A stretch of DNA of 64,000 nucleotides, taken from the NCBI GenBank assembly GCA_964036295.1, contig OZ038467.1, forward strand, positions 4,395,001 to 4,459,000, written 5' to 3'. Each line of letters opens with the position of its first letter. Within the stretch, counting starts at the first letter, position 1. A program made the position numbers and the translations under genes. Origin of the DNA: Plumapathes pennacea (taxonomy: Eukaryota; Cnidaria; Anthozoa; Antipatharia; Myriopathidae). The notes under the pieces were generated by a model that did no database searches, was not told where the DNA came from, and worked only from the letters and a program-made list of their open reading frames with translations. Shown here piece after piece: positions 1 through 64,000 of this stretch.

Positions 1-47
1 GGTTTCTTCGTTACTGTATTACATAAACATGGTTAAACGTTGAAACT

Positions 48-65
48 GGGGGGGGGGGGGGGGGG
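48..65. repeat. Poly-G tract
   Basis: Eighteen consecutive G residues. Could form a G-quadruplex or be a difficult sequencing site. Confidence 0.9.
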
Positions 66-379
66 ATTTATTATTTACCTTTATCGCATCTGGCAGTGAA
101 AGCGATAATTGCTCGTTGCTAGGCAGACTCTTTCTTTAGAAACAATCTGGCCGTTTCAGGGACAAAAAGAGGCCTTTGGTAAGATTCAACAACCGAATAG
201 TGTTGTACATCATGTTTACTCGCTTATTGTCAGTTTGATTGGCTCGTAAAGTGAGACTCGTACTTTATTTGAACGAAGACTTTGGTGTGTGTACAGTTAC
301 ACAAATTGATTTATAGTGTTTTTGTAATGTAGATTTTCACTACAACAAAGCAATTGTCGCACTGGAGTATGATCGCTTG

Positions 380-595
380 TAAAGCCTTGTTTTCAAGAGC
401 GATACAAGCGCAAGCACAAGCACAAGAGATAAGGATCCGTGAAAACGAGTGACGCAAGCTACAAGGAAAAGGAAAAAAAATCCTTATGCTTGCGCCTGCG
501 TCGAGCCTGTTTTTACTGTGAAATAAGAACTTTTGTGCTTGCACGTATGCCTGTGCTTGTGCTCGTGCTTGCGTCGCTTGTGAACCAGGCTTTAA
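380..595. mobile_element. Foldback MITE upstream of first visible kinesin exon
   Basis: TAAAGCCTTGTTTTCAAG with GCGCAAGCACAAGCACAAG at the left is mirrored by GCTTGTGCTCGTGCTTGCG and CTTGTGAACCAGGCTTTA at the right. Reading frames here are only side effects of the repeats. Confidence 0.6.
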
Positions 596-966
596 GCACA
601 CCAGAGTTTAAGATTGCCGTATTCCGCAGCCCGCAAACCTTAAACCTCAAACTGCAGAAGTCACACGTCACGTCTGCCGTACTTCTATTATGTTTTCAAC
701 ACCAAGAAGTACTCTAGATAAGTCAAACACCGCAGCAATACGCTCCTGTTGCCTCAGAATTTGTTACCTTCAGCAAACGGGACGAGTAAGTTAGATCATG
801 TGGCTTTTTGCGGTTTGTGGGCTGCAGTACACGGCAATCATAAACTGCCTATTATTAAGTTTGTGCCCTCTCTTTTTCTATTTCCTATTGTCAGTATCCT
901 TGTAGAGCAAAGAGCTGTTACTTGCCGACCGCGCTTACTGTACTTACACTCACTCTTCGTGTGCAG

Positions 967-3900
967 ATTGACTCAGAAGATGATCGCGACTTTCTTGTTG
1001 TGAAACATGGAAAACTCAGTCTTGTTGACTTGGCCGGTAAGGACGCTGAAGTCACTCCGTAATTATGTTTATGATGATGGCTTTGTTTTAAGGTGATGTT
1101 ACACGAGACGATTTTTAACGACGATTTTTAGCGCAACAATGTTGCGCGAAAAATCGTCATAGTGTAACATGGCGCGCTGGACGATTTTTAACGCAATCTT
1201 CGTTGCGGCAACATGTTAAAAGTTTTTGAATGGCCTTCAAACGTATGCAACAATGTTGCCCGAATTTTGTTGGAGTTGCTTCGTGTAAGACCCTCGCAGT
1301 CCTAGCACCCTCTTTTTCGTGTTCGCGTCTGGTAATCTTCAAAACTATCAATTAATTACAACATTCGCACAAAGTTCTGCTTTTGGTAAAGGCTGTCATG
1401 TTTTTGGAGAAGGAGCCTGGGCGCTAGCTGGATGTTGCGCGAAAAATTGTCTCGTGTAACATGCCGTTGCCGCAACAATGTTGCGCTAAAAGTTGTCTTG
1501 TGTAACATGCATTAAAAATCGTCGCTAAAAATCGTCTCGTGTAACACCACCTTTACTGATAGCGTAGCGACTTGAGAACAACTGGTGCGCGTCCGTTGTT
1601 GCCTGGAATATTTTGGCGGGAAATATAGTGATATGGCAAGAATTGAAGGAGTCGCTTGTGTAGTATTTTTAAAATTTGTTAGCGATCAACGGTTGGTGTG
1701 TATACTTTTCTCGACAAGTGCACAACAGTTACGGCCTTTACATGGCACTGAAAATAATAATAAAATATAACGCGATTATGCATGCGAAATCCAAGTTTGT
1801 AATAGAGAAATACCACAGAAAGGTGGTCGCGTTTTTTTACAGTGGCGCATTAAAACATACCCTTAAAACTGTAAGTACTTTTATCCGGATGTTTACGCAA
1901 AGGCAAATACGTGGGGTTGTTTTGCGTCTGTTCAAACAGAGGTAATGCTATCTGCAAGACAAACAGTCAGTGATTGAATAAGTCGAACAATGAACAGGAA
2001 CATTTAAATTGCCCTGCGGAGACTTGGCGGTTCAGTGGTCTTTTGTTTTAAAGTTTTTATCACGCACTTTAGGCAGTGAAGCGAAAAGAGAATTGTTCGC
2101 CAATTGGAATGCCAAGCGACGACCTTTGTGTTGAGCTCAGATGACCAGTGATTAATTGGTCGCTTCAATTACGAGCTGCCGATCAATTTGAACGCTTTTA
2201 AGTATCAGCACATGCAAACAAACTGTCCTGTTGCCAGAAGAAACTGTGAAAACATATTGAGCCGTAACACGAGTTCGTAAATTCTGAGCCATGTAGCAGG
2301 TAAGGGAAGATGTAATTTGGGTTTACAGACAGCGACATAGCGCGTGCGTACCATCACGTTTCGTATCTGAATCCCGTTTCAATACATTTTGTATGATTCA
2401 TTTGTTCTTCGACGGCGCATAAACTTGGAAATGTTGCGTTGTTGCAGCTTGACACTAACGCGGTTTCGTTATAACGGCAACTCACGCACACTAACATGCT
2501 TGCCTTATGGCACGCGAGAGTTGCGACTTGTGGCCGCTCTGCAGTTCAGTGTTAAACAGCTAACGGCTTTACTTTGCTCGTTTTGCTTTTCAGGAAGCGA
2601 GCGAGTGAAAGAAACCAAGGCGGTTGGCGGAACATTCGCGGAATCACAGAACATCAACAAAAGCCTTCTCACGTTAGGTAGGTCAGCTAGATACTCGTCC
2701 GTTGAAGCCTGGATTTCACGAGCGGTTTAAAATATGGACTCGGTTGCGTCGCTCCTGGAAACCAGGCTAAGCGAATGTGGGCCCGCTTCTGTTGATGGTT
2801 AGAGCAATAAGCCTTTGCCAAGCACAGTGTTATTATTGATATTGCGAAGCGTCTCAGAAAGAAATAGAGATCGAACCGCTCATCCGCATCGCCATGCATT
2901 GTTGATACACAGCCCTAGCTGTTTTTGTTTCTTTGTTGCTCTGAGTTTTAGGGTTTTATGGTTCGTGCTATAGGGTGTATCTGTGTCATGGGTCTAGTGC
3001 TTATTTACAAACTGAAGTATAAGATAATAGTTAAATAATTCAAAGATAACTTCAAAGAACTGATCGATGCCATGCCCACTTGTTGCATTGATTATCTTAT
3101 CGAAGTGTTCCAGATTGTTATAATTTACATTGGTCTTCATGCAATACTCCTTCACACTGCTGGGACATTTTGTTTTTGCGCCATGAGCTCGATGCAATGT
3201 ATTTCATCATTGTTTATATCAAAACTTGTTTCATTTGACACTATTGTCGAACACAATAGACCTGTTGCTATGAGACCAGTTTGCTTCGTTTCACCTAATG
3301 CTCTCTGTTTTTGTTGCTTTGACTTCGGTCTGTGTAATGCTGGTCGTGTCGGAACTATTGGGTTATAGTTGATCCGAGTTGTGTGTGTATCACTTAATGT
3401 TTCTTGTATGTTTCTTTTGCACCTTGGGTCATCTTGCTTTCTTGTGTTGTACAAAAGATTGCAGTTGTTGTTGTTGTTGTTGTTGTTGTTGTTAAGTCGT
3501 TGGTCCCCTGTGGCCGAAACGAATGTTTCTATGAAAGCACAGTGATTTTTAACCCTTAACTTGTCTGAGCTCACAATACAAATTCTTCCAACTATTCAAG
3601 AAGAAAATGTATTGCCAGGCAATGTAGTGAGATTTGATCACACACAGCTTTTTCCGAGTAGACTATCAAATGTCAGATTATATATTTTTCTGTATGATAC
3701 TTCTCAGGTGATAGAATTGCAAAGGAAATAAAAAAAAATCGCCTATACTTGTGGTTTTGTGTATGTCCGTGTTTTTTGTGTCTTCACGGCGAGCTTGAAA
3801 ATGATGTGATAACTGATTTGTTTTCAGGAAACTGCATTTCAGCCTTAAGTGATCCCCGGAAGAAGGGAGGACACATTCCTTACAGGGACAGTAAGCTCAC

Positions 3901-4695
3901 CAAGTTACTGGCGGACAGTCTGGGCGGAGATGGTGTGACACTCATGGTAAGTCACGCAGAGAGGCTGTCAATTTATTTTTTTCTTGCGTATCTGAATCAA
4001 AATTTTCGGCCCATTTTCATTAAAGCTGCTTTAGTACAGACTCGTTTAGTTTAGCGGATAAATACAGTCACGTGACGTGTTATTATTATGACTGCAATAG
4101 TCGTGACTTATCATCGTCAACGTCATCATCGTCAACGTCATCATCAGCATCATTGTAATTAACATCGTCATCATCATCATCCTCATCGTCATGGTCATCA
4201 ACATCGTAGTCATCATACCATCATCGTCATGACCTTTGTCGTCGTCGTCTCTTACCATACCAAATATCTCGTCGAGAGACGATAACTGCAACGACGCTAA
4301 GGCACGCTAGCAAGGCTGTGTTTTTGTTTCGTAATCGGAACAGCCGAAATAAACCGAACAGTTCCTCATTCTGGGGGACGTTGAACTCCACATTGTTTTG
4401 AATACCTAGTTCACCCTCTGACATTGCGAGCAACTCATGATACATCTCTATACAAGTGAGCTTCAAACCAAAATATTTTACCGACCATCACCGTTTTGCC
4501 TAGTCCGGGATGGGCGCAAGCGAACGCGCCGCTATTCGAAGCATGGGTCGAACTAACGAGCGCTATCTTTTCACTTGCTGGTCATTACAGATCGCTTGTA
4601 TCTCCCCCTCCTCATACGTGGTGTCCGACACCCTGAACACGTTGAGATACGCCCACCGAGCCAAGAGGATCAAGAACAAACCAGTTGTACGCATG
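967..4695 (+). CDS. KIF12: KIF12 motor-domain exons: switch II to end of motor
   Basis: Four exons (967-1036, 2594-2677, 3828-3946, 4591-4695) encode the end of the kinesin motor. The switch II motif [11 protein letters not shown] is split by the first intron after the first base of the Gly codon. Next come the alpha-4 region ([16 protein letters not shown]), the loop-12/alpha-5 microtubule-binding stretch ([13 protein letters not shown]) and the last strand and helix ([20 protein letters not shown]). These are hallmark kinesin signatures with no frame break. The preceding intron is cut by the window start; no convincing upstream motor exon is visible in bases 1-966. Confidence 0.9.
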
Positions 4696-5609
4696 GTGAG
4701 TGGTCACGTGGTACCGTCCCACCTCTGTAACCTCGCACTGCCGTCTGTCTTGTACAGCGTTTCGTTTCGTTCTTTGTTCCCGTGCTATTGTTTATGTTAT
4801 AGAAGTACCCTCCTGCCTCTCATTGTGTGTTTGTTTGTTTGTTTGTTTGTCTGACATGATCTGGACATGATCTGTGTGTCTGTAGTCGGCGTTGTCCGTG
4901 TGTTTGTCTTTGTCAATCTGAACATCGTCTGTCCGCAGTTTTTTGTGGGTGTGGATACATCGTCTTCTTGATTCTTCTACCGTGTGCCTGGTTGTCTGCT
5001 TGAGGTTGTTGTCCGTGTGTTTGTGTGTCTGTGGTCGTTGTCTGTTTTGCTAGTTTTTGTGTCCATGTTTTTGTGAAACTTTCATGTGCTTGGTGTCAAT
5101 GTGTTTGAGAACCTTTGTGTGCTTTTGTGAGTGTTTCGTGGATAACTTCTCATTTTCTATTTTCGTGTGAGGTGATGTAATGTTTGCCAGTGCACCCTCT
5201 CTGTGTTGCCATTGCGTACTCCGATATGAAACTGCAGGATCCGTTCGTACAGTGAAAAATGTGTATTCAACTGAACACTCAAGTCTTCAAATATTGGTTT
5301 TATTACCTGCAGGATCCGAAGGAAAAACTCTTGTTGAGTCTCAAGCGAGAAATCAAGTTACTTCGGACTGAGAACAGCTACTTCAGACAACAGGTGATAG
5401 TGCATGTGTAGTGTAAGACTTTTCTTTATAGCCTATTTTTTACCCCATAATTGTAAGCATCCTGATTGGCTGGAATGAGTCTTGTGCACATGTTAAGTGG
5501 CTTGACTAGTCGCGCAATACGCGGCGATCAAAGGGCAGACATTGTCTCATCTTGGACAGTATTTCCTCAGTGTGTGCTTCCGTAGTCCTCGGAGGTGTAG
5601 CTGAGGACA

Positions 5610-5646
<37 letters not shown>

Positions 5647-8600
5647 CTCCGGATCTGTTTTCTCCTTCACAGCTGGGTCTGTCTACTACCGAGTCCCAGA
5701 CCTCTGTCAACAGTAACGATGGCGCCCAACAGCGACACGAACGTGCACCGCCACTCGACTCGGCACCCAGAGAGTCACCGAAACGAGGTACGTTTAACTG
5801 TGCTCACGCACTTATTACCTGCAACACGCACACACACACACACACGAACGTGCACCGCCACTCGACGAGTTGCCACATCACACCACACTACGAGTTGCCA
5901 CACTACACTATACTACATCACACCACACTACTCTACACCACACTACACCACACCACACCACGTTACATCACACCCTCCTGTACAGTGTGGTATGTACCGG
6001 ACCAAACCAACACCCTACCAACTTCTGTAGGTTGTGTTTAACGTAACAACAGCTCGTAATTCTTTTCCAGGTCAAAACAGCCAGCTGACGCCTCCGGACC
6101 TGCCTGGAGATCAGATGCGCCTGAACACTGCAAGGTAACGTGTTGTGGCTGTCCTATTGTCAGTGAAATATATAAAGTATTTTACAGAAGGAAGGAGAAT
6201 ACAATATATATTTGATACAAATATTAAAGTTTGAGGTACGAGGAGAAGCTTGGTTTGCTTTGAATGTGTCATGTTGCTCATGTTCCTAGTATGAATCAGT
6301 TCTTTCTTCTTTGGTGCTTGTTTACCGCTGCCGTTTTTGTTATTTTTAATCTAACGAGCGATGCTTTTGTCCCTCTTTTTGCACAGCATGGCGGTCGGGG
6401 CGAACACAGGTCTCTATGACATGTTGCAGCAATACATGGTGGAAAATGAATCCCTGAGGTTCGTATCTTGGACGCTACGTCTTGCTTTTGTTACCCTGTC
6501 TCCGCCATGTTTATAGACGTGAACGTGACTACTGCAAATTAGAGTATATACTAACTTTACATTTTTGTTTGAACCTTTGAGTTGACTTTCATTTGAAAGT
6601 TCAGAAGTTGTTCGTTTATGTCGCACTCATTCGGGACTTCCGCAATAAGAATACCCGAAATAATACGTATATGCGTTTGTCTATTCTGCTACCGGAGGCA
6701 AAATAACCAGAATATTCTGGGATAATAATGTCATTGCTTCATAAAAACAAGAATGACGAGGTTCAGAATAACCGTTTGTCCGAGAAATGAAACTCTGCCT
6801 ATTCCGGAATGTTTCGAAATTATTCCGGAATACCCCCAAACGTACGCGCCCTTAAAGTGCACATAAGCCCAAAAATGATATCTTTGCAATCGATTCTACA
6901 TAAAGTAAATAGTTGACTATTTGAGTATTTCTGTGTTTCAACATTGCGCCTATGAGTTATAGAGGTTTATATTTCGAATATGGTAATGACGTGACGTCAA
7001 AGGAGTAATTCCATGTTATTTCTTTCTCTTCGTAATTGGAACTGTTTTCAGGTTCATACAAAATATTTGGTAAAATCATTTATACAAAATTCAAATATAA
7101 GATGGACGTTGGTAAAATGTCATTCATGTCCACCAACAAGATTTTGTATAATAAATTGTTCCTTCTTTGACGTCACGTCATTACCATACTCAAAATATAA
7201 ACCTTTATAACTCAAAGGCGCAGCGTTAAAACGCAGACTTATTCAAATAATCGACATGTTTCCTTCATGTAGATTCGATTGTAAAGATGTCATTTTTGGG
7301 CTTATGTGCACTTTAAAAGTTGACTCACATTTACCTTTGTCACTGAAATATCAAACTTTGGAGAGTCTTTTCGATGCTTGTCTTGAACTGTCGTCCGTCC
7401 TTATATCCTCCATCAATACAGAATGTCCAGGATCATGCCGATTCTCCTGTCTTCTCCTGAATAGAATACTTCAGTAGCGTCAGGATAATTGATAGTCAGA
7501 CATGCTTTGTTGTCAGCATTATCACCACCGGTTTCTTCACTTGCCTTTTCTTTCCCTCGTTTATTAGATCGGAGAATTCGGATCTGCTCCATAATCGGGA
7601 AGAAATTTCCAAGGAACGAATGGTAAAGCCGTCTTCCACTGTTATTTACTATAATTGTATGTATTAAGGAAGAGGGTGAGAGGGGGTAGTTCGCACAAGT
7701 TGCGCATAGTGTTGGTACTTGTTTTCAGATCTCAGAAGGTTCACCTCCTGGGCTGCGAAAACGAGTACCTGCATGTGTTTGCCATCGCCATTTTCTGTTG
7801 TTATGGGATTGCAATCAAGGAGACCTGAAGATGAAATTATTTTTACAAAATCTCTGTTCTGTCCTCCAAGTAAAACCAGTTTTACGAGGTTATACGCGCA
7901 TCCTGTTCGACTCGCCAAAACTTTCAAATTTTTTACTTTCAACTTTCTTTCTTGGCAAACTGTGTTCAATGTAGACGCTTCATGTTGAAGTATTGAGAAA
8001 CCGGACCCAGTTGTTTAAAGCACGATTAGGCTAATCCTACTTTTAGGAGCAAACGTTTTGTTCAAGCGGAAAACTCAGCGTCCTTGATAAGTTTTGGGCT
8101 AACAGAAACTTTATAGTTCGTCGTTGAACAAAAAACTTTTGCAAGATTATGAAGGAAAGACTTTGGTTAATCCTGGATTGGCTTAATCGGGCTTTGAACA
8201 ACCGGGCCCTGGTCTATTGCCTGCAGTGACGTCTTGTGACAAGGGGTCTGTACATTTTGTTTCCTCTTTTTTTAACTGGGTAGCTGATCCCGTCCTTGCG
8301 GTTCACGTGTTTCGTGTTTCGTCTCAGGTCGTGTCTCGAGAAAACGATCGACTGTTGAGAAAGCTGGAGCATTTGGAAAGGTGATCATGACATAGAGCCG
8401 TTTTCGGATGACTGTCGAAAACCAAAACCAAAGTAATCACACAGGCCAATCACAGAGACTGAGAGAAAACAGTTCAGCCAATCAGAAGCCCAAGTATTTC
8501 GCGTTTGGTCTTGCGTTTGGTTTTACTTTCCAATCAGCAGTGCGAGTATACGCCATCGCTTGCGTGAGAAGTGTTTGGTTTTGGTTTTGGTTTTGGTTTT

Positions 8601-11349
8601 GTTCCTGATTGGCTGAGCATGCTGACAAACTCGTGTGGACCAATCCGAAAGCGAAGCAAACGCAAAACCAAAGCAATCACACAATTACTTTCGACAGTCA
8701 TCCGAAAACCGCTCTAAACAATAGTTTACTCACTGCAAGAAAACGGGTACGAGATTTAGTTAAAATGAGGCTCGTGAGGAACGTGTATGAAACTCCTGGA
8801 GTGTGCTTCTATTCCTTCTCTTTCGTGGGAGGGGGTGTTGCTGTTCATGATTTTGGGTGTGAGTGTGCCGCCCTTGAGCCAATGTTTGGTGTATTTGTTT
8901 GACTTGCCTGAAATAATGTCCTTTTAGCCCAAGATTCACCCCTTCTCTTCTTTTCGCCCTTCTTTTCATGATCACTGGGCTCATGTGTCTTTATTGCACA
9001 GAATCGTCGTCTCTTCGCCAATGCTAGGGAGAGCAATGTCAGGTGACCAGGCTGGGAGACTAACCGACGTAGAACGGGCAAGTTCACTTCCTGAGGAACA
9101 CTTCCCAGCTCATTCTGGATACGGTGCTTCGCCCCAGTCCTCGCTGTTCCATCGGGATCCTATATTTCGCGTGAACTCGGGTCCAGGTAAGCAAGTGAGT
9201 CTCTAAAGAAAGCTCAAGTTGCGGGTAAAATATTTCACCGTATACCACGAGAAAAAGTTTCCCCCCTTTCCTTACATTGCCTTTTTGCTGTTTGACTTCA
9301 TTAGCTCAAGTGTTCACCAGAAGAAGGGCATCATCGGATCGAGGTGACGATTTGTCTTCCAGCAGATTCCCACCAATCGCAAGCGGTCCCTATCCTAACT
9401 ATGTGGCGCAGGACCGCCGGACACAGCCTCCACCGTCTCAGCCTCCCCAGCAGCAAAACGGTAAGAGAGTGTGCGAGCATAAGAATCACAATTTCAAGAT
9501 AATTGCACTTCACGGTTCTTTTGTCTGGAACTTGGTCTATATATTAAACTTGGTTTGCATCCAGTGGCTTATTTGTGTCTATGTCTATGTTTGGTTTTTT
9601 GTTCGGTCAGTCTTCAACACAACAGCTGTACCGTGATAAACGTTTTAAAAGTTAAAATTATCAACGCATTCCTTCGCGTTCTACATGGTGACATCCTCAG
9701 TTCTGCAATATTCTTGGACCCCGTTGCAGTTGCTCAAAGCAAAACGGAGATACAACTATATTAGGTCTGTGCTTTTGTCTCATTTTTCTGATCTCAAACC
9801 TGAAAATGGAAAGGTTTTGCTTAAACACAAAATCAGTCCGACAGGATTTAAGCTAAAGAGGTTTTTTATTTGATCTTTGACAAAGAAATCGAGAAGAAAT
9901 AATTTGATTAATCTTGGACTAGCTTACTTGAGCTTTGAGCAACTGGATTTTTCACACTCACTGCATGTCTTATTAATATTTTTTAGCGTACGCTTATGTT
10001 GGTCCGAGACAAGAAGCTTTTGAAGGGGCCGGTTCGCAGGGGGTGCCTGAAAGATTGCCCGTTGAACATCACGTGACGCCACAGGGGACTGTGCCCAAGC
10101 CCCATGCAACGAAACCGTGAGTAACTTGTACCCAGACCACTCAAGCTTTCAAGCGCAAGAATATCTATTTCCAAGACTATTGAGGCCGGCATTTTAATTA
10201 TAATTGCGAAGATCACTTTTACTTAGTGCTATATCCGCAGTTCGTGTGTACAATCCCCGAGCTTTGCGAAGGTAATAATCGAGACCCGTTTTTAATCGTT
10301 GGTCAGTCAGTCGACGACCTCTGTCGTGTAAAGACTGATAGAAGGTTCGTAGCCAATGACAACAATATTAGTGTTGTGAGCAACAAAACCAAATTCCCTC
10401 ACGCGTAATTTGAATACTTGGCGAAATCAACATATTCTCCCGACTCGCGTCTCGTATTTGTTACGCTCTATATCCTGATAAAAAAAAACGTAAAAAAGAT
10501 ATATAAATCAAGTCAACGTTCTTCCTTAGAATGAAGAAAACCTCTGTCAGTGACCGCCAAAAGTCAAACGTAACGAACGGCTACGCACACAGATTCGCTC
10601 TTCAAAAAGAGAAGAAAGCAAAAGAAACGCAAAACAGGAAAATCTCAGGTGCCGAACCGCGGCCTACTCAAGCTCAGCAACAGGCGCAGCAAAGTTCCGC
10701 TCCGTTCAGCGGTCCTCCTGTTACTAATGTGTCCATGCACCAAGAGTTGACGTCATATCCGGCTCAAAACTCTGTTCCGCCCAGCGGTCCTCATTTTACG
10801 AGTGCGCCGATGCACCAAGAAGTGACGTCATATCCGACTAATGGACCCCCGCATGGTGAGTTAAGGCAACTAATACAAATTGAATAGATTGGTGATGTTA
10901 GAGTAGATTTGTGATAATACTCGGAGTTTAGACAGTGGAAACTAAATACGTACAATTTGCCAGCTTACGTCTCAATCTGGTGCGTGTTCGTGTGTGCGTG
11001 CGTGCGCGTCCGTGTGCGTGTGTGAAGGAAGATGAAACGTATTACCTTTTTCCACTCTGTGACAAATTTACACGAACCCCCATATTGTTTTCGTGTCTTT
11101 GTTTTTGCTGATCTTTACTTGATGTACCCCTTTCGGCATCATATACCAATATCTTTAGACGGACAAACGGATACTTGTTATTTGCGGTGATGGTAATGCA
11201 CTTGTTTCTGTCGTTTTATTTTGTCTGCAGCAATGAACCAAATTCCCAGTAATGGATGGGAACAAGAACTGAGCAATTTAGACAACCAAATCGAGTACAA
11301 CTACAAGTCGGCCTATCAACCGAGATACAACCCCAACTTTCCCAGATAG
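967..11349 (+). CDS. KIF12: KIF12-like kinesin, 3' fifteen coding exons (5' end outside window)
   Basis: Microtubule motor of the KIF12 type. Exons: 967-1036, 2594-2677, 3828-3946, 4591-4695, 5313-5393, 5673-5787, 6071-6134, 6387-6458, 7568-7622, 8328-8380, 9002-9186, 9305-9460, 9987-10116, 10530-10855, 11231-11349. All introns are GT-AG. The exons sum to 1734 nt in one open frame (577 residues) ending in TAG. The N-terminal two thirds of the motor, including the P-loop and switch I, lies upstream of the window. I assign KIF12 because the motor end ([19 protein letters not shown] then GVTLM) and a post-motor block ([17 protein letters not shown]) closely resemble vertebrate KIF12 as I remember it, where the block reads LYGMLQEFMLENERLR. 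Vertebrate KIF12 is linked to epithelial cells of kidney and liver; the role here is unknown. The nearest alternative is another ungrouped N-kinesin. Confidence 0.85.
1089..1555. mobile_element. Foldback MITE in kinesin intron
   Basis: The left end TAAGGTGATGTTACACGAGA and the right end TCTCGTGTAACACCACCTTTA are inverse, with one or two mismatches. Internal repeats of CGATTTTTA and GCAACAATGTTGCG also pair across the element. Non-coding. Confidence 0.75.
3462..3493. repeat. (GTT)n microsatellite
   Basis: About ten GTT units in a kinesin intron; read on the minus strand it gives a spurious poly-Asn stretch. Confidence 0.85.
4104..4240. repeat. CATCAT/CGTCAT-rich microsatellite
   Basis: Imperfect trinucleotide repeat in a kinesin intron; on the minus strand it produces a spurious Met/Asp-rich frame. 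Confidence 0.8.
5313..8380 (+). CDS. KIF12: KIF12 post-motor coiled-coil exons
   Basis: Six exons. The first (5313-5393) encodes a charged helix ([17 protein letters not shown]) suited to neck or coiled-coil formation. Exons 5673-5787 and 6071-6134 form a polar, Pro/Ser/Gln-rich linker. Exons 6387-6458, 7568-7622 and 8328-8380 encode the [17 protein letters not shown] block and a heptad-like Leu/Glu/Arg-rich stretch ending [14 protein letters not shown]. The position and order of the block match vertebrate KIF12, so it serves as a family marker. Confidence 0.8.
5608..5643. repeat. (AC)n microsatellite
   Basis: About 17 AC units ending 30 bp before the splice acceptor of exon 5673-5787. A second, looser CACACA/CACCACAC-rich stretch lies just after that exon (5827-5975). 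Confidence 0.9.
6852..7316. mobile_element. Foldback MITE with about 200-bp arms
   Basis: The left end TTAAAGTGCACATAAGCCC is exactly inverted at 7298-7316. Similarity between arms continues through TATGGTAATGACGTGACGTC (left) and its inverse near 7171-7190, leaving a central loop of about 130 bp. Located in the intron between exons 6387-6458 and 7568-7622. Confidence 0.85.
8000..8212. mobile_element. MITE with CCGGTTGT-type inverted ends
   Basis: Left GGACCCAGTTGTTTAAAGCA, right GCTTTGAACAACCGGGCCC. Related to the copies at 13619 and 22083. An older relative may end near 9949. Confidence 0.65.
8393..8716. mobile_element. Foldback MITE with GTTTTCGGATGACTGTCGAA ends
   Basis: TAGAGCCGTTTTCGGATGAC followed by TGTCGAAA at the left matches the inverse of TTTCGACAGTCATCCGAAAA followed by CCGCTCTA at the right, with one mismatch. 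The interior has a run of GGTTTT units. It lies just after the donor of exon 8328-8380. Confidence 0.8.
9002..11349 (+). CDS. KIF12: KIF12 low-complexity C-terminal tail exons
   Basis: Five exons encode a Pro/Gln/Ser-rich, probably disordered tail. Exon 10530-10855 contains an internal duplication: two units of about 25 residues, each with a Ser-Gly-Pro motif followed by MHQE(L/V)TSYP. The last exon, 11231-11349, encodes 39 residues rich in Asn and Tyr and ends at TAG 11347-11349. The tail is the fast-evolving part of KIF12 proteins, so it identifies the gene less well than the motor, but phase continuity across all five introns supports the model. Confidence 0.75.
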
Positions 11350-13253
11350 CATTTAGAGCCGTTATATAGAAAATCTTATAGAAATTGAATCAAGCAGACA
11401 GATCAGTCAAATTAATAACTGGAATGATTATTGGAGCGCAACAGACGAAAGGAAATACTCCACCAATGCTGGTATAGACCTTTGGCTTTAAAACGTAAAA
11501 GCATTGATCAAACGGACTCTCAAAAACAACCCGCAAGCTTTGCAAGCTGCAGTGGCAAGAAACTGGCGTGAAAGTTTGCGTTCAACTAATGTCAACATGA
11601 GTGGTCAAAACATAACGTGCGTTGGCGTACGGGTCCGTTTTGTCCGGGACTCAAAATCCAACCTTCAGTGAATGTCAGCGTAGCACGTCGCTTCCTTTTC
11701 TTTCTATGTAGGGACAAGTTAGTGATAAATAGCTATTCTCTGCCTTCAGACTATGGCCGGATGTTTCTCTCCAAGGGTATATATTTTGACAGTTAGTTGG
11801 CCGACATATTCCCCGTATCATATTGATATCGGGCCAGTGTTAATTCTTTCAATCCTTAGTTTACAATTTTATAATTTTTGGACAAAATATGTGAAGCTTT
11901 CGTTTGAGCGGTAATACCTCTTGTTTTTGTCCATGTGCTAAGAAGTGAGACATTTCTCAGTTCTGAAACACACTGCCAGGACTCGAAGGGTTAGAGATTT
12001 TACTCGATGGGGTTAAAATGTCCCCCTCTCTCCTTCCCTCTGGATGAAATCTGAGTAAAGCTACAAGAACGGGCGTTTCGCGCCACCGGGTATATGCTGA
12101 CGAGTGTGCAGCAATTAAATTGACTGTCAAACCTTAACTTATGGGAGGTCGCCTTCCCAGCAATTGTACCCCAGCTTCATAGCTGTAACACAAGGACCAA
12201 AACAAATATATGATAAATTACAAAGTAGCTTGGTTCCTACTGTTGGTCTCTGTTATCATGGTTAACAAGGCATTTTTCATTCGAGATCATTATTAGTGAC
12301 GGAACTTCTGAACTATCGAGTGAAACCCAATTGAACGCTGTCAATGAGTACATTTTAATGGCGATGTTCATGTTGTTTTGGAGCAAAGTTTGTGTGTTTG
12401 CAATTTAATTTGGAAAGTATATTAAACTAAACTAAAATGCATGATCAAGTGCAGCTGTTACTAACTGGATCAAAACCTTGCACATCCCGAGCCATCATAG
12501 AGAAGGTTAAGGTGGATTATAACACTCCTTTCTGAACTATTATTTTCGGGTATGCCGAAATGGCCGCTAGAGCTAATTAACGCGCGCAAAGCACTGTAGT
12601 TGAAAAGGGCTCTTCTAGGAAAGAGTTGTCGAGTTACTGTAGCACACGATCAGAAAAGCTGTGTCTGCTGAGAAATTCCCTGTATATAGATGCTTCGTCC
12701 GTCTCATACAGACGGATAAAATACTTTAAAATATTCAATACAGTTATATAATACAGACAAAATTTCAAAAACGGAATTGAGTGCATTTGACTAAAACGAG
12801 ACCATGTATTTTTGGATCAAATTTCAGAATATAAAGTATAAATACTGGTAGATGGCTTAATTAATTTTACACTCCATTAAGTTTGTTTTCGAAGCACTAA
12901 TTGACCTTTTAAATGTTCAAATTGCACGTCAAACAAACAATTTTATAAATAAATTCACCCGACACACAGCAGATCAGTATTTGTTACATCCCGTAAAACA
13001 AGTGGCCGTGAAAGTAAACCTATCCATAGAGTTTTCTGTCCACATAAGTTTAGAACAGTTTTAATCGACGGCTTAGTACGTCTGTGTACGGAACGTTAAG
13101 TTGGATTCGGGCTGTACCCTCAACAGCTGAATGACCGCTGTAAAAGTTTAATGAGATAATTTGACAGTTGATGGTCAAAACATACAGTGCGTTTAACATT
13201 CTGATGATGCATAGGGGAGGGACTTTCTTGTCACTCTGTTTCCTCCAAGGCTT
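11350..13253. other. Intergenic / KIF12 3' UTR, no further gene seen
   Basis: AT-rich sequence after the kinesin stop. I see no open frame with domain or signal-peptide character. Several ATTAAA/AATAAA hexamers occur (for example near 12113 and 12945), but I cannot pick the real polyadenylation site. Confidence 0.5.
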
Positions 13254-13260
13254 TATAATT
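13254..13260 (+). promoter_or_regulatory. Candidate TATA box of precursor gene 1
   Basis: TATAATT lies 96 bp upstream of the ATG at 13350. The paralogous precursor gene has a TATAAAA 93 bp upstream of its ATG, so the matching spacing supports both. Confidence 0.45.
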
Positions 13261-13349
13261 AAAAGCCCGCGTCCGTGTCGCAAAGTTCTTCCCAGCTGGT
13301 TGAGTAACACGATAGTCATATTAACTGTATAGCTCAGGTTTGGCTGGCC

Positions 13350-14169
13350 ATGAATTCTAAGTTTGCGTTCATCTTCATCGCGTTTATCATGCTTGGATCA
13401 ATTAGTTTAGGAGAAGCTCTATACGGAGCAGATGTAATTCCTGCTGGAAGGAAAAGAGACGTAAGTAGGGGCGTGGGGCTGGATACGATATTTTTACTAA
13501 AAACATTTATCAGGAATGTATTTCTAAAACGGAATGGGGGATTAGATTGAGGAAGCTGACAGAGCTAAATCTCATAGGGTTAGACTTATGTTGAGGGCTA
13601 GGTTTATTGTCAGACATCTGGCCCGGTTGTCCAAAGCACGATTACGTTAACCCAGTATTGACCAAATTCTTCCTCTCGTGCTTTTGGCCAACAAAAGGCA
13701 AAGATTTTGGTCAAAGACTAATTAAAACATTTTTTCTACCTCAAGAAATAGCAATGAAGTGGTTTTAGGAGCAAGAACTTTCTTTTTTCAGGCTTGGAAA
13801 TGACAACGATGTTTCAACTTAATCCAAGATTAGCCTAATCTTGCTAAGAACACCGGGGCCCTGAAACTCCTAATCACAACCGTAAATCAGCCCTACAAGA
13901 CTTCTGTTATGTCGGCTTCTTTGGTCTCATTCCTTATTCCGCGTTTCCCGTTTTAGTAACATTTGGTTTAATTGGTATAACGTTCTCTTATCAGTTAAAA
14001 AGAACAGGTACGATTTCTCCCAACTCTGAATTATTTATTGATTGTTTACCGTATGACATTACTTATTTTTCAGAGTGCAGATATTGCAGTCAAACGAGCT
14101 GTACGCAACCTGTGTGAAATCGCTCGAACGCTGGACTGTAAACGGGAGCTGGAAGATGAAGATTTCTAG
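13350..14169 (+). CDS. Secreted neuropeptide-like precursor 1 (two exons)
   Basis: Exons 13350-13460 and 14074-14169 are joined in phase 0 by a GT-AG intron and give 68 residues. Visible order: a hydrophobic signal peptide (about residues 1-23, ending SLGEA); a short segment LYGADVIPA followed by Gly-Arg-Lys-Arg, the classic amidation plus dibasic cleavage signal; a spacer DSADIAV-KR; then AVRNLCEIARTLDC, flanked by KR on both sides with cysteines seven residues apart; and an acidic tail ELEDEDF. This is the layout of a neuropeptide or peptide-hormone preproprotein processed by prohormone convertase and an amidating enzyme. I recognise no named family. Exon 2 aligns with exon 2 of the gene at 24705. 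A paralogous GPCR starts 1.7 kb downstream on the same strand. A MITE sits in the intron. Alternative: a short secreted Cys peptide without hormone function. Confidence 0.75.
13619..13863. mobile_element. MITE with CCGGTTGT-type inverted ends
   Basis: The left end GGCCCGGTTGTCCAAAGC is mirrored by the right end CTAAGAACACCGGGGCC, and both ends carry GATTA/TAATC internal motifs. Related copies lie at 8000-8212 and 22083-22329. It is inserted in the intron of precursor gene 1 and encodes no protein. Confidence 0.65.
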
Positions 14170-14226
14170 AGAGGACAAACCAGCTCCGAAGGCAGAGAAA
14201 GTCCTTTAGCACTGCAATAATGAGTC

Positions 14227-14232
14227 AATAAA
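14227..14232 (+). terminator. Polyadenylation signal of precursor gene 1
   Basis: AATAAA 57 bp after the stop codon, at a suitable distance for a short 3' UTR. Confidence 0.55.
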
Positions 14233-14479
14233 TGCTGTTATACTTACCCAACATTTTGTCCTGTTTTTATTGGCTACCTCCTTTGATCAAAATTTGATCA
14301 AAATTTAATAATTTCATGAAAATTTTATAATTCACTTAGTTAAACATGCTGCTGAAACGTTTCAAAATAAGGGTGAATAAATGACAGAATGACAAGGTTA
14401 ATGTAAAACTGAAGATCCAAAGTCAGGACAAAAACACGAAGAGATCAGGGAATACGAGACGTATCGCAGCTGTATTTCA

Positions 14480-14636
14480 CTTTCTCTCCGAGTGATTTAT
14501 TCCTTCAGTTTCTCACCAAAATTATGTCATACATTATGGAGAACTTGGCATTTGAAAGCTTGCTTACATGAAACCTGAGTGGACTATCAGTTCTCAGCAG
14601 AATCTGCATTTTGACCTTGGGAGTGAAATGGTTAAT
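14480..14636. mobile_element. Partial TTAA-ended short repeat
   Basis: The sequence ending in TTGGGAGTGAAATGGTTAA is a diverged relative of the complete short repeats at 53992-54198 and 59060-59266 (shared phrase CTTCAGTTTCTCACC and shared right end). The left end is degraded. Confidence 0.5.
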
Positions 14637-15234
14637 TGGCGATAGCTAGAGCAGCACAGCATCGCATTCAACACCGGACAAAGTACATAACAGAATCCAT
14701 GTCAAACTATAGAATTAGAAAACCGCATTCAGACAATCCCGGACAAAATGTGTTGAAACATGCTTTAAATGTCGTACTCTTGTCAAAACTAACATGCTGT
14801 GAGTCATCCAGTTCCAAAGAAAACTCCTTTAAACACCCCCCCTCCCCGTATCAATGTTGTAGCTTGAATTTGGAAGAGTTCCGGTAAGACGGAAAACGGA
14901 AAACCGTTCCTAAATAATTAATTTATCAACATTGAATGGGGGGAGGAGAGAATGTGTTCAACACTTTTGTCCGGGATTGTAGCTGAAATGCGGGCATGGA
15001 GAAGACTCGTACAAAACGAACAGAATATGCATATGTTGTGGCCACAGCTGCTCACTTCGTCAGTGTTATATTTAAATTTTGCATTTTATCTAAAACAAAA
15101 CAAACAAAGGAATGAGGCAATTGCGTATATAGACCTGAAGGAAATATATTTCAAAGTGAAAAGGTGAAACTCAAAATGCATAGTGTTCGAACTCCAAGGC
15201 AAGTTATCACTTCGATCGGGGGTGGGGGGAGGTG

Positions 15235-15331
15235 GTAACAGTTGTCACATGATTTCGAGTGAAATAAATTAGCACGAGTAAATTTTTCAAAGACCACAAA
15301 ATTGCACTCGAAATCATGCGACAACTGTTAC
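15235..15331. repeat. Inverted repeat with 27-bp arms
   Basis: GTAACAGTTGTCACATGATT... at the left is the inverse of ...AATCATGCGACAACTGTTAC at the right, with one mismatch near the arm centre and about 43 bp between arms. It lies 0.5 kb upstream of GPCR 1. Probably a foldback MITE remnant. Confidence 0.65.
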
Positions 15332-15865
15332 GTGCGCTCAGCCAATCAGAATGCAGAAATTATCGTATGCATGTTTCTGCGTCATATTTACGTAGGGTCG
15401 CCACCTTCGGGTATCTCCGGTCCGAAAGTCCCGGTGTTGGGTCACGTACCTCGTTGTTGCAAAAGGACAACTGGGCATTTCGAACTTTTTTCGAGACGGA
15501 GTAAATATCGGATTTTCTGTATACCCTATAATCAGTTCGCTATACGTGTAGATGTGAGTTTCAGGCGACAAGCAATATCAAATCGTGACAATATTTGACG
15601 GGTTGTTAACACTTCCGTGTCATATTTCGTCGCATATTGGGCTGTATCGCTAACGGCATCATATGGCGTAGACACCCCTCACCTGGAGTTGTTGTTTATC
15701 AGCTGACGTGTTCGGAAGGGGAACAACAAGGAAACGTCCTGTTCGACGCAAAGCGAGGCACAGAGGAAGCAACAGAAAAGATACAAAAGAAACTCGATAA
15801 TCTGAACACTAAACGTAACGTCTGGAAACGAAGCCTTGACATACAAAGCAGTACAAGACAGGAAA

Positions 15866-16975
15866 ATGACAACATCATACAGCACCAACGGACCTTCTTC
15901 CACCAATACATCCAACATAGAAATCCTACTTGAAGCAGAGGCGTCTAAAATTTTCCGCACCGTTTTGTTCTCGCTGTCCACTTTGGCGTCTCTGTTCGGG
16001 AATACTGTGATGTGTAAGGCGGCCTGCACTTTCCCATCAAGAAAACCGCTATCTTACCATCTCGTGACCAACTTGGCCGTGGCAGAGCTTATCAGCACCC
16101 TCTGCTTCCCATTCCCATTCGTGTATGCTTATGTTCGGTACTGGCCATTCGGGGAGTTTGCTTGCAAAGTTGCCATTCCTCTACAAGTCCTATCCATGTT
16201 TGTGGTGACGAACACGTTGGCAGCCATTGCTGTTTACCGCTTCTTGATTGTCTTCCAACCGTCTAGAAGAATTCTTACCGACTACAAGATCATGATACTG
16301 TTGCTGTGTCTGCTGTGGGTGTACGCACTGGTTACGATCATGCCTCTCTTTATTTTCTATAAACTGCTTGATTCTGATAAGGATGAGAAGATTTTCTGCA
16401 ATGCAGAGTTCGAAGGCGATGACTTACGCAACAAGGAAGCAACAGAAATGCAAAAGTACGACATAGTCCGCTTCATTCTGAACTATGGTTTGCCGTATGT
16501 CATCATGATGGCGTCGTACGGAGCAGTGGCTTTGAAGGTGAAGAAACACATGAGTCGCTCCAGGACCGTGGAATCAGCAGAAATGTCAAACTTTGGAAAA
16601 AGCACCGAGCAAACTCACGACGAAGAAGGAGGAAGAGAAGGAGAGGCGATCCAACCTCAAGACCAGCAGGTCACCAACAAATCGGAGAACGGAACAAGAC
16701 CTAAAAGAATCACGGAAATGGAAACCGATCTGCTGAAAATGATCTATGTCGTGATCCTCGTGTACGTTGTGTGCTATTTTCCGTACCAGTTGCATTTTCT
16801 GTTCACCATTTTTCTTGGGTATAACCGCTATCCTAATATCGGTAGATACAGTAAGTACATCGGGGCTTATTCGTATCTTTTGCTGAGTTTCCCGAGCGCT
16901 CTCCACCCTCTGTGCTACGGCACTATGAGTAAGTTCTATGCGAGGGCTTTCTCCAAGTTAGTGTTGTGTAAGTGA
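15866..16975 (+). CDS. Class A peptide-type GPCR 1 (intronless)
   Basis: Seven-transmembrane receptor of 369 residues in a single exon. I take ATG 15866 (A at -3) rather than the in-frame TTG at 15836. Visible marks: an extracellular N-terminus with an N-T-S glycosylation site; Asn1.50 in TM1 (GNTV, N46); TM2 NLAVAE; TM3 Cys100, which can pair with Cys178 in loop 2; VYR at 123-125; a long acidic third intracellular loop (about 228-285); TM6 VVCYFPYQ; TM7 SALHPLCY. Unusually, position 2.50 is Glu, 3.49 is Val, 6.48 is Tyr and 7.49 is His. The general form is that of neuropeptide receptors. It is clearly paralogous to the gene at 29179, and a candidate ligand precursor lies 1.7 kb upstream. The ligand is not known. 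Confidence 0.88.
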   Translation: MTTSYSTNGPSSTNTSNIEILLEAEASKIFRTVLFSLSTLASLFGNTVMCKAACTFPSRKPLSYHLVTNLAVAELISTLCFPFPFVYAYVRYWPFGEFACKVAIPLQVLSMFVVTNTLAAIAVYRFLIVFQPSRRILTDYKIMILLLCLLWVYALVTIMPLFIFYKLLDSDKDEKIFCNAEFEGDDLRNKEATEMQKYDIVRFILNYGLPYVIMMASYGAVALKVKKHMSRSRTVESAEMSNFGKSTEQTHDEEGGREGEAIQPQDQQVTNKSENGTRPKRITEMETDLLKMIYVVILVYVVCYFPYQLHFLFTIFLGYNRYPNIGRYSKYIGAYSYLLLSFPSALHPLCYGTMSKFYARAFSKLVLCK

Positions 16976-17072
16976 ACCGGAATTAAGTGATTTGATTTAA
17001 CGAGGGCGGTCTAATTTTTAGCACTGGTACACTACATTAGACTGAATAGAAATTTAGTCGTTAACAGCCACG

Positions 17073-19874
17073 CCCGCACTGTAAATTCAAGAGAGCTATT
17101 TCGACCCCAAAAATGGGGCCAAAACGGTGAGTAAAATATAGAACCTATTTTTGGGGCTATTTTGGCCCACTTGGCTGGGGCTGTTCCAACCCCTAATTTT
17201 AGGGTCATTTTGGCCCTGTCGGTGTTCTAAAATAGCCCCTTGTGGGTGCCATTTTGGAAAATGAAGGGGTCAAAATGGATTTTGGGGGGGCTGAATTGAT
17301 TTGGAACAGGGCTGAAATGGCCCACAAACTAGAACTATTCTGGCCCCATGTTTGTTGAAACAGCCCCAGTGGGATTTTTTTGGCTATAAATCAGGGCCAA
17401 AATGATGAGGAAAATAAAGCACCAATTTTGGAGGCTGTTTCAACCCTCATGAACGAGAGCCACTTTAGCCTACTATTTGGAAGCCAGAATGATCCCAGCT
17501 GGGGAACTAAAAAAGCCTATTGAGGATGATGGTTTATGTGATATAGGGCCCATTTGCGGGCTTTTACAAGGCTGGAACAAACATAAAATGGCCTTCATGA
17601 AATAATACACAAATTGGAAAAAGATTCAGCCATCTTGAACTCACAAGAAGAACCACAAACTTACAATGCACAAATTTAATAGCAACAACCAACTTATAAA
17701 ACAGTTTCATGATACTGCCCTATGAATTACACTACTGGTACCTGCTGTTGGGCTGTCATGTATTGTTAGCGCACCAAAGCAGTAAACAATCATACAACCT
17801 TTAACAGTACAAACATACACTGTACTTTCAAATAATCAAGTTCAAACATTGTTTCTGAAAATAAGAATACGAGTTACTATCTAATCCTACAAATTGTACT
17901 ACAAATTGCTAAGTTGTCCTTTTTAGGAGAGTAATACAATACAAAACATGTTGCCTTCAAACAAAGTCATTTCATACTGTACAGCTCCTCCAGAGCTCGA
18001 CGCTTGATATTATTTGTGATTTATTCAACTGCAGTTTCTCTGCAAGGAAGAAAGGAAAATGTTAGTCTGTTTTGTTGTCCTGAGTTTCTTGAACCAAGTA
18101 CAAACAAATAACCTGGTGGCTAAACAAAATTTTTGAAAAATGTACAATACACTTGATAATATTTCACTTTCAGAGTAATTAAGAAATGCATATAAAATGG
18201 AAAAATCTTGCTTAGCCAAGATTCATCTCTATCTTATTAGTGTATTGCAAAATCTTGCTAAGATCTAATATGATCTTGGCAAGATCCTGTCAAGATCTTA
18301 CTAAGATAAGACAAGATTTTCAACCTGGGATACAGTACCAAGACTAAAGAGTCTCAACCCTGCACAGACTTTCTTCAAAAGCACATGAAAGAAAGGTAAT
18401 GAACGTGTGAACATACAGTATGCTGAAATGTTGGAAAGCTTATTTTAGGACTTGAACACTGGTAATGACTACATTGCATATGCCAGCCAACACTATATTT
18501 CCACTTTACAGCACATACTAACCAAGGTCTAAACCCTTAGATTATCTTGAAAAATATTCCTCAAGTTAAGCAGTAGGATTATGGTTAGAGTTAGGTTTAG
18601 AGCTAGATTTAGGCCTGATTACCATGTGCTAGAAAGTGAAAATTCGATTTTGTCATATGCACTGTGTGGTGATACCCTGTGTACAAGCAAAACTTACAAT
18701 ATCTGATGTGAAATTCCAACATGCAATCATCTCAAATACAGAACAGTGCATGTGAACAATGTGAAAAATAGCATCAAAACTTATAGTACTGTACTCACCG
18801 ATTCCATCTCTATCCTTCCATATATTATGCTTCAGTCTTTCGACCATACATTCAAAATGTACGGAAAGGGACAGGTACTGTACGCAGCCTTCCACAAATA
18901 TGTCTAACTTTGAGTTGAAGGAAATGACTGTAAACACTGATCACTTCGTCCTGCCAGAGGAGTGTTGGCCTTTGTAGATGGACAAATAACAAATCCCGAT
19001 CACGTTTATCCTCCGAAGTCGGGGCTGCAGAACGCTGACGTTGTAATTGACGGCAGACTGACCTGACCGTAACTCCAACAGCCATCGAACAACGAGTTCG
19101 ACGTATATCCACACAGCTGCATTCCTATTCTTTCTCAAAAAATGAACGTTCAACGTTCCACGATACTGCGCCACGCCACAGGAAAAAACCGTTTGAACTG
19201 AATGGCGCCCGAGCTACTACGCATGCCCATTACGCTGAACCGCACACCGACAGTCGTCGCAAACTCGTTCCCAGGGCCCTCAGCGTGAGGAAACTCTCAA
19301 ACGACAAAGGAAGCCCTCCCTTCTCAGATTTTCTCTGGGTCATTCAAGTTTTGCTTTTTGATGCAGTAGTGGATTGCGGAATTCAAAAATTTGTTTTCAA
19401 AATTTTCGATCTGTAACTCGAAGCGGTGATTCCCAGCCCAAGCGGTGGGGCCTGGGCGAGTGTTTGATGTTATAAGAGTTAGAGTGGGAATGTGTATGAC
19501 ACAATTTCAGCCGGACATCATTGATAGTTATAGAACGGGTTCAAGCCCACGTGCATTTTGAAATACAGATTGATTATGCTGTTGTACCATTAAGACACTC
19601 AGTGGGCCGAAATGGCACTCATACCAAAGCTGTTTTGACCAACCCTTATCAATGGTACTGATATAGCCCCATGGGCCAAATCAGTTCAATATGGGGTCAA
19701 TTCGTATTTTGATGGGGCTATTTTGGATTTTACAAGGGCCAATTTGGATTTTAGTGGGGCCATTTTAACCCCAAATTTCAAATTGGCCCTTTGTGGTCCA
19801 AAATAGCCCCTTCATAAAGTGGGGCTATTTTGCATTTTGGGGCTAAAACAGCTCTTTCAAATTTACAGTGCGGG
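17073..19874. mobile_element. 2.8 kb non-autonomous DNA transposon with GGGGC-rich terminal repeats
   Basis: The element begins CCCGCACTGTAAATT and ends with the exact inverse AATTTACAGTGCGGG. Inside both ends lie about 300 bp of imperfect inverted sequence made of short phrases such as GGGGCTATTTTG and its complement. The core (about 17600-19600) has only short frames on the minus strand with no transposase I can recognise. The CACTG end resembles CACTA or Chapaev-type transposons, but no clear target duplication is visible, so the superfamily is left open. Confidence 0.7.
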
Positions 19875-22082
19875 AATCATACCAAGTATATACTACTCCG
19901 CTGAATTCTCTAGTCTGAAGCCGTTTTTAATTAATATATACCCTATATTGCTTACATGTAGAGATTGTATTAGTCGTGCGATTTTTGTTAGCTTGATCCA
20001 TTTTGCACCGATATGATAAATCGACTCTGGCTACTGCAGACTGACGGGTTGTAACTGCCCATGATATGTATACTCCTCTGTTTCTGCGGGAAACTACATT
20101 TACTGAGCTCAAGCGGCCTGGGTAGGAGGTTCTTTGACGACAGCTGCCGTATTTCTCAGGCACTGAACATGATCATCGAGCATACTCGAGAGCTTAATTC
20201 ATTTTTTGAGTGCTCATACCTTGACTTTTCAATTTTAATTTTAATTCTGGCATTATATATATAAAATGTATAACTGCATATACAGTATAATATCAATTCC
20301 ATATTCAAATAATATTCTTACAAATCAAGAAGCAGAAAGCGAGGGCACAATGGATAGTAGATGGGCTCCTAATAGTAGTCATTGTCTTTAAATACATTAA
20401 TGTTGGCACGATTTGCATATACAGTAAAAACGGTTTCTAAATACACATAAAATATCAGTAAGAAAACAGAATTAGCCCAGGGAATAACTTTTTTCATGTG
20501 TCCACGACAACAGACTCAGACGTGATCTATATTAATTAAAATTGAGAATGGAGGAATAATGAATAAAACGTAGTTATAGCTGATGGATACCTGCACGAGC
20601 TGTTATTTTAAAATGTATATCCGTGTCAATAGTAATAATTTTTGCCATCCATTTTGCCATGAATTGTTTTCCCTTTTTAAATAGTATAAATGTCTAAATG
20701 CAAATTCGTTGCAGGTTCTGCGAATTTAATATTAAACAATGGAGAACGTGATATCCATTATTACTGAACGCTATATTTAAAGAATTTATTTTAAAAATTA
20801 TGTAGAGTGATATATAACACTTTTGTTTTAAACGGTTTGACATCTTAGTTAGAAAACCAACGATAATTGTCACCCGCAACGCACCTGCTAGTCATGCAGG
20901 GGCAGATTCAGTACGGAAAATCTGAGTATAGTTTGCAAATCTGTGAGCGCCCAAGACGCGAGTTTGTAGCGGGATCGGGAGGCCCTAAAACGCCAATTCT
21001 GAACTAAATTCCAAAAATCTGACAGGTTTTCATAAGCTGGTCTGGATCAGCCCCTGTAAATTCATTCACCGGCAGCAGCTGCTTGGACTCCCTTTAGACT
21101 GATTTCAGTTTCTCGAATACGCAACTCTGTCACAAACATTATGATTATTTCAAGAGCCCATCGGGTTATTCAATGCAACATCTGGCCCCGTTGTTCACAG
21201 CACAATTTGGCTAATCTTGGGTAAAGTCTCAACTTTGTTATCATTGTAAGCTTGAAAATGAGAACGGATTTCACTCACAAACCGATGTCTTGCTATATTA
21301 TTGTTTTCTAGACCAAACTTTTCATTTGTGCTTTGATCAAGACGCTGCACTTCGTTGGCTAAACAATTTGTTACCCGGGGCGAGCTAACTTATACTCCTT
21401 TAACTTATATTCCTTTGAAAAATTCAACCAACCGTTTACATGAGGCGAGACAACTCGAGAGGGCGAGTTGTCGCCTCGGCAGGGTAACCCTTTCTCATAT
21501 AAACACTTTCATTGGCTCGGGCAGTCGGGGGAAGGGACAACTCGGTCTACAGAAGCCTGTTCGCGCCGGCTTAAAAACAAAATTTGGCATAACCAGAAAC
21601 TACAAGAGTACAGAAATCAGAAATAGGACGATCTTCCTTCGGCCCGTCATCCGTGGGATTTACAAACCCAGTTTAAAAAATTCTTCCCGATCTCCAAACC
21701 AGCTTTGACCAGGTTTACCAGAAACAACCTTTTTTCATGTGAATGCTCGGTAAAGTTGTCTCCGGAGGAGGGGTTGTCTCGGGTACCCGGGACAACTTTT
21801 CTCTATACAGAGCCTGAGTTATCGCAATCGAGCTTCGAAACACCGTGCTGGCATACATGTCATTATATATGAATGTTATACATAGCGTAGATATATATAT
21901 AACTATTGAACATCTTGTATAAACCACGCTATTTTCAATTATAGGTGCTCGGGTCTTGCCTTTAATTCATTCATCCTCACAGGAACCGTCTGACAGAGAG
22001 AAAATGATCATTCTCCGAGATAACACCTGGAGCTAAAACTATTCACATTCTAATCAGTCTCCTCAGTTCTAATTTCTCTCGC

Positions 22083-22329
22083 CAGGTTCCGGTTGTTCAA
22101 AGTTCGATTAAGTTTACGCCGGATTACCAAATTCTTACTCTCCACATCGTGGTCAACAAGCTTCAGAGTTTTGATCATATACTATAACAAAAAGGTATTT
22201 TCCTTAGCTCAAACGACATTAATTAAGTTGTTTTGTGAACGAAACTTCGTCCTTTTCAGGTTTAAAATGACAGCAAATTTTAATTTAATCCAGGATTAAC
22301 TTAATCGTGCTTTGAACAACCGGGCCCCG
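22083..22329. mobile_element. MITE with CCGGTTGTTCAAAG ends
   Basis: Left end TTCCGGTTGTTCAAAG; right end CTTTGAACAACCGGGCCC. About 245 bp long, non-coding and with better-preserved ends than its relatives at 8000 and 13619. Confidence 0.7.
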
Positions 22330-23180
22330 CTAGTTCACATCAATGAAACGATATGTACATGGACCTGTGTTACTAGTGCCATTCTGGGCAAACCTCGACA
22401 TAGTAGTTCCTCATGCACAGGTAGTTACAAGACATAAAACTATACTTTTATCCTTTGTCGGACAATTCTTCATTGCTATAGTACCTAAGAAAAAAATTGG
22501 TACAAAGTTTTTAAACCTTAACCCATCGTGGGTGGATTAAGATATTGTTTCTGGCTCTGGTCCGAACGGCCGCAGGTGATCAATTCTCGTGAATTTGCGG
22601 GCAAATTGACGGACTACATACATTGTTAGAGAAACACATTAAGGGTAAACCTGGTAAATGAGTGGGGGGGAAAGGCTCCAATCGATCATTATTAACAAAA
22701 TAATCATTTCAAATCTGCATTTTATACTGCGTATTTCAGTTAAGTACTGACAGAGTAAATGCCTCAAGCGTAGCCGGATATTGTGTTCAGTCTAAAACCA
22801 TAAGCTACCGGTGTGGACAAAGTCATGCATTCAATAAGCGAACATAAAATAACCTGAAATTACGAAAACACATAAAACATAAATAAAATAATTAAAATGA
22901 CTCAAACTGCTCTCGAAAGTTAAAGAAGCTCGTGAATTGAAAGATGATAAAGAAAACCTGTCTTAGTTTAGGGTGATAAAACTCAATTTATGTCACCTCA
23001 TCACCTAATTCTTAGTCAGATGATATTAACATGAGGCGATATACGAATGAACTATATACTTTTAATCTGCATGATCAGCAGGTGCCTTTCCGGGTTAAAG
23101 TTGTTTCAGTCTTAACACTAGCCGCATGTCAACCATTTGGAGTTATTTGGAATAAAAACTTTATACTCAGACACTTCCTA

Positions 23181-23213
23181 AGAGAATATGACTAAGTTAG
23201 TCATATTCTCTTG
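23181..23213. repeat. Perfect 16-bp-arm palindrome
   Basis: AAGAGAATATGACTAA, one G, then its exact inverse complement. It could extrude a hairpin; no gene is adjacent. Confidence 0.85.
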
Positions 23214-23882
23214 ACTGAAATCAATTTTTTTTGTACAAACTAACTAGAAAATTTGGCTCCTGTGATGTAAGGGAATATGGAATGGGCCTCATTATTCGTT
23301 CAGTCACAGTCGCCAATGGCCAGCCGGGTTATTTCGAATTGAAAATAACTTTTCAAACGAGTTTTTAACATATATAAATATCTGACTTCCATAAGGATCT
23401 GAAGATGTACCATCATGAAATTTAGCGTCTTGTAACCAATACGCGCCCTGCCTTACGTAAAGAAATGCCGTGTCGTTTTCAAATAAGAGAAAGTTATATA
23501 TCAGCCAATGACAGTAATGGAGAAGAAAACATTCACGTACTTGAGTCAAGAGTGAGCTTTCATGCTATACACGGCCGATTGGAGAGAAATCGTACAACAT
23601 GGAACTGTTATACTATCTGTATACAAGAACCTGGGTAAACGGACTTGCACAGTCGGTCCAATTCAATCCGAGCGGACTGCAAAACTTGGGTACGGACTCT
23701 TGCAGTGGGCGCACTAAAAGAATTCAAAAGTCGCATAAACTAGGAACAAGCTATCTGTGTTTATTGCTATACAGTCTCGCCTCTTATTACAAAAATAGGA
23801 AGAATAAGGGCAATGTTTCCACTAGGTGCCCCCTCTTCGTCTTTTAGATATGAAAACTAAGAAATTAACGCCCCCGGCGCCA

Positions 23883-23908
23883 TTTTTTTTTTTTTTTTTT
23901 TTTTTTTT
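23883..23908. repeat. Poly-T tract
   Basis: An uninterrupted run of about 26 T residues. Similar tracts occur at 25087-25120 and 26307-26332, with a poly-A tract at 30659-30683. Confidence 0.9.
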
Positions 23909-24611
23909 ACAGAAGGTTTTTATCACGGTGTCACCACTGTAGTTTTGAAGATCAATCACACAAACCACCGGAAAGAGCAAAGAACTGAGGCTAGCAAGTG
24001 AAGCATTTTTCAGACCAAGAAAATAAAGTGGCATCTTATTATTATGAAGGTTATAATTTTGCGTGATATGAATTTGTTTTGCGGATCAGAGGAAAAGGGC
24101 GTGGAAAGGCTTCATTAATCAATCTTTTTACAAGTACATAATAAAGATATATACATATCAAATGTCAAAACTGGGAAATGACTCCTCAGGATGAATTATA
24201 GAAAAATTCATGATACTGACGTGAATAAGTAGAATAGGGAAGATAGACAACAGCTGATAAAATAATGTACAGGTTCAGTTACTAACACTAGAGTTCTCGG
24301 AATGTTAGTCTAACTGAATACACTGTATATCTCTCTTGTTTTAATTTTTAGTTACTTTTTATTCCAAAGTTTTAAGTGGGTATGGTTGTGGTAATCCTAC
24401 ACCATACATTTTTTTCCGTCAGACAGTTATAGGATGCATCTTCGCCGTTCTTTTTTACGATTACTGTGTTCCTGTGCAATTTTCTTTTGCCGACGGCTGG
24501 ACTCTCATGACAAAGGTGTTTATTCATAACGTAAAGTACTTGGCTTTATGTACATGGCGCACCTGACACGAAACGTTGTCGAGAAGTGGGTTTTGTTTGC
24601 CCGACAGAAGA

Positions 24612-24618
24612 TATAAAA
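24612..24618 (+). promoter_or_regulatory. TATA box of precursor gene 2
   Basis: TATAAAA lies 93 bp upstream of the chosen ATG, at nearly the same distance as in precursor gene 1. Confidence 0.6.
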
Positions 24619-24704
24619 CCGGACATAAAACCTCTATTTGTGGCAGAAGCTATCTGACGCCTCCTACGACAATCCGGATTAAAAAACTAAAGCTCTGGAA
24701 CAAC

Positions 24705-25087
24705 ATGGCTAGCCCTAAATTGGTGATGTTTCTTTTCGTCCTTCTCGCAATTGGATCATCTTTCTTGGTGGATACGAAAAGAGCAGCAAGATGTGTTGGG
24801 CCATGGTGCATGCGTGTTGGGAGAAAGAAAAATACACTAGTGAGTGCCTGGAATCATAACAGTTAGATTTATAACTTTTACAACTGTTTACTCTTTGACT
24901 CCCAGACTCAAAACACAGATCTCTCTCAGCCTTGTAAGAAGAATATGTCATGGGCTGTGATGTAGTGAGAAATTATCCAACTGATAGTTTAATCTAAGCA
25001 AGCTATCAAAAGCCAAGTTCTCCGTTTCGTATGATATATCTATCTACTAGGGTTAAATCTCAGATCCAGTTCTTGTCGCATTTTCTG

Positions 25088-25118
<31 letters not shown>

Positions 25119-25444
25119 TTCAGTTCTTTTCTTCTCTCTCTTTATTTATTTATTTACTTATTATTTATATTTTATTTATTTATTTTTGATGAGTTCTTGT
25201 TTACAAACGCGCAGATTGTGTGTAGAGCACGAGCATTAAGCTAAGAAAAAATAACGGTATTTTAGATGAATGTAGAAATAGTTTTATCAGACTTATTATA
25301 ACCCGAATGCATTAAACTTACGTAAATGTTTTGGTCATCCGGTCCCAGGGTTATGCAGCCAAACGTACCATACGCAACGTGTGTAAAACTGCTCGAATGC
25401 TGAACTGCAAAGTGGCAGACCTTCAGGATGGAAGCAAGGTCTAG
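24705..25444 (+). CDS. Secreted neuropeptide-like precursor 2 (two exons)
   Basis: Exons 24705-24839 and 25349-25444 are joined in phase 0 (GT-AG) and give 76 residues. The ATG at 24705 precedes a strong signal peptide (about 1-20); the longer frame starting upstream at 24576 has no ATG and would bury that signal. After a Lys-Arg comes AARCVGPWCMRV, then Gly-Arg-Lys-Lys (amidation plus dibasic cleavage). The core CVGPWCMRV is nine residues with cysteines at 1 and 6. Exon 2 gives a spacer ending KR, then TIRNVCKTARMLNC followed by K, and a polar tail. The RN-x-C-x2-AR-x-L-x-C pattern and the 96-nt exon length match precursor 1. GPCR 2 follows 3.7 kb downstream on the same strand. No named family is recognised; a neuropeptide function is inferred from layout. 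Confidence 0.77.
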
Positions 25445-25511
25445 GCAAAGCTCAAGGCAGAACACAAAACCCAAGACAGGCAGCGAATGTACATCAAATT
25501 TCCAACACACA

Positions 25512-25517
25512 AATAAA
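25512..25517 (+). terminator. Polyadenylation signal of precursor gene 2
   Basis: AATAAA 67 bp after the stop codon, similar in spacing to precursor gene 1. Confidence 0.55.
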
Positions 25518-25639
25518 GTTTACCATGACCAATAAATTCCCAGGTGTCTTGCACGCTCTCAAGTTTATATACAGTCTTTCATCTCAGTCATATACTTTGG
25601 GGCATAATAGTACATATTCCATCAAATCTATGATAACAG

Positions 25640-25798
25640 TTAAATCTGAAGATACGGTATATAAATAAATTTGACAGTACCGCCTTTTGATGGGTTGGAA
25701 ATCCCGACAAAGTGAAGCCCCATGCTGCGATACTCCATCTCCCCGTCAGGAGTAGCATTTGTCACCAAGAATCCTTGGGGATGGATTATTGAGGGCAT
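25640..25798 (-). pseudogene. Possible short coding fragment, 52 codons
   Basis: A minus-strand frame from ATG at 25798 to TAA at 25640 has locally raised GC content and protein-like composition (for example MEYRSMGLHFVGIS near the middle). No signal peptide, splice partner or known domain is recognised. It may be an exon remnant, part of a repeat, or chance. Confidence 0.25.
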
Positions 25799-26204
25799 AG
25801 ACTTCTAGACTTCAAAACGTACGCTGGAAAATACGTTTGATACTAATTTTACATTAGTATTTCCTTAGCCCTTCTAATCGTTTTCCACGAACTCGTCCTA
25901 TAAGTTACGCCGAAGTATTACTTAAAACCCTTGGACAGAATACGAATAAGTATACATAATACAGGGCGCGAATACGCGAATATCTATAATTAGTATATAC
26001 CACGCAAGTGAATAGTGCTTTTCGCGCGCTCTGATTGGCTGCTCAATCTCGGCATATCAAAGTACTATTCACCTCCCGGCGGCTTCCGGTAAAACAAAAT
26101 GGCGCGCGAGCCCAATTTTTGCTCACTTTTGTCGGAAATAAAATAGCTATTTGGGAGTTGGCTATTAAACTTGTCTGGTATATACTAAAACAATTATTCA
26201 CCTC

Positions 26205-26413
26205 AGTATCGGTGAATAGCGGTGGATATTTACCTCGCCGAAACGACTCGGTAAATATCCACGGTTATTCACCTCCACTTCGGCGAAGAATTGTTAAATA
26301 TTGCACTTTTTTTTTTTTTTTTTTTTTTTTTTGCAAAACGATGATCGATGCTGGATAAATACTTTGTGTAACCTTGTTATAGTGTATCCTCATACACTAT
26401 AATAAGGTTACAC
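26205..26413. repeat. Inverted-repeat cluster with hairpins
   Basis: Two structures lie side by side. At 26205-26290, the phrase GAATAGCGGTGGATATTTACC is partly mirrored by GGTAAATATCCACGGTTATTC. At 26369-26413, TGTAACCTTGTTATAGTGTA is mirrored, with one extra base, across a six-base loop. A T run separates them. Probably part of a foldback element starting near 25980. Confidence 0.6.
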
Positions 26414-27160
26414 CAAGTACTAATCGACTTGCTGGACCGAGAAAAAGAAGATGGCCGACAACAAAAGCCTTAGAATCAAAACAACCGAGGAAATATGGCG
26501 TTCTACTGTTCTACCCCAAGCCAGAGAAAGAAATTGGAGCTCACCAAACACTCACTACAAGTCAAGATTACAGGCATCCACGTGGATTCAATACGACGTA
26601 CGAAAACCAGACGACACAGGAACTAGAGCGATGTATCGGTAGGCACTGCTTACATTCTTTGTTATAAATTGTGTTTTGCTTACTATTTTCTTACTTTCTT
26701 CCCAATCTGAAAGTTGGGCTTCATACCAAACCTACATGTTTAGCAAAATTAGTCAATGTTCGACTTTTTAGAGTCATAAACCAAACATCGCTTAGAATGC
26801 CCTTTGTTTTCAGGAAATACACTTACTTTTTAGATAACTCAATTAGCATTTCAATGGCTCTCGATATCGCACAGATGATTGGTTAGTTTCCAGCTTTGGC
26901 TAGCAACGAGTTTATGCCCAAGGAAAAGGAAGGTGACAAGTAATCAAGGGTAAAAGCGCGGATATTGAATCCTGCATAAATTGGTCTGCGTGGCCCCACG
27001 CGGGAAATTTAAACTCGTGGTGGCGCAGCATTGACTTCTTCTATTCCTGTGCTACTCTAAAATACGTTTTGCTGTGTCTGAAACGGTGAACTCGGGAATC
27101 TATGAGGCGGATAAAGTCCCCCGGGGGAGAGGGGGGCCGGGACAAAGTCATGTTACCGCC

Positions 27161-27200
27161 GCCCGGTTGGCTCAGTTGGTTGAGTGCCAGTCTTTCGTGC
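27161..27200 (+). mobile_element. tRNA-derived SINE head, truncated
   Basis: GCCCGGTTGGCTCAGTTGG followed by TTGAGTGCC matches the 5' part of a tRNA with an A-box-like TGGCTCAGTTGG. No B box follows, so the copy is cut off about 40 bases in. Confidence 0.5.
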
Positions 27201-29178
27201 GTGCATGTTCTGCGTAGAATTCGGCGGCTCGCTTTCGTTCTGCTCTTAAGCGGCCGTCTCGTAGCACATTAAAGTTTTAGCGACTTCAAAAACGTTTCTC
27301 AATTTGACTGGTAAAATTATTTAGTATTCTTGCTTTTGTTATAGGTAAAGAATGAGTCAAGAATCAGTGGTGCAAAATGTATTGAATCGGGCAAAGCTTC
27401 AATTAATTTTCGTGGCTTTCAAAAAGTACTGTGTTTTTGACATCCTCATTCTTAAGCTCTTTTCCCTACGGGGGGGAGGGGTAGGGAAAAAAGCCTGGGA
27501 ACGAGGGTGTGTTTTTGAAACTGGAAGTTTCCTGTTACAACTGTTTTAACTTCACTTTAAAAGACAAAGGCAGGAAACGTTTCGCCGCAAGTTTTAAACA
27601 GCGTTTCGCGCCACTCACATGGCAACAAACAACTCATTTCGGCCCAAGGGCGCAGTACTCGGGGCTCCTTAACTAAAGTTAAACGCGGATCGAGTGCGCC
27701 AATTAAAATTTGTGTTACGCAGCGCCGCTATTAATCAAAATTGTACTTTTTACAAGGTTTGTGTTGCAGAAATGACCTGCCCATCCACGTAACAAAACTT
27801 ATAAAGCGCCTTTACCTTAGTTGCGAAGACAACAAACCGCGCACAAAACTTCACGCAAGTGAATATCGGCACATTAGTCTTCAGAGAAAGCGGGAAGTAG
27901 CGAGAAGGCGGAGGCAAACCAACAGCAGAGATCGAAAAAAGAAACCCCGGAAACTCATTTATGAGCGGGCACAGCAGTTTGCTTTTACAGTAACCTTCAA
28001 AGTCTTCTGAACACACATTGAATCAAGTATTGAGCACGTACGTATAATATTCTTAAATTTTCTCGCATAAGTTTATTAAGCTCTGAACCCGCAGGCGAGT
28101 AATTGAGTTAATATGCACTGATCTGATTGGCTTAAAATTGTAGTGTTATCAAATGTCCTGATTAATTACAGAAGTGTTGGTTTCCACGTGGAAGTGTCCA
28201 CTTTGCGAAATTAATTTTTCATCGTTCAGGATTTAGGATACATCACGGCGCATTTATAAGATGAACGTTCGCGGCTCGAACAAACTTAAATCAGTTTGTA
28301 AAGTTTGTGTGTGAGTCAATTTGTGCGCACTTGTAGCATTATATACACATATCTCCCTTTGACCATTTGGGCGATGAAACATCTGCAATTATCGTGTTTC
28401 CAGTAATTGTTTTTAACGCAAAGTTTAATAACATTTTGACGCAAAACGATAATTAAGCCATTTAATCTAAATTTAATAACACAAAATATGTTGTACTGTA
28501 AATAGAAGCACGTTTCTCCTGAGGTAGTAATTTAATAACTATAGCAAGATCCCTACCTCTGTCAAGCTGTGCATGGCCGTTAGTACCTAGTTTCTACTGT
28601 CCAGTACCGATGAACAGCAATGTGCGGAAAGTGCACAATATCAAAATTGAATCGAAAATTTATGGAACTTTCTTCTAGTTCAACATCTCAAGTGGCACCG
28701 GAAAACGGAAAAACTTTTCCACGAACTCTAATATTTATAGTTTGTCCAATATGCTGCAGGCGATGCATTATGATATTTCCACTGCAGTTTAGTACAATTT
28801 TATTTTATGCGTCCGTGCAGTGATTTAGCGTTAAGAGATTTATTACTTAGTTTTGTGTAAATATCATCATGATTATATTTTGCGGTAGTATTAAATTTTC
28901 ATATTATACACTGCTAGAACATTAGGTAATACACATTTAGTTTGCCGATGATTACTACATTTCGCGGCGCAGCATACAGCGTAATTAATAATAAAGGGAT
29001 ATAGTTCCGGCCCATGCAAGTAATAGGCAGAAACTCTACATGCAACTGCTGACATATAAGTCAGAAGAGAACAAGAACGAGGCGACCTAAGCCCAGAACA
29101 AATATTTAAACAAGAACAACCAAACGGCAAAACAGCGGGAAAAGAGAACCAACAAGAGTATTACTAGTATTGCGAACG

Positions 29179-30279
29179 ATGGCTGTTTCTTCACAATTTA
29201 TTAACGCTTCCATCTTCCTGAGCACCGAATCAACACCAACAAATAAATCCTCGGTTGACGGAACACAATTTGAAGAGCCGTTGGCGTCCAAAATTTTTTA
29301 CAGTGTCATTTTCGCGCTGACTCTCTTGGCATCTCTCGTCGGAAACACAGTCGTTTGTAAAGCAGTTTGCGAGTTTCCATCCAAGAAACCTTTGTCCTAC
29401 CATCTGGTGACCAACCTCGCCGTAGCAGAGATAATCGGAACTTTGTGCCTTCCATTTATGTTCTCTTACCAATACCTGGGTCACTGGCCTTTTGGTGAGG
29501 TCGCTTGCAAACTTGTCATACCCCTTCAAGTCATGTCCATGTTTGTAGTGACGAGCACTTTGGCAGCAATTGCAGTTTATCGCCTTGTCTTCATCGCTGT
29601 TCAGCCCTCGGTGAAAACCACCACATCTCGCACCGGGAAGATTGTTTTGCTGGGTCTACTGTGGGTGGTCGCGCTGGTGATTGCTTTGCCTCTCTTCGTG
29701 TTCCACAAAGAAGAACCAGGGGACGGAAAGGACATGTACTGTAATGTCGAATATGTACCAGTGTATGAAGTCATCAGATTTATTCTGAACTTCGGTGTAC
29801 CGTACCTGATGATGATGGTGTCATACGGTGCCGTCGCATTCAAAATAAAGAAACACATCAGCCAGAGAAGGAGACAAGAAGCAGCAACAGATTTGTTTGA
29901 ATTTGGGCCGAGTACTGAACAAGACAATGTAGAAAAGCCAATCCAACATCAAGACACTACCATCACTCTGGAAATAAAACGCCAAAAAAACTCTCGAATT
30001 ATCACAGACCTGGAGAACGACCTGCTGAAAATGATTTATGCCTTGATTATCATTTTTGTTGTGTGCTATCTGCCTTATCAGGTGCACTTTCTTTTCATAT
30101 TTTTGAACGGGTATGAAGAGTATCCTGAAGCCCAAAAGTACATGGGGCTCGTTAGCCGATATTTGTTTCTTCTGACGAGTTTCCCAAGCGCTCTGCACCC
30201 TCTGTGTTACGGTACAATGAGCACGTTTTACGCCCGGATCTTTGCCCGATTAGTGTTGTGTAGGCGTTCAAGGGTTTAG
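29179..30279 (+). CDS. Class A peptide-type GPCR 2 (intronless)
   Basis: Seven-transmembrane receptor, 366 residues, single exon. ATG 29179 is chosen over an upstream in-frame TTG. It is similar along its length to the receptor at 15866 (for example KPLSYHLVTNLAVAE and IPLQVxSMFVVT). Visible: N-glycosylation sites at N9 and N22; N56 in GNTV (1.50); Glu84 at 2.50; Cys110 and Cys188; V133-Y-R; a third intracellular loop of about 60 residues; CYLPYQ in TM6; SFPSALHPLCY in TM7. The departures from class A consensus match those of GPCR 1, so they predate the duplication. The candidate ligand precursor lies 3.7 kb upstream. Ligand and tissue are unknown. Confidence 0.88.
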   Translation: MAVSSQFINASIFLSTESTPTNKSSVDGTQFEEPLASKIFYSVIFALTLLASLVGNTVVCKAVCEFPSKKPLSYHLVTNLAVAEIIGTLCLPFMFSYQYLGHWPFGEVACKLVIPLQVMSMFVVTSTLAAIAVYRLVFIAVQPSVKTTTSRTGKIVLLGLLWVVALVIALPLFVFHKEEPGDGKDMYCNVEYVPVYEVIRFILNFGVPYLMMMVSYGAVAFKIKKHISQRRRQEAATDLFEFGPSTEQDNVEKPIQHQDTTITLEIKRQKNSRIITDLENDLLKMIYALIIIFVVCYLPYQVHFLFIFLNGYEEYPEAQKYMGLVSRYLFLLTSFPSALHPLCYGTMSTFYARIFARLVLCRRSRV

Positions 30280-30332
30280 GCGTTCGGAATAGCACTAAAA
30301 GATGCGCACCACTCACACAGCCTTAGTCAGTC

Positions 30333-30640
30333 TTAGGTCATATCCACACGTGTCCTTTTTTGCATAAAAAAGGAATTTTTCCTTGCGGTCGGGCCCTCCG
30401 TCTTCACGTAAGCGGTGAAAAACGGTCATCAGAAAACGGTGAACATACACTCGTGTTGACATCCGAGAACAACACCTTTCGAAAACGCTGACGTCACGAC
30501 GATTACGTAAACGTTAGTATATAGTACGGACGGAGAAATTTTTAAAAGCGAAGGAAAAAAGTTACGTTTCAAGCAAAAACAACTTAGTGTGGACGGGCAA
30601 AAATGAACCAAAAAAGCCTATCGTGTGTGGACTAAGATGT
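30333..30640. mobile_element. Probable foldback MITE
   Basis: The left phrase TCATATCCACACGTGTCC and the right phrase CGTGTGTGGACTAAGA are inversely related, and the interior has no reading frame of interest. Ends are not sharply defined. Confidence 0.4.
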
Positions 30641-30685
30641 CTGTAGAAACGGAGAAACAAAAAAAAAAAAAAAAAAAAAAAAATC

Positions 30686-31249
30686 TCCGCTGGGCTTGTA
30701 GTCTGTTTGTGTTAATTATATTCTTAATCTTGATTCACAGGGACTTTTATTAGGTTTATTATGGGGCGAGATGGTGGTGGGGGGTATTATTATTGAGGGA
30801 ACAGAAAAAAGGGGTGGCAACTCGTTTTGAGGGGAGAAACACTTGGCAGGATTTTGATTACCTGCTTCAAATCAACACAAAGGACACAGACCCCACCTAA
30901 CAGGTTCCCAACGTTTATTTCTAGTTTCATTATCAAATGCTGTGATTTCCACAGTTGTTAATATCCCAATATACTTTCTCTTATAGGCTTGAGCTACGCA
31001 ATAACTATACCCCCGGAGCCTGGGCCGCCTGTGGTCTCTTGTGACCATATACGACGCGCAGAACACGCGACCGCCCGCAAAATATGCCCGCGTTCCATAC
31101 CGCTGATTCCATGCCGCTGTGACAAACTGGCGGCCCAACCATTCAAGACACAACTCTTCTCGACATTTGGCATTAATCTCGTACCCCTACGGTGTTATTT
31201 TTCTTCAGCCTTTGATGAGATACAACAAGCAAACACGGCCTAATTATGC
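30686..31249. other. GC-richer non-genic block before satellite
   Basis: After a poly-A tract, bases 30980-31160 are noticeably GC-richer than the surroundings and are open in one frame on each strand, but I recognise no domain, start context or splice pattern. Probably a repeat fragment. Confidence 0.35.
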
Positions 31250-32290
31250 TCTTTTGTTTGAAAAGGGTGAGGTTTGAGGGGATGATTTGCTCAATTAATC
31301 GCGACCCGCTCTATGAAATATCCCAATATTTTATATCAAAACCTTTGCTATAATCCCAAGAACATGTCCTGAAAGTTTTATGCGATTCAGAGATTGGGCC
31401 AAAAATATCCAGTTTTAGAAAAAATGGTAATGCTAAAGCCTATGGTTTTTGTCAAAAGTAGCCGATTTTGAGCAAAAATTTAAAAGTCTTGAAACTTTTG
31501 AGAAAACCTTCCTGGGACTATAACGAGACGTTTTGCAATACATTTGTCTTATTTTCTTATTGGCCGTTTACGGGATATAGCAAGAAAACTACGCAAAATT
31601 AAGCCCTGTTGTTCGAGAAGGGTAAACTTTTAGGGGACGATTTCCTCTATTATGCACGACCCGCTTGATAAAATACCCTAAACTTTTACATCAAACCCTT
31701 CGCTTTAATTCTAGGAACATGTATTGAAAGTTTCATGCGATTCTAAGATTGAGCCCAAAATGGCCAATTTTGGAAAAAATGGTAAAGCTAAAGACCATGG
31801 TTTTTGTCAAAAATAGCCGACTATCGGCAAAAATATAAAAGTCTTGAAACTTTGAGGAAACTTTCCTGGGACTATGACGAGACGTTTTGCAATACATTTG
31901 TCTTATTTTTTATTGGCCGTTTACGAGATATAGAAAGAAAACTAAGCAAAATTAAGCCCTGTTGTTTGAGTAGGGTAAACATTTAGAGGACGATTTCCTC
32001 TATTATGCACGACCCGCTTGATGAAATACCCAAACGTTTATACCAAAACTTTCGCTATAATTCTAGGAATATTGTCCTGAAAGTTTCATGCGATTCTGAA
32101 ATTATGCCCAAAATGGCCAATTTTGGAAAAAATGTTAAGGCCAAAGCTCATGGTTTTTGTCAAAAATAGCCGATTTTGAGAAAAAATTAAGAGGTCTTAA
32201 AATCTTCAGGAAACCTTCCTTCGATTATAACAAGACTTGCTGAAATACATTTGCTTAATCAATCTTCATCCGTTGCCGAGATATAGCAGC
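31250..32290. repeat. Left edge of array: three diverged longer monomers
   Basis: Units of about 355-360 bp starting near 31250, 31609 and 31964. They contain CACGACCCGCTTGATGAAAT and a longer segment ending in AAGCCCTGTTGTT that the core monomers lack. They resemble the units at the far right edge more than they resemble the core. Confidence 0.8.
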
Positions 32291-35200
32291 TTCACTCGAA
32301 AGGTGTGATGAATTAATTAGTGCATGATTTGCTGTAATTTGCTGTAATTTCTCACGACGCGCGCGCTAAAAGTTTACAAAAACTATGCAAACTCCATCGG
32401 CATAGTCCCAGGAACGTTTCCTGAAAGTTTCATGCGATTCTGAGATGGTTGAAAAATCTTGGATTTTTGACAAAATACTAAGGCTATAGCACAGGGTTTT
32501 TTGCCGATTTTGACCAAAAATTGAAAACTCTTGAAACTTTCAGGAAACCTTCCTTGGACTATAAGAAGACTTTTTGCAATACATTTGCCTTATCTATCTT
32601 GATCCGTTGCCGAGATATAGCAGCTTAACTCGAAAGGTGTGATGAATTAATTAGTGCATGATTAGCTGTAATTTCTCACGACGCGTGCGCTAAAACTTTA
32701 CAAAAACTATGCAAACTCCATCGGCATAGTCCCAGGAATGTTTCCTGAAAGTTTCATGCGATTCTGAGATGGTTGAAAAATCTTGGAATTTTGACAAAAT
32801 ACTAAGGCTATAGCACAGGGTTTTTTGCCGATTTTGACCAAAAATTGAAAACTCTTGAAACTTTCAGGAAACCTTCCTTGGACTATAAGAAGACTTTTTG
32901 CAATACATTTGCCTTATCTATCTTGATCCGTTGCCGAGATATAGCAGCTTAACTCGAAAGGTGTGATGAATTAATTACTGCATGATTTGCTGTAATTTGC
33001 TGTAATTTCTCACGACGCGTGCGCTAAAAGTTTACAAAAACTATGCAAACTCCATCGGCATAGTCCCAGGAATGTTTCCTGAAAGTTTCATGCGATTCTG
33101 AGATGGTTGAAAAATCTTGGAATTTTGACAAAATACTAAGGCTATAGCACAGGGTTTTTTGCCGATTTTGACAAAAAATTGAAAACTCTTGAATCTTTCA
33201 GTTAACCTTCCTTGGACTATAAGAAGACTTTTTGCAATACATTTACCTTATCTATCTTGATCCGTTGCCGAGATATAGCAGCTTAACTCGAAAGGTGTGA
33301 TGAATTAATTAGTGCAGGAATTGCTGTAATTTCTCACAACGCGTGCGCTAAAAGTTTACAAAAACTATGCAAAGTCCGTCGGCATAGTCCCAGGAACGTT
33401 TCCTGAAAGTTTCATGCGATTCTGAGATGGTTGAAAAATCTTGGAATTTTGACAAAATACTAAGGCTATAGCACAGGGTTTTTTTGCCGATTTTGACCAA
33501 AAATTGAAAACTCTTGAAACTTTCAGGAAACCTTCCTTGGACTATAAGAAGACTTTTTGCAATACATTTGCTATATCTATCTTGATCCGTTGCCGAGATA
33601 TAGCAGCTTAACTCGAAAGGTGTGATGAATTAATTAGTGCATGATTTGCTGTAATTTGCTGTAATTTCTCACGACGCGCGCGCTAAAAGTTTACAAAAAC
33701 TATGCAAACTCCGTCGGCATAGTCCCAGGAACGTTTCCTGAAAGTTTCATGCGATTCTGAGATGGTTGAAAAATCTTGGAATTTTGACAAAATACTAAGG
33801 CTATAGCACAGGGTTTTTTTGCCGATTTTGACCAAAAATTGAAAACTCTTGAAACTTTCAGGAAACCTTCCTTGGACTATAAGAAGACTTTTTGCAATAC
33901 ATTTACCTTATCTATCTTCATCCGTTGCCGAGATATAGCAGCTTAACTCGAAAAGTGTGATGAATTAATTAGTGCAGGATTTGCTGTAATTTGCTGTAAT
34001 TTCTCACGACGCGCGCGCTAAAAGTTTACAAAAACTATGCAAACTCCGTCGGCATAGTCCCAGGAACGTTTCCTGAAAGTTTCATGCGATTCTGAGATGG
34101 TTGAAAAATCTTGGAATTTTGACAAAATACTAAGGCTATAGCACAAGGTTTTTTGCCGATTTTGACCAAAAATTGAAAACTCTTGAAACTTTCAGGAAAC
34201 CTTCCTTGGACTATAAGAAGACTTTTTGCAATACATTTGCCTTATCTATCTTGATCCGTTGCCGAGATATAGCAGCTTAACTCGAAAGGTGTGATGAATT
34301 AATTAGTGCATGATTTGCTGTAATTTGCTGTATATTCTCGCGACGCTTGCGCTAAAAGTTTACAAAAACTATGCAAACTCCGTCGGCATAGTCCCAGGAA
34401 CGTTTCCTGAAAGTTTCATGCGATTCTGAGATGGTTGAAAAATCTTGGAATTTTGACAAAATACTAAGGCTATAGCACAGGGTTTTTTGCCGATTTTGAC
34501 CAAAAATTGAAAACTCTTCAAACTTTCAGTTAACCTTCCTTGGACTATAAGAAGACTTTTTGCAATACATTTGCCATATCTATCTTGAATCGTTGCCGAG
34601 ATATAGCAGCTTAACTCGGAAGGTGTGATGAATTAATTAGTGCATGATTTGCTGTAATTTGCTGTAATTTCTCACGACGCGCGCGCTAAAAGTTTACAAA
34701 AACTATGCAAACTCCGTCGGCATAGTCCCAGGAACGTTTCCTGAAAGTTTCATGCGATTCTGAGATGGTTGAAAAATCTTGGATTTTCGACAAAATACTA
34801 AGGCTATAGCACAGGGTTTTCTGCCGATTTTGACCAAAAATTGAAAACTCTTGAAACTTTCAGGAAACCTTCCTTGGACTATAAGAAGACTCTTTGCAAT
34901 ACATTTACCTTATCTATCTTGATCCGTTGCCGAGATATAGCAGCTTAACTCGGAAGGTGTGATGAATTAATTAGTGCATGATTTGCTGTAATTTGCTGTA
35001 ATTTCTCACGACGCGTGCGCTAAAAGTTTACAAAAACTATGCAAACTCCATCGGCATAGTCCCAGGAACGTTTCCTGAAAGTTTCATGCGATTCTGAGAT
35101 GGTTGAAAAATCTTGGAATTTTGACAAAATACTAAGGCTATAGCACAGGGTTTTTTGCCGATTTTGACCAAAAATTGAAAACTCTTCAAACTTTCAGTTA

Positions 35201-35399
35201 ACCTTCCTTGGACTATAAGAAGACTTTTTGCAATACATTTGCCATATCTATCTTGAACCGTTGCCGAGATATAGCAGCTTAACTCGGAAGGTGTGATGAA
35301 TTAATTACTGCATGATTTGCTGTAATTTGCTGTAATTTCTCACGACGCGCGCGCTAAAAGTTTACAAAAATTATGCAAACTCCGTCGGCATAGTCCCAG

Positions 35400-38300
35400 G
35401 AACGTTTCCTGAAAGTTTCATGCGATTCTGAGATGGTTGAAAAATCTTGGATTTTCGACAAAATACTAAGGCTATAGCACAGGGTTTTCTGCCGATTTTG
35501 ACCAAAAATTGAAAACTCTTGAAACTTTCAGGAAACCTTCCTTGGACTATAAGAAGACTCTTTGCAATACATTTACCTTATCTATCTTGATCCGTTGCCG
35601 AGATATAGCAGCTTAACTCGAAAGGTGTGATGAATTAATTAGTGCATGATTTGCTGTAATTTGCTGTAATTTCTCACGACGCGCGCGCTAAAACTTTACA
35701 AAAACTATGCAAACTCCGTCGGCATAGTCCCAGGAACGTTTCCTGAAAGTTTCATGCGATTCTGAGATGGTTGAGAAATCTTGGATTTTCGACAAAATAC
35801 TAAAGCTATAGCACAGGGTTTTTTGCCGATTTTGACCAAAAATTGAAAACTTTTGAAACTTTCAGGAAACCTTCCTTGGACTATAAGAAGACTTTTCGCA
35901 ATACATTTGCCTTATCTATCTTGATCCGTTGCCGAGATATAGCAGCTTAACTCGAAAGGTGTGATGAATTAATTAGTGCATGATTTGCTGTAATTTCTCA
36001 CGACGCGTGCGCTAAAAGTTTACAAAAACTATGCAAACTCCATCGGCATAGTCCCAGGAACGTTTCCTGAAAGTTTCATGCGATTCTGAGATGGTTGAAA
36101 AATCTTGGAATTTTGACAAAATACTAAGGCTATAGCACAGGGTTTTTTGCCGATTTTGACCAAAAATTGAAAACTCTTGAAACTTTCAGGAAACCTTCCT
36201 TGGACTATAAGAAGACTTTTTGCAATACATTTACCTTATCTATCTTGATCCGTTGCCGAGATATAGCAGCTTAACTCGAAAGGTGTGATGAATTAATTAC
36301 TGCATGATTTGCTGTAATTTGCTGTAATTTCTCACGACGCGTGCGCTAAAAGTTTACAAAAACTATGCAAACTCCATCGGCATAGTCCCAGGAACGTTTC
36401 CTGAAAGTTTCATGCGATTCTGAGATGGTTGAAAAATCTTGGAATTTTGACAAAATACTAAGGCTATAGCACAGGGTTTTCTGCCGATTTTGACCAAAAA
36501 TTGAAAACTCTTGAAACTTTCAGGAATCCTTCTTTGGACTATAAGAAGACTTTTTGCAATACATTTGCCTTATCTATCTTGATCCGTTGCCGAGATATAA
36601 CAGCTTAACTCGAAAGGTGTGATGAATTAATTAGTGCATGATTTGCTGTAATTTCTCACGACGCGTGCGCTAAAAGTTTACAAAAATTATGCAAACTTTA
36701 TCGGCATAGTCCCAGGAACGTTTCCTGAAAGTTTCATGCGATTCTGAGATGGTTGAAAAATCTTGGAATTTTGACAAAATACTAAGGCTATAGCACAGGG
36801 TTTTTGCCGATTTTGACCAAAAATTGAAAACTCTTGAAACTTTCAGGAAACCTTCCTTGGACTATAAGAAGACTTTTTGCAATACATTTGCCTTATCTAT
36901 CTTGATCCGTTGCCGAGATATAGCAGCTTAACTCGAAAGGTGTGATGAATTAATTAGTGCATGATTTGCTGTAATTTGCTGTAATTTCTCACGGCGCGCG
37001 CGCTAAAAGTTTACAAAAACTATGCAAACTCCATCGGCATAGTCCCAGGAACGTTTCCTGAAAGTTTCATGCGATTCTGAGATGGTTGAAAAATCTTGGA
37101 ATTTTGACAAAATACTAAGGCTATAGCACAGGGTTTTTGCCGATTTTGACCAAAAATTGAAAACTCTTGAAACTTTCAGGAAACCTTCCTTGGACTATAA
37201 GAAGACTTTCTGCAATACATTTGCTATATCTATCTTGATCCGTTGCAGAGATATAGCAGCTTAACTCGAAAGGTGTGATGAATTAATTAGTGCATGATTT
37301 GCTGTAATTTGCTGTAATTTCTCACGACGCGCGCGCTAAAAGTTTACAAAAACTATGCAAACTCCATCGGCATAGTCCCAGGAACGTTTCCTGAAAGTTT
37401 CATGCGATTCTGAGATGGTTGAAAAATCTTGGAATTTTGACAAAATACTAAGGCTATAGCACAGGGTTTTTTGCCGATTTTGACCAAAAATTGAAAACTC
37501 TTGAAACTTTCAGTTAACCTTTTTTGGACTATAAGAAGACTTTTTGCAATACATTTGCCTTATCTATCTTGATCCGTTGCCGAGATATAGCAGCTTAACT
37601 CGAAAGGTGTGATGAATTAATTAGTGCATGATTTGCTGTAATTTGCTGTAATTTCTCACGACGCGTACGCTAAAAGTTTACAAAAACTATGCAAACTCCA
37701 TCGGCATAGTCCCAGGAACGTTTCCTGAAAGTTTCATGCGATTCTGAGATGGTTGAAAAATCTTGGATTTTCGACAAAATACTAAGGCTATAGCACAGGG
37801 TTTTCTGCCGATTTTGACCAAAAATTGAAAACTCTTGAAACTTTCAGGAAACCTTCCTTGGACTATAAGAAGACTCTTTGCAATACATTTACCTTATCTA
37901 TCTTGATCCGTTGCCGAGATATAGCAGCTTAACTCGAAAGGTGTGATGAATTAATTAGTGCATGATTTGCTGTAATTTGCTGTAATTTCTCACGACGCGC
38001 GCGCTAAAACTTTACAAAAACTATGCAAACTCCGTCGGCATAGTCCCAGGAACGTTTCCTGAAAGTTTCATGCGATTCTGAGATGGTTGAGAAATCTTGG
38101 ATTTTCGACAAAATACTAAAGCTATAGCACAGGGTTTTTTGCCGATTTTGACCAAAAATTGAAAACTTTTGAAACTTTCAGGAAACCTTCCTTGGACTAT
38201 AAGAAGACTTTTCGCAATACATTTGCCTTATCTATCTTGATCCGTTGCCGAGATATAGCAGCTTAACTCGAAAGGTGTGATGAATTAATTAGTGCATGAT

Positions 38301-40080
38301 TTGCTGTAATTTCTCACGACGCGTGCGCTAAAAGTTTACAAAAACTATGCAAACTCCATCGGCATAGTCCCAGGAACGTTTCCTGAAAGTTTCATGCGAT
38401 TCTGAGATGGTTGAAAAATCTTGGAATTTTGACAAAATACTAAGGCTATAGCACAGGGTTTTTTGCCGATTTTGACCAAAAATTGAAAACTCTTGAAACT
38501 TTCAGGAAACCTTCCTTGGACTATAAGAAGACTTTTTGCAATACATTTACCTTATCTATCTTGATCCGTTGCCGAGATATAGCAGCTTAACTCGAAAGGT
38601 GTGATGAATTAATTACTGCATGATTTGCTGTAATTTGCTGTAATTTCTCACGACGCGTGCGCTAAAAGTTTACAAAAACTATGCAAACTCCATCGGCATA
38701 GTCCCAGGAACGTTTCCTGAAAGTTTCATGCGATTCTGAGATGGTTGAAAAATCTTGGAATTTTGACAAAATACTAAGGCTATAGCACAGGGTTTTTTGC
38801 CGATTTTGACCAAAAATTGAAAACTCTTGAAACTTTCAGGAATCCTTCTTTGGACTATAAGAAGACTTTTTGCAATACATTTGCCTTATCTATCTTGATC
38901 CGTTGCCGAGATATAACAGCTTAACTCGAAAGGTGTGATGAATTAATTAGTGCATGATTTGCTGTAATTTCTCACGACGCGTGCGCTAAAAGTTTACAAA
39001 AATTATGCAAACTTTATCGGCATAGTCCCAGGAACGTTTCCTGAAAGTTTCATGCGATTCTGAGATGGTTGAAAAATCTTGGAATTTTGACAAAATACTA
39101 AGGCTATAGCACAGGGTTTTTGCCGATTTTGACCAAAAATTGAAAACTCTTGAAACTTTCAGGAAACCTTCCTTGGACTATAAGAAGACTTTTTGCAATA
39201 CATTTGCCTTATCTATCTTGATCCGTTGCCGAGATATAGCAGCTTAACTCGAAAGGTGTGATGAATTAATTAGTGCATGATTTGCTGTAATTTGCTGTAA
39301 TTTCTCACGGCGCGCGCGCTAAAAGTTTACAAAAACTATGCAAACTCCATCGGCATAGTCCCAGGAACGTTTCCTGAAAGTTTCATGCGATTCTGAGATG
39401 GTTGAAAAATCTTGGAATTTTGACAAAATACTAAGGCTATAGCACAGGGTTTTTGCCGATTTTGACCAAAAATTGAAAACTCTTGAAACTTTCAGGAAAC
39501 CTTCCTTGGACTATAAGAAGACTTTCTGCAATACATTTGCTATATCTATCTTGATCCGTTGCAGAGATATAGCAGCTTAACTCGAAAGGTGTGATGAATT
39601 AATTAGTGCATGATTTGCTGTAATTTGCTGTAATTTCTCACGACGCGCGCGCTAAAAGTTTACAAAAACTATGCAAACTCCATCGGCATAGTCCCAGGAA
39701 CGTTTCCTGAAAGTTTCATGCGATTCTGAGATGGTTGAAAAATCTTGGAATTTTGACAAAATACTAAGGCTATAGCACAGGGTTTTTTGCCGATTTTGAC
39801 CAAAAATTGAAAACTCTTGAAACTTTCAGTTAACCTTCCTTGGACTATAAGAAGACTTTTTGCAATACATTTGCCTTATCTATCTTGATCCGTTGCCGAG
39901 ATATAGCAGCTTAACTCGAAAGGTGTGATGAATTAATTAGTGCATGATTTGCTGTAATTTGCTGTAATTTCTCACGACGCGTACGCTAAAAGTTTACAAA
40001 AACTATGCAAACTCCATCGGCATAGTCCCAGGAACGTTTCCTGAAAGTTTCATGCGATTCTGAGATGGTTGAAAAATCTT
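35400..40080. repeat. Higher-order repeat: 2316-bp (seven-monomer) block duplicated
   Basis: Rare variants recur exactly 2316 bp apart: CTAAAACTTTAC (35694/38010 anchor), CAGGAATCCTTCTTTGG (36521/38837), a GGCGCGCGCG variant, GCAGAGATATAGC and GCGTACGCTAAAA. Block one is about 35400-37760 and block two about 37716-40080, with only scattered substitutions between them. Confidence 0.9.
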
Positions 40081-40277
40081 GGAATTTTGACAAAATACTA
40101 AGGCTATAGCACAGGGTTTTTTGCCGATTTTGACCAAAAATTGAAAACTCTTGAAACTTTCAGGAATCCTTCTTTGGACTATAAGAAGACTTTTTGCAAT
40201 ACATTTGCCTTATCTATCTTGATCCGTTGCCGAGATATAGCAGCTTAACTCGAAAGATGTGATGAATTAATTAATAA

Positions 40278-40423
40278 TGGTAATAGGACTGAGTGGAGTC
40301 CGATTCGGTCTGTAATCATACGAGTGATTACGAAATCGGACGACCGCGCTTCGCGGGAGTCTGATTTCGTAATCACGAGTATGATTACAGACCGACATCG
40401 GACGACACGAAGTCTTCTTACCA
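40278..40423. mobile_element. 146-bp palindromic MITE
   Basis: Almost the whole element is one inverted repeat. It begins TGGTAATAGGACT and ends AGTCTTCTTACCA; the inner arms are GTCTGTAATCAT and its inverse, GATTACGAAATC and its inverse, with a short GC-rich centre (CGCGCTTCGCGG). It is flanked by ATTAAT-like sequence on both sides and lies against the larger element at 40428. Confidence 0.75.
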
Positions 40424-40427
40424 ATTA

Positions 40428-41451
40428 ATCATAAATATTACAATTTCTGAGAATGAAATTATCATATAGCTTCAGCGTCTTCTCCTGTACTATACATAAA
40501 AACAAAGCATCAAGAAGTACTTCATCGCCGATCTATTTTAACACGCGCGTACACACGGTTCGGCGTTTGTAAACACGCCGCTTGTTCGTAGTTATCTAGC
40601 TCTCAGTTATATCAACTTAAAATACTTGAGAGAAAGAAGAAGCTAATTTACCCAATGATTTGAGTTGAATGCGGATTTTTGAAGTAAAAGTAAAAAATGT
40701 GTAAGTTCTTTACACTCAGTAAAAATCAGTAAACCCATCACGAACTCACAAATTGAAAGACAGTTTATTTCGACTTTTCAGGTTTACATTTTTTAACATA
40801 ACAGGTACTTTGAAACTCAGAATACTAGTTTATTTTTTTCACAGAAGTTTACTCCAAAGCATTCAAAGGAAATACTAAAGACTGAAAAAATCTGTATCTT
40901 AGCGGGTCGGCACAGCAATTACAAACTTACCGATTTCTTGACGGCTTAATTTTCCAGGAGCGTTTGTCCATCACAGTCCATCACAACAAAGTTAAGTTTC
41001 TTCCATGATTTTGAAATGAATTAACGACGTTCATTGACATTGGCCGAGCCGTAAGTTTCGGAGTGTCTATAGCACAGCATGCTGGCGATGTCGTGAACTA
41101 AACAAACGCGCCCGACCGGCGAAAATTTCCTGTCTTCTTTCGTTACATAGTGACTGTTCACGTTCTTTGATTGACCACAAGCTGTTCCTTGCATGTTAAG
41201 TTGTCCAAGAATTAACAAAATTTGCCTTTCGAGAAGCCACAAACTCACACCGGCAATCGAGTTTTCCACTGAAAATCAGTGTAACGCTGATTGGTGCATT
41301 TAAATTTCACTCTTGCTTATGATTGGCCAAGCCAACTGTCCGATTACAGAACAAAGAAGTATCCGATTACAGAACAATAGGTGTCCAATTAATGATTAAT
41401 CGGGGGGGTTTATGAACCAATCACATTCGAGGAAATTGTAATATTTATGAT
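40428..41451. mobile_element. TA-flanked non-autonomous element, Tc1/mariner-like
   Basis: The left end ATCATAAATATTACAATTTC is exactly inverted at the right end, and TA stands on both sides (40426-40427 and 41452-41453). Removing the element restores the normal monomer sequence AATTAATTAGTGCATG. The 1.02 kb interior has a minus-strand frame without an ATG start (41021-41269) and no transposase I can recognise. Confidence 0.8.
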
Positions 41452-42239
41452 TAGTGCATGATTTGCTGTAATTTCTCAAGACGCGTGCGCTAAAAGTTTA
41501 CAAAAACTATGCAAACTCCATCGGCATAGTCCCAGGAACGTTTCCTGAAAGTTTCATGCGATTCTGAGATGGTTGAAAAATCTTGGATTTTTGACAAAAT
41601 ACTAAGGCTATAGCACAGGGTTTTTTGCCGATTTTGACCAAAAATTGAAAACTCTTGAAACTTTCAGGAAACCTTCCTTGGACTATAAGAAGACTTTTTG
41701 CAATACATTAACCTTATCTATCTTGATCCGTTGCCGAGATATAGCAGCTTAACTCGGAAGGTGTGATGAATTAATTAGTGCATGATTTGCTGTAATTTGC
41801 TGTACTTTCTCACGACGCGTGCGCTAAAAGTTTACAAAAACTATGCAAACTCCGTCGGCATAGTCCCAGGAACGTTTCCTGAAAGTTTCATGCGATTCTG
41901 AGATGGTTGAAAAATCTTGGATTTTTGACAAAATACTAAGGCTATAGCACAGGGTTTTTTGCCGATTTTGACCAAAAATTGAAAACTCTTGAAACTTTCA
42001 GGAAACCTTCCTTGGATTATAAGAAGACTTTTTGCAATACATTTACCTTATCTATCTTCATCCGTTGCCGAGATATAGCAGCTTAACTCGAAAGGTGTGA
42101 TGAATTAATTAGTGCATAATTTGCTGCAATTTGCTGTAATTTCTCACGACGCGCGCGCTAAAAGTTTACAAAAACTATGCAAACTCCGTCGGCATAGTCC
42201 CAGGAACGTTTCCTGAAAGTTTCACGCGATTCTGAGATG

Positions 42240-44240
42240 GTTGAAAAATCTTGGAATTTTGACAAAATACTAAGGCTATAGCACAGGGTTTTTTGCCGAT
42301 TTTGACCAAAAATTGAAAACTCTTGAAACTTTCAGGAAACCTTCCTTGGACTATAAGAAGACTTTTTGCAATACATTCACCTTATCTATCTTGATCCGTT
42401 GCCGAGATATAGCAGCTTAACTCGAAAGGTGTGATGAATTAATTAGTGCATGATTTGCTGTAATTTGCTGTAATTTCTCACGGCGCGCGCGCTAAAAGTT
42501 TACAAAAACTATGCAAACTCCATCGGCATAGTCCCAGGAACGTTTCCTGAAAGTTTCATGCGATTCTGAGATGGTTGAAAAATCTTGGAATTTTGACAAA
42601 ATACTAAGGCTATAGCACAGGGTTTTTGCCGATTTTGACCAAAAATTGAAAACTCTTGAAACTTTCAGGAAACCTTCCTTGGACTATAAGAAGACTTTCT
42701 GCAATACATTTGCCTTATCTATCTTGATCCGTTGCCGAGATATAGCAGCTTAACTCGAAAGGTGTGATGAATTAATTAGTGCATGATTTGCTGTAATTTC
42801 TCAAGACGCGCGCGCTAAAAGTTTGCAAAAACTATGCAAACTCCATCGGCATAGTCCCAAGAACGTTTCCTGAAAGTGTCATGCGATTCTGAGATGGTTT
42901 AAAAATAATCGAATTTTGACAAACTACTAAGGCACAGGGTTTTTTGCCGATTTTGACCAAAAATTGAAAACTCTTGAAACTTTCAGGAAACCTTCCTTGG
43001 ACTATAAGAAGACTTTTTGCAATACATTTGCCTATCTATCTTGATCCGTTGCCGAGATATAGCAGCTTAACTCGAAAGGTGTGATGAATTAATTACTGCA
43101 TGATTTGCTGTAATTTGCTGTAATTTCTCACGACCCGTGCGCTGAAAGTTTACAAAAACTATGCAAACTCCATCGGCATAGTCCCAGGAACGTTTCCTGA
43201 AAGTTTCATGCGATTCTGAGATGGTTGAAAAATCTTGGAATTTTGACAAAATACTAAGGCTATAGCACAGGGTTTTTTTCCGATTTTGACCAAAAATTGA
43301 AAACTCTTGAAACTTTCAGGAAACCTTCCTTGGACTATAAGAAGACTTTTTGCAATACATTCACCTTATCTATCTTGATCCGTTGCCGAGATATAGCAGC
43401 TTAACTCGAAAGGTGTGATGAATTAATTAGTGCATGATTTGCTGTAATTTGCTGTAATTTCTCACGGCGCGCGCGCTAAAAGTTTACAAAAACTATGCAA
43501 ACTCCATCGGCATAGTCCCAGGAACGTTTCCTGAAAGTTTCATGCGATTCTGAGATGGTTGAAAAATCTTGGAATTTTGACAAAATACTAAGGCTATAGC
43601 ACAGGGTTTTTGCCGATTTTGACCAAAAATTGAAAACTCTTGAAACTTTCAGGAAACCTTCCTTGGACTATAAAAAGACTTTCTGCAATACATTTGCCTT
43701 ATCTATCTTGATCCGTTGCCGAGATATAGCAGCTTAACTCGAAAGGTGTGATGAATTAATTAGTGCATGATTTGCTGTAATTTGCTGTAATTTCTCAAGA
43801 CGCGCGCGCTAAAAGTTTGCAAAAACTATGCAAACTGCATCGGCATAGTCCCAAGAACGTTTCCTGAAAGTGTCATGCGATTCTGAGATGGTTTAAAAAT
43901 ATTCGAATTTTGACAAACTACTAAGGCACAGGGTTTTTTGCCGATTTTGACCAAAAATTGAAAACTCTTGAAACTTTCAGGAAACCTTCCTTGGACTATA
44001 AGAAGACTTTTTGCAATAAATTTGCCTATCTATCTTGATCCGTTGCCGAGATATAGCAGCTTAACTCGAAAGGTGTGATGAATTAATTACTGCATGATTT
44101 GCTGTAATTTGCTGTAATTTCTCACGACCCGTGCGCTGAAAGTTTACAAAAACTATGCAAACTCCATCGGCATAGTCCCAGGAACGTTTCCTGAAAGTTT
44201 CATGCGATTCTGAGATGGTTGAAAAATCTTGGAATTTTGA
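42240..44240. repeat. Higher-order repeat: three-monomer (about 0.99 kb) block duplicated
   Basis: A monomer lacking CTATAG before GCACAGGG, and the CACGACCCGTGCGCTGAAAG variant, each appear twice about 994 bp apart (for example 43067-43249 and 44061-44243 match). Confidence 0.85.
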
Positions 44241-46412
44241 CAAAATACTAAGGCTATAGCACAGGGTTTTTTGCCGATTTTGACCAAAAATTGAAAACTC
44301 TTGAAACTTTCAGGAAACCTTCCTTGCACTATAAGAAGACTTTCTGCAATACGTTTGCTCTATGTATCTTGATCCGTTGCCGAGATATAGCAGCTTAACT
44401 CGAAAGGTGTGATGAATTAATTAGTGCATGATTTGCTGTAATTTGCTGTAATTTCTCACGACGCGCGCGCTAAAAGTTTACAAAAACTATGCAAACTCCA
44501 TCGGCATAGTCCCAGGAACGTTTCCTGAAAGTTTCATGCGATTCTGAGATGGTTTAAAAATCTTGGAATTTTGACAAACTACTAAGGCTATAGCACAGGG
44601 TTTTTTGCCGATTTTGACCAAAAATTGAAAACTCTTGAAACCTTCAGGAAACCTTCCTTGGACTATAAGAAGACTTTTTGCAATACATTTGCCTATCTAT
44701 CTTCATCCGTTGCCGAGATATAGCAGCTTAACTCGAAAGGTGTGATGAATTAATTAGTGCATGATTTGCTGTAATTTGCTGTAATTTCTCACGACGCGCG
44801 CGCTAAAAGTTTACAAAAGCTATGCAAACTCCATCGGCATAGTCCCAGGAACGTTTCCTGAAAGTTTCATGCGATTCTGAGATGGTTGAAAAATCTTGGA
44901 ATTTTGACAAAATACTAAGGCTATAGCACAGGGTTTTTTGCCGATTTTGACCAAAAATTGAAAACTCTTGAAACTTTCAGGAAACCTTCCTTGGACTATA
45001 AGAAGACTTTCTGCAATACATTTGCTATATCTATCTTGATCCGTTGCCGAGATATAGCAGCTTAACTCGAAAGGTGTGATGAATTAATTAGTGCATGATT
45101 TGCTGTAATTTGCTGTAATTTCTCACGACGCGCGCGCTAAAAGTTTACAAAAACTATGCAAACTCCGTCGGCATAGTCCCAGGAACGTTTCCTGAAAGTT
45201 TCATGCGATTCTGAGATGGTTGAGAAATCTTGGAATTTTGACAAAATACTAAGGCTATAGCACAGGGTTTTTTGCCGATTTTGACCAAAAATTGAAAACT
45301 CTTGAAACCTTCAGGAAACCTTCCTTGGACTATAAGAAGACTTTTTGCAATACATTTGCCTATCTATCTTCATCCGTTGCCGAGATATAGCAGCTTAACT
45401 CGAAAGGTGTGATGAATTAATTAGTGCATGATTTGCTGTAATTTGCTGTAATTTCTCACGACGCGCGCGCTAGAAGTTTACAAAAGCTATGCAAACTCCA
45501 TCGGCATAGTCCCAGGAACGTTTCCTGAAAGTTTCATGCGATTCTGAGATGGTTGAGAAATCTTGGAATTTTGACAAAATACTAAGGCTATAGCACAGGG
45601 TTTTTTGCCGATTTTGACCAAAAATTGAAAACTCTTGAAACTTTCAGGAAACCTTCCTTGGATTATAAGAAGACTTTTTGCAATACAATTGCCTTATTGA
45701 TCTTCACCCGTTGCCGAGATATAGCAGCTTAACTCGAAAGGTGTGATGAATTAATTAGTGCATGATTTGCTGTAATTTGCTGTAATTTCTCACGACGCGC
45801 GCGCTAAAAGTTTACAAAAATTATGCAAACTCCGTCGGCATAGTCCCAGGAACGTTTCCTGAAAGTTTCATGCGATTCTGAGATGGTTGAAAAATCTTGG
45901 AATTTTGACAAAATACTAAGGCTATAGCACAGGGTTTTTTGCCGATTTTGACCAAAAATTGAAAACTCTTGAAACTTTCAGGAAACCTTCCTTGGACTAT
46001 AAGAAGACTTTTTGCAATACATTTGCTTTATCTATCTCGATCCGTTGCCGAGATATAGCAGCTTAACTCGAAAGGTGTGATGAATTAATTACTGCATGCT
46101 TTGCTGTAATTTCTCACGACGCGCGCGCTAAAAGTTTACAAAAACTATGCAAACTCCGTCGGCTTAGTCCCAGGAACGTTTCCTGAAAGTTTCATGCGAT
46201 TCTGAGATGGTTGAAAAATCTTGGAATTTTGACAAAATACTAAGGCTATAGCACAGGGTTTTTTGCCGATTTTGACCAAAAATTGAAAACTCTTGAAACT
46301 TTCAGGAAACTTTCCTTGGACTATAAGAAGACTTTCTGCAATACATTTGCCTTATCTATCTTGATCCGTTGCCGAGATATAGCAGCTTAACTCGAAAGGT
46401 GTGATGAATTAA

Positions 46413-47935
46413 TCCCCGAACGAAGTGAGGGAAATACTCACGACACTAATGCAGTAATATTATACCGCCTACTTGGGGACTCCAAGCCTGTCGCCATCTC
46501 GAAATTTAACGTTGTCTGTCAGTCAGTTTGTCAGTCAGTCTGTCGTACGACTTTAGGCGCGGTTACCCTGCTAACCAATAAGAAAGGCCGGATCGATCAC
46601 GTGTGCCCTGGCCTGTAGTTTTACTCAGCAATGTTGTTTTACTCCGAAATAAGAGAAATTAGATTTGAACGAAGCATTTAGATTTGAACGAAGCAACAAT
46701 ATATCGAAGCTGCGTTCACGAAAATGGAAAACTTAAAAACTGAAAAACTTGAAACACAACAGTCTCGCGAAGCTCGTCTTCAAATGAGAAGGGAACAGGG
46801 ACGAGCAAGGCGAAATCGTGAAACGAGCGAACAACAACGCATGAATGCCGATCGAAAGCGACATGAACGGAAACGGGTAACGCAGACAACTCCGCAAAGA
46901 GAACAGCACTTGAACGCAAATCGGAAACTTCAGGAGAAAAAGCGGGCCGAAGAGAAGACTCCGCAAGTTAAGACAACAGCGCATGAATGCCGACCAAAAG
47001 CGACATGAACAGAAGCGGGTAACACAGACAACTCCGCAAAGGGAACAGCGCTTGAAAGCAAATCGGGAGCTTCAGACGCCGTTTTGTGTTAAACTCAGAT
47101 ACTTATTTAGAAAGGACAAGCAACAAAGGTTAGTCAGTGGAAATCGAACAATCACCGTGACAAATATATATTTTGTAACTCGATCACTTCAAGAATGTAT
47201 TAAAATCTGTATGCTGATCATTTTCCCTTGAAGTATTGTTTTACTACGCTTCTGTTGCCAGTTTCGGCTACCGTATTTGCTCAGAGCAATCGGAACTTGG
47301 AGTCTTGAATGATTTAGTCAGATGTCTTATTTTTCTGTAATCTGACACGCGGTGATTGCAGCGAGAATCGTTCACAAGCCCTTAGAAGTATTACTGGGTC
47401 TGAAGCCCGTGTATAATTTGAAGTAAACTGTTCAAGTTTTGCTTTGATTCTGGGAGAAATTTTGCTGTTTTGAGTGGGTTCACATACAAAACAATTCGAG
47501 CCTATTAAATATGCATGCCTGAGTCTGGTGCATGCGGTAGTAAAAACAAATCGCACAGGAAGCCTATTTAATTGTACTGCCTATGAATTCAAAATTGGAA
47601 AATCAGTGTTCCTTTCAGTTCCCGTACTACGACGGCCGACCAACTTCAAACTTTGAGTATTAAATTTCGAGAACGTGCTTGGCAGACTGTATGAATTAAT
47701 TTGACGTGCCGACCGTGGGAAATACGTACTTCGTCACGCAATCGATTCTTTTTTCAACGCAAAAGTATAACACACACCATTCTTTTTCTCCTTCCTTTGC
47801 GTGTAGCACTTGAGTTCGAAGAAAAGATTGAGTCAACATTTCGGTAAAACAAAGGCTACTCTTATTGGGAGTTACCAAAGTAAAAGTCCCATCAATGGCA
47901 GAGTGAGGGGGTATATGCGATTATCGTATTTCTAG
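46413..47935 (+). mobile_element. Truncated Helitron, 1523 bp
   Basis: Starts with TC (TCCCCGAACGAAGTG) and ends with CTAG, preceded by a short hairpin ATGCGA-TTA-TCGTAT. It sits between A (46412) and T (47936) with no target duplication. Joining the flanks gives GATGAATTAATTAGTGCATG, identical to uninterrupted monomers. These are the diagnostic Helitron traits. It is too short for a Rep/helicase gene and carries only the start of one. Confidence 0.88.
46724..47230 (+). pseudogene. Frameshifted Helitron N-terminal protein fragment
   Basis: From ATG 46724 the frame encodes Arg/Glu/Gln-rich repeats (RMNADRKRHERKRVTQTTPQ followed by REQ) typical of the N-terminal region of animal Helitron proteins. 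The frame breaks near 46980, and a second copy of the same repeat (RMNADQKRHEQKRVTQTTPQ) continues in another frame before similarity ends. No Rep or helicase domain is present, so this is a dead fragment. Confidence 0.7.
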
Positions 47936-50449
47936 TTAGTGCATGATTTGCTGTAATTTGCTCTAATTTCTCTCGACGCGCGCGCTAGAAGTTTACAAAA
48001 ACTATGCAAACTCCGTCGGCATAGTCCCAGGAACGTTTCCTGAAAGTTTCATGCGATTCTGAGATGGTTGAAAAATCTTGGACTTTTGACAAAATACTAA
48101 GGCTATAGCACAGGGTTTTTTGCCGATTTTGACCAAAAATTGAAAACTCTTGAAACTTTCAGGAAACCTTCCTTGGACTATAAGAAGACTTTTTGCAATA
48201 CATTTGCCTTATCTATCTTGATCCGTTGCCGAGATATAGTAGCTTAACTCGAAAGGTGTGATGAATTAATTAGTGCATGATTTGCTGTAATTTGCTGTAA
48301 TTTCTCACGACGCGCGCGCTAAAAGTTTACAAAAACTATGCAAACTCCGTCGGCATAGTCCCAGGAACGTTTCCTGAAAGTTTCATGCGATTCTGAGATG
48401 GTTGAAAAATCTTGGAATTTTGACAAAATACTAAGGCTATAGCACAGGGTTTTTTGCCGATTTTGACCAAAAATTGAAAACTCTTGAAACTTTCAGGAAA
48501 CCTTCCTTGGACTATAAGAAGACTTTTTGCAATACATTTGCTTTATCTATCTTGATCCGTTGCCGAGATATAGCAGCTTAACTCGAAAGGTGTGATGAAT
48601 TAATTAGTGCATGATTTGCTGTAATTTGCTGTAATTTCTCACGACGTGCGCGCTAAAAGTTTACAAAAATTATGCAAACTCCGTCGGCATAGTCCCAGTA
48701 ACATTTCTTGAAAGTTTCATGGGATTCTGATATGGTTGAAAAATCTTGGAATTTTGACAAAATACTAAGGCTAGAGCACAGGGTTTTCTGTCAAAAATTG
48801 AAATTTCTTGAAACTTTCAGGAAACCTTCCTTGGACTATAAAAAGACTTTTTGCAATACATTTGCTTTATCTATTTTCGTCCGTTGCCGAGATAAAGCAG
48901 CTTATATTACGCTCCTTTGGTCGAAAGGTGTCATGGATTAATTAGTGTATATGATTTGCTGTAATTTGCTGTAATTTCTCTCGACGCGCGCGCTAAAAGT
49001 TTACAAAAGCTGTGCAGACTCCGTCGACGTAGTCCCAGTAATATTTCCTGAAAGTTTCATGCGATTCTGAGATGGTCGAAAAATCTTTGAATTTTGACAA
49101 AATACTAAGGCTATAGCACAGGGTTTTCTGTCAAAAATTGAAATTTCTTGAAACTTTCAGGAAATATTCCTTGGACTATAAAAAGACTTTTTGGAATACA
49201 TTTGCTTTATCTATCTTCGTCCGTTGCCGAGATATAGCAACTTATATTACGCTCTATTGCTCGAAAGGTGTCATGGATTAATTAGTGCATGATTTGCTGT
49301 AATTTGCTGTAATTTCTCACGACGCGTGCGCTAAAAGTTTACAAAAGCTGTGCAAACTCCGTCGGCGTAGTCCCAGTAATATTTCCTGAAAGTTTCATGC
49401 GATTCTGAGATGGTTGAAAAATCTTGGAATTTTGACGAAATACTAAGGCTATAGTACAGGGTTTTTTTGCCGATTTTGACCAAAAATTGAAAACTCTTGA
49501 AACTTTCAGGAAACCTTCCTTGGACTATAAGAAGACTTTTTGCAATACATTTGCCTTATCTATCTTCATCCGTTGCCGAGATATAGCAGCTTAACTCGAA
49601 AGGTATGATGAATTAATTAGTGCTTGATTTGCTGTAATTTGCTGTAATTGCTCACGACGCGCACGGTAAAAGTTTACAAAAACTATGCAAACTCCGTCGG
49701 CATAGTCCGAGTAACATTTTCTGAAAGTTTCATGCGATTCTGAGATGGTCGAAAAATCTTGGAATTTTGACGAAATACTAAGGCTATAGAACAGGGTTTT
49801 TTGTCAAAAATTGAAAATTTTTGAAACTTTCAGGAAACCTTTCTTGGACTTTAACAAGACTTTTTGCAATACATTTGTTTTATCTATTTTCATCCGTTGC
49901 CGAGATATAGCAGCTCAAATTACGCTCCTTTGCTCGAAAGGTGTGATGAATTAATTAGTGTATGATTTGCTGTAATTTGCTGTAATTTCTCACGACGCGC
50001 TCGCTAAAATTTTACAAAATCTATGTAAACTCCGTCGGTATATTCCCAGTAACATTTCCTGAAAGTTTCATGCGATTCTGAGATGGTCGAAAAATCTTCG
50101 ATTTTTGACAAAATACTAAGGCTATAGTACAAGGCTTTTTGTCAAAAATTGAAAATTCTTGAAACTTTCAGGAAACCTTCCTTGGACTATAACAAGACTT
50201 TTTGCAATACGTTTGCTTTATCTATCTTCATCCGTTGCCGAGATATAGCAGTTTAAATTACGCTCCTTTGCTCGAAAGGTGTCATGAATTAATTAGTGCA
50301 TGATTTGCTGTAATTTGCTGTAATTTCTCACGACGCGCACGCTAAAAGTTTATAATAACTATGCAAACTCCGTCGGCATAGTCTCAGTAACGTTTATTGA
50401 AAGTTTGATGCGATTCTGAGATGGTCAAAAAATCTTCGAATTTTGAGAA

Positions 50450-51701
50450 AATACTTAAAAAATACTCGAAACGTTTACATCAAAAGCTTTGGTATAATTC
50501 TAGGAACATGTACTGAATGTTTCATGCAATTCTAAGATTGAGGCGAAAATGGCAAATTTTGGATGAAATGGTAAGAAATACCCATGGTTTTTGTCAAAAA
50601 TCGCCGATTTTGAGGAAAAATTTAAAAGTCTTGAAAATTTGAGAAAACCTTCCTGGGACTTTGAGGAGTCATTTTGTAATACGTTTGTTTTGATTTTGTT
50701 TAGCCGTTGACTAGATATAATAAGAAAACTACACATAGCTATACCCCTGTTGTTTGAGAAGGGTAAAGTTTTACAGGTTGATTGCTCTATTATGCACGAC
50801 CCGCTTGACGAAATTCCCAAAAATGTTACATGAAAACCTTCGCTATAATTCTAGGAACATGTCCTGAAAGTTTCATGCGATTCTAAGATTGGTCCCAAAA
50901 TGGCCAATTTTGGAAAAAATGGTAAGGCTAATGCCCATGGTTTTTGTCTAAAATAGGCGATTTTCGGCAAAAATGTAAAAGTCTTGATACTTTGAGGAAA
51001 CTTTCCTGGGACTATGACGAGACGTTTTTGCATTTGTCTGATATTTTATTAGTCGTTGACGAGATGTAGCAAGAAAACTACGAATAATTATGCCTTGATG
51101 TTTGAGAAGGGTAAATTTTTAGGGGATGATTTGCTCTATTATGTAGGACTCGCTTTATGAAATATTTTATATCAAAACCTTCACTATAATCCTAGGAAGA
51201 TGTCCTGAAAGTTTCATGCAATTCTGAGTTTGGGTCCAAAATGGGTAATTTTGGAAAAATGGTAAGGCTTAGCTGCAGTTCTTGTCAAAAATAGCCGATT
51301 GTGAGCAAAATTTAAAACTTCTGAAACTTTCAGGAAACCCTTTTTGGCTAATGAGAAGAATTTTGCAATACATTTGTCTGATTTTTCTTCAGCTGTCATC
51401 GAGTTGTATCAAGAAATTTATGCATAATTACGTACGCTCTTCTGTTTTAGGGGATGATTTGCTTTATTAGTCGCAACCTGCTCTATGAAATATCCCCATA
51501 TCTTTTTATCAAAACCTTTGCTGTACTCCCAGGAACATTTCCTGAAAGGTTCATACAATTCTGAGATTAGACCGAAAATGGCCAAGTTTTGAAAAAAAAA
51601 AAAATAAATAAATAAAAAAATAAATAAAAATAAATAAAAAAATAAAAAGGAATTAAGGTTATAGCCCAAGGTATGTTAAAAATAGCCGATTTTGAGCAAA
51701 G
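50450..51701. repeat. Right edge of array: diverged longer monomers
   Basis: About four units of the same longer type as the left edge, decaying toward 51701 and ending in a TAAA-rich stretch (51588-51650). The last partial unit is duplicated at 57824-58068. Confidence 0.8.
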
Positions 51702-52715
51702 TCCATTGTTTAAGCTGATTTGCATTGACTTTAGCACAGGAGTGGCTTGACGTTTGAAATAGGCCTTAGATTGAAGAGTATAGTGACCTTTACTTAGAGG
51801 GCTATCACTGTAGTGGAAGTCAAGGTGGGAAAAGGAGAAAATAGAAAATAGGTGGGCATGGGGGGTATAGTACCTGAAAATACTTTGGATTATGAATGCG
51901 AGTGCATAAAAATGCTCTCTTTAGACCAAGGGTGCCTAAATTTTTGTCGCGGAAATCTCACTTCGACTTTCCGCTCCGCCGGTTCAACAACGTACACTCG
52001 AGGACTGTATCTTTCACGTTCTTTATTCCAACCGATCATCTTACTCTTTCACTCCGTATTACACAATCTGTCTCACAATCTGTTACACAATCTTCTCGTG
52101 TTAGTCACGAGGCGTCGTTTTACAGTAATAGGTTTACTATCAATTATTGGTAGTGTAATATTAAACGTAACATAAACAGAATCTTAATTACTTAATTAAC
52201 TAACTATACGGTAAACACTGACGCAAAATACAACAATTCTTATTGCAGTAAAGACCAATTTCTCCTCAGCCCTGCCTCCCACATGTTTTTGTGAACGGTC
52301 ACTTCATGGCTTCTTATCAATATCTTTCCCTAATATTTAACTTTAAGTTAATTAAACCCTCTTAGAATTACAAATACTATGGTAGATGTCATTAACTTGA
52401 CCACTAACTAATATTGCTAATAATGTGTATTATTAGTAAAAACTAAAAATTTATATAGAAAGAATTTATTTTTTCCTTTGTCCACCTATAGTTATATATT
52501 ATAAGTCTATTTCTACTTTACAGTCAATACACTTTGAATCAGTCTACATATAAATATATTGTTCTACTACCAAAATGGAATTTAAAAGAATAATCTTTGA
52601 AGTTGTAAAAGTAATCATTTGTCAAAACTAATTATATTATATAATATTATACCAACAAAATACCAATGAGAGGTTTTATCAGAAATTGAAAAGTGGTGTC
52701 TGGCATTAATATCTA

Positions 52716-52717
<2 letters not shown>

Positions 52718-52788
<71 letters not shown>
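52718..52788. repeat. (AT)n microsatellite
   Basis: Uninterrupted AT dinucleotide run. The equivalent in copy 2 is 58957-59022. In copy 1 the 1.1 kb insertion starts where the run ends, and AT-rich TATAGA repeats resume at 53890. Confidence 0.9.
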
Positions 52789-52791
<3 letters not shown>

Positions 52792-53890
52792 GCAATATAA
52801 CACGAGTTTCCATGTCTATGTACTCTTATATAAACACGCGGGATGTTGGGAGAACACGAGAAAAAGTTCAAAATCACGAGCCGCTTCGGCGAGTGATTTT
52901 GAACTTTTTCGAGTGTTCTCACAACATCCCAAGTGTTTATATAAGAGTACATAGACATGGAAACGAGTGTCATATTGCTTTTATAAAATAACGAAGCTTT
53001 TATTACCTGAAAGAACTTTATATTGAAAATGATCAAGTTCAAGATTCTCCCGAAAACCGTCAAAACGCACGCTCGTCCAATCGGAAAGTCTGTTTCACGG
53101 CACTTCGCTCAAGTCAGTCCATGAATGAAAACGGAACACCACTCCCGTTCACTTGAAAAACTTGACAGGCTGCTAAATGAAAGTGAATTTCGCAAGAAAT
53201 GTGTCGGATATTAGTACCACTGTTTGTCAAGAATTCAAAAGAACCGGCGAGAATGTTTTGAGCCGTCAGGTTTCAACTTTCAGGACAACGGTGTCACTCG
53301 ACGTAAACATGTCTGCACAACAACACTATTCTGCTGAAGAAGGTAGTTTGTACATTTGTTTGCTTTACTTGAGCATTACTTGAACTCTTCCGGACGACAG
53401 TCAACTCCATTGAATTGACTCAACAGCTTTTGTGCCACCTAGCCGACAGCCGAGACAGACTCATTAGCGAAGACTGTTTGTGCCTTCATCACCATAAACC
53501 TACAATTATTCGTGTGGAACTCCGGTGATCTAAGCCATCTAGTTACTAGCTACGAGCCACAGGAGACGAAGGTATAAAGGTTAGAAACTTTAGAGAATGT
53601 TCTTTGACTGTGTAATTGTTGGCTTTCCGTCTCACGGTTTCCGAATTAAATTTCATGCAATATTCGGACAACTTTTCTTCACGCTGCTTCACTAATTGCA
53701 CATGATTTGCACACGGCTTCACTATTTGCTCTAATAGCCCACTGCAGTTTCTGGAACACATGAATCTTTGAAGTAGGGGACGACACGCAGTCTTTTTATT
53801 TCAGGATTCGTCATTTCCATGTCTTTGTACTTATTTATAAAATGGTTTTTTAACCAATCAGAGTGCGCGTAGTATCATAGTTATTTTATA
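52788..53890. mobile_element. Copy-1-specific insertion with long palindrome
   Basis: About 1.1 kb that is absent from copy 2. At 52797-52975 it has a near-perfect inverted repeat: CGAGTTTCCATGTCTATGTA, then TCTTATATAAACAC, mirrored around CCGCTTCGGCGAG. A third diverged arm (TTTCCATGTCTTTGTACTT) lies near its right end at 53815. A short ATG frame at 53310 may be exon-like but has no recognised domain. Confidence 0.7.
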
Positions 53891-53991
53891 AATATATATA
53901 TAGATATATATAGATATATATAGATATATATAGATATATATATATAGATATATATATATTTTTTAACACTCTATTACACATAATCAACTAA

Positions 53992-54198
53992 TTAACCCTT
54001 CTACTCTCAAGAGTGATCAACTTCAATTTTCTCCTTCAGTTTCTCACCAGAGATACATCATACAGTAGGGAGAACTTAGCTTTTGACACCTTGCTCAGAT
54101 GACAGCTATCAATTCTCACTGCACACTGCTCACTTATACATTTTCTTCTTAAAAGGTTGGGAGAATCTGCTTTTTGAACTTGGGAGTGAAAGGGTTAA
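53992..54198. mobile_element. Short TTAA-ended MITE (copy 1)
   Basis: Begins TTAACCCTTCTACTCTCAAG and ends CTTGGGAGTGAAAGGGTTAA, an imperfect inverted pair. The same element occurs at 59060-59266, and a degraded relative lies near 14480. Confidence 0.65.
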
Positions 54199-54774
54199 GT
54201 ATAAAATATCTGCTATTATAGTGCATTTCATTCCTTAGTTCATAATTAACACAAAGTAGCCCTTTGTAGTAACACTGATGATACTGTGCTTCAAACTAAA
54301 GTTGTCGAACCCCTCCCATCACAGAAGATTAAACTCAAATGAAGTTCTTGCACTGCAAAGAGAATACCAGTGAATAAACCTGACTATGACAACTATATTG
54401 GGGAAAAAGGGCTCAGGTAGCTATGATAACAAATGCAATGATCAAATCAATTCCAACTATTACCAAATGCTTAAGAGGATATTGTTTGGTTGGCACGTTT
54501 TCTTGGGTTGTGAAAGGGCTCAGATAACTATGATAACAAATGCATTGATCAAATCAATTCCAACTATTACCAAATCCCCCTCCCTCCACCCTGAACAATC
54601 CTGTGTTGCCTGGTAGTGGGAACTGCCATGGAATCACAATATCGGTGGTTGGGAAATTCATATCCATAACTGCAAAATCTTGGGGTGTTCGCCTGGGGAA
54701 GGGGAGAAGGGGAATGGTTGGAGTTGGAATAGATTGGTACATGATTCACTACACATTACCTCTAATTAAGATGA

Positions 54775-56316
54775 CTATGATCTGTCAGCTATAGTTTGTG
54801 TGTAGCCGTTGCTGCGCAGTAATGGTTCAGACTCACCATCTGCATCTTGCAACTTCCCTGCTCTCTCCTTTCTTTTCTGCAGGAAGACCTGTATTGGGAG
54901 TATACTCACAAGCAGGCATCCCAGGCAAATAAAGCCAACAGACACCCATGGCAAGGCTTCCATTAGCATAAGCACTTCTTTCATCGAATCAGCTGCTGCA
55001 GCGTCGATTGTGACACTGCTGTTGAAGTATACCAGCGGAAGTAAGACAGGCTTTATACCTTGTGTCTGCGGGATACCGGCTATTGGCTCAACTTGAACAT
55101 TCAGTTGAAATCTTATGTCGACATGAAGAGGGAGGCCAAAGTGAGGCTCGATGTGCAAGAATGTGGCATGCTCTTCTTTATTGGGGGACAGCCCGCGGAC
55201 AGCCTCGATCAGTGACTGGTCCCCTTGGTAGAAATGAGGCTGCGATGTTAGGATGACAGGAAGCACCACTGGGGCATCTTTGCAAACACTGGTATCAAGA
55301 ATGCCAGTGGGAAAACAACCGTTTGGGCAAAAACCAGCATTCTCAGGGTTCAGGGTTGTGTTCTGCCACACCTCAATTGGGTATGTAAACCGCAAGGTAT
55401 CTATGCCACGAACAGAGATGTGAGAGTCGTACTCAAAGTAGACTGACCTACAGAGTTGTACGAAGAAAGCGTACAATCTATCAGTAGTTTTGGTGTCAGG
55501 TGCGAACTGTGTGCCATCACTGCCGTTGATCATGTCCGCCCAGGGGCTTTTCCAGAGTCCCACAGCCTTCTTTCCCTTCCATCTTTGCCAAACTAACACC
55601 TTGTTTATGTCGCTGGCTCCTGTGTAGGCAGTTACCCAGCCGTCCAGGGTGTTGTTATACATCAGCGTGAAGACAGGGTCCATTTCTGGAATGAAATCCA
55701 ATTTGAATCTTTTCCTCAGCTCTGCAAAGAACTCAAACACTGGATCACGGTAACCCCAGACAAGATCCTGCACTGTGAGTGTCTTGAAGAAATCCTCTTT
55801 AAACATGGAGAAAAGAAAACGGAAAGCAAGCGAAGCTCCTGGATACATCTTCGACACTTGTGACAAAATCACGAGCGGCACATTTGGTAGGGTGATGGTG
55901 TCGATCTGTGGGTTACACGAAGCGCAGGACGACTCGGAGTCGAAGATGTATTTGGTAAATTTGTTGAAGGAGACTGTGTCATTGTCGTTCCAAGACACGT
56001 TTCGTTTGTCTTGGTAAACCCGGTACGAATAGGGCCCTCGTTGCACCAAAAACGGTGGCTGGCCTAATTTCATTTCGTCCGGGTTTTCCACGCAGAACAT
56101 GTAGAACTGCGTGTAGATCGGAATAGATGGTGCCTTCCATGCCGAGTACATCTTTGAATGTGGACTTAGCACCAGTTGGTCATCGATTAAAGTCTGTAAC
56201 CAACGCTGTGCGTAAGAACAGCTCAGTGCTCCGAGTAAAACGAGGAGAAGACCAAGCGCAAGGTATATTTTAGCTGCTTTTCTTGTGCAGCAGCAAGATC
56301 CCTTCCTTTCAGCCAT
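54775..56316 (-). CDS. LIMP-2-like CD36-family scavenger receptor, copy A (intronless)
   Basis: 513 residues from ATG at 56316; the in-frame TTG upstream is ignored. CD36 family layout: a short cytosolic N-terminus with three adjacent Cys (possible palmitoylation), a TM at about 14-36, a large lumenal domain with several N-glycosylation sites (NVS, NDT, NNT, NGS, NTT, NSS), the conserved Cys-rich region FCPNGCFPTGILDTSVC, a TM at about 457-479, and a 34-residue tail. The tail holds ESEPLLR, an acidic dileucine motif matching the lysosomal sorting signal of vertebrate LIMP-2/SCARB2 (ERAPLIR). Family members carry lipids, or in LIMP-2 deliver a lysosomal hydrolase. Single-exon structure is unusual for this family in vertebrates. 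The paralogue at 59843 differs at only a handful of residues. Confidence 0.9.
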   Translation of the reverse strand: MAERKGSCCCTRKAAKIYLALGLLLVLLGALSCSYAQRWLQTLIDDQLVLSPHSKMYSAWKAPSIPIYTQFYMFCVENPDEMKLGQPPFLVQRGPYSYRVYQDKRNVSWNDNDTVSFNKFTKYIFDSESSCASCNPQIDTITLPNVPLVILSQVSKMYPGASLAFRFLFSMFKEDFFKTLTVQDLVWGYRDPVFEFFAELRKRFKLDFIPEMDPVFTLMYNNTLDGWVTAYTGASDINKVLVWQRWKGKKAVGLWKSPWADMINGSDGTQFAPDTKTTDRLYAFFVQLCRSVYFEYDSHISVRGIDTLRFTYPIEVWQNTTLNPENAGFCPNGCFPTGILDTSVCKDAPVVLPVILTSQPHFYQGDQSLIEAVRGLSPNKEEHATFLHIEPHFGLPLHVDIRFQLNVQVEPIAGIPQTQGIKPVLLPLVYFNSSVTIDAAAADSMKEVLMLMEALPWVSVGFICLGCLLVSILPIQVFLQKRKERAGKLQDADGESEPLLRSNGYTQTIADRS

Positions 56317-56373
56317 GCAGGTCAATCACGTTTTCGTGAGTCGTAGCAGCCGCGTGACCACACGGGTATCGTG

Positions 56374-56385
56374 ATAATATATATA
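56374..56385 (-). promoter_or_regulatory. Candidate TATA element of receptor copy A
   Basis: CTATATATATTA on the minus strand, about 60-70 bp before the ATG. It is preserved in copy B at 61443-61454. The short distance to the ATG makes this tentative. Confidence 0.3.
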
Positions 56386-56820
56386 GTCTGCTTTAGCTAC
56401 GTTACGTAACTGATTATATAACACCCAGCTGCTAATGCAGTTCGGATTACACTGGGCGTGTTTTATCGAGTTCCGGAGAAATTTTCCACGCGTTGATTGT
56501 ATCCTGGTGTTTCCAATATTTGTCTTGTCTGTCGTCTTGTCTAGTGTATTTGATATAGTTGAGTGTGCTGCTCGGGGTACCAAGGAATGAGGGCTGTTTC
56601 GTCCGGTGGGATTAGCATTCAGCCAAATATTTAAGCGGAGGATTCCATTGTTGCCGTGTTGAACAGAAACCCGCTTCGTAACCTGGCTCATCAGGCGAGC
56701 TTTCAAGCGATCACGCGAGTCTCTTTTCTTTCTTTGTTTGGTGTCATTGTTATTCATACGGGCACCTCGTTCCCAGACGATGGCTGTTATTTTGGTCTGC
56801 GGTCTGCAGTCGGCAACGGA

Positions 56821-57823
56821 GGTAAGTACTTCACGTAACCCTAATATAATGATAATCTTTGTAGTCACCTATACCGCGGAAATTCTGTCTACCATTTTTC
56901 CGGTCTAATCTCATTGTGGTTTTGCTATCCAATTTAGTTGTCTACCCAAACGGAAGTTTGTAATCGCTGTACGTGCTCCCTGAGCGTACTTAACCGCGAG
57001 TTTGTAGAGTTGAGTGGAGTTGAGTTAGAGTTGTGACTTGGAGCTCGAGCTCTCCGTTAGTCTCGAAGCTCTAGAGCTCAGCAGTTTCACGAATAAAGAA
57101 GTCCAGAAGCGAGTCCCCTAAAATCTGCTCCGTAACAGATTTCTGGTGGAGAATCCGGGCACAACCGTTCCCGGTAAGACCTCTCAGTCTTGTAGTGAGT
57201 ATATCGAAGTTGTGAGTGTATTGCCAAGCCAGGCAACATGTAAAGTGTAAAGTAAGAACAATATGTAACAAAAAAATCTAGGAAAAAAAAAAAAAAAAAA
57301 AAAAGGAAAAGAAAAAGAAATTATGTATGTTATGGTTATATAGTCAACTGATTGATGTGTCGTTCCGAATGTTTGATAATCAATGCTAGGCGTCTATTGT
57401 GATGTTCATGCAGCAAGCTGACGATTTTTCCAAATTGATCGTGATCTCGCTGTGAGTTGATACGGTATTGTTCGCGAGTTCGTCTTGGGTTAATTTAAGG
57501 TTTCAAACTGTTGACTCGAAGCAAAACTAAGGCTTTGACTGACTCCTCAAAAGCAAAATCGGGTTTGGATCTAGACGAACCGGTAGCGCAATCGGTCTTG
57601 TCAGAATTAGAATCAGAATCAGAATCAGAGTCGACGGAATCATTTACCGACGAAATTGAAATAACAGAAAGTTTCATGGCAGACGGCGGAGACCCAACGG
57701 CTCAGACCACAGTACCCTTAACGGCAAAAGATGTTCTCCAGCTATTGGAGGACCAAAACCAGCGTTTTGCCGAGAAATGGAACACTCAAACAATCGCTTT
57801 GGCGAAAATTGTCGAAAACTCAA
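56821..57823 (+). mobile_element. LTR retroelement 5' end, truncated
   Basis: Unique sequence between the two duplication copies. Bases near 57139-57160 (TTTCTGGTGGAGAATCCGGG) look like the primer-binding region just after an LTR. A single open frame then runs through 57511-57823 (in-frame ATG at 57676), with a Ser/Glu-rich segment and a Gln/Leu-rich helix of gag type. It stops where copy 2 of the segmental duplication begins, so everything downstream of early gag is missing. The LTR start cannot be fixed. Ty3 or BEL type is not distinguishable here. Confidence 0.5.
57511..57823 (+). pseudogene. Truncated gag-like frame
   Basis: A frame of about 104 codons with acidic Ser-Glu repeats and a helix (DVLQLLEDQNQRFAEKW) like the N-terminus of retroelement gag proteins. 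It is cut by the duplication boundary at 57824 and has no nucleocapsid, protease or polymerase. Non-functional. Confidence 0.45.
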
Positions 57824-58952
57824 GCAACCTGCTCTATGAAATATCCCCATATCTTTTTATCAAAACCTTTGCTGTACTCCCAGGAACATTTCCTGAAAGG
57901 TTCATACGATTCTGAGATTAGACCGAATATGGCCAAGTTTTGAAAAAAAAATAAAAAATAAATAAATAAAAATAAATAAATAAATAAATAAATAAAAATA
58001 AATAAATAAATAAAAAGGAAGTAAGGTTATAGCCCAAGGTATGTTAAAAATAGCCGATTTTGAGCAAAGTCCATTGTTTAAGCTGATTTGCATTGACCTT
58101 AGCACAGGAGTGGCTTGACGTTTGAAATAGGCCTTAGATTGAAGAGTATAGTGACCTTTACTTAGAGGGCTATCACTGTAGTGGAAGTCAAGGTGGGAAA
58201 AGGAGAAAATAGGAAATAGGTGGGCATGGGGGGTACAGTACCTGAAAATACTTTGGATTATGAATGCGAGTGCATAAAAATGCTCTCTTTAGACCAAGGG
58301 TGCCTAAATTTTTGTCGCGGAAATCTCACTTCGACTTTCCGCTCCGCCGGTTCAACAACGTACACTCGAGGACTGTATCTATTACTATCAATTATTGGTA
58401 GTGTAATATTAAACGTAACATAAACAGAATCTTAATTACTTAATTAACTAACTATACGATAAACACTGACGCAAAATACAACAATTCTTATTGCAGTAAA
58501 GACCAATTTCTCCTCAGCCCTGCCTCCCACATGTTTTTGTGAACGGTCACTTCATGGCTTCTTATCAATATCTTTCCCTAATATTTAACTTTAAGTTAAT
58601 TAAACCCTCTTAGAATTACAAATACTATGGTAGATGTCATTAACTTGACCACTAACTAATATTGCTAATAATGTGTATTATTAGTAAAAACTAAAAATTT
58701 ATATAGAAAGAATTTATTTTTTCCTTTGTCCACCTATAGTTATATATTATAAGTCTATTTCTACTTTACAGTCAATACACTTTGAATCAGTCTACATATA
58801 AATATATTGTTCTACTACCAAAATGGAATTTAAAAGAATAATCTTTGAAGTTGTAAAAGTAATCATTTGTCAAAACTAATTATATTATATAATATTATAC
58901 CAACAAAATACCAATGAGAGGTTTTATCAGAAATTGAAAAGTGGTGTCTGGC

Positions 58953-58956
<4 letters not shown>

Positions 58957-59022
<66 letters not shown>
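58957..59022. repeat. (AT)n microsatellite, copy 2
   Basis: Uninterrupted AT run followed directly by about 11 T. It represents the state without the 1.1 kb insertion seen in copy 1. Confidence 0.9.
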
Positions 59023-59036
<14 letters not shown>

Positions 59037-59059
59037 CTCTATTACACATAATCAACTAA

Positions 59060-59266
59060 TTAACCCTTCTACTCTCAAGAGTGATCAACTTCAATTTTCT
59101 CCTTCAGTTTCTCACCAGAGATACATCATACAGTAGGGAGAACTTAGCTTTTGACACCTTGCTCAGATGACAGCTATCAATTCTCACTGCACACTGCTCA
59201 CTTATACATTTTCTTCTTAAAAGGTTGGGAGAATCTGCTTTTTGAACTTGGGAGTGAAAGGGTTAA
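59060..59266. mobile_element. Short TTAA-ended MITE (copy 2)
   Basis: Same element as 53992-54198, carried along by the segmental duplication rather than inserted independently. Confidence 0.65.
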
Positions 59267-59842
59267 GTATAAAATATCTGCTATTATAGTGCATTTCATT
59301 CCTTAGTTCATAATTAACACAAAGTAGCCCTTTGTAGTAACACTGATGATACTGTGCTTCAAACTAAAGTTGTCGAACCCCTCCCATCACAGAAGATTAA
59401 ACTCAAATGAAGTTCTTGCACTGCAAAGAGAATACCAGTGAATAAACCTGACTATGACAACTATATTGGAGAAAAAGGGCTCAGGTAGCTATGATAACAA
59501 ATGCAATGATCAAATCAATTCCAACTATTACCAAATGCTTAAGAGGATATTGTTTGGTTGGCACGTTTTCTTGGGTTGTGAAAGGGCTCAGATAACTATG
59601 ATAACAAATGCATTGATCAAATCAATTCCAACTATTACCAAATCCCCCTCCCTCCACCCTGAACAATCCTGTGTGGCCTGGTAGTGGGAACTGCCATGGA
59701 ATCACAATATCAGTGGTTGGGAAATTCATATCCATAACTGCAAAATCTTGGGGTGTTTGCCTGGGGAAGGGGAGAAGGGGAATGGTTGGAGTTGGAATAG
59801 ATTGGTACATGATTCACTACACATTACCTCTAATTAAGATGA

Positions 59843-61384
59843 CTATGATCTGTCAGCTATAGTTTGTGTGTAGCCGTTGCTGCGCAGTAATGGTTCAGAC
59901 TCACCATCTGCATCTTGCAACTTCCCTGCTCTCTCCTTTCTTTTCTGCAGGAAGACCTGTATTGGGAGTATACTCACAAGCAGGCATCCCAGGCAAATGA
60001 AGCCAACAGACACCCATGGCAAGGCTTCCATTAGCATAAGCACTTCTTTCATCGAATCAGCTGCTGCAGCGTCGATTGTGACACTGCTGTTGAAGTATAC
60101 CAGCGGAAGTAAGACAGGCTTTATACCTTGTGTCTGCAGGATACCGACTATTGGCTCAACTTGAACATTCAGTTGAAATCTTATGTCGACATGAAGAGGG
60201 AGGCCAAAGTGAGGCTCGATGTGCAAGAATGTGGCATGCTCTTCTTTATTGGGGGACAGCCCTCGGACAGCCTCGATCAGTGACTGGTCCCCTTGGTAGA
60301 AATGAGGCTGCGATGTTAGGATGACAGGAAGCACCACTGGGGCATCTTTGCAAACACTGGTATCAAGAATGCCAGTGGGAAAACAACCGTTTGGGCAAAA
60401 ACCAGCATTCTTAGGGTTTAGGGTTGTGTTCTGCCACACCTCAATTGGGTATGTAAACCGCAAGGTATCTATGCCACGAACAGAGATGTGAGAGTCGTAC
60501 TCAAAGTAGACTGACCTACAGAGTTGTACGAAGAAAGCGTACAATCTATCAGTAGTTTTGGTGTCAGGTGCGAACTGTGTGCCATCACTGCCGTTGATCA
60601 TGTCCGCCCAGGGGCTTTTCCAGAGTCCTACAGCCTTCTTTCCCTTCCATCTTTGCCAAACTAACACCTTGTTTATGTCGCTGGCTCCTGTGTAGGCAGT
60701 TACCCAGCCGTCCAGGGTGTTGTTATACATCAGCGTGAAGACAGGGTCCATTTCTGGAATGAAATCCAATTTGAATCTTTTCCTCAGCTCTGCAAAGAAC
60801 TCAAACACTGGATCACGGTAACCCCAGACAAGATCCTGCACTGTGAGTGTCTTGAAGAAATCCTCTTTAAACATGGAGAAAAGAAAACGGAAAGCAAGCG
60901 AAGCTCCTGGATACATCTTCGACACTTGTGACAAAATCAAGAGCGGCACATTTGGTAGGGTGATGGTGTCGATCTGTGGGTTACACGAAGCGCAGGACGA
61001 CTCCGAGTCGAAGATGTATTTGGTAAATTTGTTGAAGGAGACTGTGTCATTGTCGTTCCAAGACACGTTTCGTTTGTCTTGGTAAACCCGGTACGAATAG
61101 GGCCCTCGTTGCACCAAAAACGGTGGCTGGCCTAATTTCATTTCGTCCGGGTTTTCCACGCTGAACATGTAGAACTGCGTGTAGATCGGAATAGATGGTG
61201 CCTTCCATGCCGAGTACATCTTTGAATGTGGACTTAGCACCAGTTGGTCATCGATTAAAGTCTGTAACCAACGCTGTGCGTAAGAACAGCTCAGTGCTCC
61301 GAGTAAAACGAGGAGAAGACCAAGCGCAAGGTATATTTTAGCTGCTTTTCTTGTGCAGCAGCAAGATTCCTTCCTTTCAGCCAT
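59843..61384 (-). CDS. LIMP-2-like CD36-family scavenger receptor, copy B (intronless)
   Basis: 513 residues, open throughout, with the same domain order as copy A, including both TMs, the lumenal Cys cluster and the ESEPLLR tail motif. I see six changes relative to copy A: G6E, a Cys-to-Ser in FMF(C/S)VENP, V-to-L in PL(V/L)ILS, E-to-K in NP(E/K)NAGF, A-to-V in EPI(A/V)GI and P-to-L just after it. The Cys-to-Ser change near the start of the lumenal domain is the one most likely to matter, as it leaves an odd cysteine in one copy. Intact frame and few changes point to a very recent duplicate. Confidence 0.9.
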   Translation of the reverse strand: MAERKESCCCTRKAAKIYLALGLLLVLLGALSCSYAQRWLQTLIDDQLVLSPHSKMYSAWKAPSIPIYTQFYMFSVENPDEMKLGQPPFLVQRGPYSYRVYQDKRNVSWNDNDTVSFNKFTKYIFDSESSCASCNPQIDTITLPNVPLLILSQVSKMYPGASLAFRFLFSMFKEDFFKTLTVQDLVWGYRDPVFEFFAELRKRFKLDFIPEMDPVFTLMYNNTLDGWVTAYTGASDINKVLVWQRWKGKKAVGLWKSPWADMINGSDGTQFAPDTKTTDRLYAFFVQLCRSVYFEYDSHISVRGIDTLRFTYPIEVWQNTTLNPKNAGFCPNGCFPTGILDTSVCKDAPVVLPVILTSQPHFYQGDQSLIEAVRGLSPNKEEHATFLHIEPHFGLPLHVDIRFQLNVQVEPIVGILQTQGIKPVLLPLVYFNSSVTIDAAAADSMKEVLMLMEALPWVSVGFICLGCLLVSILPIQVFLQKRKERAGKLQDADGESEPLLRSNGYTQTIADRS

Positions 61385-61845
61385 GCAGGTCAATCACGTT
61401 TTCGTGAGTCGTAGCAGCCGCGTGACCACACGGGTATCGTGATAATATATATAGTCTGCTTTGGCTACGTTACGTAACTGATTATATAACACCCAGCTGC
61501 TAATGCAGTTCGGATTACACTGGGCGTGCTTTATCGAGTTCCGGAGAAATTTTCCACGCGTTGATTGTATCCTGGTGTTTCCAATATTTTTCTTGTCTGT
61601 CGTCTTGTCTAGTGTATTTGATATAGTTGAGTGTGCTGCTCGGGGTACCAAGGAATGAGGGCTGTTTCGTCCGGTGGGATTAGCATTCAGCCAAATATTT
61701 AAGCGGAGGATTCCTTTGTTGCCGAGTTGAACAGAAACCCGCTTCGTAACCTGGCTCATCAGGCGAGCTTTCAAGCGATCACGCGAGTCTCTTTTCTTTC
61801 TTTGTTTGGTGTCATTGTTATTCATACGGGCACCTCGTTCCCAGA

Positions 61846-61996
61846 CGATGGCTGTTATTTTGGTCTGCGGTCTGCAGTCGGCAACGGACCACCCTGAAGA
61901 GGATGGTTGTTATTTTGGTCTGCAGTCTGCAGTCTTCACTCGGCAACGGACCACCCTGATTTATACTCGTTTGAGTGAATACTTGAACCTTGCATG
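61846..61996 (+). other. Short plus-strand frame in a recurring repeat phrase
   Basis: ATG at 61846 opens a 50-codon frame beginning MAVILVCGLQSAT. Copy 1 has the same start at 56779, followed by GAG|GTAAGT, which looks like a splice donor. The phrase GTTATTTTGGTCTGC repeats within copy 2, so this is more likely repeat sequence than a gene. Confidence 0.25.
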
Positions 61997-63604
61997 ATGT
62001 GTTTATCTATCTGCTTTTGATGTCTGTGATCTCAATAATTGGAACTCCTTTGAGCAACTTCTTTCATCCTTCCCCACCCCCACCCGAGTGGGTGAAAAAT
62101 TGGATCACAGACAGCTGAAGACATCAGACAAGTTTCAGTTCTTTTAATCGCATATTTCGTGAACTACTTCCTATTATCTAGATTCCGACTCACTATTAAA
62201 CCCTTACCCTGTTTTCAGACCAAAATATACATTTTTTTTCTATTATACCCTATTTCAGAATAGTGTATCTCAAAATTTACAACCTACACCTGTGCCCCAA
62301 TTTTGTACTCCATCTCAAACCAAATACATTACTGTTTCACTTTGCACATTTTTTATTTTATTTTTGAGTGGTTGGGAGAATCTGTATTTAATAATTAAAT
62401 TATAATTAAATTATAATTTTATAATTAAATACAATTATTGTAAAGTGCTTAGCTCTTGTTATATAAATCTCTATATTAATTTATTATCTCGTGAATCCCA
62501 CAAGGTGGGATTACGAGGTATTAAAATCACTTTGCAGCCTAGACAATCCAAAATTGGCATCTGGACTAATTCAGGCATGCTCTTTTTAGTTCTGGAGTCA
62601 AAAAGGTACAATATGTTATTTTGGAGGTGCTGCAGTCGCGTGACCTGTGAAAACTGCGTCGATAATTATTTTTTCTCAATTATATAAAACACTCTTTAAG
62701 CCTGCGTTCACCACAAAGTGGTGAATTGAGCCAGTTCTATTAAATAGCTACTCCCGCAAACAAAAGTACTTTTTACAAATTCGCGAGATTACAGCTGCCT
62801 TACTGCTTTTGATTATTATTACCACCAAAGTGGTGAAATTAGAAACTAGCCATAAAACAGAGTTGTATTTTTGATTTTATTAATCTTATTTTATTAATTT
62901 TATCTGATAAATCAATTTTGAAAAGCCCTTCAAGGAGTCCATGTAACCTAATATCAAAACTAACTGTTTTATGTACTGTATGATTCCATTATTAATATTA
63001 TTATTAAAATCTTTACCCAGGAGTTAGTGTTGTTACATAGAGAATAAACAGTACAGGGCATTAAACATAAAACATATATGTAAAGACTAGAAACTAATTT
63101 TTCATGGGTCATTTTGGTTTTAACAACTACCAATTTTAACATATTATGGTAAGAGGGCTTTTGCTGTAAACTTGAGTAATGATCACGATAAAACGAAACA
63201 ATATTCTCGAACCAAGACAAATTATTTGTAATTGAGAATTTTTCACCGCTTCCTTGAAGACATTGATATCAGGCATCTTTCACTGTAACTCTAAAATAGC
63301 TTAATCTAAAAACCTCCCAGAAACAGAGGGACAACTATTCCTATCAAACTCTTTTGTGATGACGACGCTTGCATTATTATAAATTTGGAGCTAGGAAGGT
63401 GAGACCAAAGACCCTCACATCTTCCCTTACACTTCTTGACTGTTCTCAATGTCACTCATACATGTTCCAACAAGGAAATCAAAAACAAAAACAAAAACTA
63501 AATTCACAGAAATAGTGCTTCTTTACCTGGTACAGACTTTTTGCTTGCATTACTCGAAGTAAAAACAGTGAACATTCCCTTAATTTCTTTTTCTTGGTTC
63601 TTGG
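61997..63604. other. Intergenic, AT-rich with small palindromes
   Basis: No gene seen. Contains short hairpins: CTCGTGAATCCCAC mirrored at 62487-62514, TTCACCAC-AAA-GTGGTGAA near 62708, and a similar ACCACCAAAGTGGTGA near 62821. These may be pieces of one foldback element. Confidence 0.45.
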
Positions 63605-64000
63605 TTAAGAATCCCTCAAAAGTGGTGTGGTCTCTCCATTAACCAGAATGCTCCTGACTTTTTTTAACTTCCTGTTTCTCTGGATGAGTAGTACCAACAG
63701 AACGATACCAATAATAATGAGCAGGCCACCTAAAGCAATAAGGCCAAGCTCCACTCCATGAATTACATCAAGGGTCACCAGAACTTTCTGTTTCAATTCA
63801 TCAGCCAGTTTCTGATCTATCGTTGCTGTCTCATTTAAGTACAAGATTGGCATGAAGGTAGTTTTGATACCAGCAGTCTGTTTAATGTTTGTTATTGGCC
63901 GTATCAGAACATTGAGCTGAAGGCGCTTGCTGCTACTGAGGGGTAGTCCAGTGTGTGGTTCAACGTCGAGGAATGTGCCATGGTCATGTGCATTTGGACT
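63605..64000 (-). CDS. Third LIMP-2-like CD36-family gene, C-terminal part (5' end outside window)
   Basis: A minus-strand frame, open from the window edge to TAA at 63605, encodes the last 131 residues. HGTFLDVEPHTGLPL and MPILYLNETATID align with the same region of copies A and B and with vertebrate LIMP-2 as I recall it (PVMYLNESVHID). A TM of about 23 residues (LGLIALGGLLIIIGIVLLVLL) precedes a short tail with ETTPLLRDS, again an acidic dileucine motif. It is strongly diverged from A and B, so it is an older duplicate. Confidence 0.85.
   Translation of the reverse strand, partial: SPNAHDHGTFLDVEPHTGLPLSSSKRLQLNVLIRPITNIKQTAGIKTTFMPILYLNETATIDQKLADELKQKVLVTLDVIHGVELGLIALGGLLIIIGIVLLVLLIQRNRKLKKVRSILVNGETTPLLRDS

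Follow-up and report, generated by a model that had tools for sequence, protein, structure and literature searches.

The 64-kb window analysed here (the whole stretch of DNA under study) appears, on balance, to hold two outlying cassettes of a ligand-receptor array that evolves by birth and death. In both, a two-exon gene for a small putative secreted precursor is followed by an intronless gene for a class A G protein-coupled receptor (GPCR), and the paralogues of these genes are concentrated at the window and at a second locus, the sister cluster, on the same sequence, C6. The order given in the preliminary description, precursor 1 (P1), receptor 1 (R1), precursor 2 (P2) and receptor 2 (R2), all on the plus strand, is confirmed by the coordinates:

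13253..13259, plus strand: TATA-like box of P1 (TTATAAT), 97 bp 5' of the ATG, motif match only
13350..13460, plus strand: exon 1 of P1, with signal peptide, predicted amidated peptide LYGADVIPA and GRKR site, a plan shared with the cluster precursors
13419..13445, plus strand: predicted mature peptide 1 (LYGADVIPA-amide), delimited by where the signal peptide was judged to end and by G-R-K-R
Intron of P1, plus strand: 613 bp, GT..AG, phase-0
14074..14169, plus strand: exon 2 of P1, with KR-flanked C-x7-C peptide and stop
14227..14232, plus strand: AATAAA of P1, 58 bp 3' of the stop, motif match only
15866..16975, plus strand: R1, intronless class A GPCR of 369 aa (7tm_1, E 4.6e-38)
24612..24618, plus strand: TATA-like box of P2, 93 bp 5' of the ATG, motif match only
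24705..24839, plus strand: exon 1 of P2, with signal peptide, KR, predicted amidated peptide AARCVGPWCMRV and GRKK site
24783..24818, plus strand: predicted mature peptide 2 (AARCVGPWCMRV, C-x4-C, amidated), delimited by KR before and GRKK after
Intron of P2, plus strand: 509 bp, phase-0
25349..25444, plus strand: exon 2 of P2, with KR, C-x7-C peptide and stop
25512..25517, plus strand: AATAAA of P2, 68 bp 3' of the stop, motif match only
29179..30279, plus strand: R2, intronless class A GPCR of 366 aa (7tm_1, E 6.5e-39)

The promoter-like and polyadenylation-type motifs are both common, with 131 TATAWAW and 50 AATAAA on the plus strand of the window. As in neuropeptide precursors, a hydrophobic start is followed by a peptide ending in a C-terminal glycine and a dibasic site (G-R-K-K/R); signal peptides were judged by hydropathy, without a trained predictor, and cleavage sites by eye. 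So judged, the peptide reads directly after the signal sequence in P1, in the cluster precursors and in those of a branch on C8, and in P2 a KR-ended spacer stands between the two. Three of the four precursors tested gave no Pfam match at E<=1, and the fourth gave two sub-threshold matches only (E 0.15 and 0.21). The paralogy of the two precursors in exon structure and exon 2, as originally proposed, is borne out by the phase-0 two-exon plan and by an exon 2 protein alignment score of 67, reached by none of 5000 shuffled pairs (shuffle maximum 44). Identity in the exon 2 cores amounts to 11/19 residues and 45/57 bases, and the pairwise alignment of exon 1 gave a single match of 7 residues, inside the signal peptide. 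Codon identity of exon 2 did not differ significantly from that of the receptors (Fisher p 0.07); its pS (0.276) is lower than in any of the 329 overlapping windows on the receptors (minimum 0.37).

R1 and R2 cover positions 1-260 of the 260 of the 7tm_1 profile and, as the preliminary description had it, are paralogous along their length, with 195/371 identical positions (about 53-55%) and silent sites near saturation (dS 1.69). In alignments inspected by eye, the canonical motifs are altered at the same positions in both (D2.50 to E, DRY to YRF/YRL, CWxP to CYxP, being CYFP in R1, and NPxxY to HPLCY). Since these motifs vary within class A, the assignment of R1 and R2 to the class is based on the profile. 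Among solved structures, the best profile matches were NPY2R (E 8.7e-25) and SSTR1 (E 2.3e-22), followed by dopamine and adrenergic receptors; an AlphaFold model of R1 built from two sequences had a mean pLDDT of 37.5 and was unusable.

Searched genome-wide with a cluster query, exon 2 matched 14 times, always on C6, with two matches in the window and 12 about 0.95 Mb away. At E<=1e-50, 13 of the 14 receptor matches fell at the same two loci and one on C2. No further receptor or precursor-exon copies were found by tblastn in the window beyond weak, chance-level matches. A blind scan for a signal peptide, G[KR][KR][KR] and a splice donor over 264 kb (the 180-kb sister cluster, 20 kb of C2 and the window) retrieved only members of the precursor family, with eight matches in the cluster, none on C2 and three in the window, where two alternative start codons account for two matches to a single gene; copy C, with its GREE site, escapes the scan. 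Neither the cluster nor the window gave a match when reversed, and in 10 kb of a different GPCR cluster (L042) both the strict and a looser scan were negative for such precursors. In GTDB and in viral contigs, 58 and 26 stretches, respectively, matched a pattern used in looking for relatives, none of them confirmed by tblastn.

A precursor directly precedes, in plus-strand order, eight of the 14 C6 receptor genes; two receptors and two precursors among these eight pairs are broken, leaving five intact pairs. No precursor stands immediately ahead of the other six receptors (R3400, R3464, R3477, R3516, R3523 and R3535), one of which, R3464, arose by a duplication that did not include a precursor. 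The eight gaps from a precursor to the next receptor are shorter than the six from a receptor to the next precursor (one-sided Mann-Whitney p 0.004; precursor-precursor and receptor-receptor gaps were omitted, as was the interval of 872 kb that separates the two loci). Over the five intact pairs, meaning those where neither the precursor nor the receptor that comes next is broken (A, B, D, E and broken copies omitted), precursor and receptor distances agree, with a Mantel r of 0.95 that the identity order alone of 120 reaches. Ligand-type and receptor genes are linked in several copies, the arrangement for which the fungal mating locus served as analogy.

Duplication of ligand and receptor as a unit, which had been proposed for the window pairs, is seen in the sister cluster: C6 3438502-3444217 and 3453901-3459498 form one syntenic block, 86-88% identical as far as compared, that spans precursor, intergenic DNA and receptor of the pairs F-R3441 and G-R3456. 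For the window pairs the same history may be supposed, exon 2 being the sole forward match between the P1 and P2 regions. The preliminary interpretation is supported in part. R1 is as near to R3400, R3412 and R3464 (57%) as to R2 (55%), the receptor tree gives no support for R1 and R2 as sisters, and both P1 and P2 lie closer to those cluster precursors with which they were compared than they do to each other; the two pairs are thus better regarded as branches of a larger array, and a single local event is uncertain.

Differences between precursor copies are concentrated in the predicted amidated peptide. In the F/G pair, there are 11/30 mismatches in the mature peptide as against 16/429 across intron and flanks (p 9e-8), an excess that persists against the 13% rate of the whole block (p 9e-4); in the C8 precursor pair, the figures are 13/27 versus 44/758 (p 4e-9). 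Nine precursor pairs were compared, a subset of the possible ones, and they are not independent of each other. Among the precursors, the signal peptide, the cleavage site and exon 2 are conserved and the amidated peptide varies; it is 9-15 residues long, in most cases free of cysteines and not consistently cationic, and the amidation site comes next. Several of these peptides contain acidic residues, which in another peptide family was a ground for doubt (PMC7523074). Predicted mature peptide 1 occupies the variable position of the cassette, the variability itself being demonstrated in paralogues. Silent sites of the variable peptide are raised too (pooled pN 0.41, pS 0.52), so that positive selection is not supported: dN/dS > 1 in the mature peptide, tested in two pairs, was not found. 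Equally good explanations of the peptide pattern would be that cassettes were exchanged or that the flanks were homogenised. The precursor flanks of the F/G pair (16/429) are less diverged than the silent sites of its receptors (32/246, p 1.5e-5), hence precursor and receptor do not follow one shared clock.

In the receptors of the same block, R3441 and R3456, differences are concentrated in the second and third extracellular loops (ECL2 and ECL3, 16/33 versus 39/326 elsewhere, p 2e-6), a grouping picked after the counts had been seen, with topology limits drawn by eye; all extracellular parts together give 20/73. The third intracellular loop (ICL3) differs too (13/50), and an extracellular excess also occurs where one or both receptors have no precursor (R3456/R3464, p 0.0002; R3400/R3412, p 0.013; R3523/R3535, both without precursor, p 0.029). 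Taken with the ICL3 difference, this means that the receptor loops may simply be under less constraint.

Under the cassette interpretation that we favour, each cassette would encode a secreted precursor of 60-76 aa from which signal cleavage, a convertase cut at GRKK/GRKR and amidation through the glycine would yield two products, a short amidated peptide that varies and a C-x7-C tail peptide that is conserved. The class A GPCR just downstream would be the receptor of the variable peptide, so that each neighbouring GPCR would, judging from gene order and sequence, bind the product of the adjacent precursor; the most likely physiological role would be neuropeptide-type signalling. Blocks carrying both genes can duplicate together and, with peptide and extracellular loops differing most between copies and the rest of the precursor staying alike, a new private signalling pair could arise from one event.

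A possible but rather unlikely alternative is that a peptide gene came to lie by chance beside an unrelated orphan GPCR and that duplication then carried both, which would make their distances agree with no binding involved. A single founding adjacency is easily obtained by chance, since the genome has numerous class A GPCR candidates (2409 in a loose first look, of which 147 were scored), and tandem duplication is pervasive in corals, involving almost a third of the predicted genes in two species, with GPCRs making up 34 of 192 amplified groups (PMC10236652). The six C6 receptors with no precursor beside them also fit such passive linkage. Among the receptors listed, which are the best-scored candidates, none lies within about 93 kb of the C8 precursors, pointing the same way as weak evidence; for an Antho-RFamide-type precursor taken as control (C1:14.55 Mb), the nearest GPCR among those listed is about 332 kb away, both distances being from positions transferred by hand. 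The extracellular excess in receptors without precursors, R3523/R3535 included, lowers the weight of the cassette interpretation and raises that of chance linkage. On the other side, the ECL2/ECL3 odds ratio is highest in R3441/R3456, which were co-duplicated and have differing ligands (the regions pooled vary between tests), and passive linkage does not require the precursor-receptor order to be kept across pairs as old as those of the window, near silent saturation.

That the conserved C-x7-C peptide of exon 2 is the ligand, with the amidated part a dispensable spacer, we regard as improbable. Across precursors whose receptors are paralogous, conservation is highest in exon 2, and in P1 its peptide has KR on both sides; this idea nevertheless lost ground in the sister cluster, where the amidation site is kept behind a changing peptide (G-R-K-K/R in 8/9 intact C6 copies, GREE in copy C). 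Moreover, exon 2 of F and G is three residues shorter ahead of the first cysteine, and in F the KR at that place is missing. Defence and venom peptide families typically have a conserved signal and a variable mature part, both found here together with array growth by local duplication, and the precursors could accordingly be read as secreted peptides of this kind with the GPCRs as bystanders. The short, mostly cysteine-free and not uniformly cationic peptides, the amidation site after them and the Pfam results reported above argue against this reading, which we hold to be very improbable.

The joint origin of a new peptide and the receptor that matches it has long been a problem in the evolution of signalling, because both must change at once. 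The array offers pairs of graded age, from a recent one with about 13% block divergence to old ones near silent-site saturation, and would provide part of the many orphan GPCRs of anthozoans with candidate ligands.

Among known systems, the hexacoral single-copy neuropeptide preprohormones (Antho-RWamide, Antho-RNamide, Antho-RIamide and Antho-KAamide), as far as described in the sections of PMC7523074 consulted, are similar in having several paralogous genes per species; they also have one amidated peptide directly after the signal, a placement that P1, the cluster precursors and those on C8 may share. Their peptides, however, are alike between paralogues (e.g., LRWamide), whereas those of the C6 array differ strongly, and the array has in addition a C-x7-C exon after the peptide and a GPCR alongside. 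The exact pattern QGLRWGK[KR] had no match in the genome. Like the neuropeptide GPCRs of Nematostella (Thiel et al. 2024, PMC11087051), the receptors of the R1/R2 array are of class A and candidates for the peptide type; according to the same source, one cluster of the Nematostella peptide GPCRs is expanded in Hexacorallia and three LRWamide peptides each have a preferred receptor, and its main text contains neither 'synten-' nor 'linkage'. Among the papers listed on linkage, no case of a neuropeptide gene linked to its receptor in Cnidaria surfaced, and the words 'physically linked' occur in one on GnRH receptors (PMC4232701). Six sequence strings of P1 and P2 had no match in literature text, and the portions consulted of PMC9545775, PMC6756747 and PMC12225738, the last on neurosecretory cells of coral larvae, held nothing decisive.

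More distant parallels exist outside Cnidaria. Mouse ESP peptides are a secreted-peptide family with clustered vomeronasal receptors, and thus resemble the C6 array in having both secreted-peptide and GPCR families in clusters; we know of no copying of these as ligand-receptor blocks. Basidiomycete mating loci, in the accounts drawn upon here, hold linked pheromone precursor and GPCR genes with several specificities, a layout recalling that of the C6 array. By this analogy the array might, though we think it unlikely, be the animal equivalent of the fungal pheromone-receptor locus, a stretch of chromosome producing copies of a short peptide cassette jointly with its GPCR, in which the peptide would be replaced or hypermutated within a homogenised precursor and the receptor loops would follow, giving many mutually private channels that differ between species or individuals and serve in gamete, larval or self/non-self recognition and not in ordinary neural transmission; variation between individuals would bear on recognition in corals. 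The mating pheromones of basidiomycetes are lipidated products of CaaX precursors acting on Ste3-type receptors, unlike the C6 array with its secretory precursors bearing amidation sites and its animal 7tm_1 receptors.

The precursor-then-GPCR order noted twice on the plus strand in the preliminary description was confirmed in the window, where the following features were located:

Window, plus strand: precursor 1 (P1), receptor 1 (R1), precursor 2 (P2), receptor 2 (R2), in this order
Window 2371-4854, plus strand: exons with a match to the kinesin motor domain
Window, minus strand: two genes of the CD36 family, at 54775-56325 (tested: E 1.2e-126) and at 59843-61393

The CD36-family genes form a near-identical tandem copy (99% across 2.9 kb). 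Downstream of receptor 2 (window 31280-51339) lie ≈17 kb of tandem arrays with a unit of mostly ≈334 bp (24.5, 14.9 and 7.5 copies, 90-95% match), and MITE-like short inverted and direct repeats were observed near the precursors (window 13614-13860, 21178-22326 and 17073-19874), part of them within the P1 intron.

P1 and P2 both consist of two exons separated by a phase-0 intron with GT/AG ends (613 and 509 bp, respectively). Upstream of the ATG, a TATA-like box is found at 97 bp in P1 and at 93 bp in P2; AATAAA follows the stop by 58 and 68 bp, respectively. Both motifs are common across the window. The P1 signal peptide is followed by LYGADVIPA-G-RKR and by an exon 2 with KR-AVRNLCEIARTLDC-KR; in P2, a signal peptide and a KR-ended spacer precede AARCVGPWCMRV-G-RKK and an exon 2 with KR-TIRNVCKTARMLNC. 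Neither precursor had a Pfam match at E<=1. The common two-exon plan, together with exon 2 cores identical at 11/19 residues and 45/57 bases and a protein alignment score reached by 0/5000 shuffles, bears out the proposed paralogy of the precursors. The same is true for the two receptors, both intronless, matching the 7tm_1 profile from end to end and sharing 53% identity; as judged by eye from the alignments, they carry E at 2.50 and YR(F/L) for DRY, with CYxP replacing CWxP and HPLCY replacing NPxxY.

When the 290-Mb genome (24 contigs) was searched with R1, 14 matches at E<=1e-50 were obtained among the 111 of 737 candidates scored, two of them in the window (C6:4395001-4459000), 11 at 3.40-3.54 Mb of the same contig (C6) and one on contig C2. 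The same two C6 places were found using P1 exon 2, the whole P2 and an exon 2 of the second place as queries; the latter placed 14/14 matches (E<=10) there, and P1 exon 2 gave two further weak matches, on C8 (E 0.24) and C11 (E 1.25). An Antho-RFamide-like repeat precursor is carried by C1, in keeping with a hexacoral.

The second C6 place, hereafter the sister cluster, was read from 3.37 to 3.55 Mb. Seven of its precursors look intact (A-G), whereas a further five copies seem broken or incomplete. These are H1 and H2 (out of frame across the splice site), I, J, and one exon 2 (3379207) for which no exon 1 was found; two more exon-1-like remnants occur at 3380302 and 3385581. Broken precursor I (C6:3430980-3431297) contains a CTSPHCLGF-G-RRK stretch, with C-x4-C as in peptide 2 of the window. 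The cluster signal peptides are similar (MNYRLVIVLSLLL type), exon 2 is conserved, and the GRKK(G/S)L site is retained in 6/7 intact precursors, C having GREE. The predicted amidated peptides of the seven differ: TDALEPNVPV, TPPAKPEEYEPNAPV, TPPGTEDARI, SNHITRRIST, SNSGPSSYVLGTST, NGQTPLRLPV and NCQNPRKNHPI. A blind scan of 264 kb for the gene plan returned family members alone (C was missed by design), with no matches in two reversed controls. Ten intact and two broken receptors were counted in the cluster, giving, with R1 and R2, 14 on C6.

A weak match on C8 corresponds to an exon with the same gene plan. Used as query, it gave 29 matches at E<=10, namely P1, one on C5 and 27 on C8, the latter spread over 9.58-11.35 Mb with E no higher than 0.25 and including one that contains an internal stop. 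In two complete C8 genes, MKTAM(L/I)VFFSCLLLVADMMKGTEA is followed by FSAGVDATT or ISGMTDANR, then GKR and exon 2 FVRTARDLCRAARSLNC; the amidated peptides vary between these two genes. Scanning stretch L041 gave no exon 1 for copies 10001113 and 10001925, and a C8 exon 1 query had 18 matches at E<=1, all on C8. Profile comparison of C6 and C8 exons, from few sequences, gave 93% probability over 20 columns. The C8 region (stretches L041, L043 and L044) holds a second, larger branch of this precursor family, with no GPCR within ≈93 kb of any copy among the best-scored candidates listed.

Copying of precursor and receptor as a unit, previously suggested for the window, is directly seen in the sister cluster instead, where C6 3438502-3444217 and 3453901-3459498 align as a single block (86-88% identity). 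Each copy takes in a precursor (F or G), a receptor (R3441 or R3456) and the DNA between the two genes; the block may extend past the stretches compared. Other events differed: for R3464 just the receptor part was copied, and the repeats holding A, B and H contain no receptor. A tree of the receptors leaves R1 and R2 unresolved beside the cluster clades, with the C2 receptor outside, and R1 is 55% identical to R2 and 57% to the cluster receptors R3400, R3412 and R3464; each window pair is therefore an old array branch of its own, and the two may not be each other's closest copies.

Eight of the 14 C6 receptors directly follow a precursor and six do not. Two receptors and two precursors among these eight neighbours are broken, leaving five intact pairs. 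Precursors lie closer to the receptor that follows them than receptors do to the next precursor (one-sided p 0.004), and in the five intact pairs precursor and receptor distances agree (r 0.95, 1/120 orders), a modest support given n = 5 and pairs split between two loci.

Between F and G, the mature peptide differs at 11/30 aligned bases plus a 3-base gap, versus 16/429 in flanks and intron and 5/153 in signal, site and exon 2 (peptide excess against the block rate of ~13%, p 9e-4). An excess in the mature part was also found in 6/8 other cluster pairs compared, which have members in common and are not independent:

Excess of differences in the mature part of sister-cluster precursor pairs (p)
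A/H1: 6e-4
B/H1: 6e-5
B/H2: 2e-4
A/C: 3e-5
B/C: 6e-6
D/E: 0.02

The A/B excess was not significant (0.06), and the mature parts of H1 and H2 are identical. In the C8 pair, differences amount to 13/27 in the peptide, 4/72 in the signal, 1/84 in exon 2 and 44/758 in flanks and intron. Pooling the variable peptide over two pairs gave pS 0.52 and pN 0.41; silent changes being raised too, dN/dS > 1 is not supported in these two pairs, and cassette exchange, or gene conversion homogenising the surroundings, fits better. The F/G flanks look younger than the silent sites of R3441/R3456 (p 1.5e-5), and none of 329 receptor windows has as few silent changes as exon 2 of P1/P2 (codon test p 0.07); gene conversion would account for both. 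Within C6:3438502-3459498, the 16/429 of the F/G core and near flanks, versus 12-14% in the rest of the block, hints at a local conversion.

R3441 and R3456 differ at 16/33 residues in extracellular loops 2 and 3 and at 39/326 elsewhere (all extracellular parts 20/73, intracellular loop 3 13/50). An extracellular excess was also detected in R3456/R3464 and R3400/R3412, each with at least one receptor without precursor, and in R3523/R3535, both without; the excess alone is therefore no proof that the loops follow the neighbour's peptide.

We rather favour the reading in which each cassette joins a secreted precursor of an amidated peptide with its receptor, in an array growing partly by joint copying. 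The precursor would release one short amidated peptide, and it is highly improbable that these precursors encode defence peptides. The receptor would bind the peptide of its own cassette; the C-x7-C peptide of exon 2 as the ligand seems unlikely. Expansion would proceed in part through copying precursor and receptor together. The main competing account, hitch-hiking, in which neighbours were duplicated without binding, is a real if lesser possibility, compatible with the sequence because GPCR candidates are abundant in this genome and, according to PMC10236652, corals show pervasive tandem duplication.

Six strings of the window peptides were absent from the open literature text searched. In the portions available, hexacoral single-copy preprohormones are described with the peptide right behind the signal sequence (PMC7523074), and LRWamide peptides of Nematostella were measured with preferred receptors (PMC11087051); the same portions report no ligand-receptor linkage, and none in Cnidaria surfaced in the accessible open literature. 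In fungi, pheromone and receptor genes are known at one locus.
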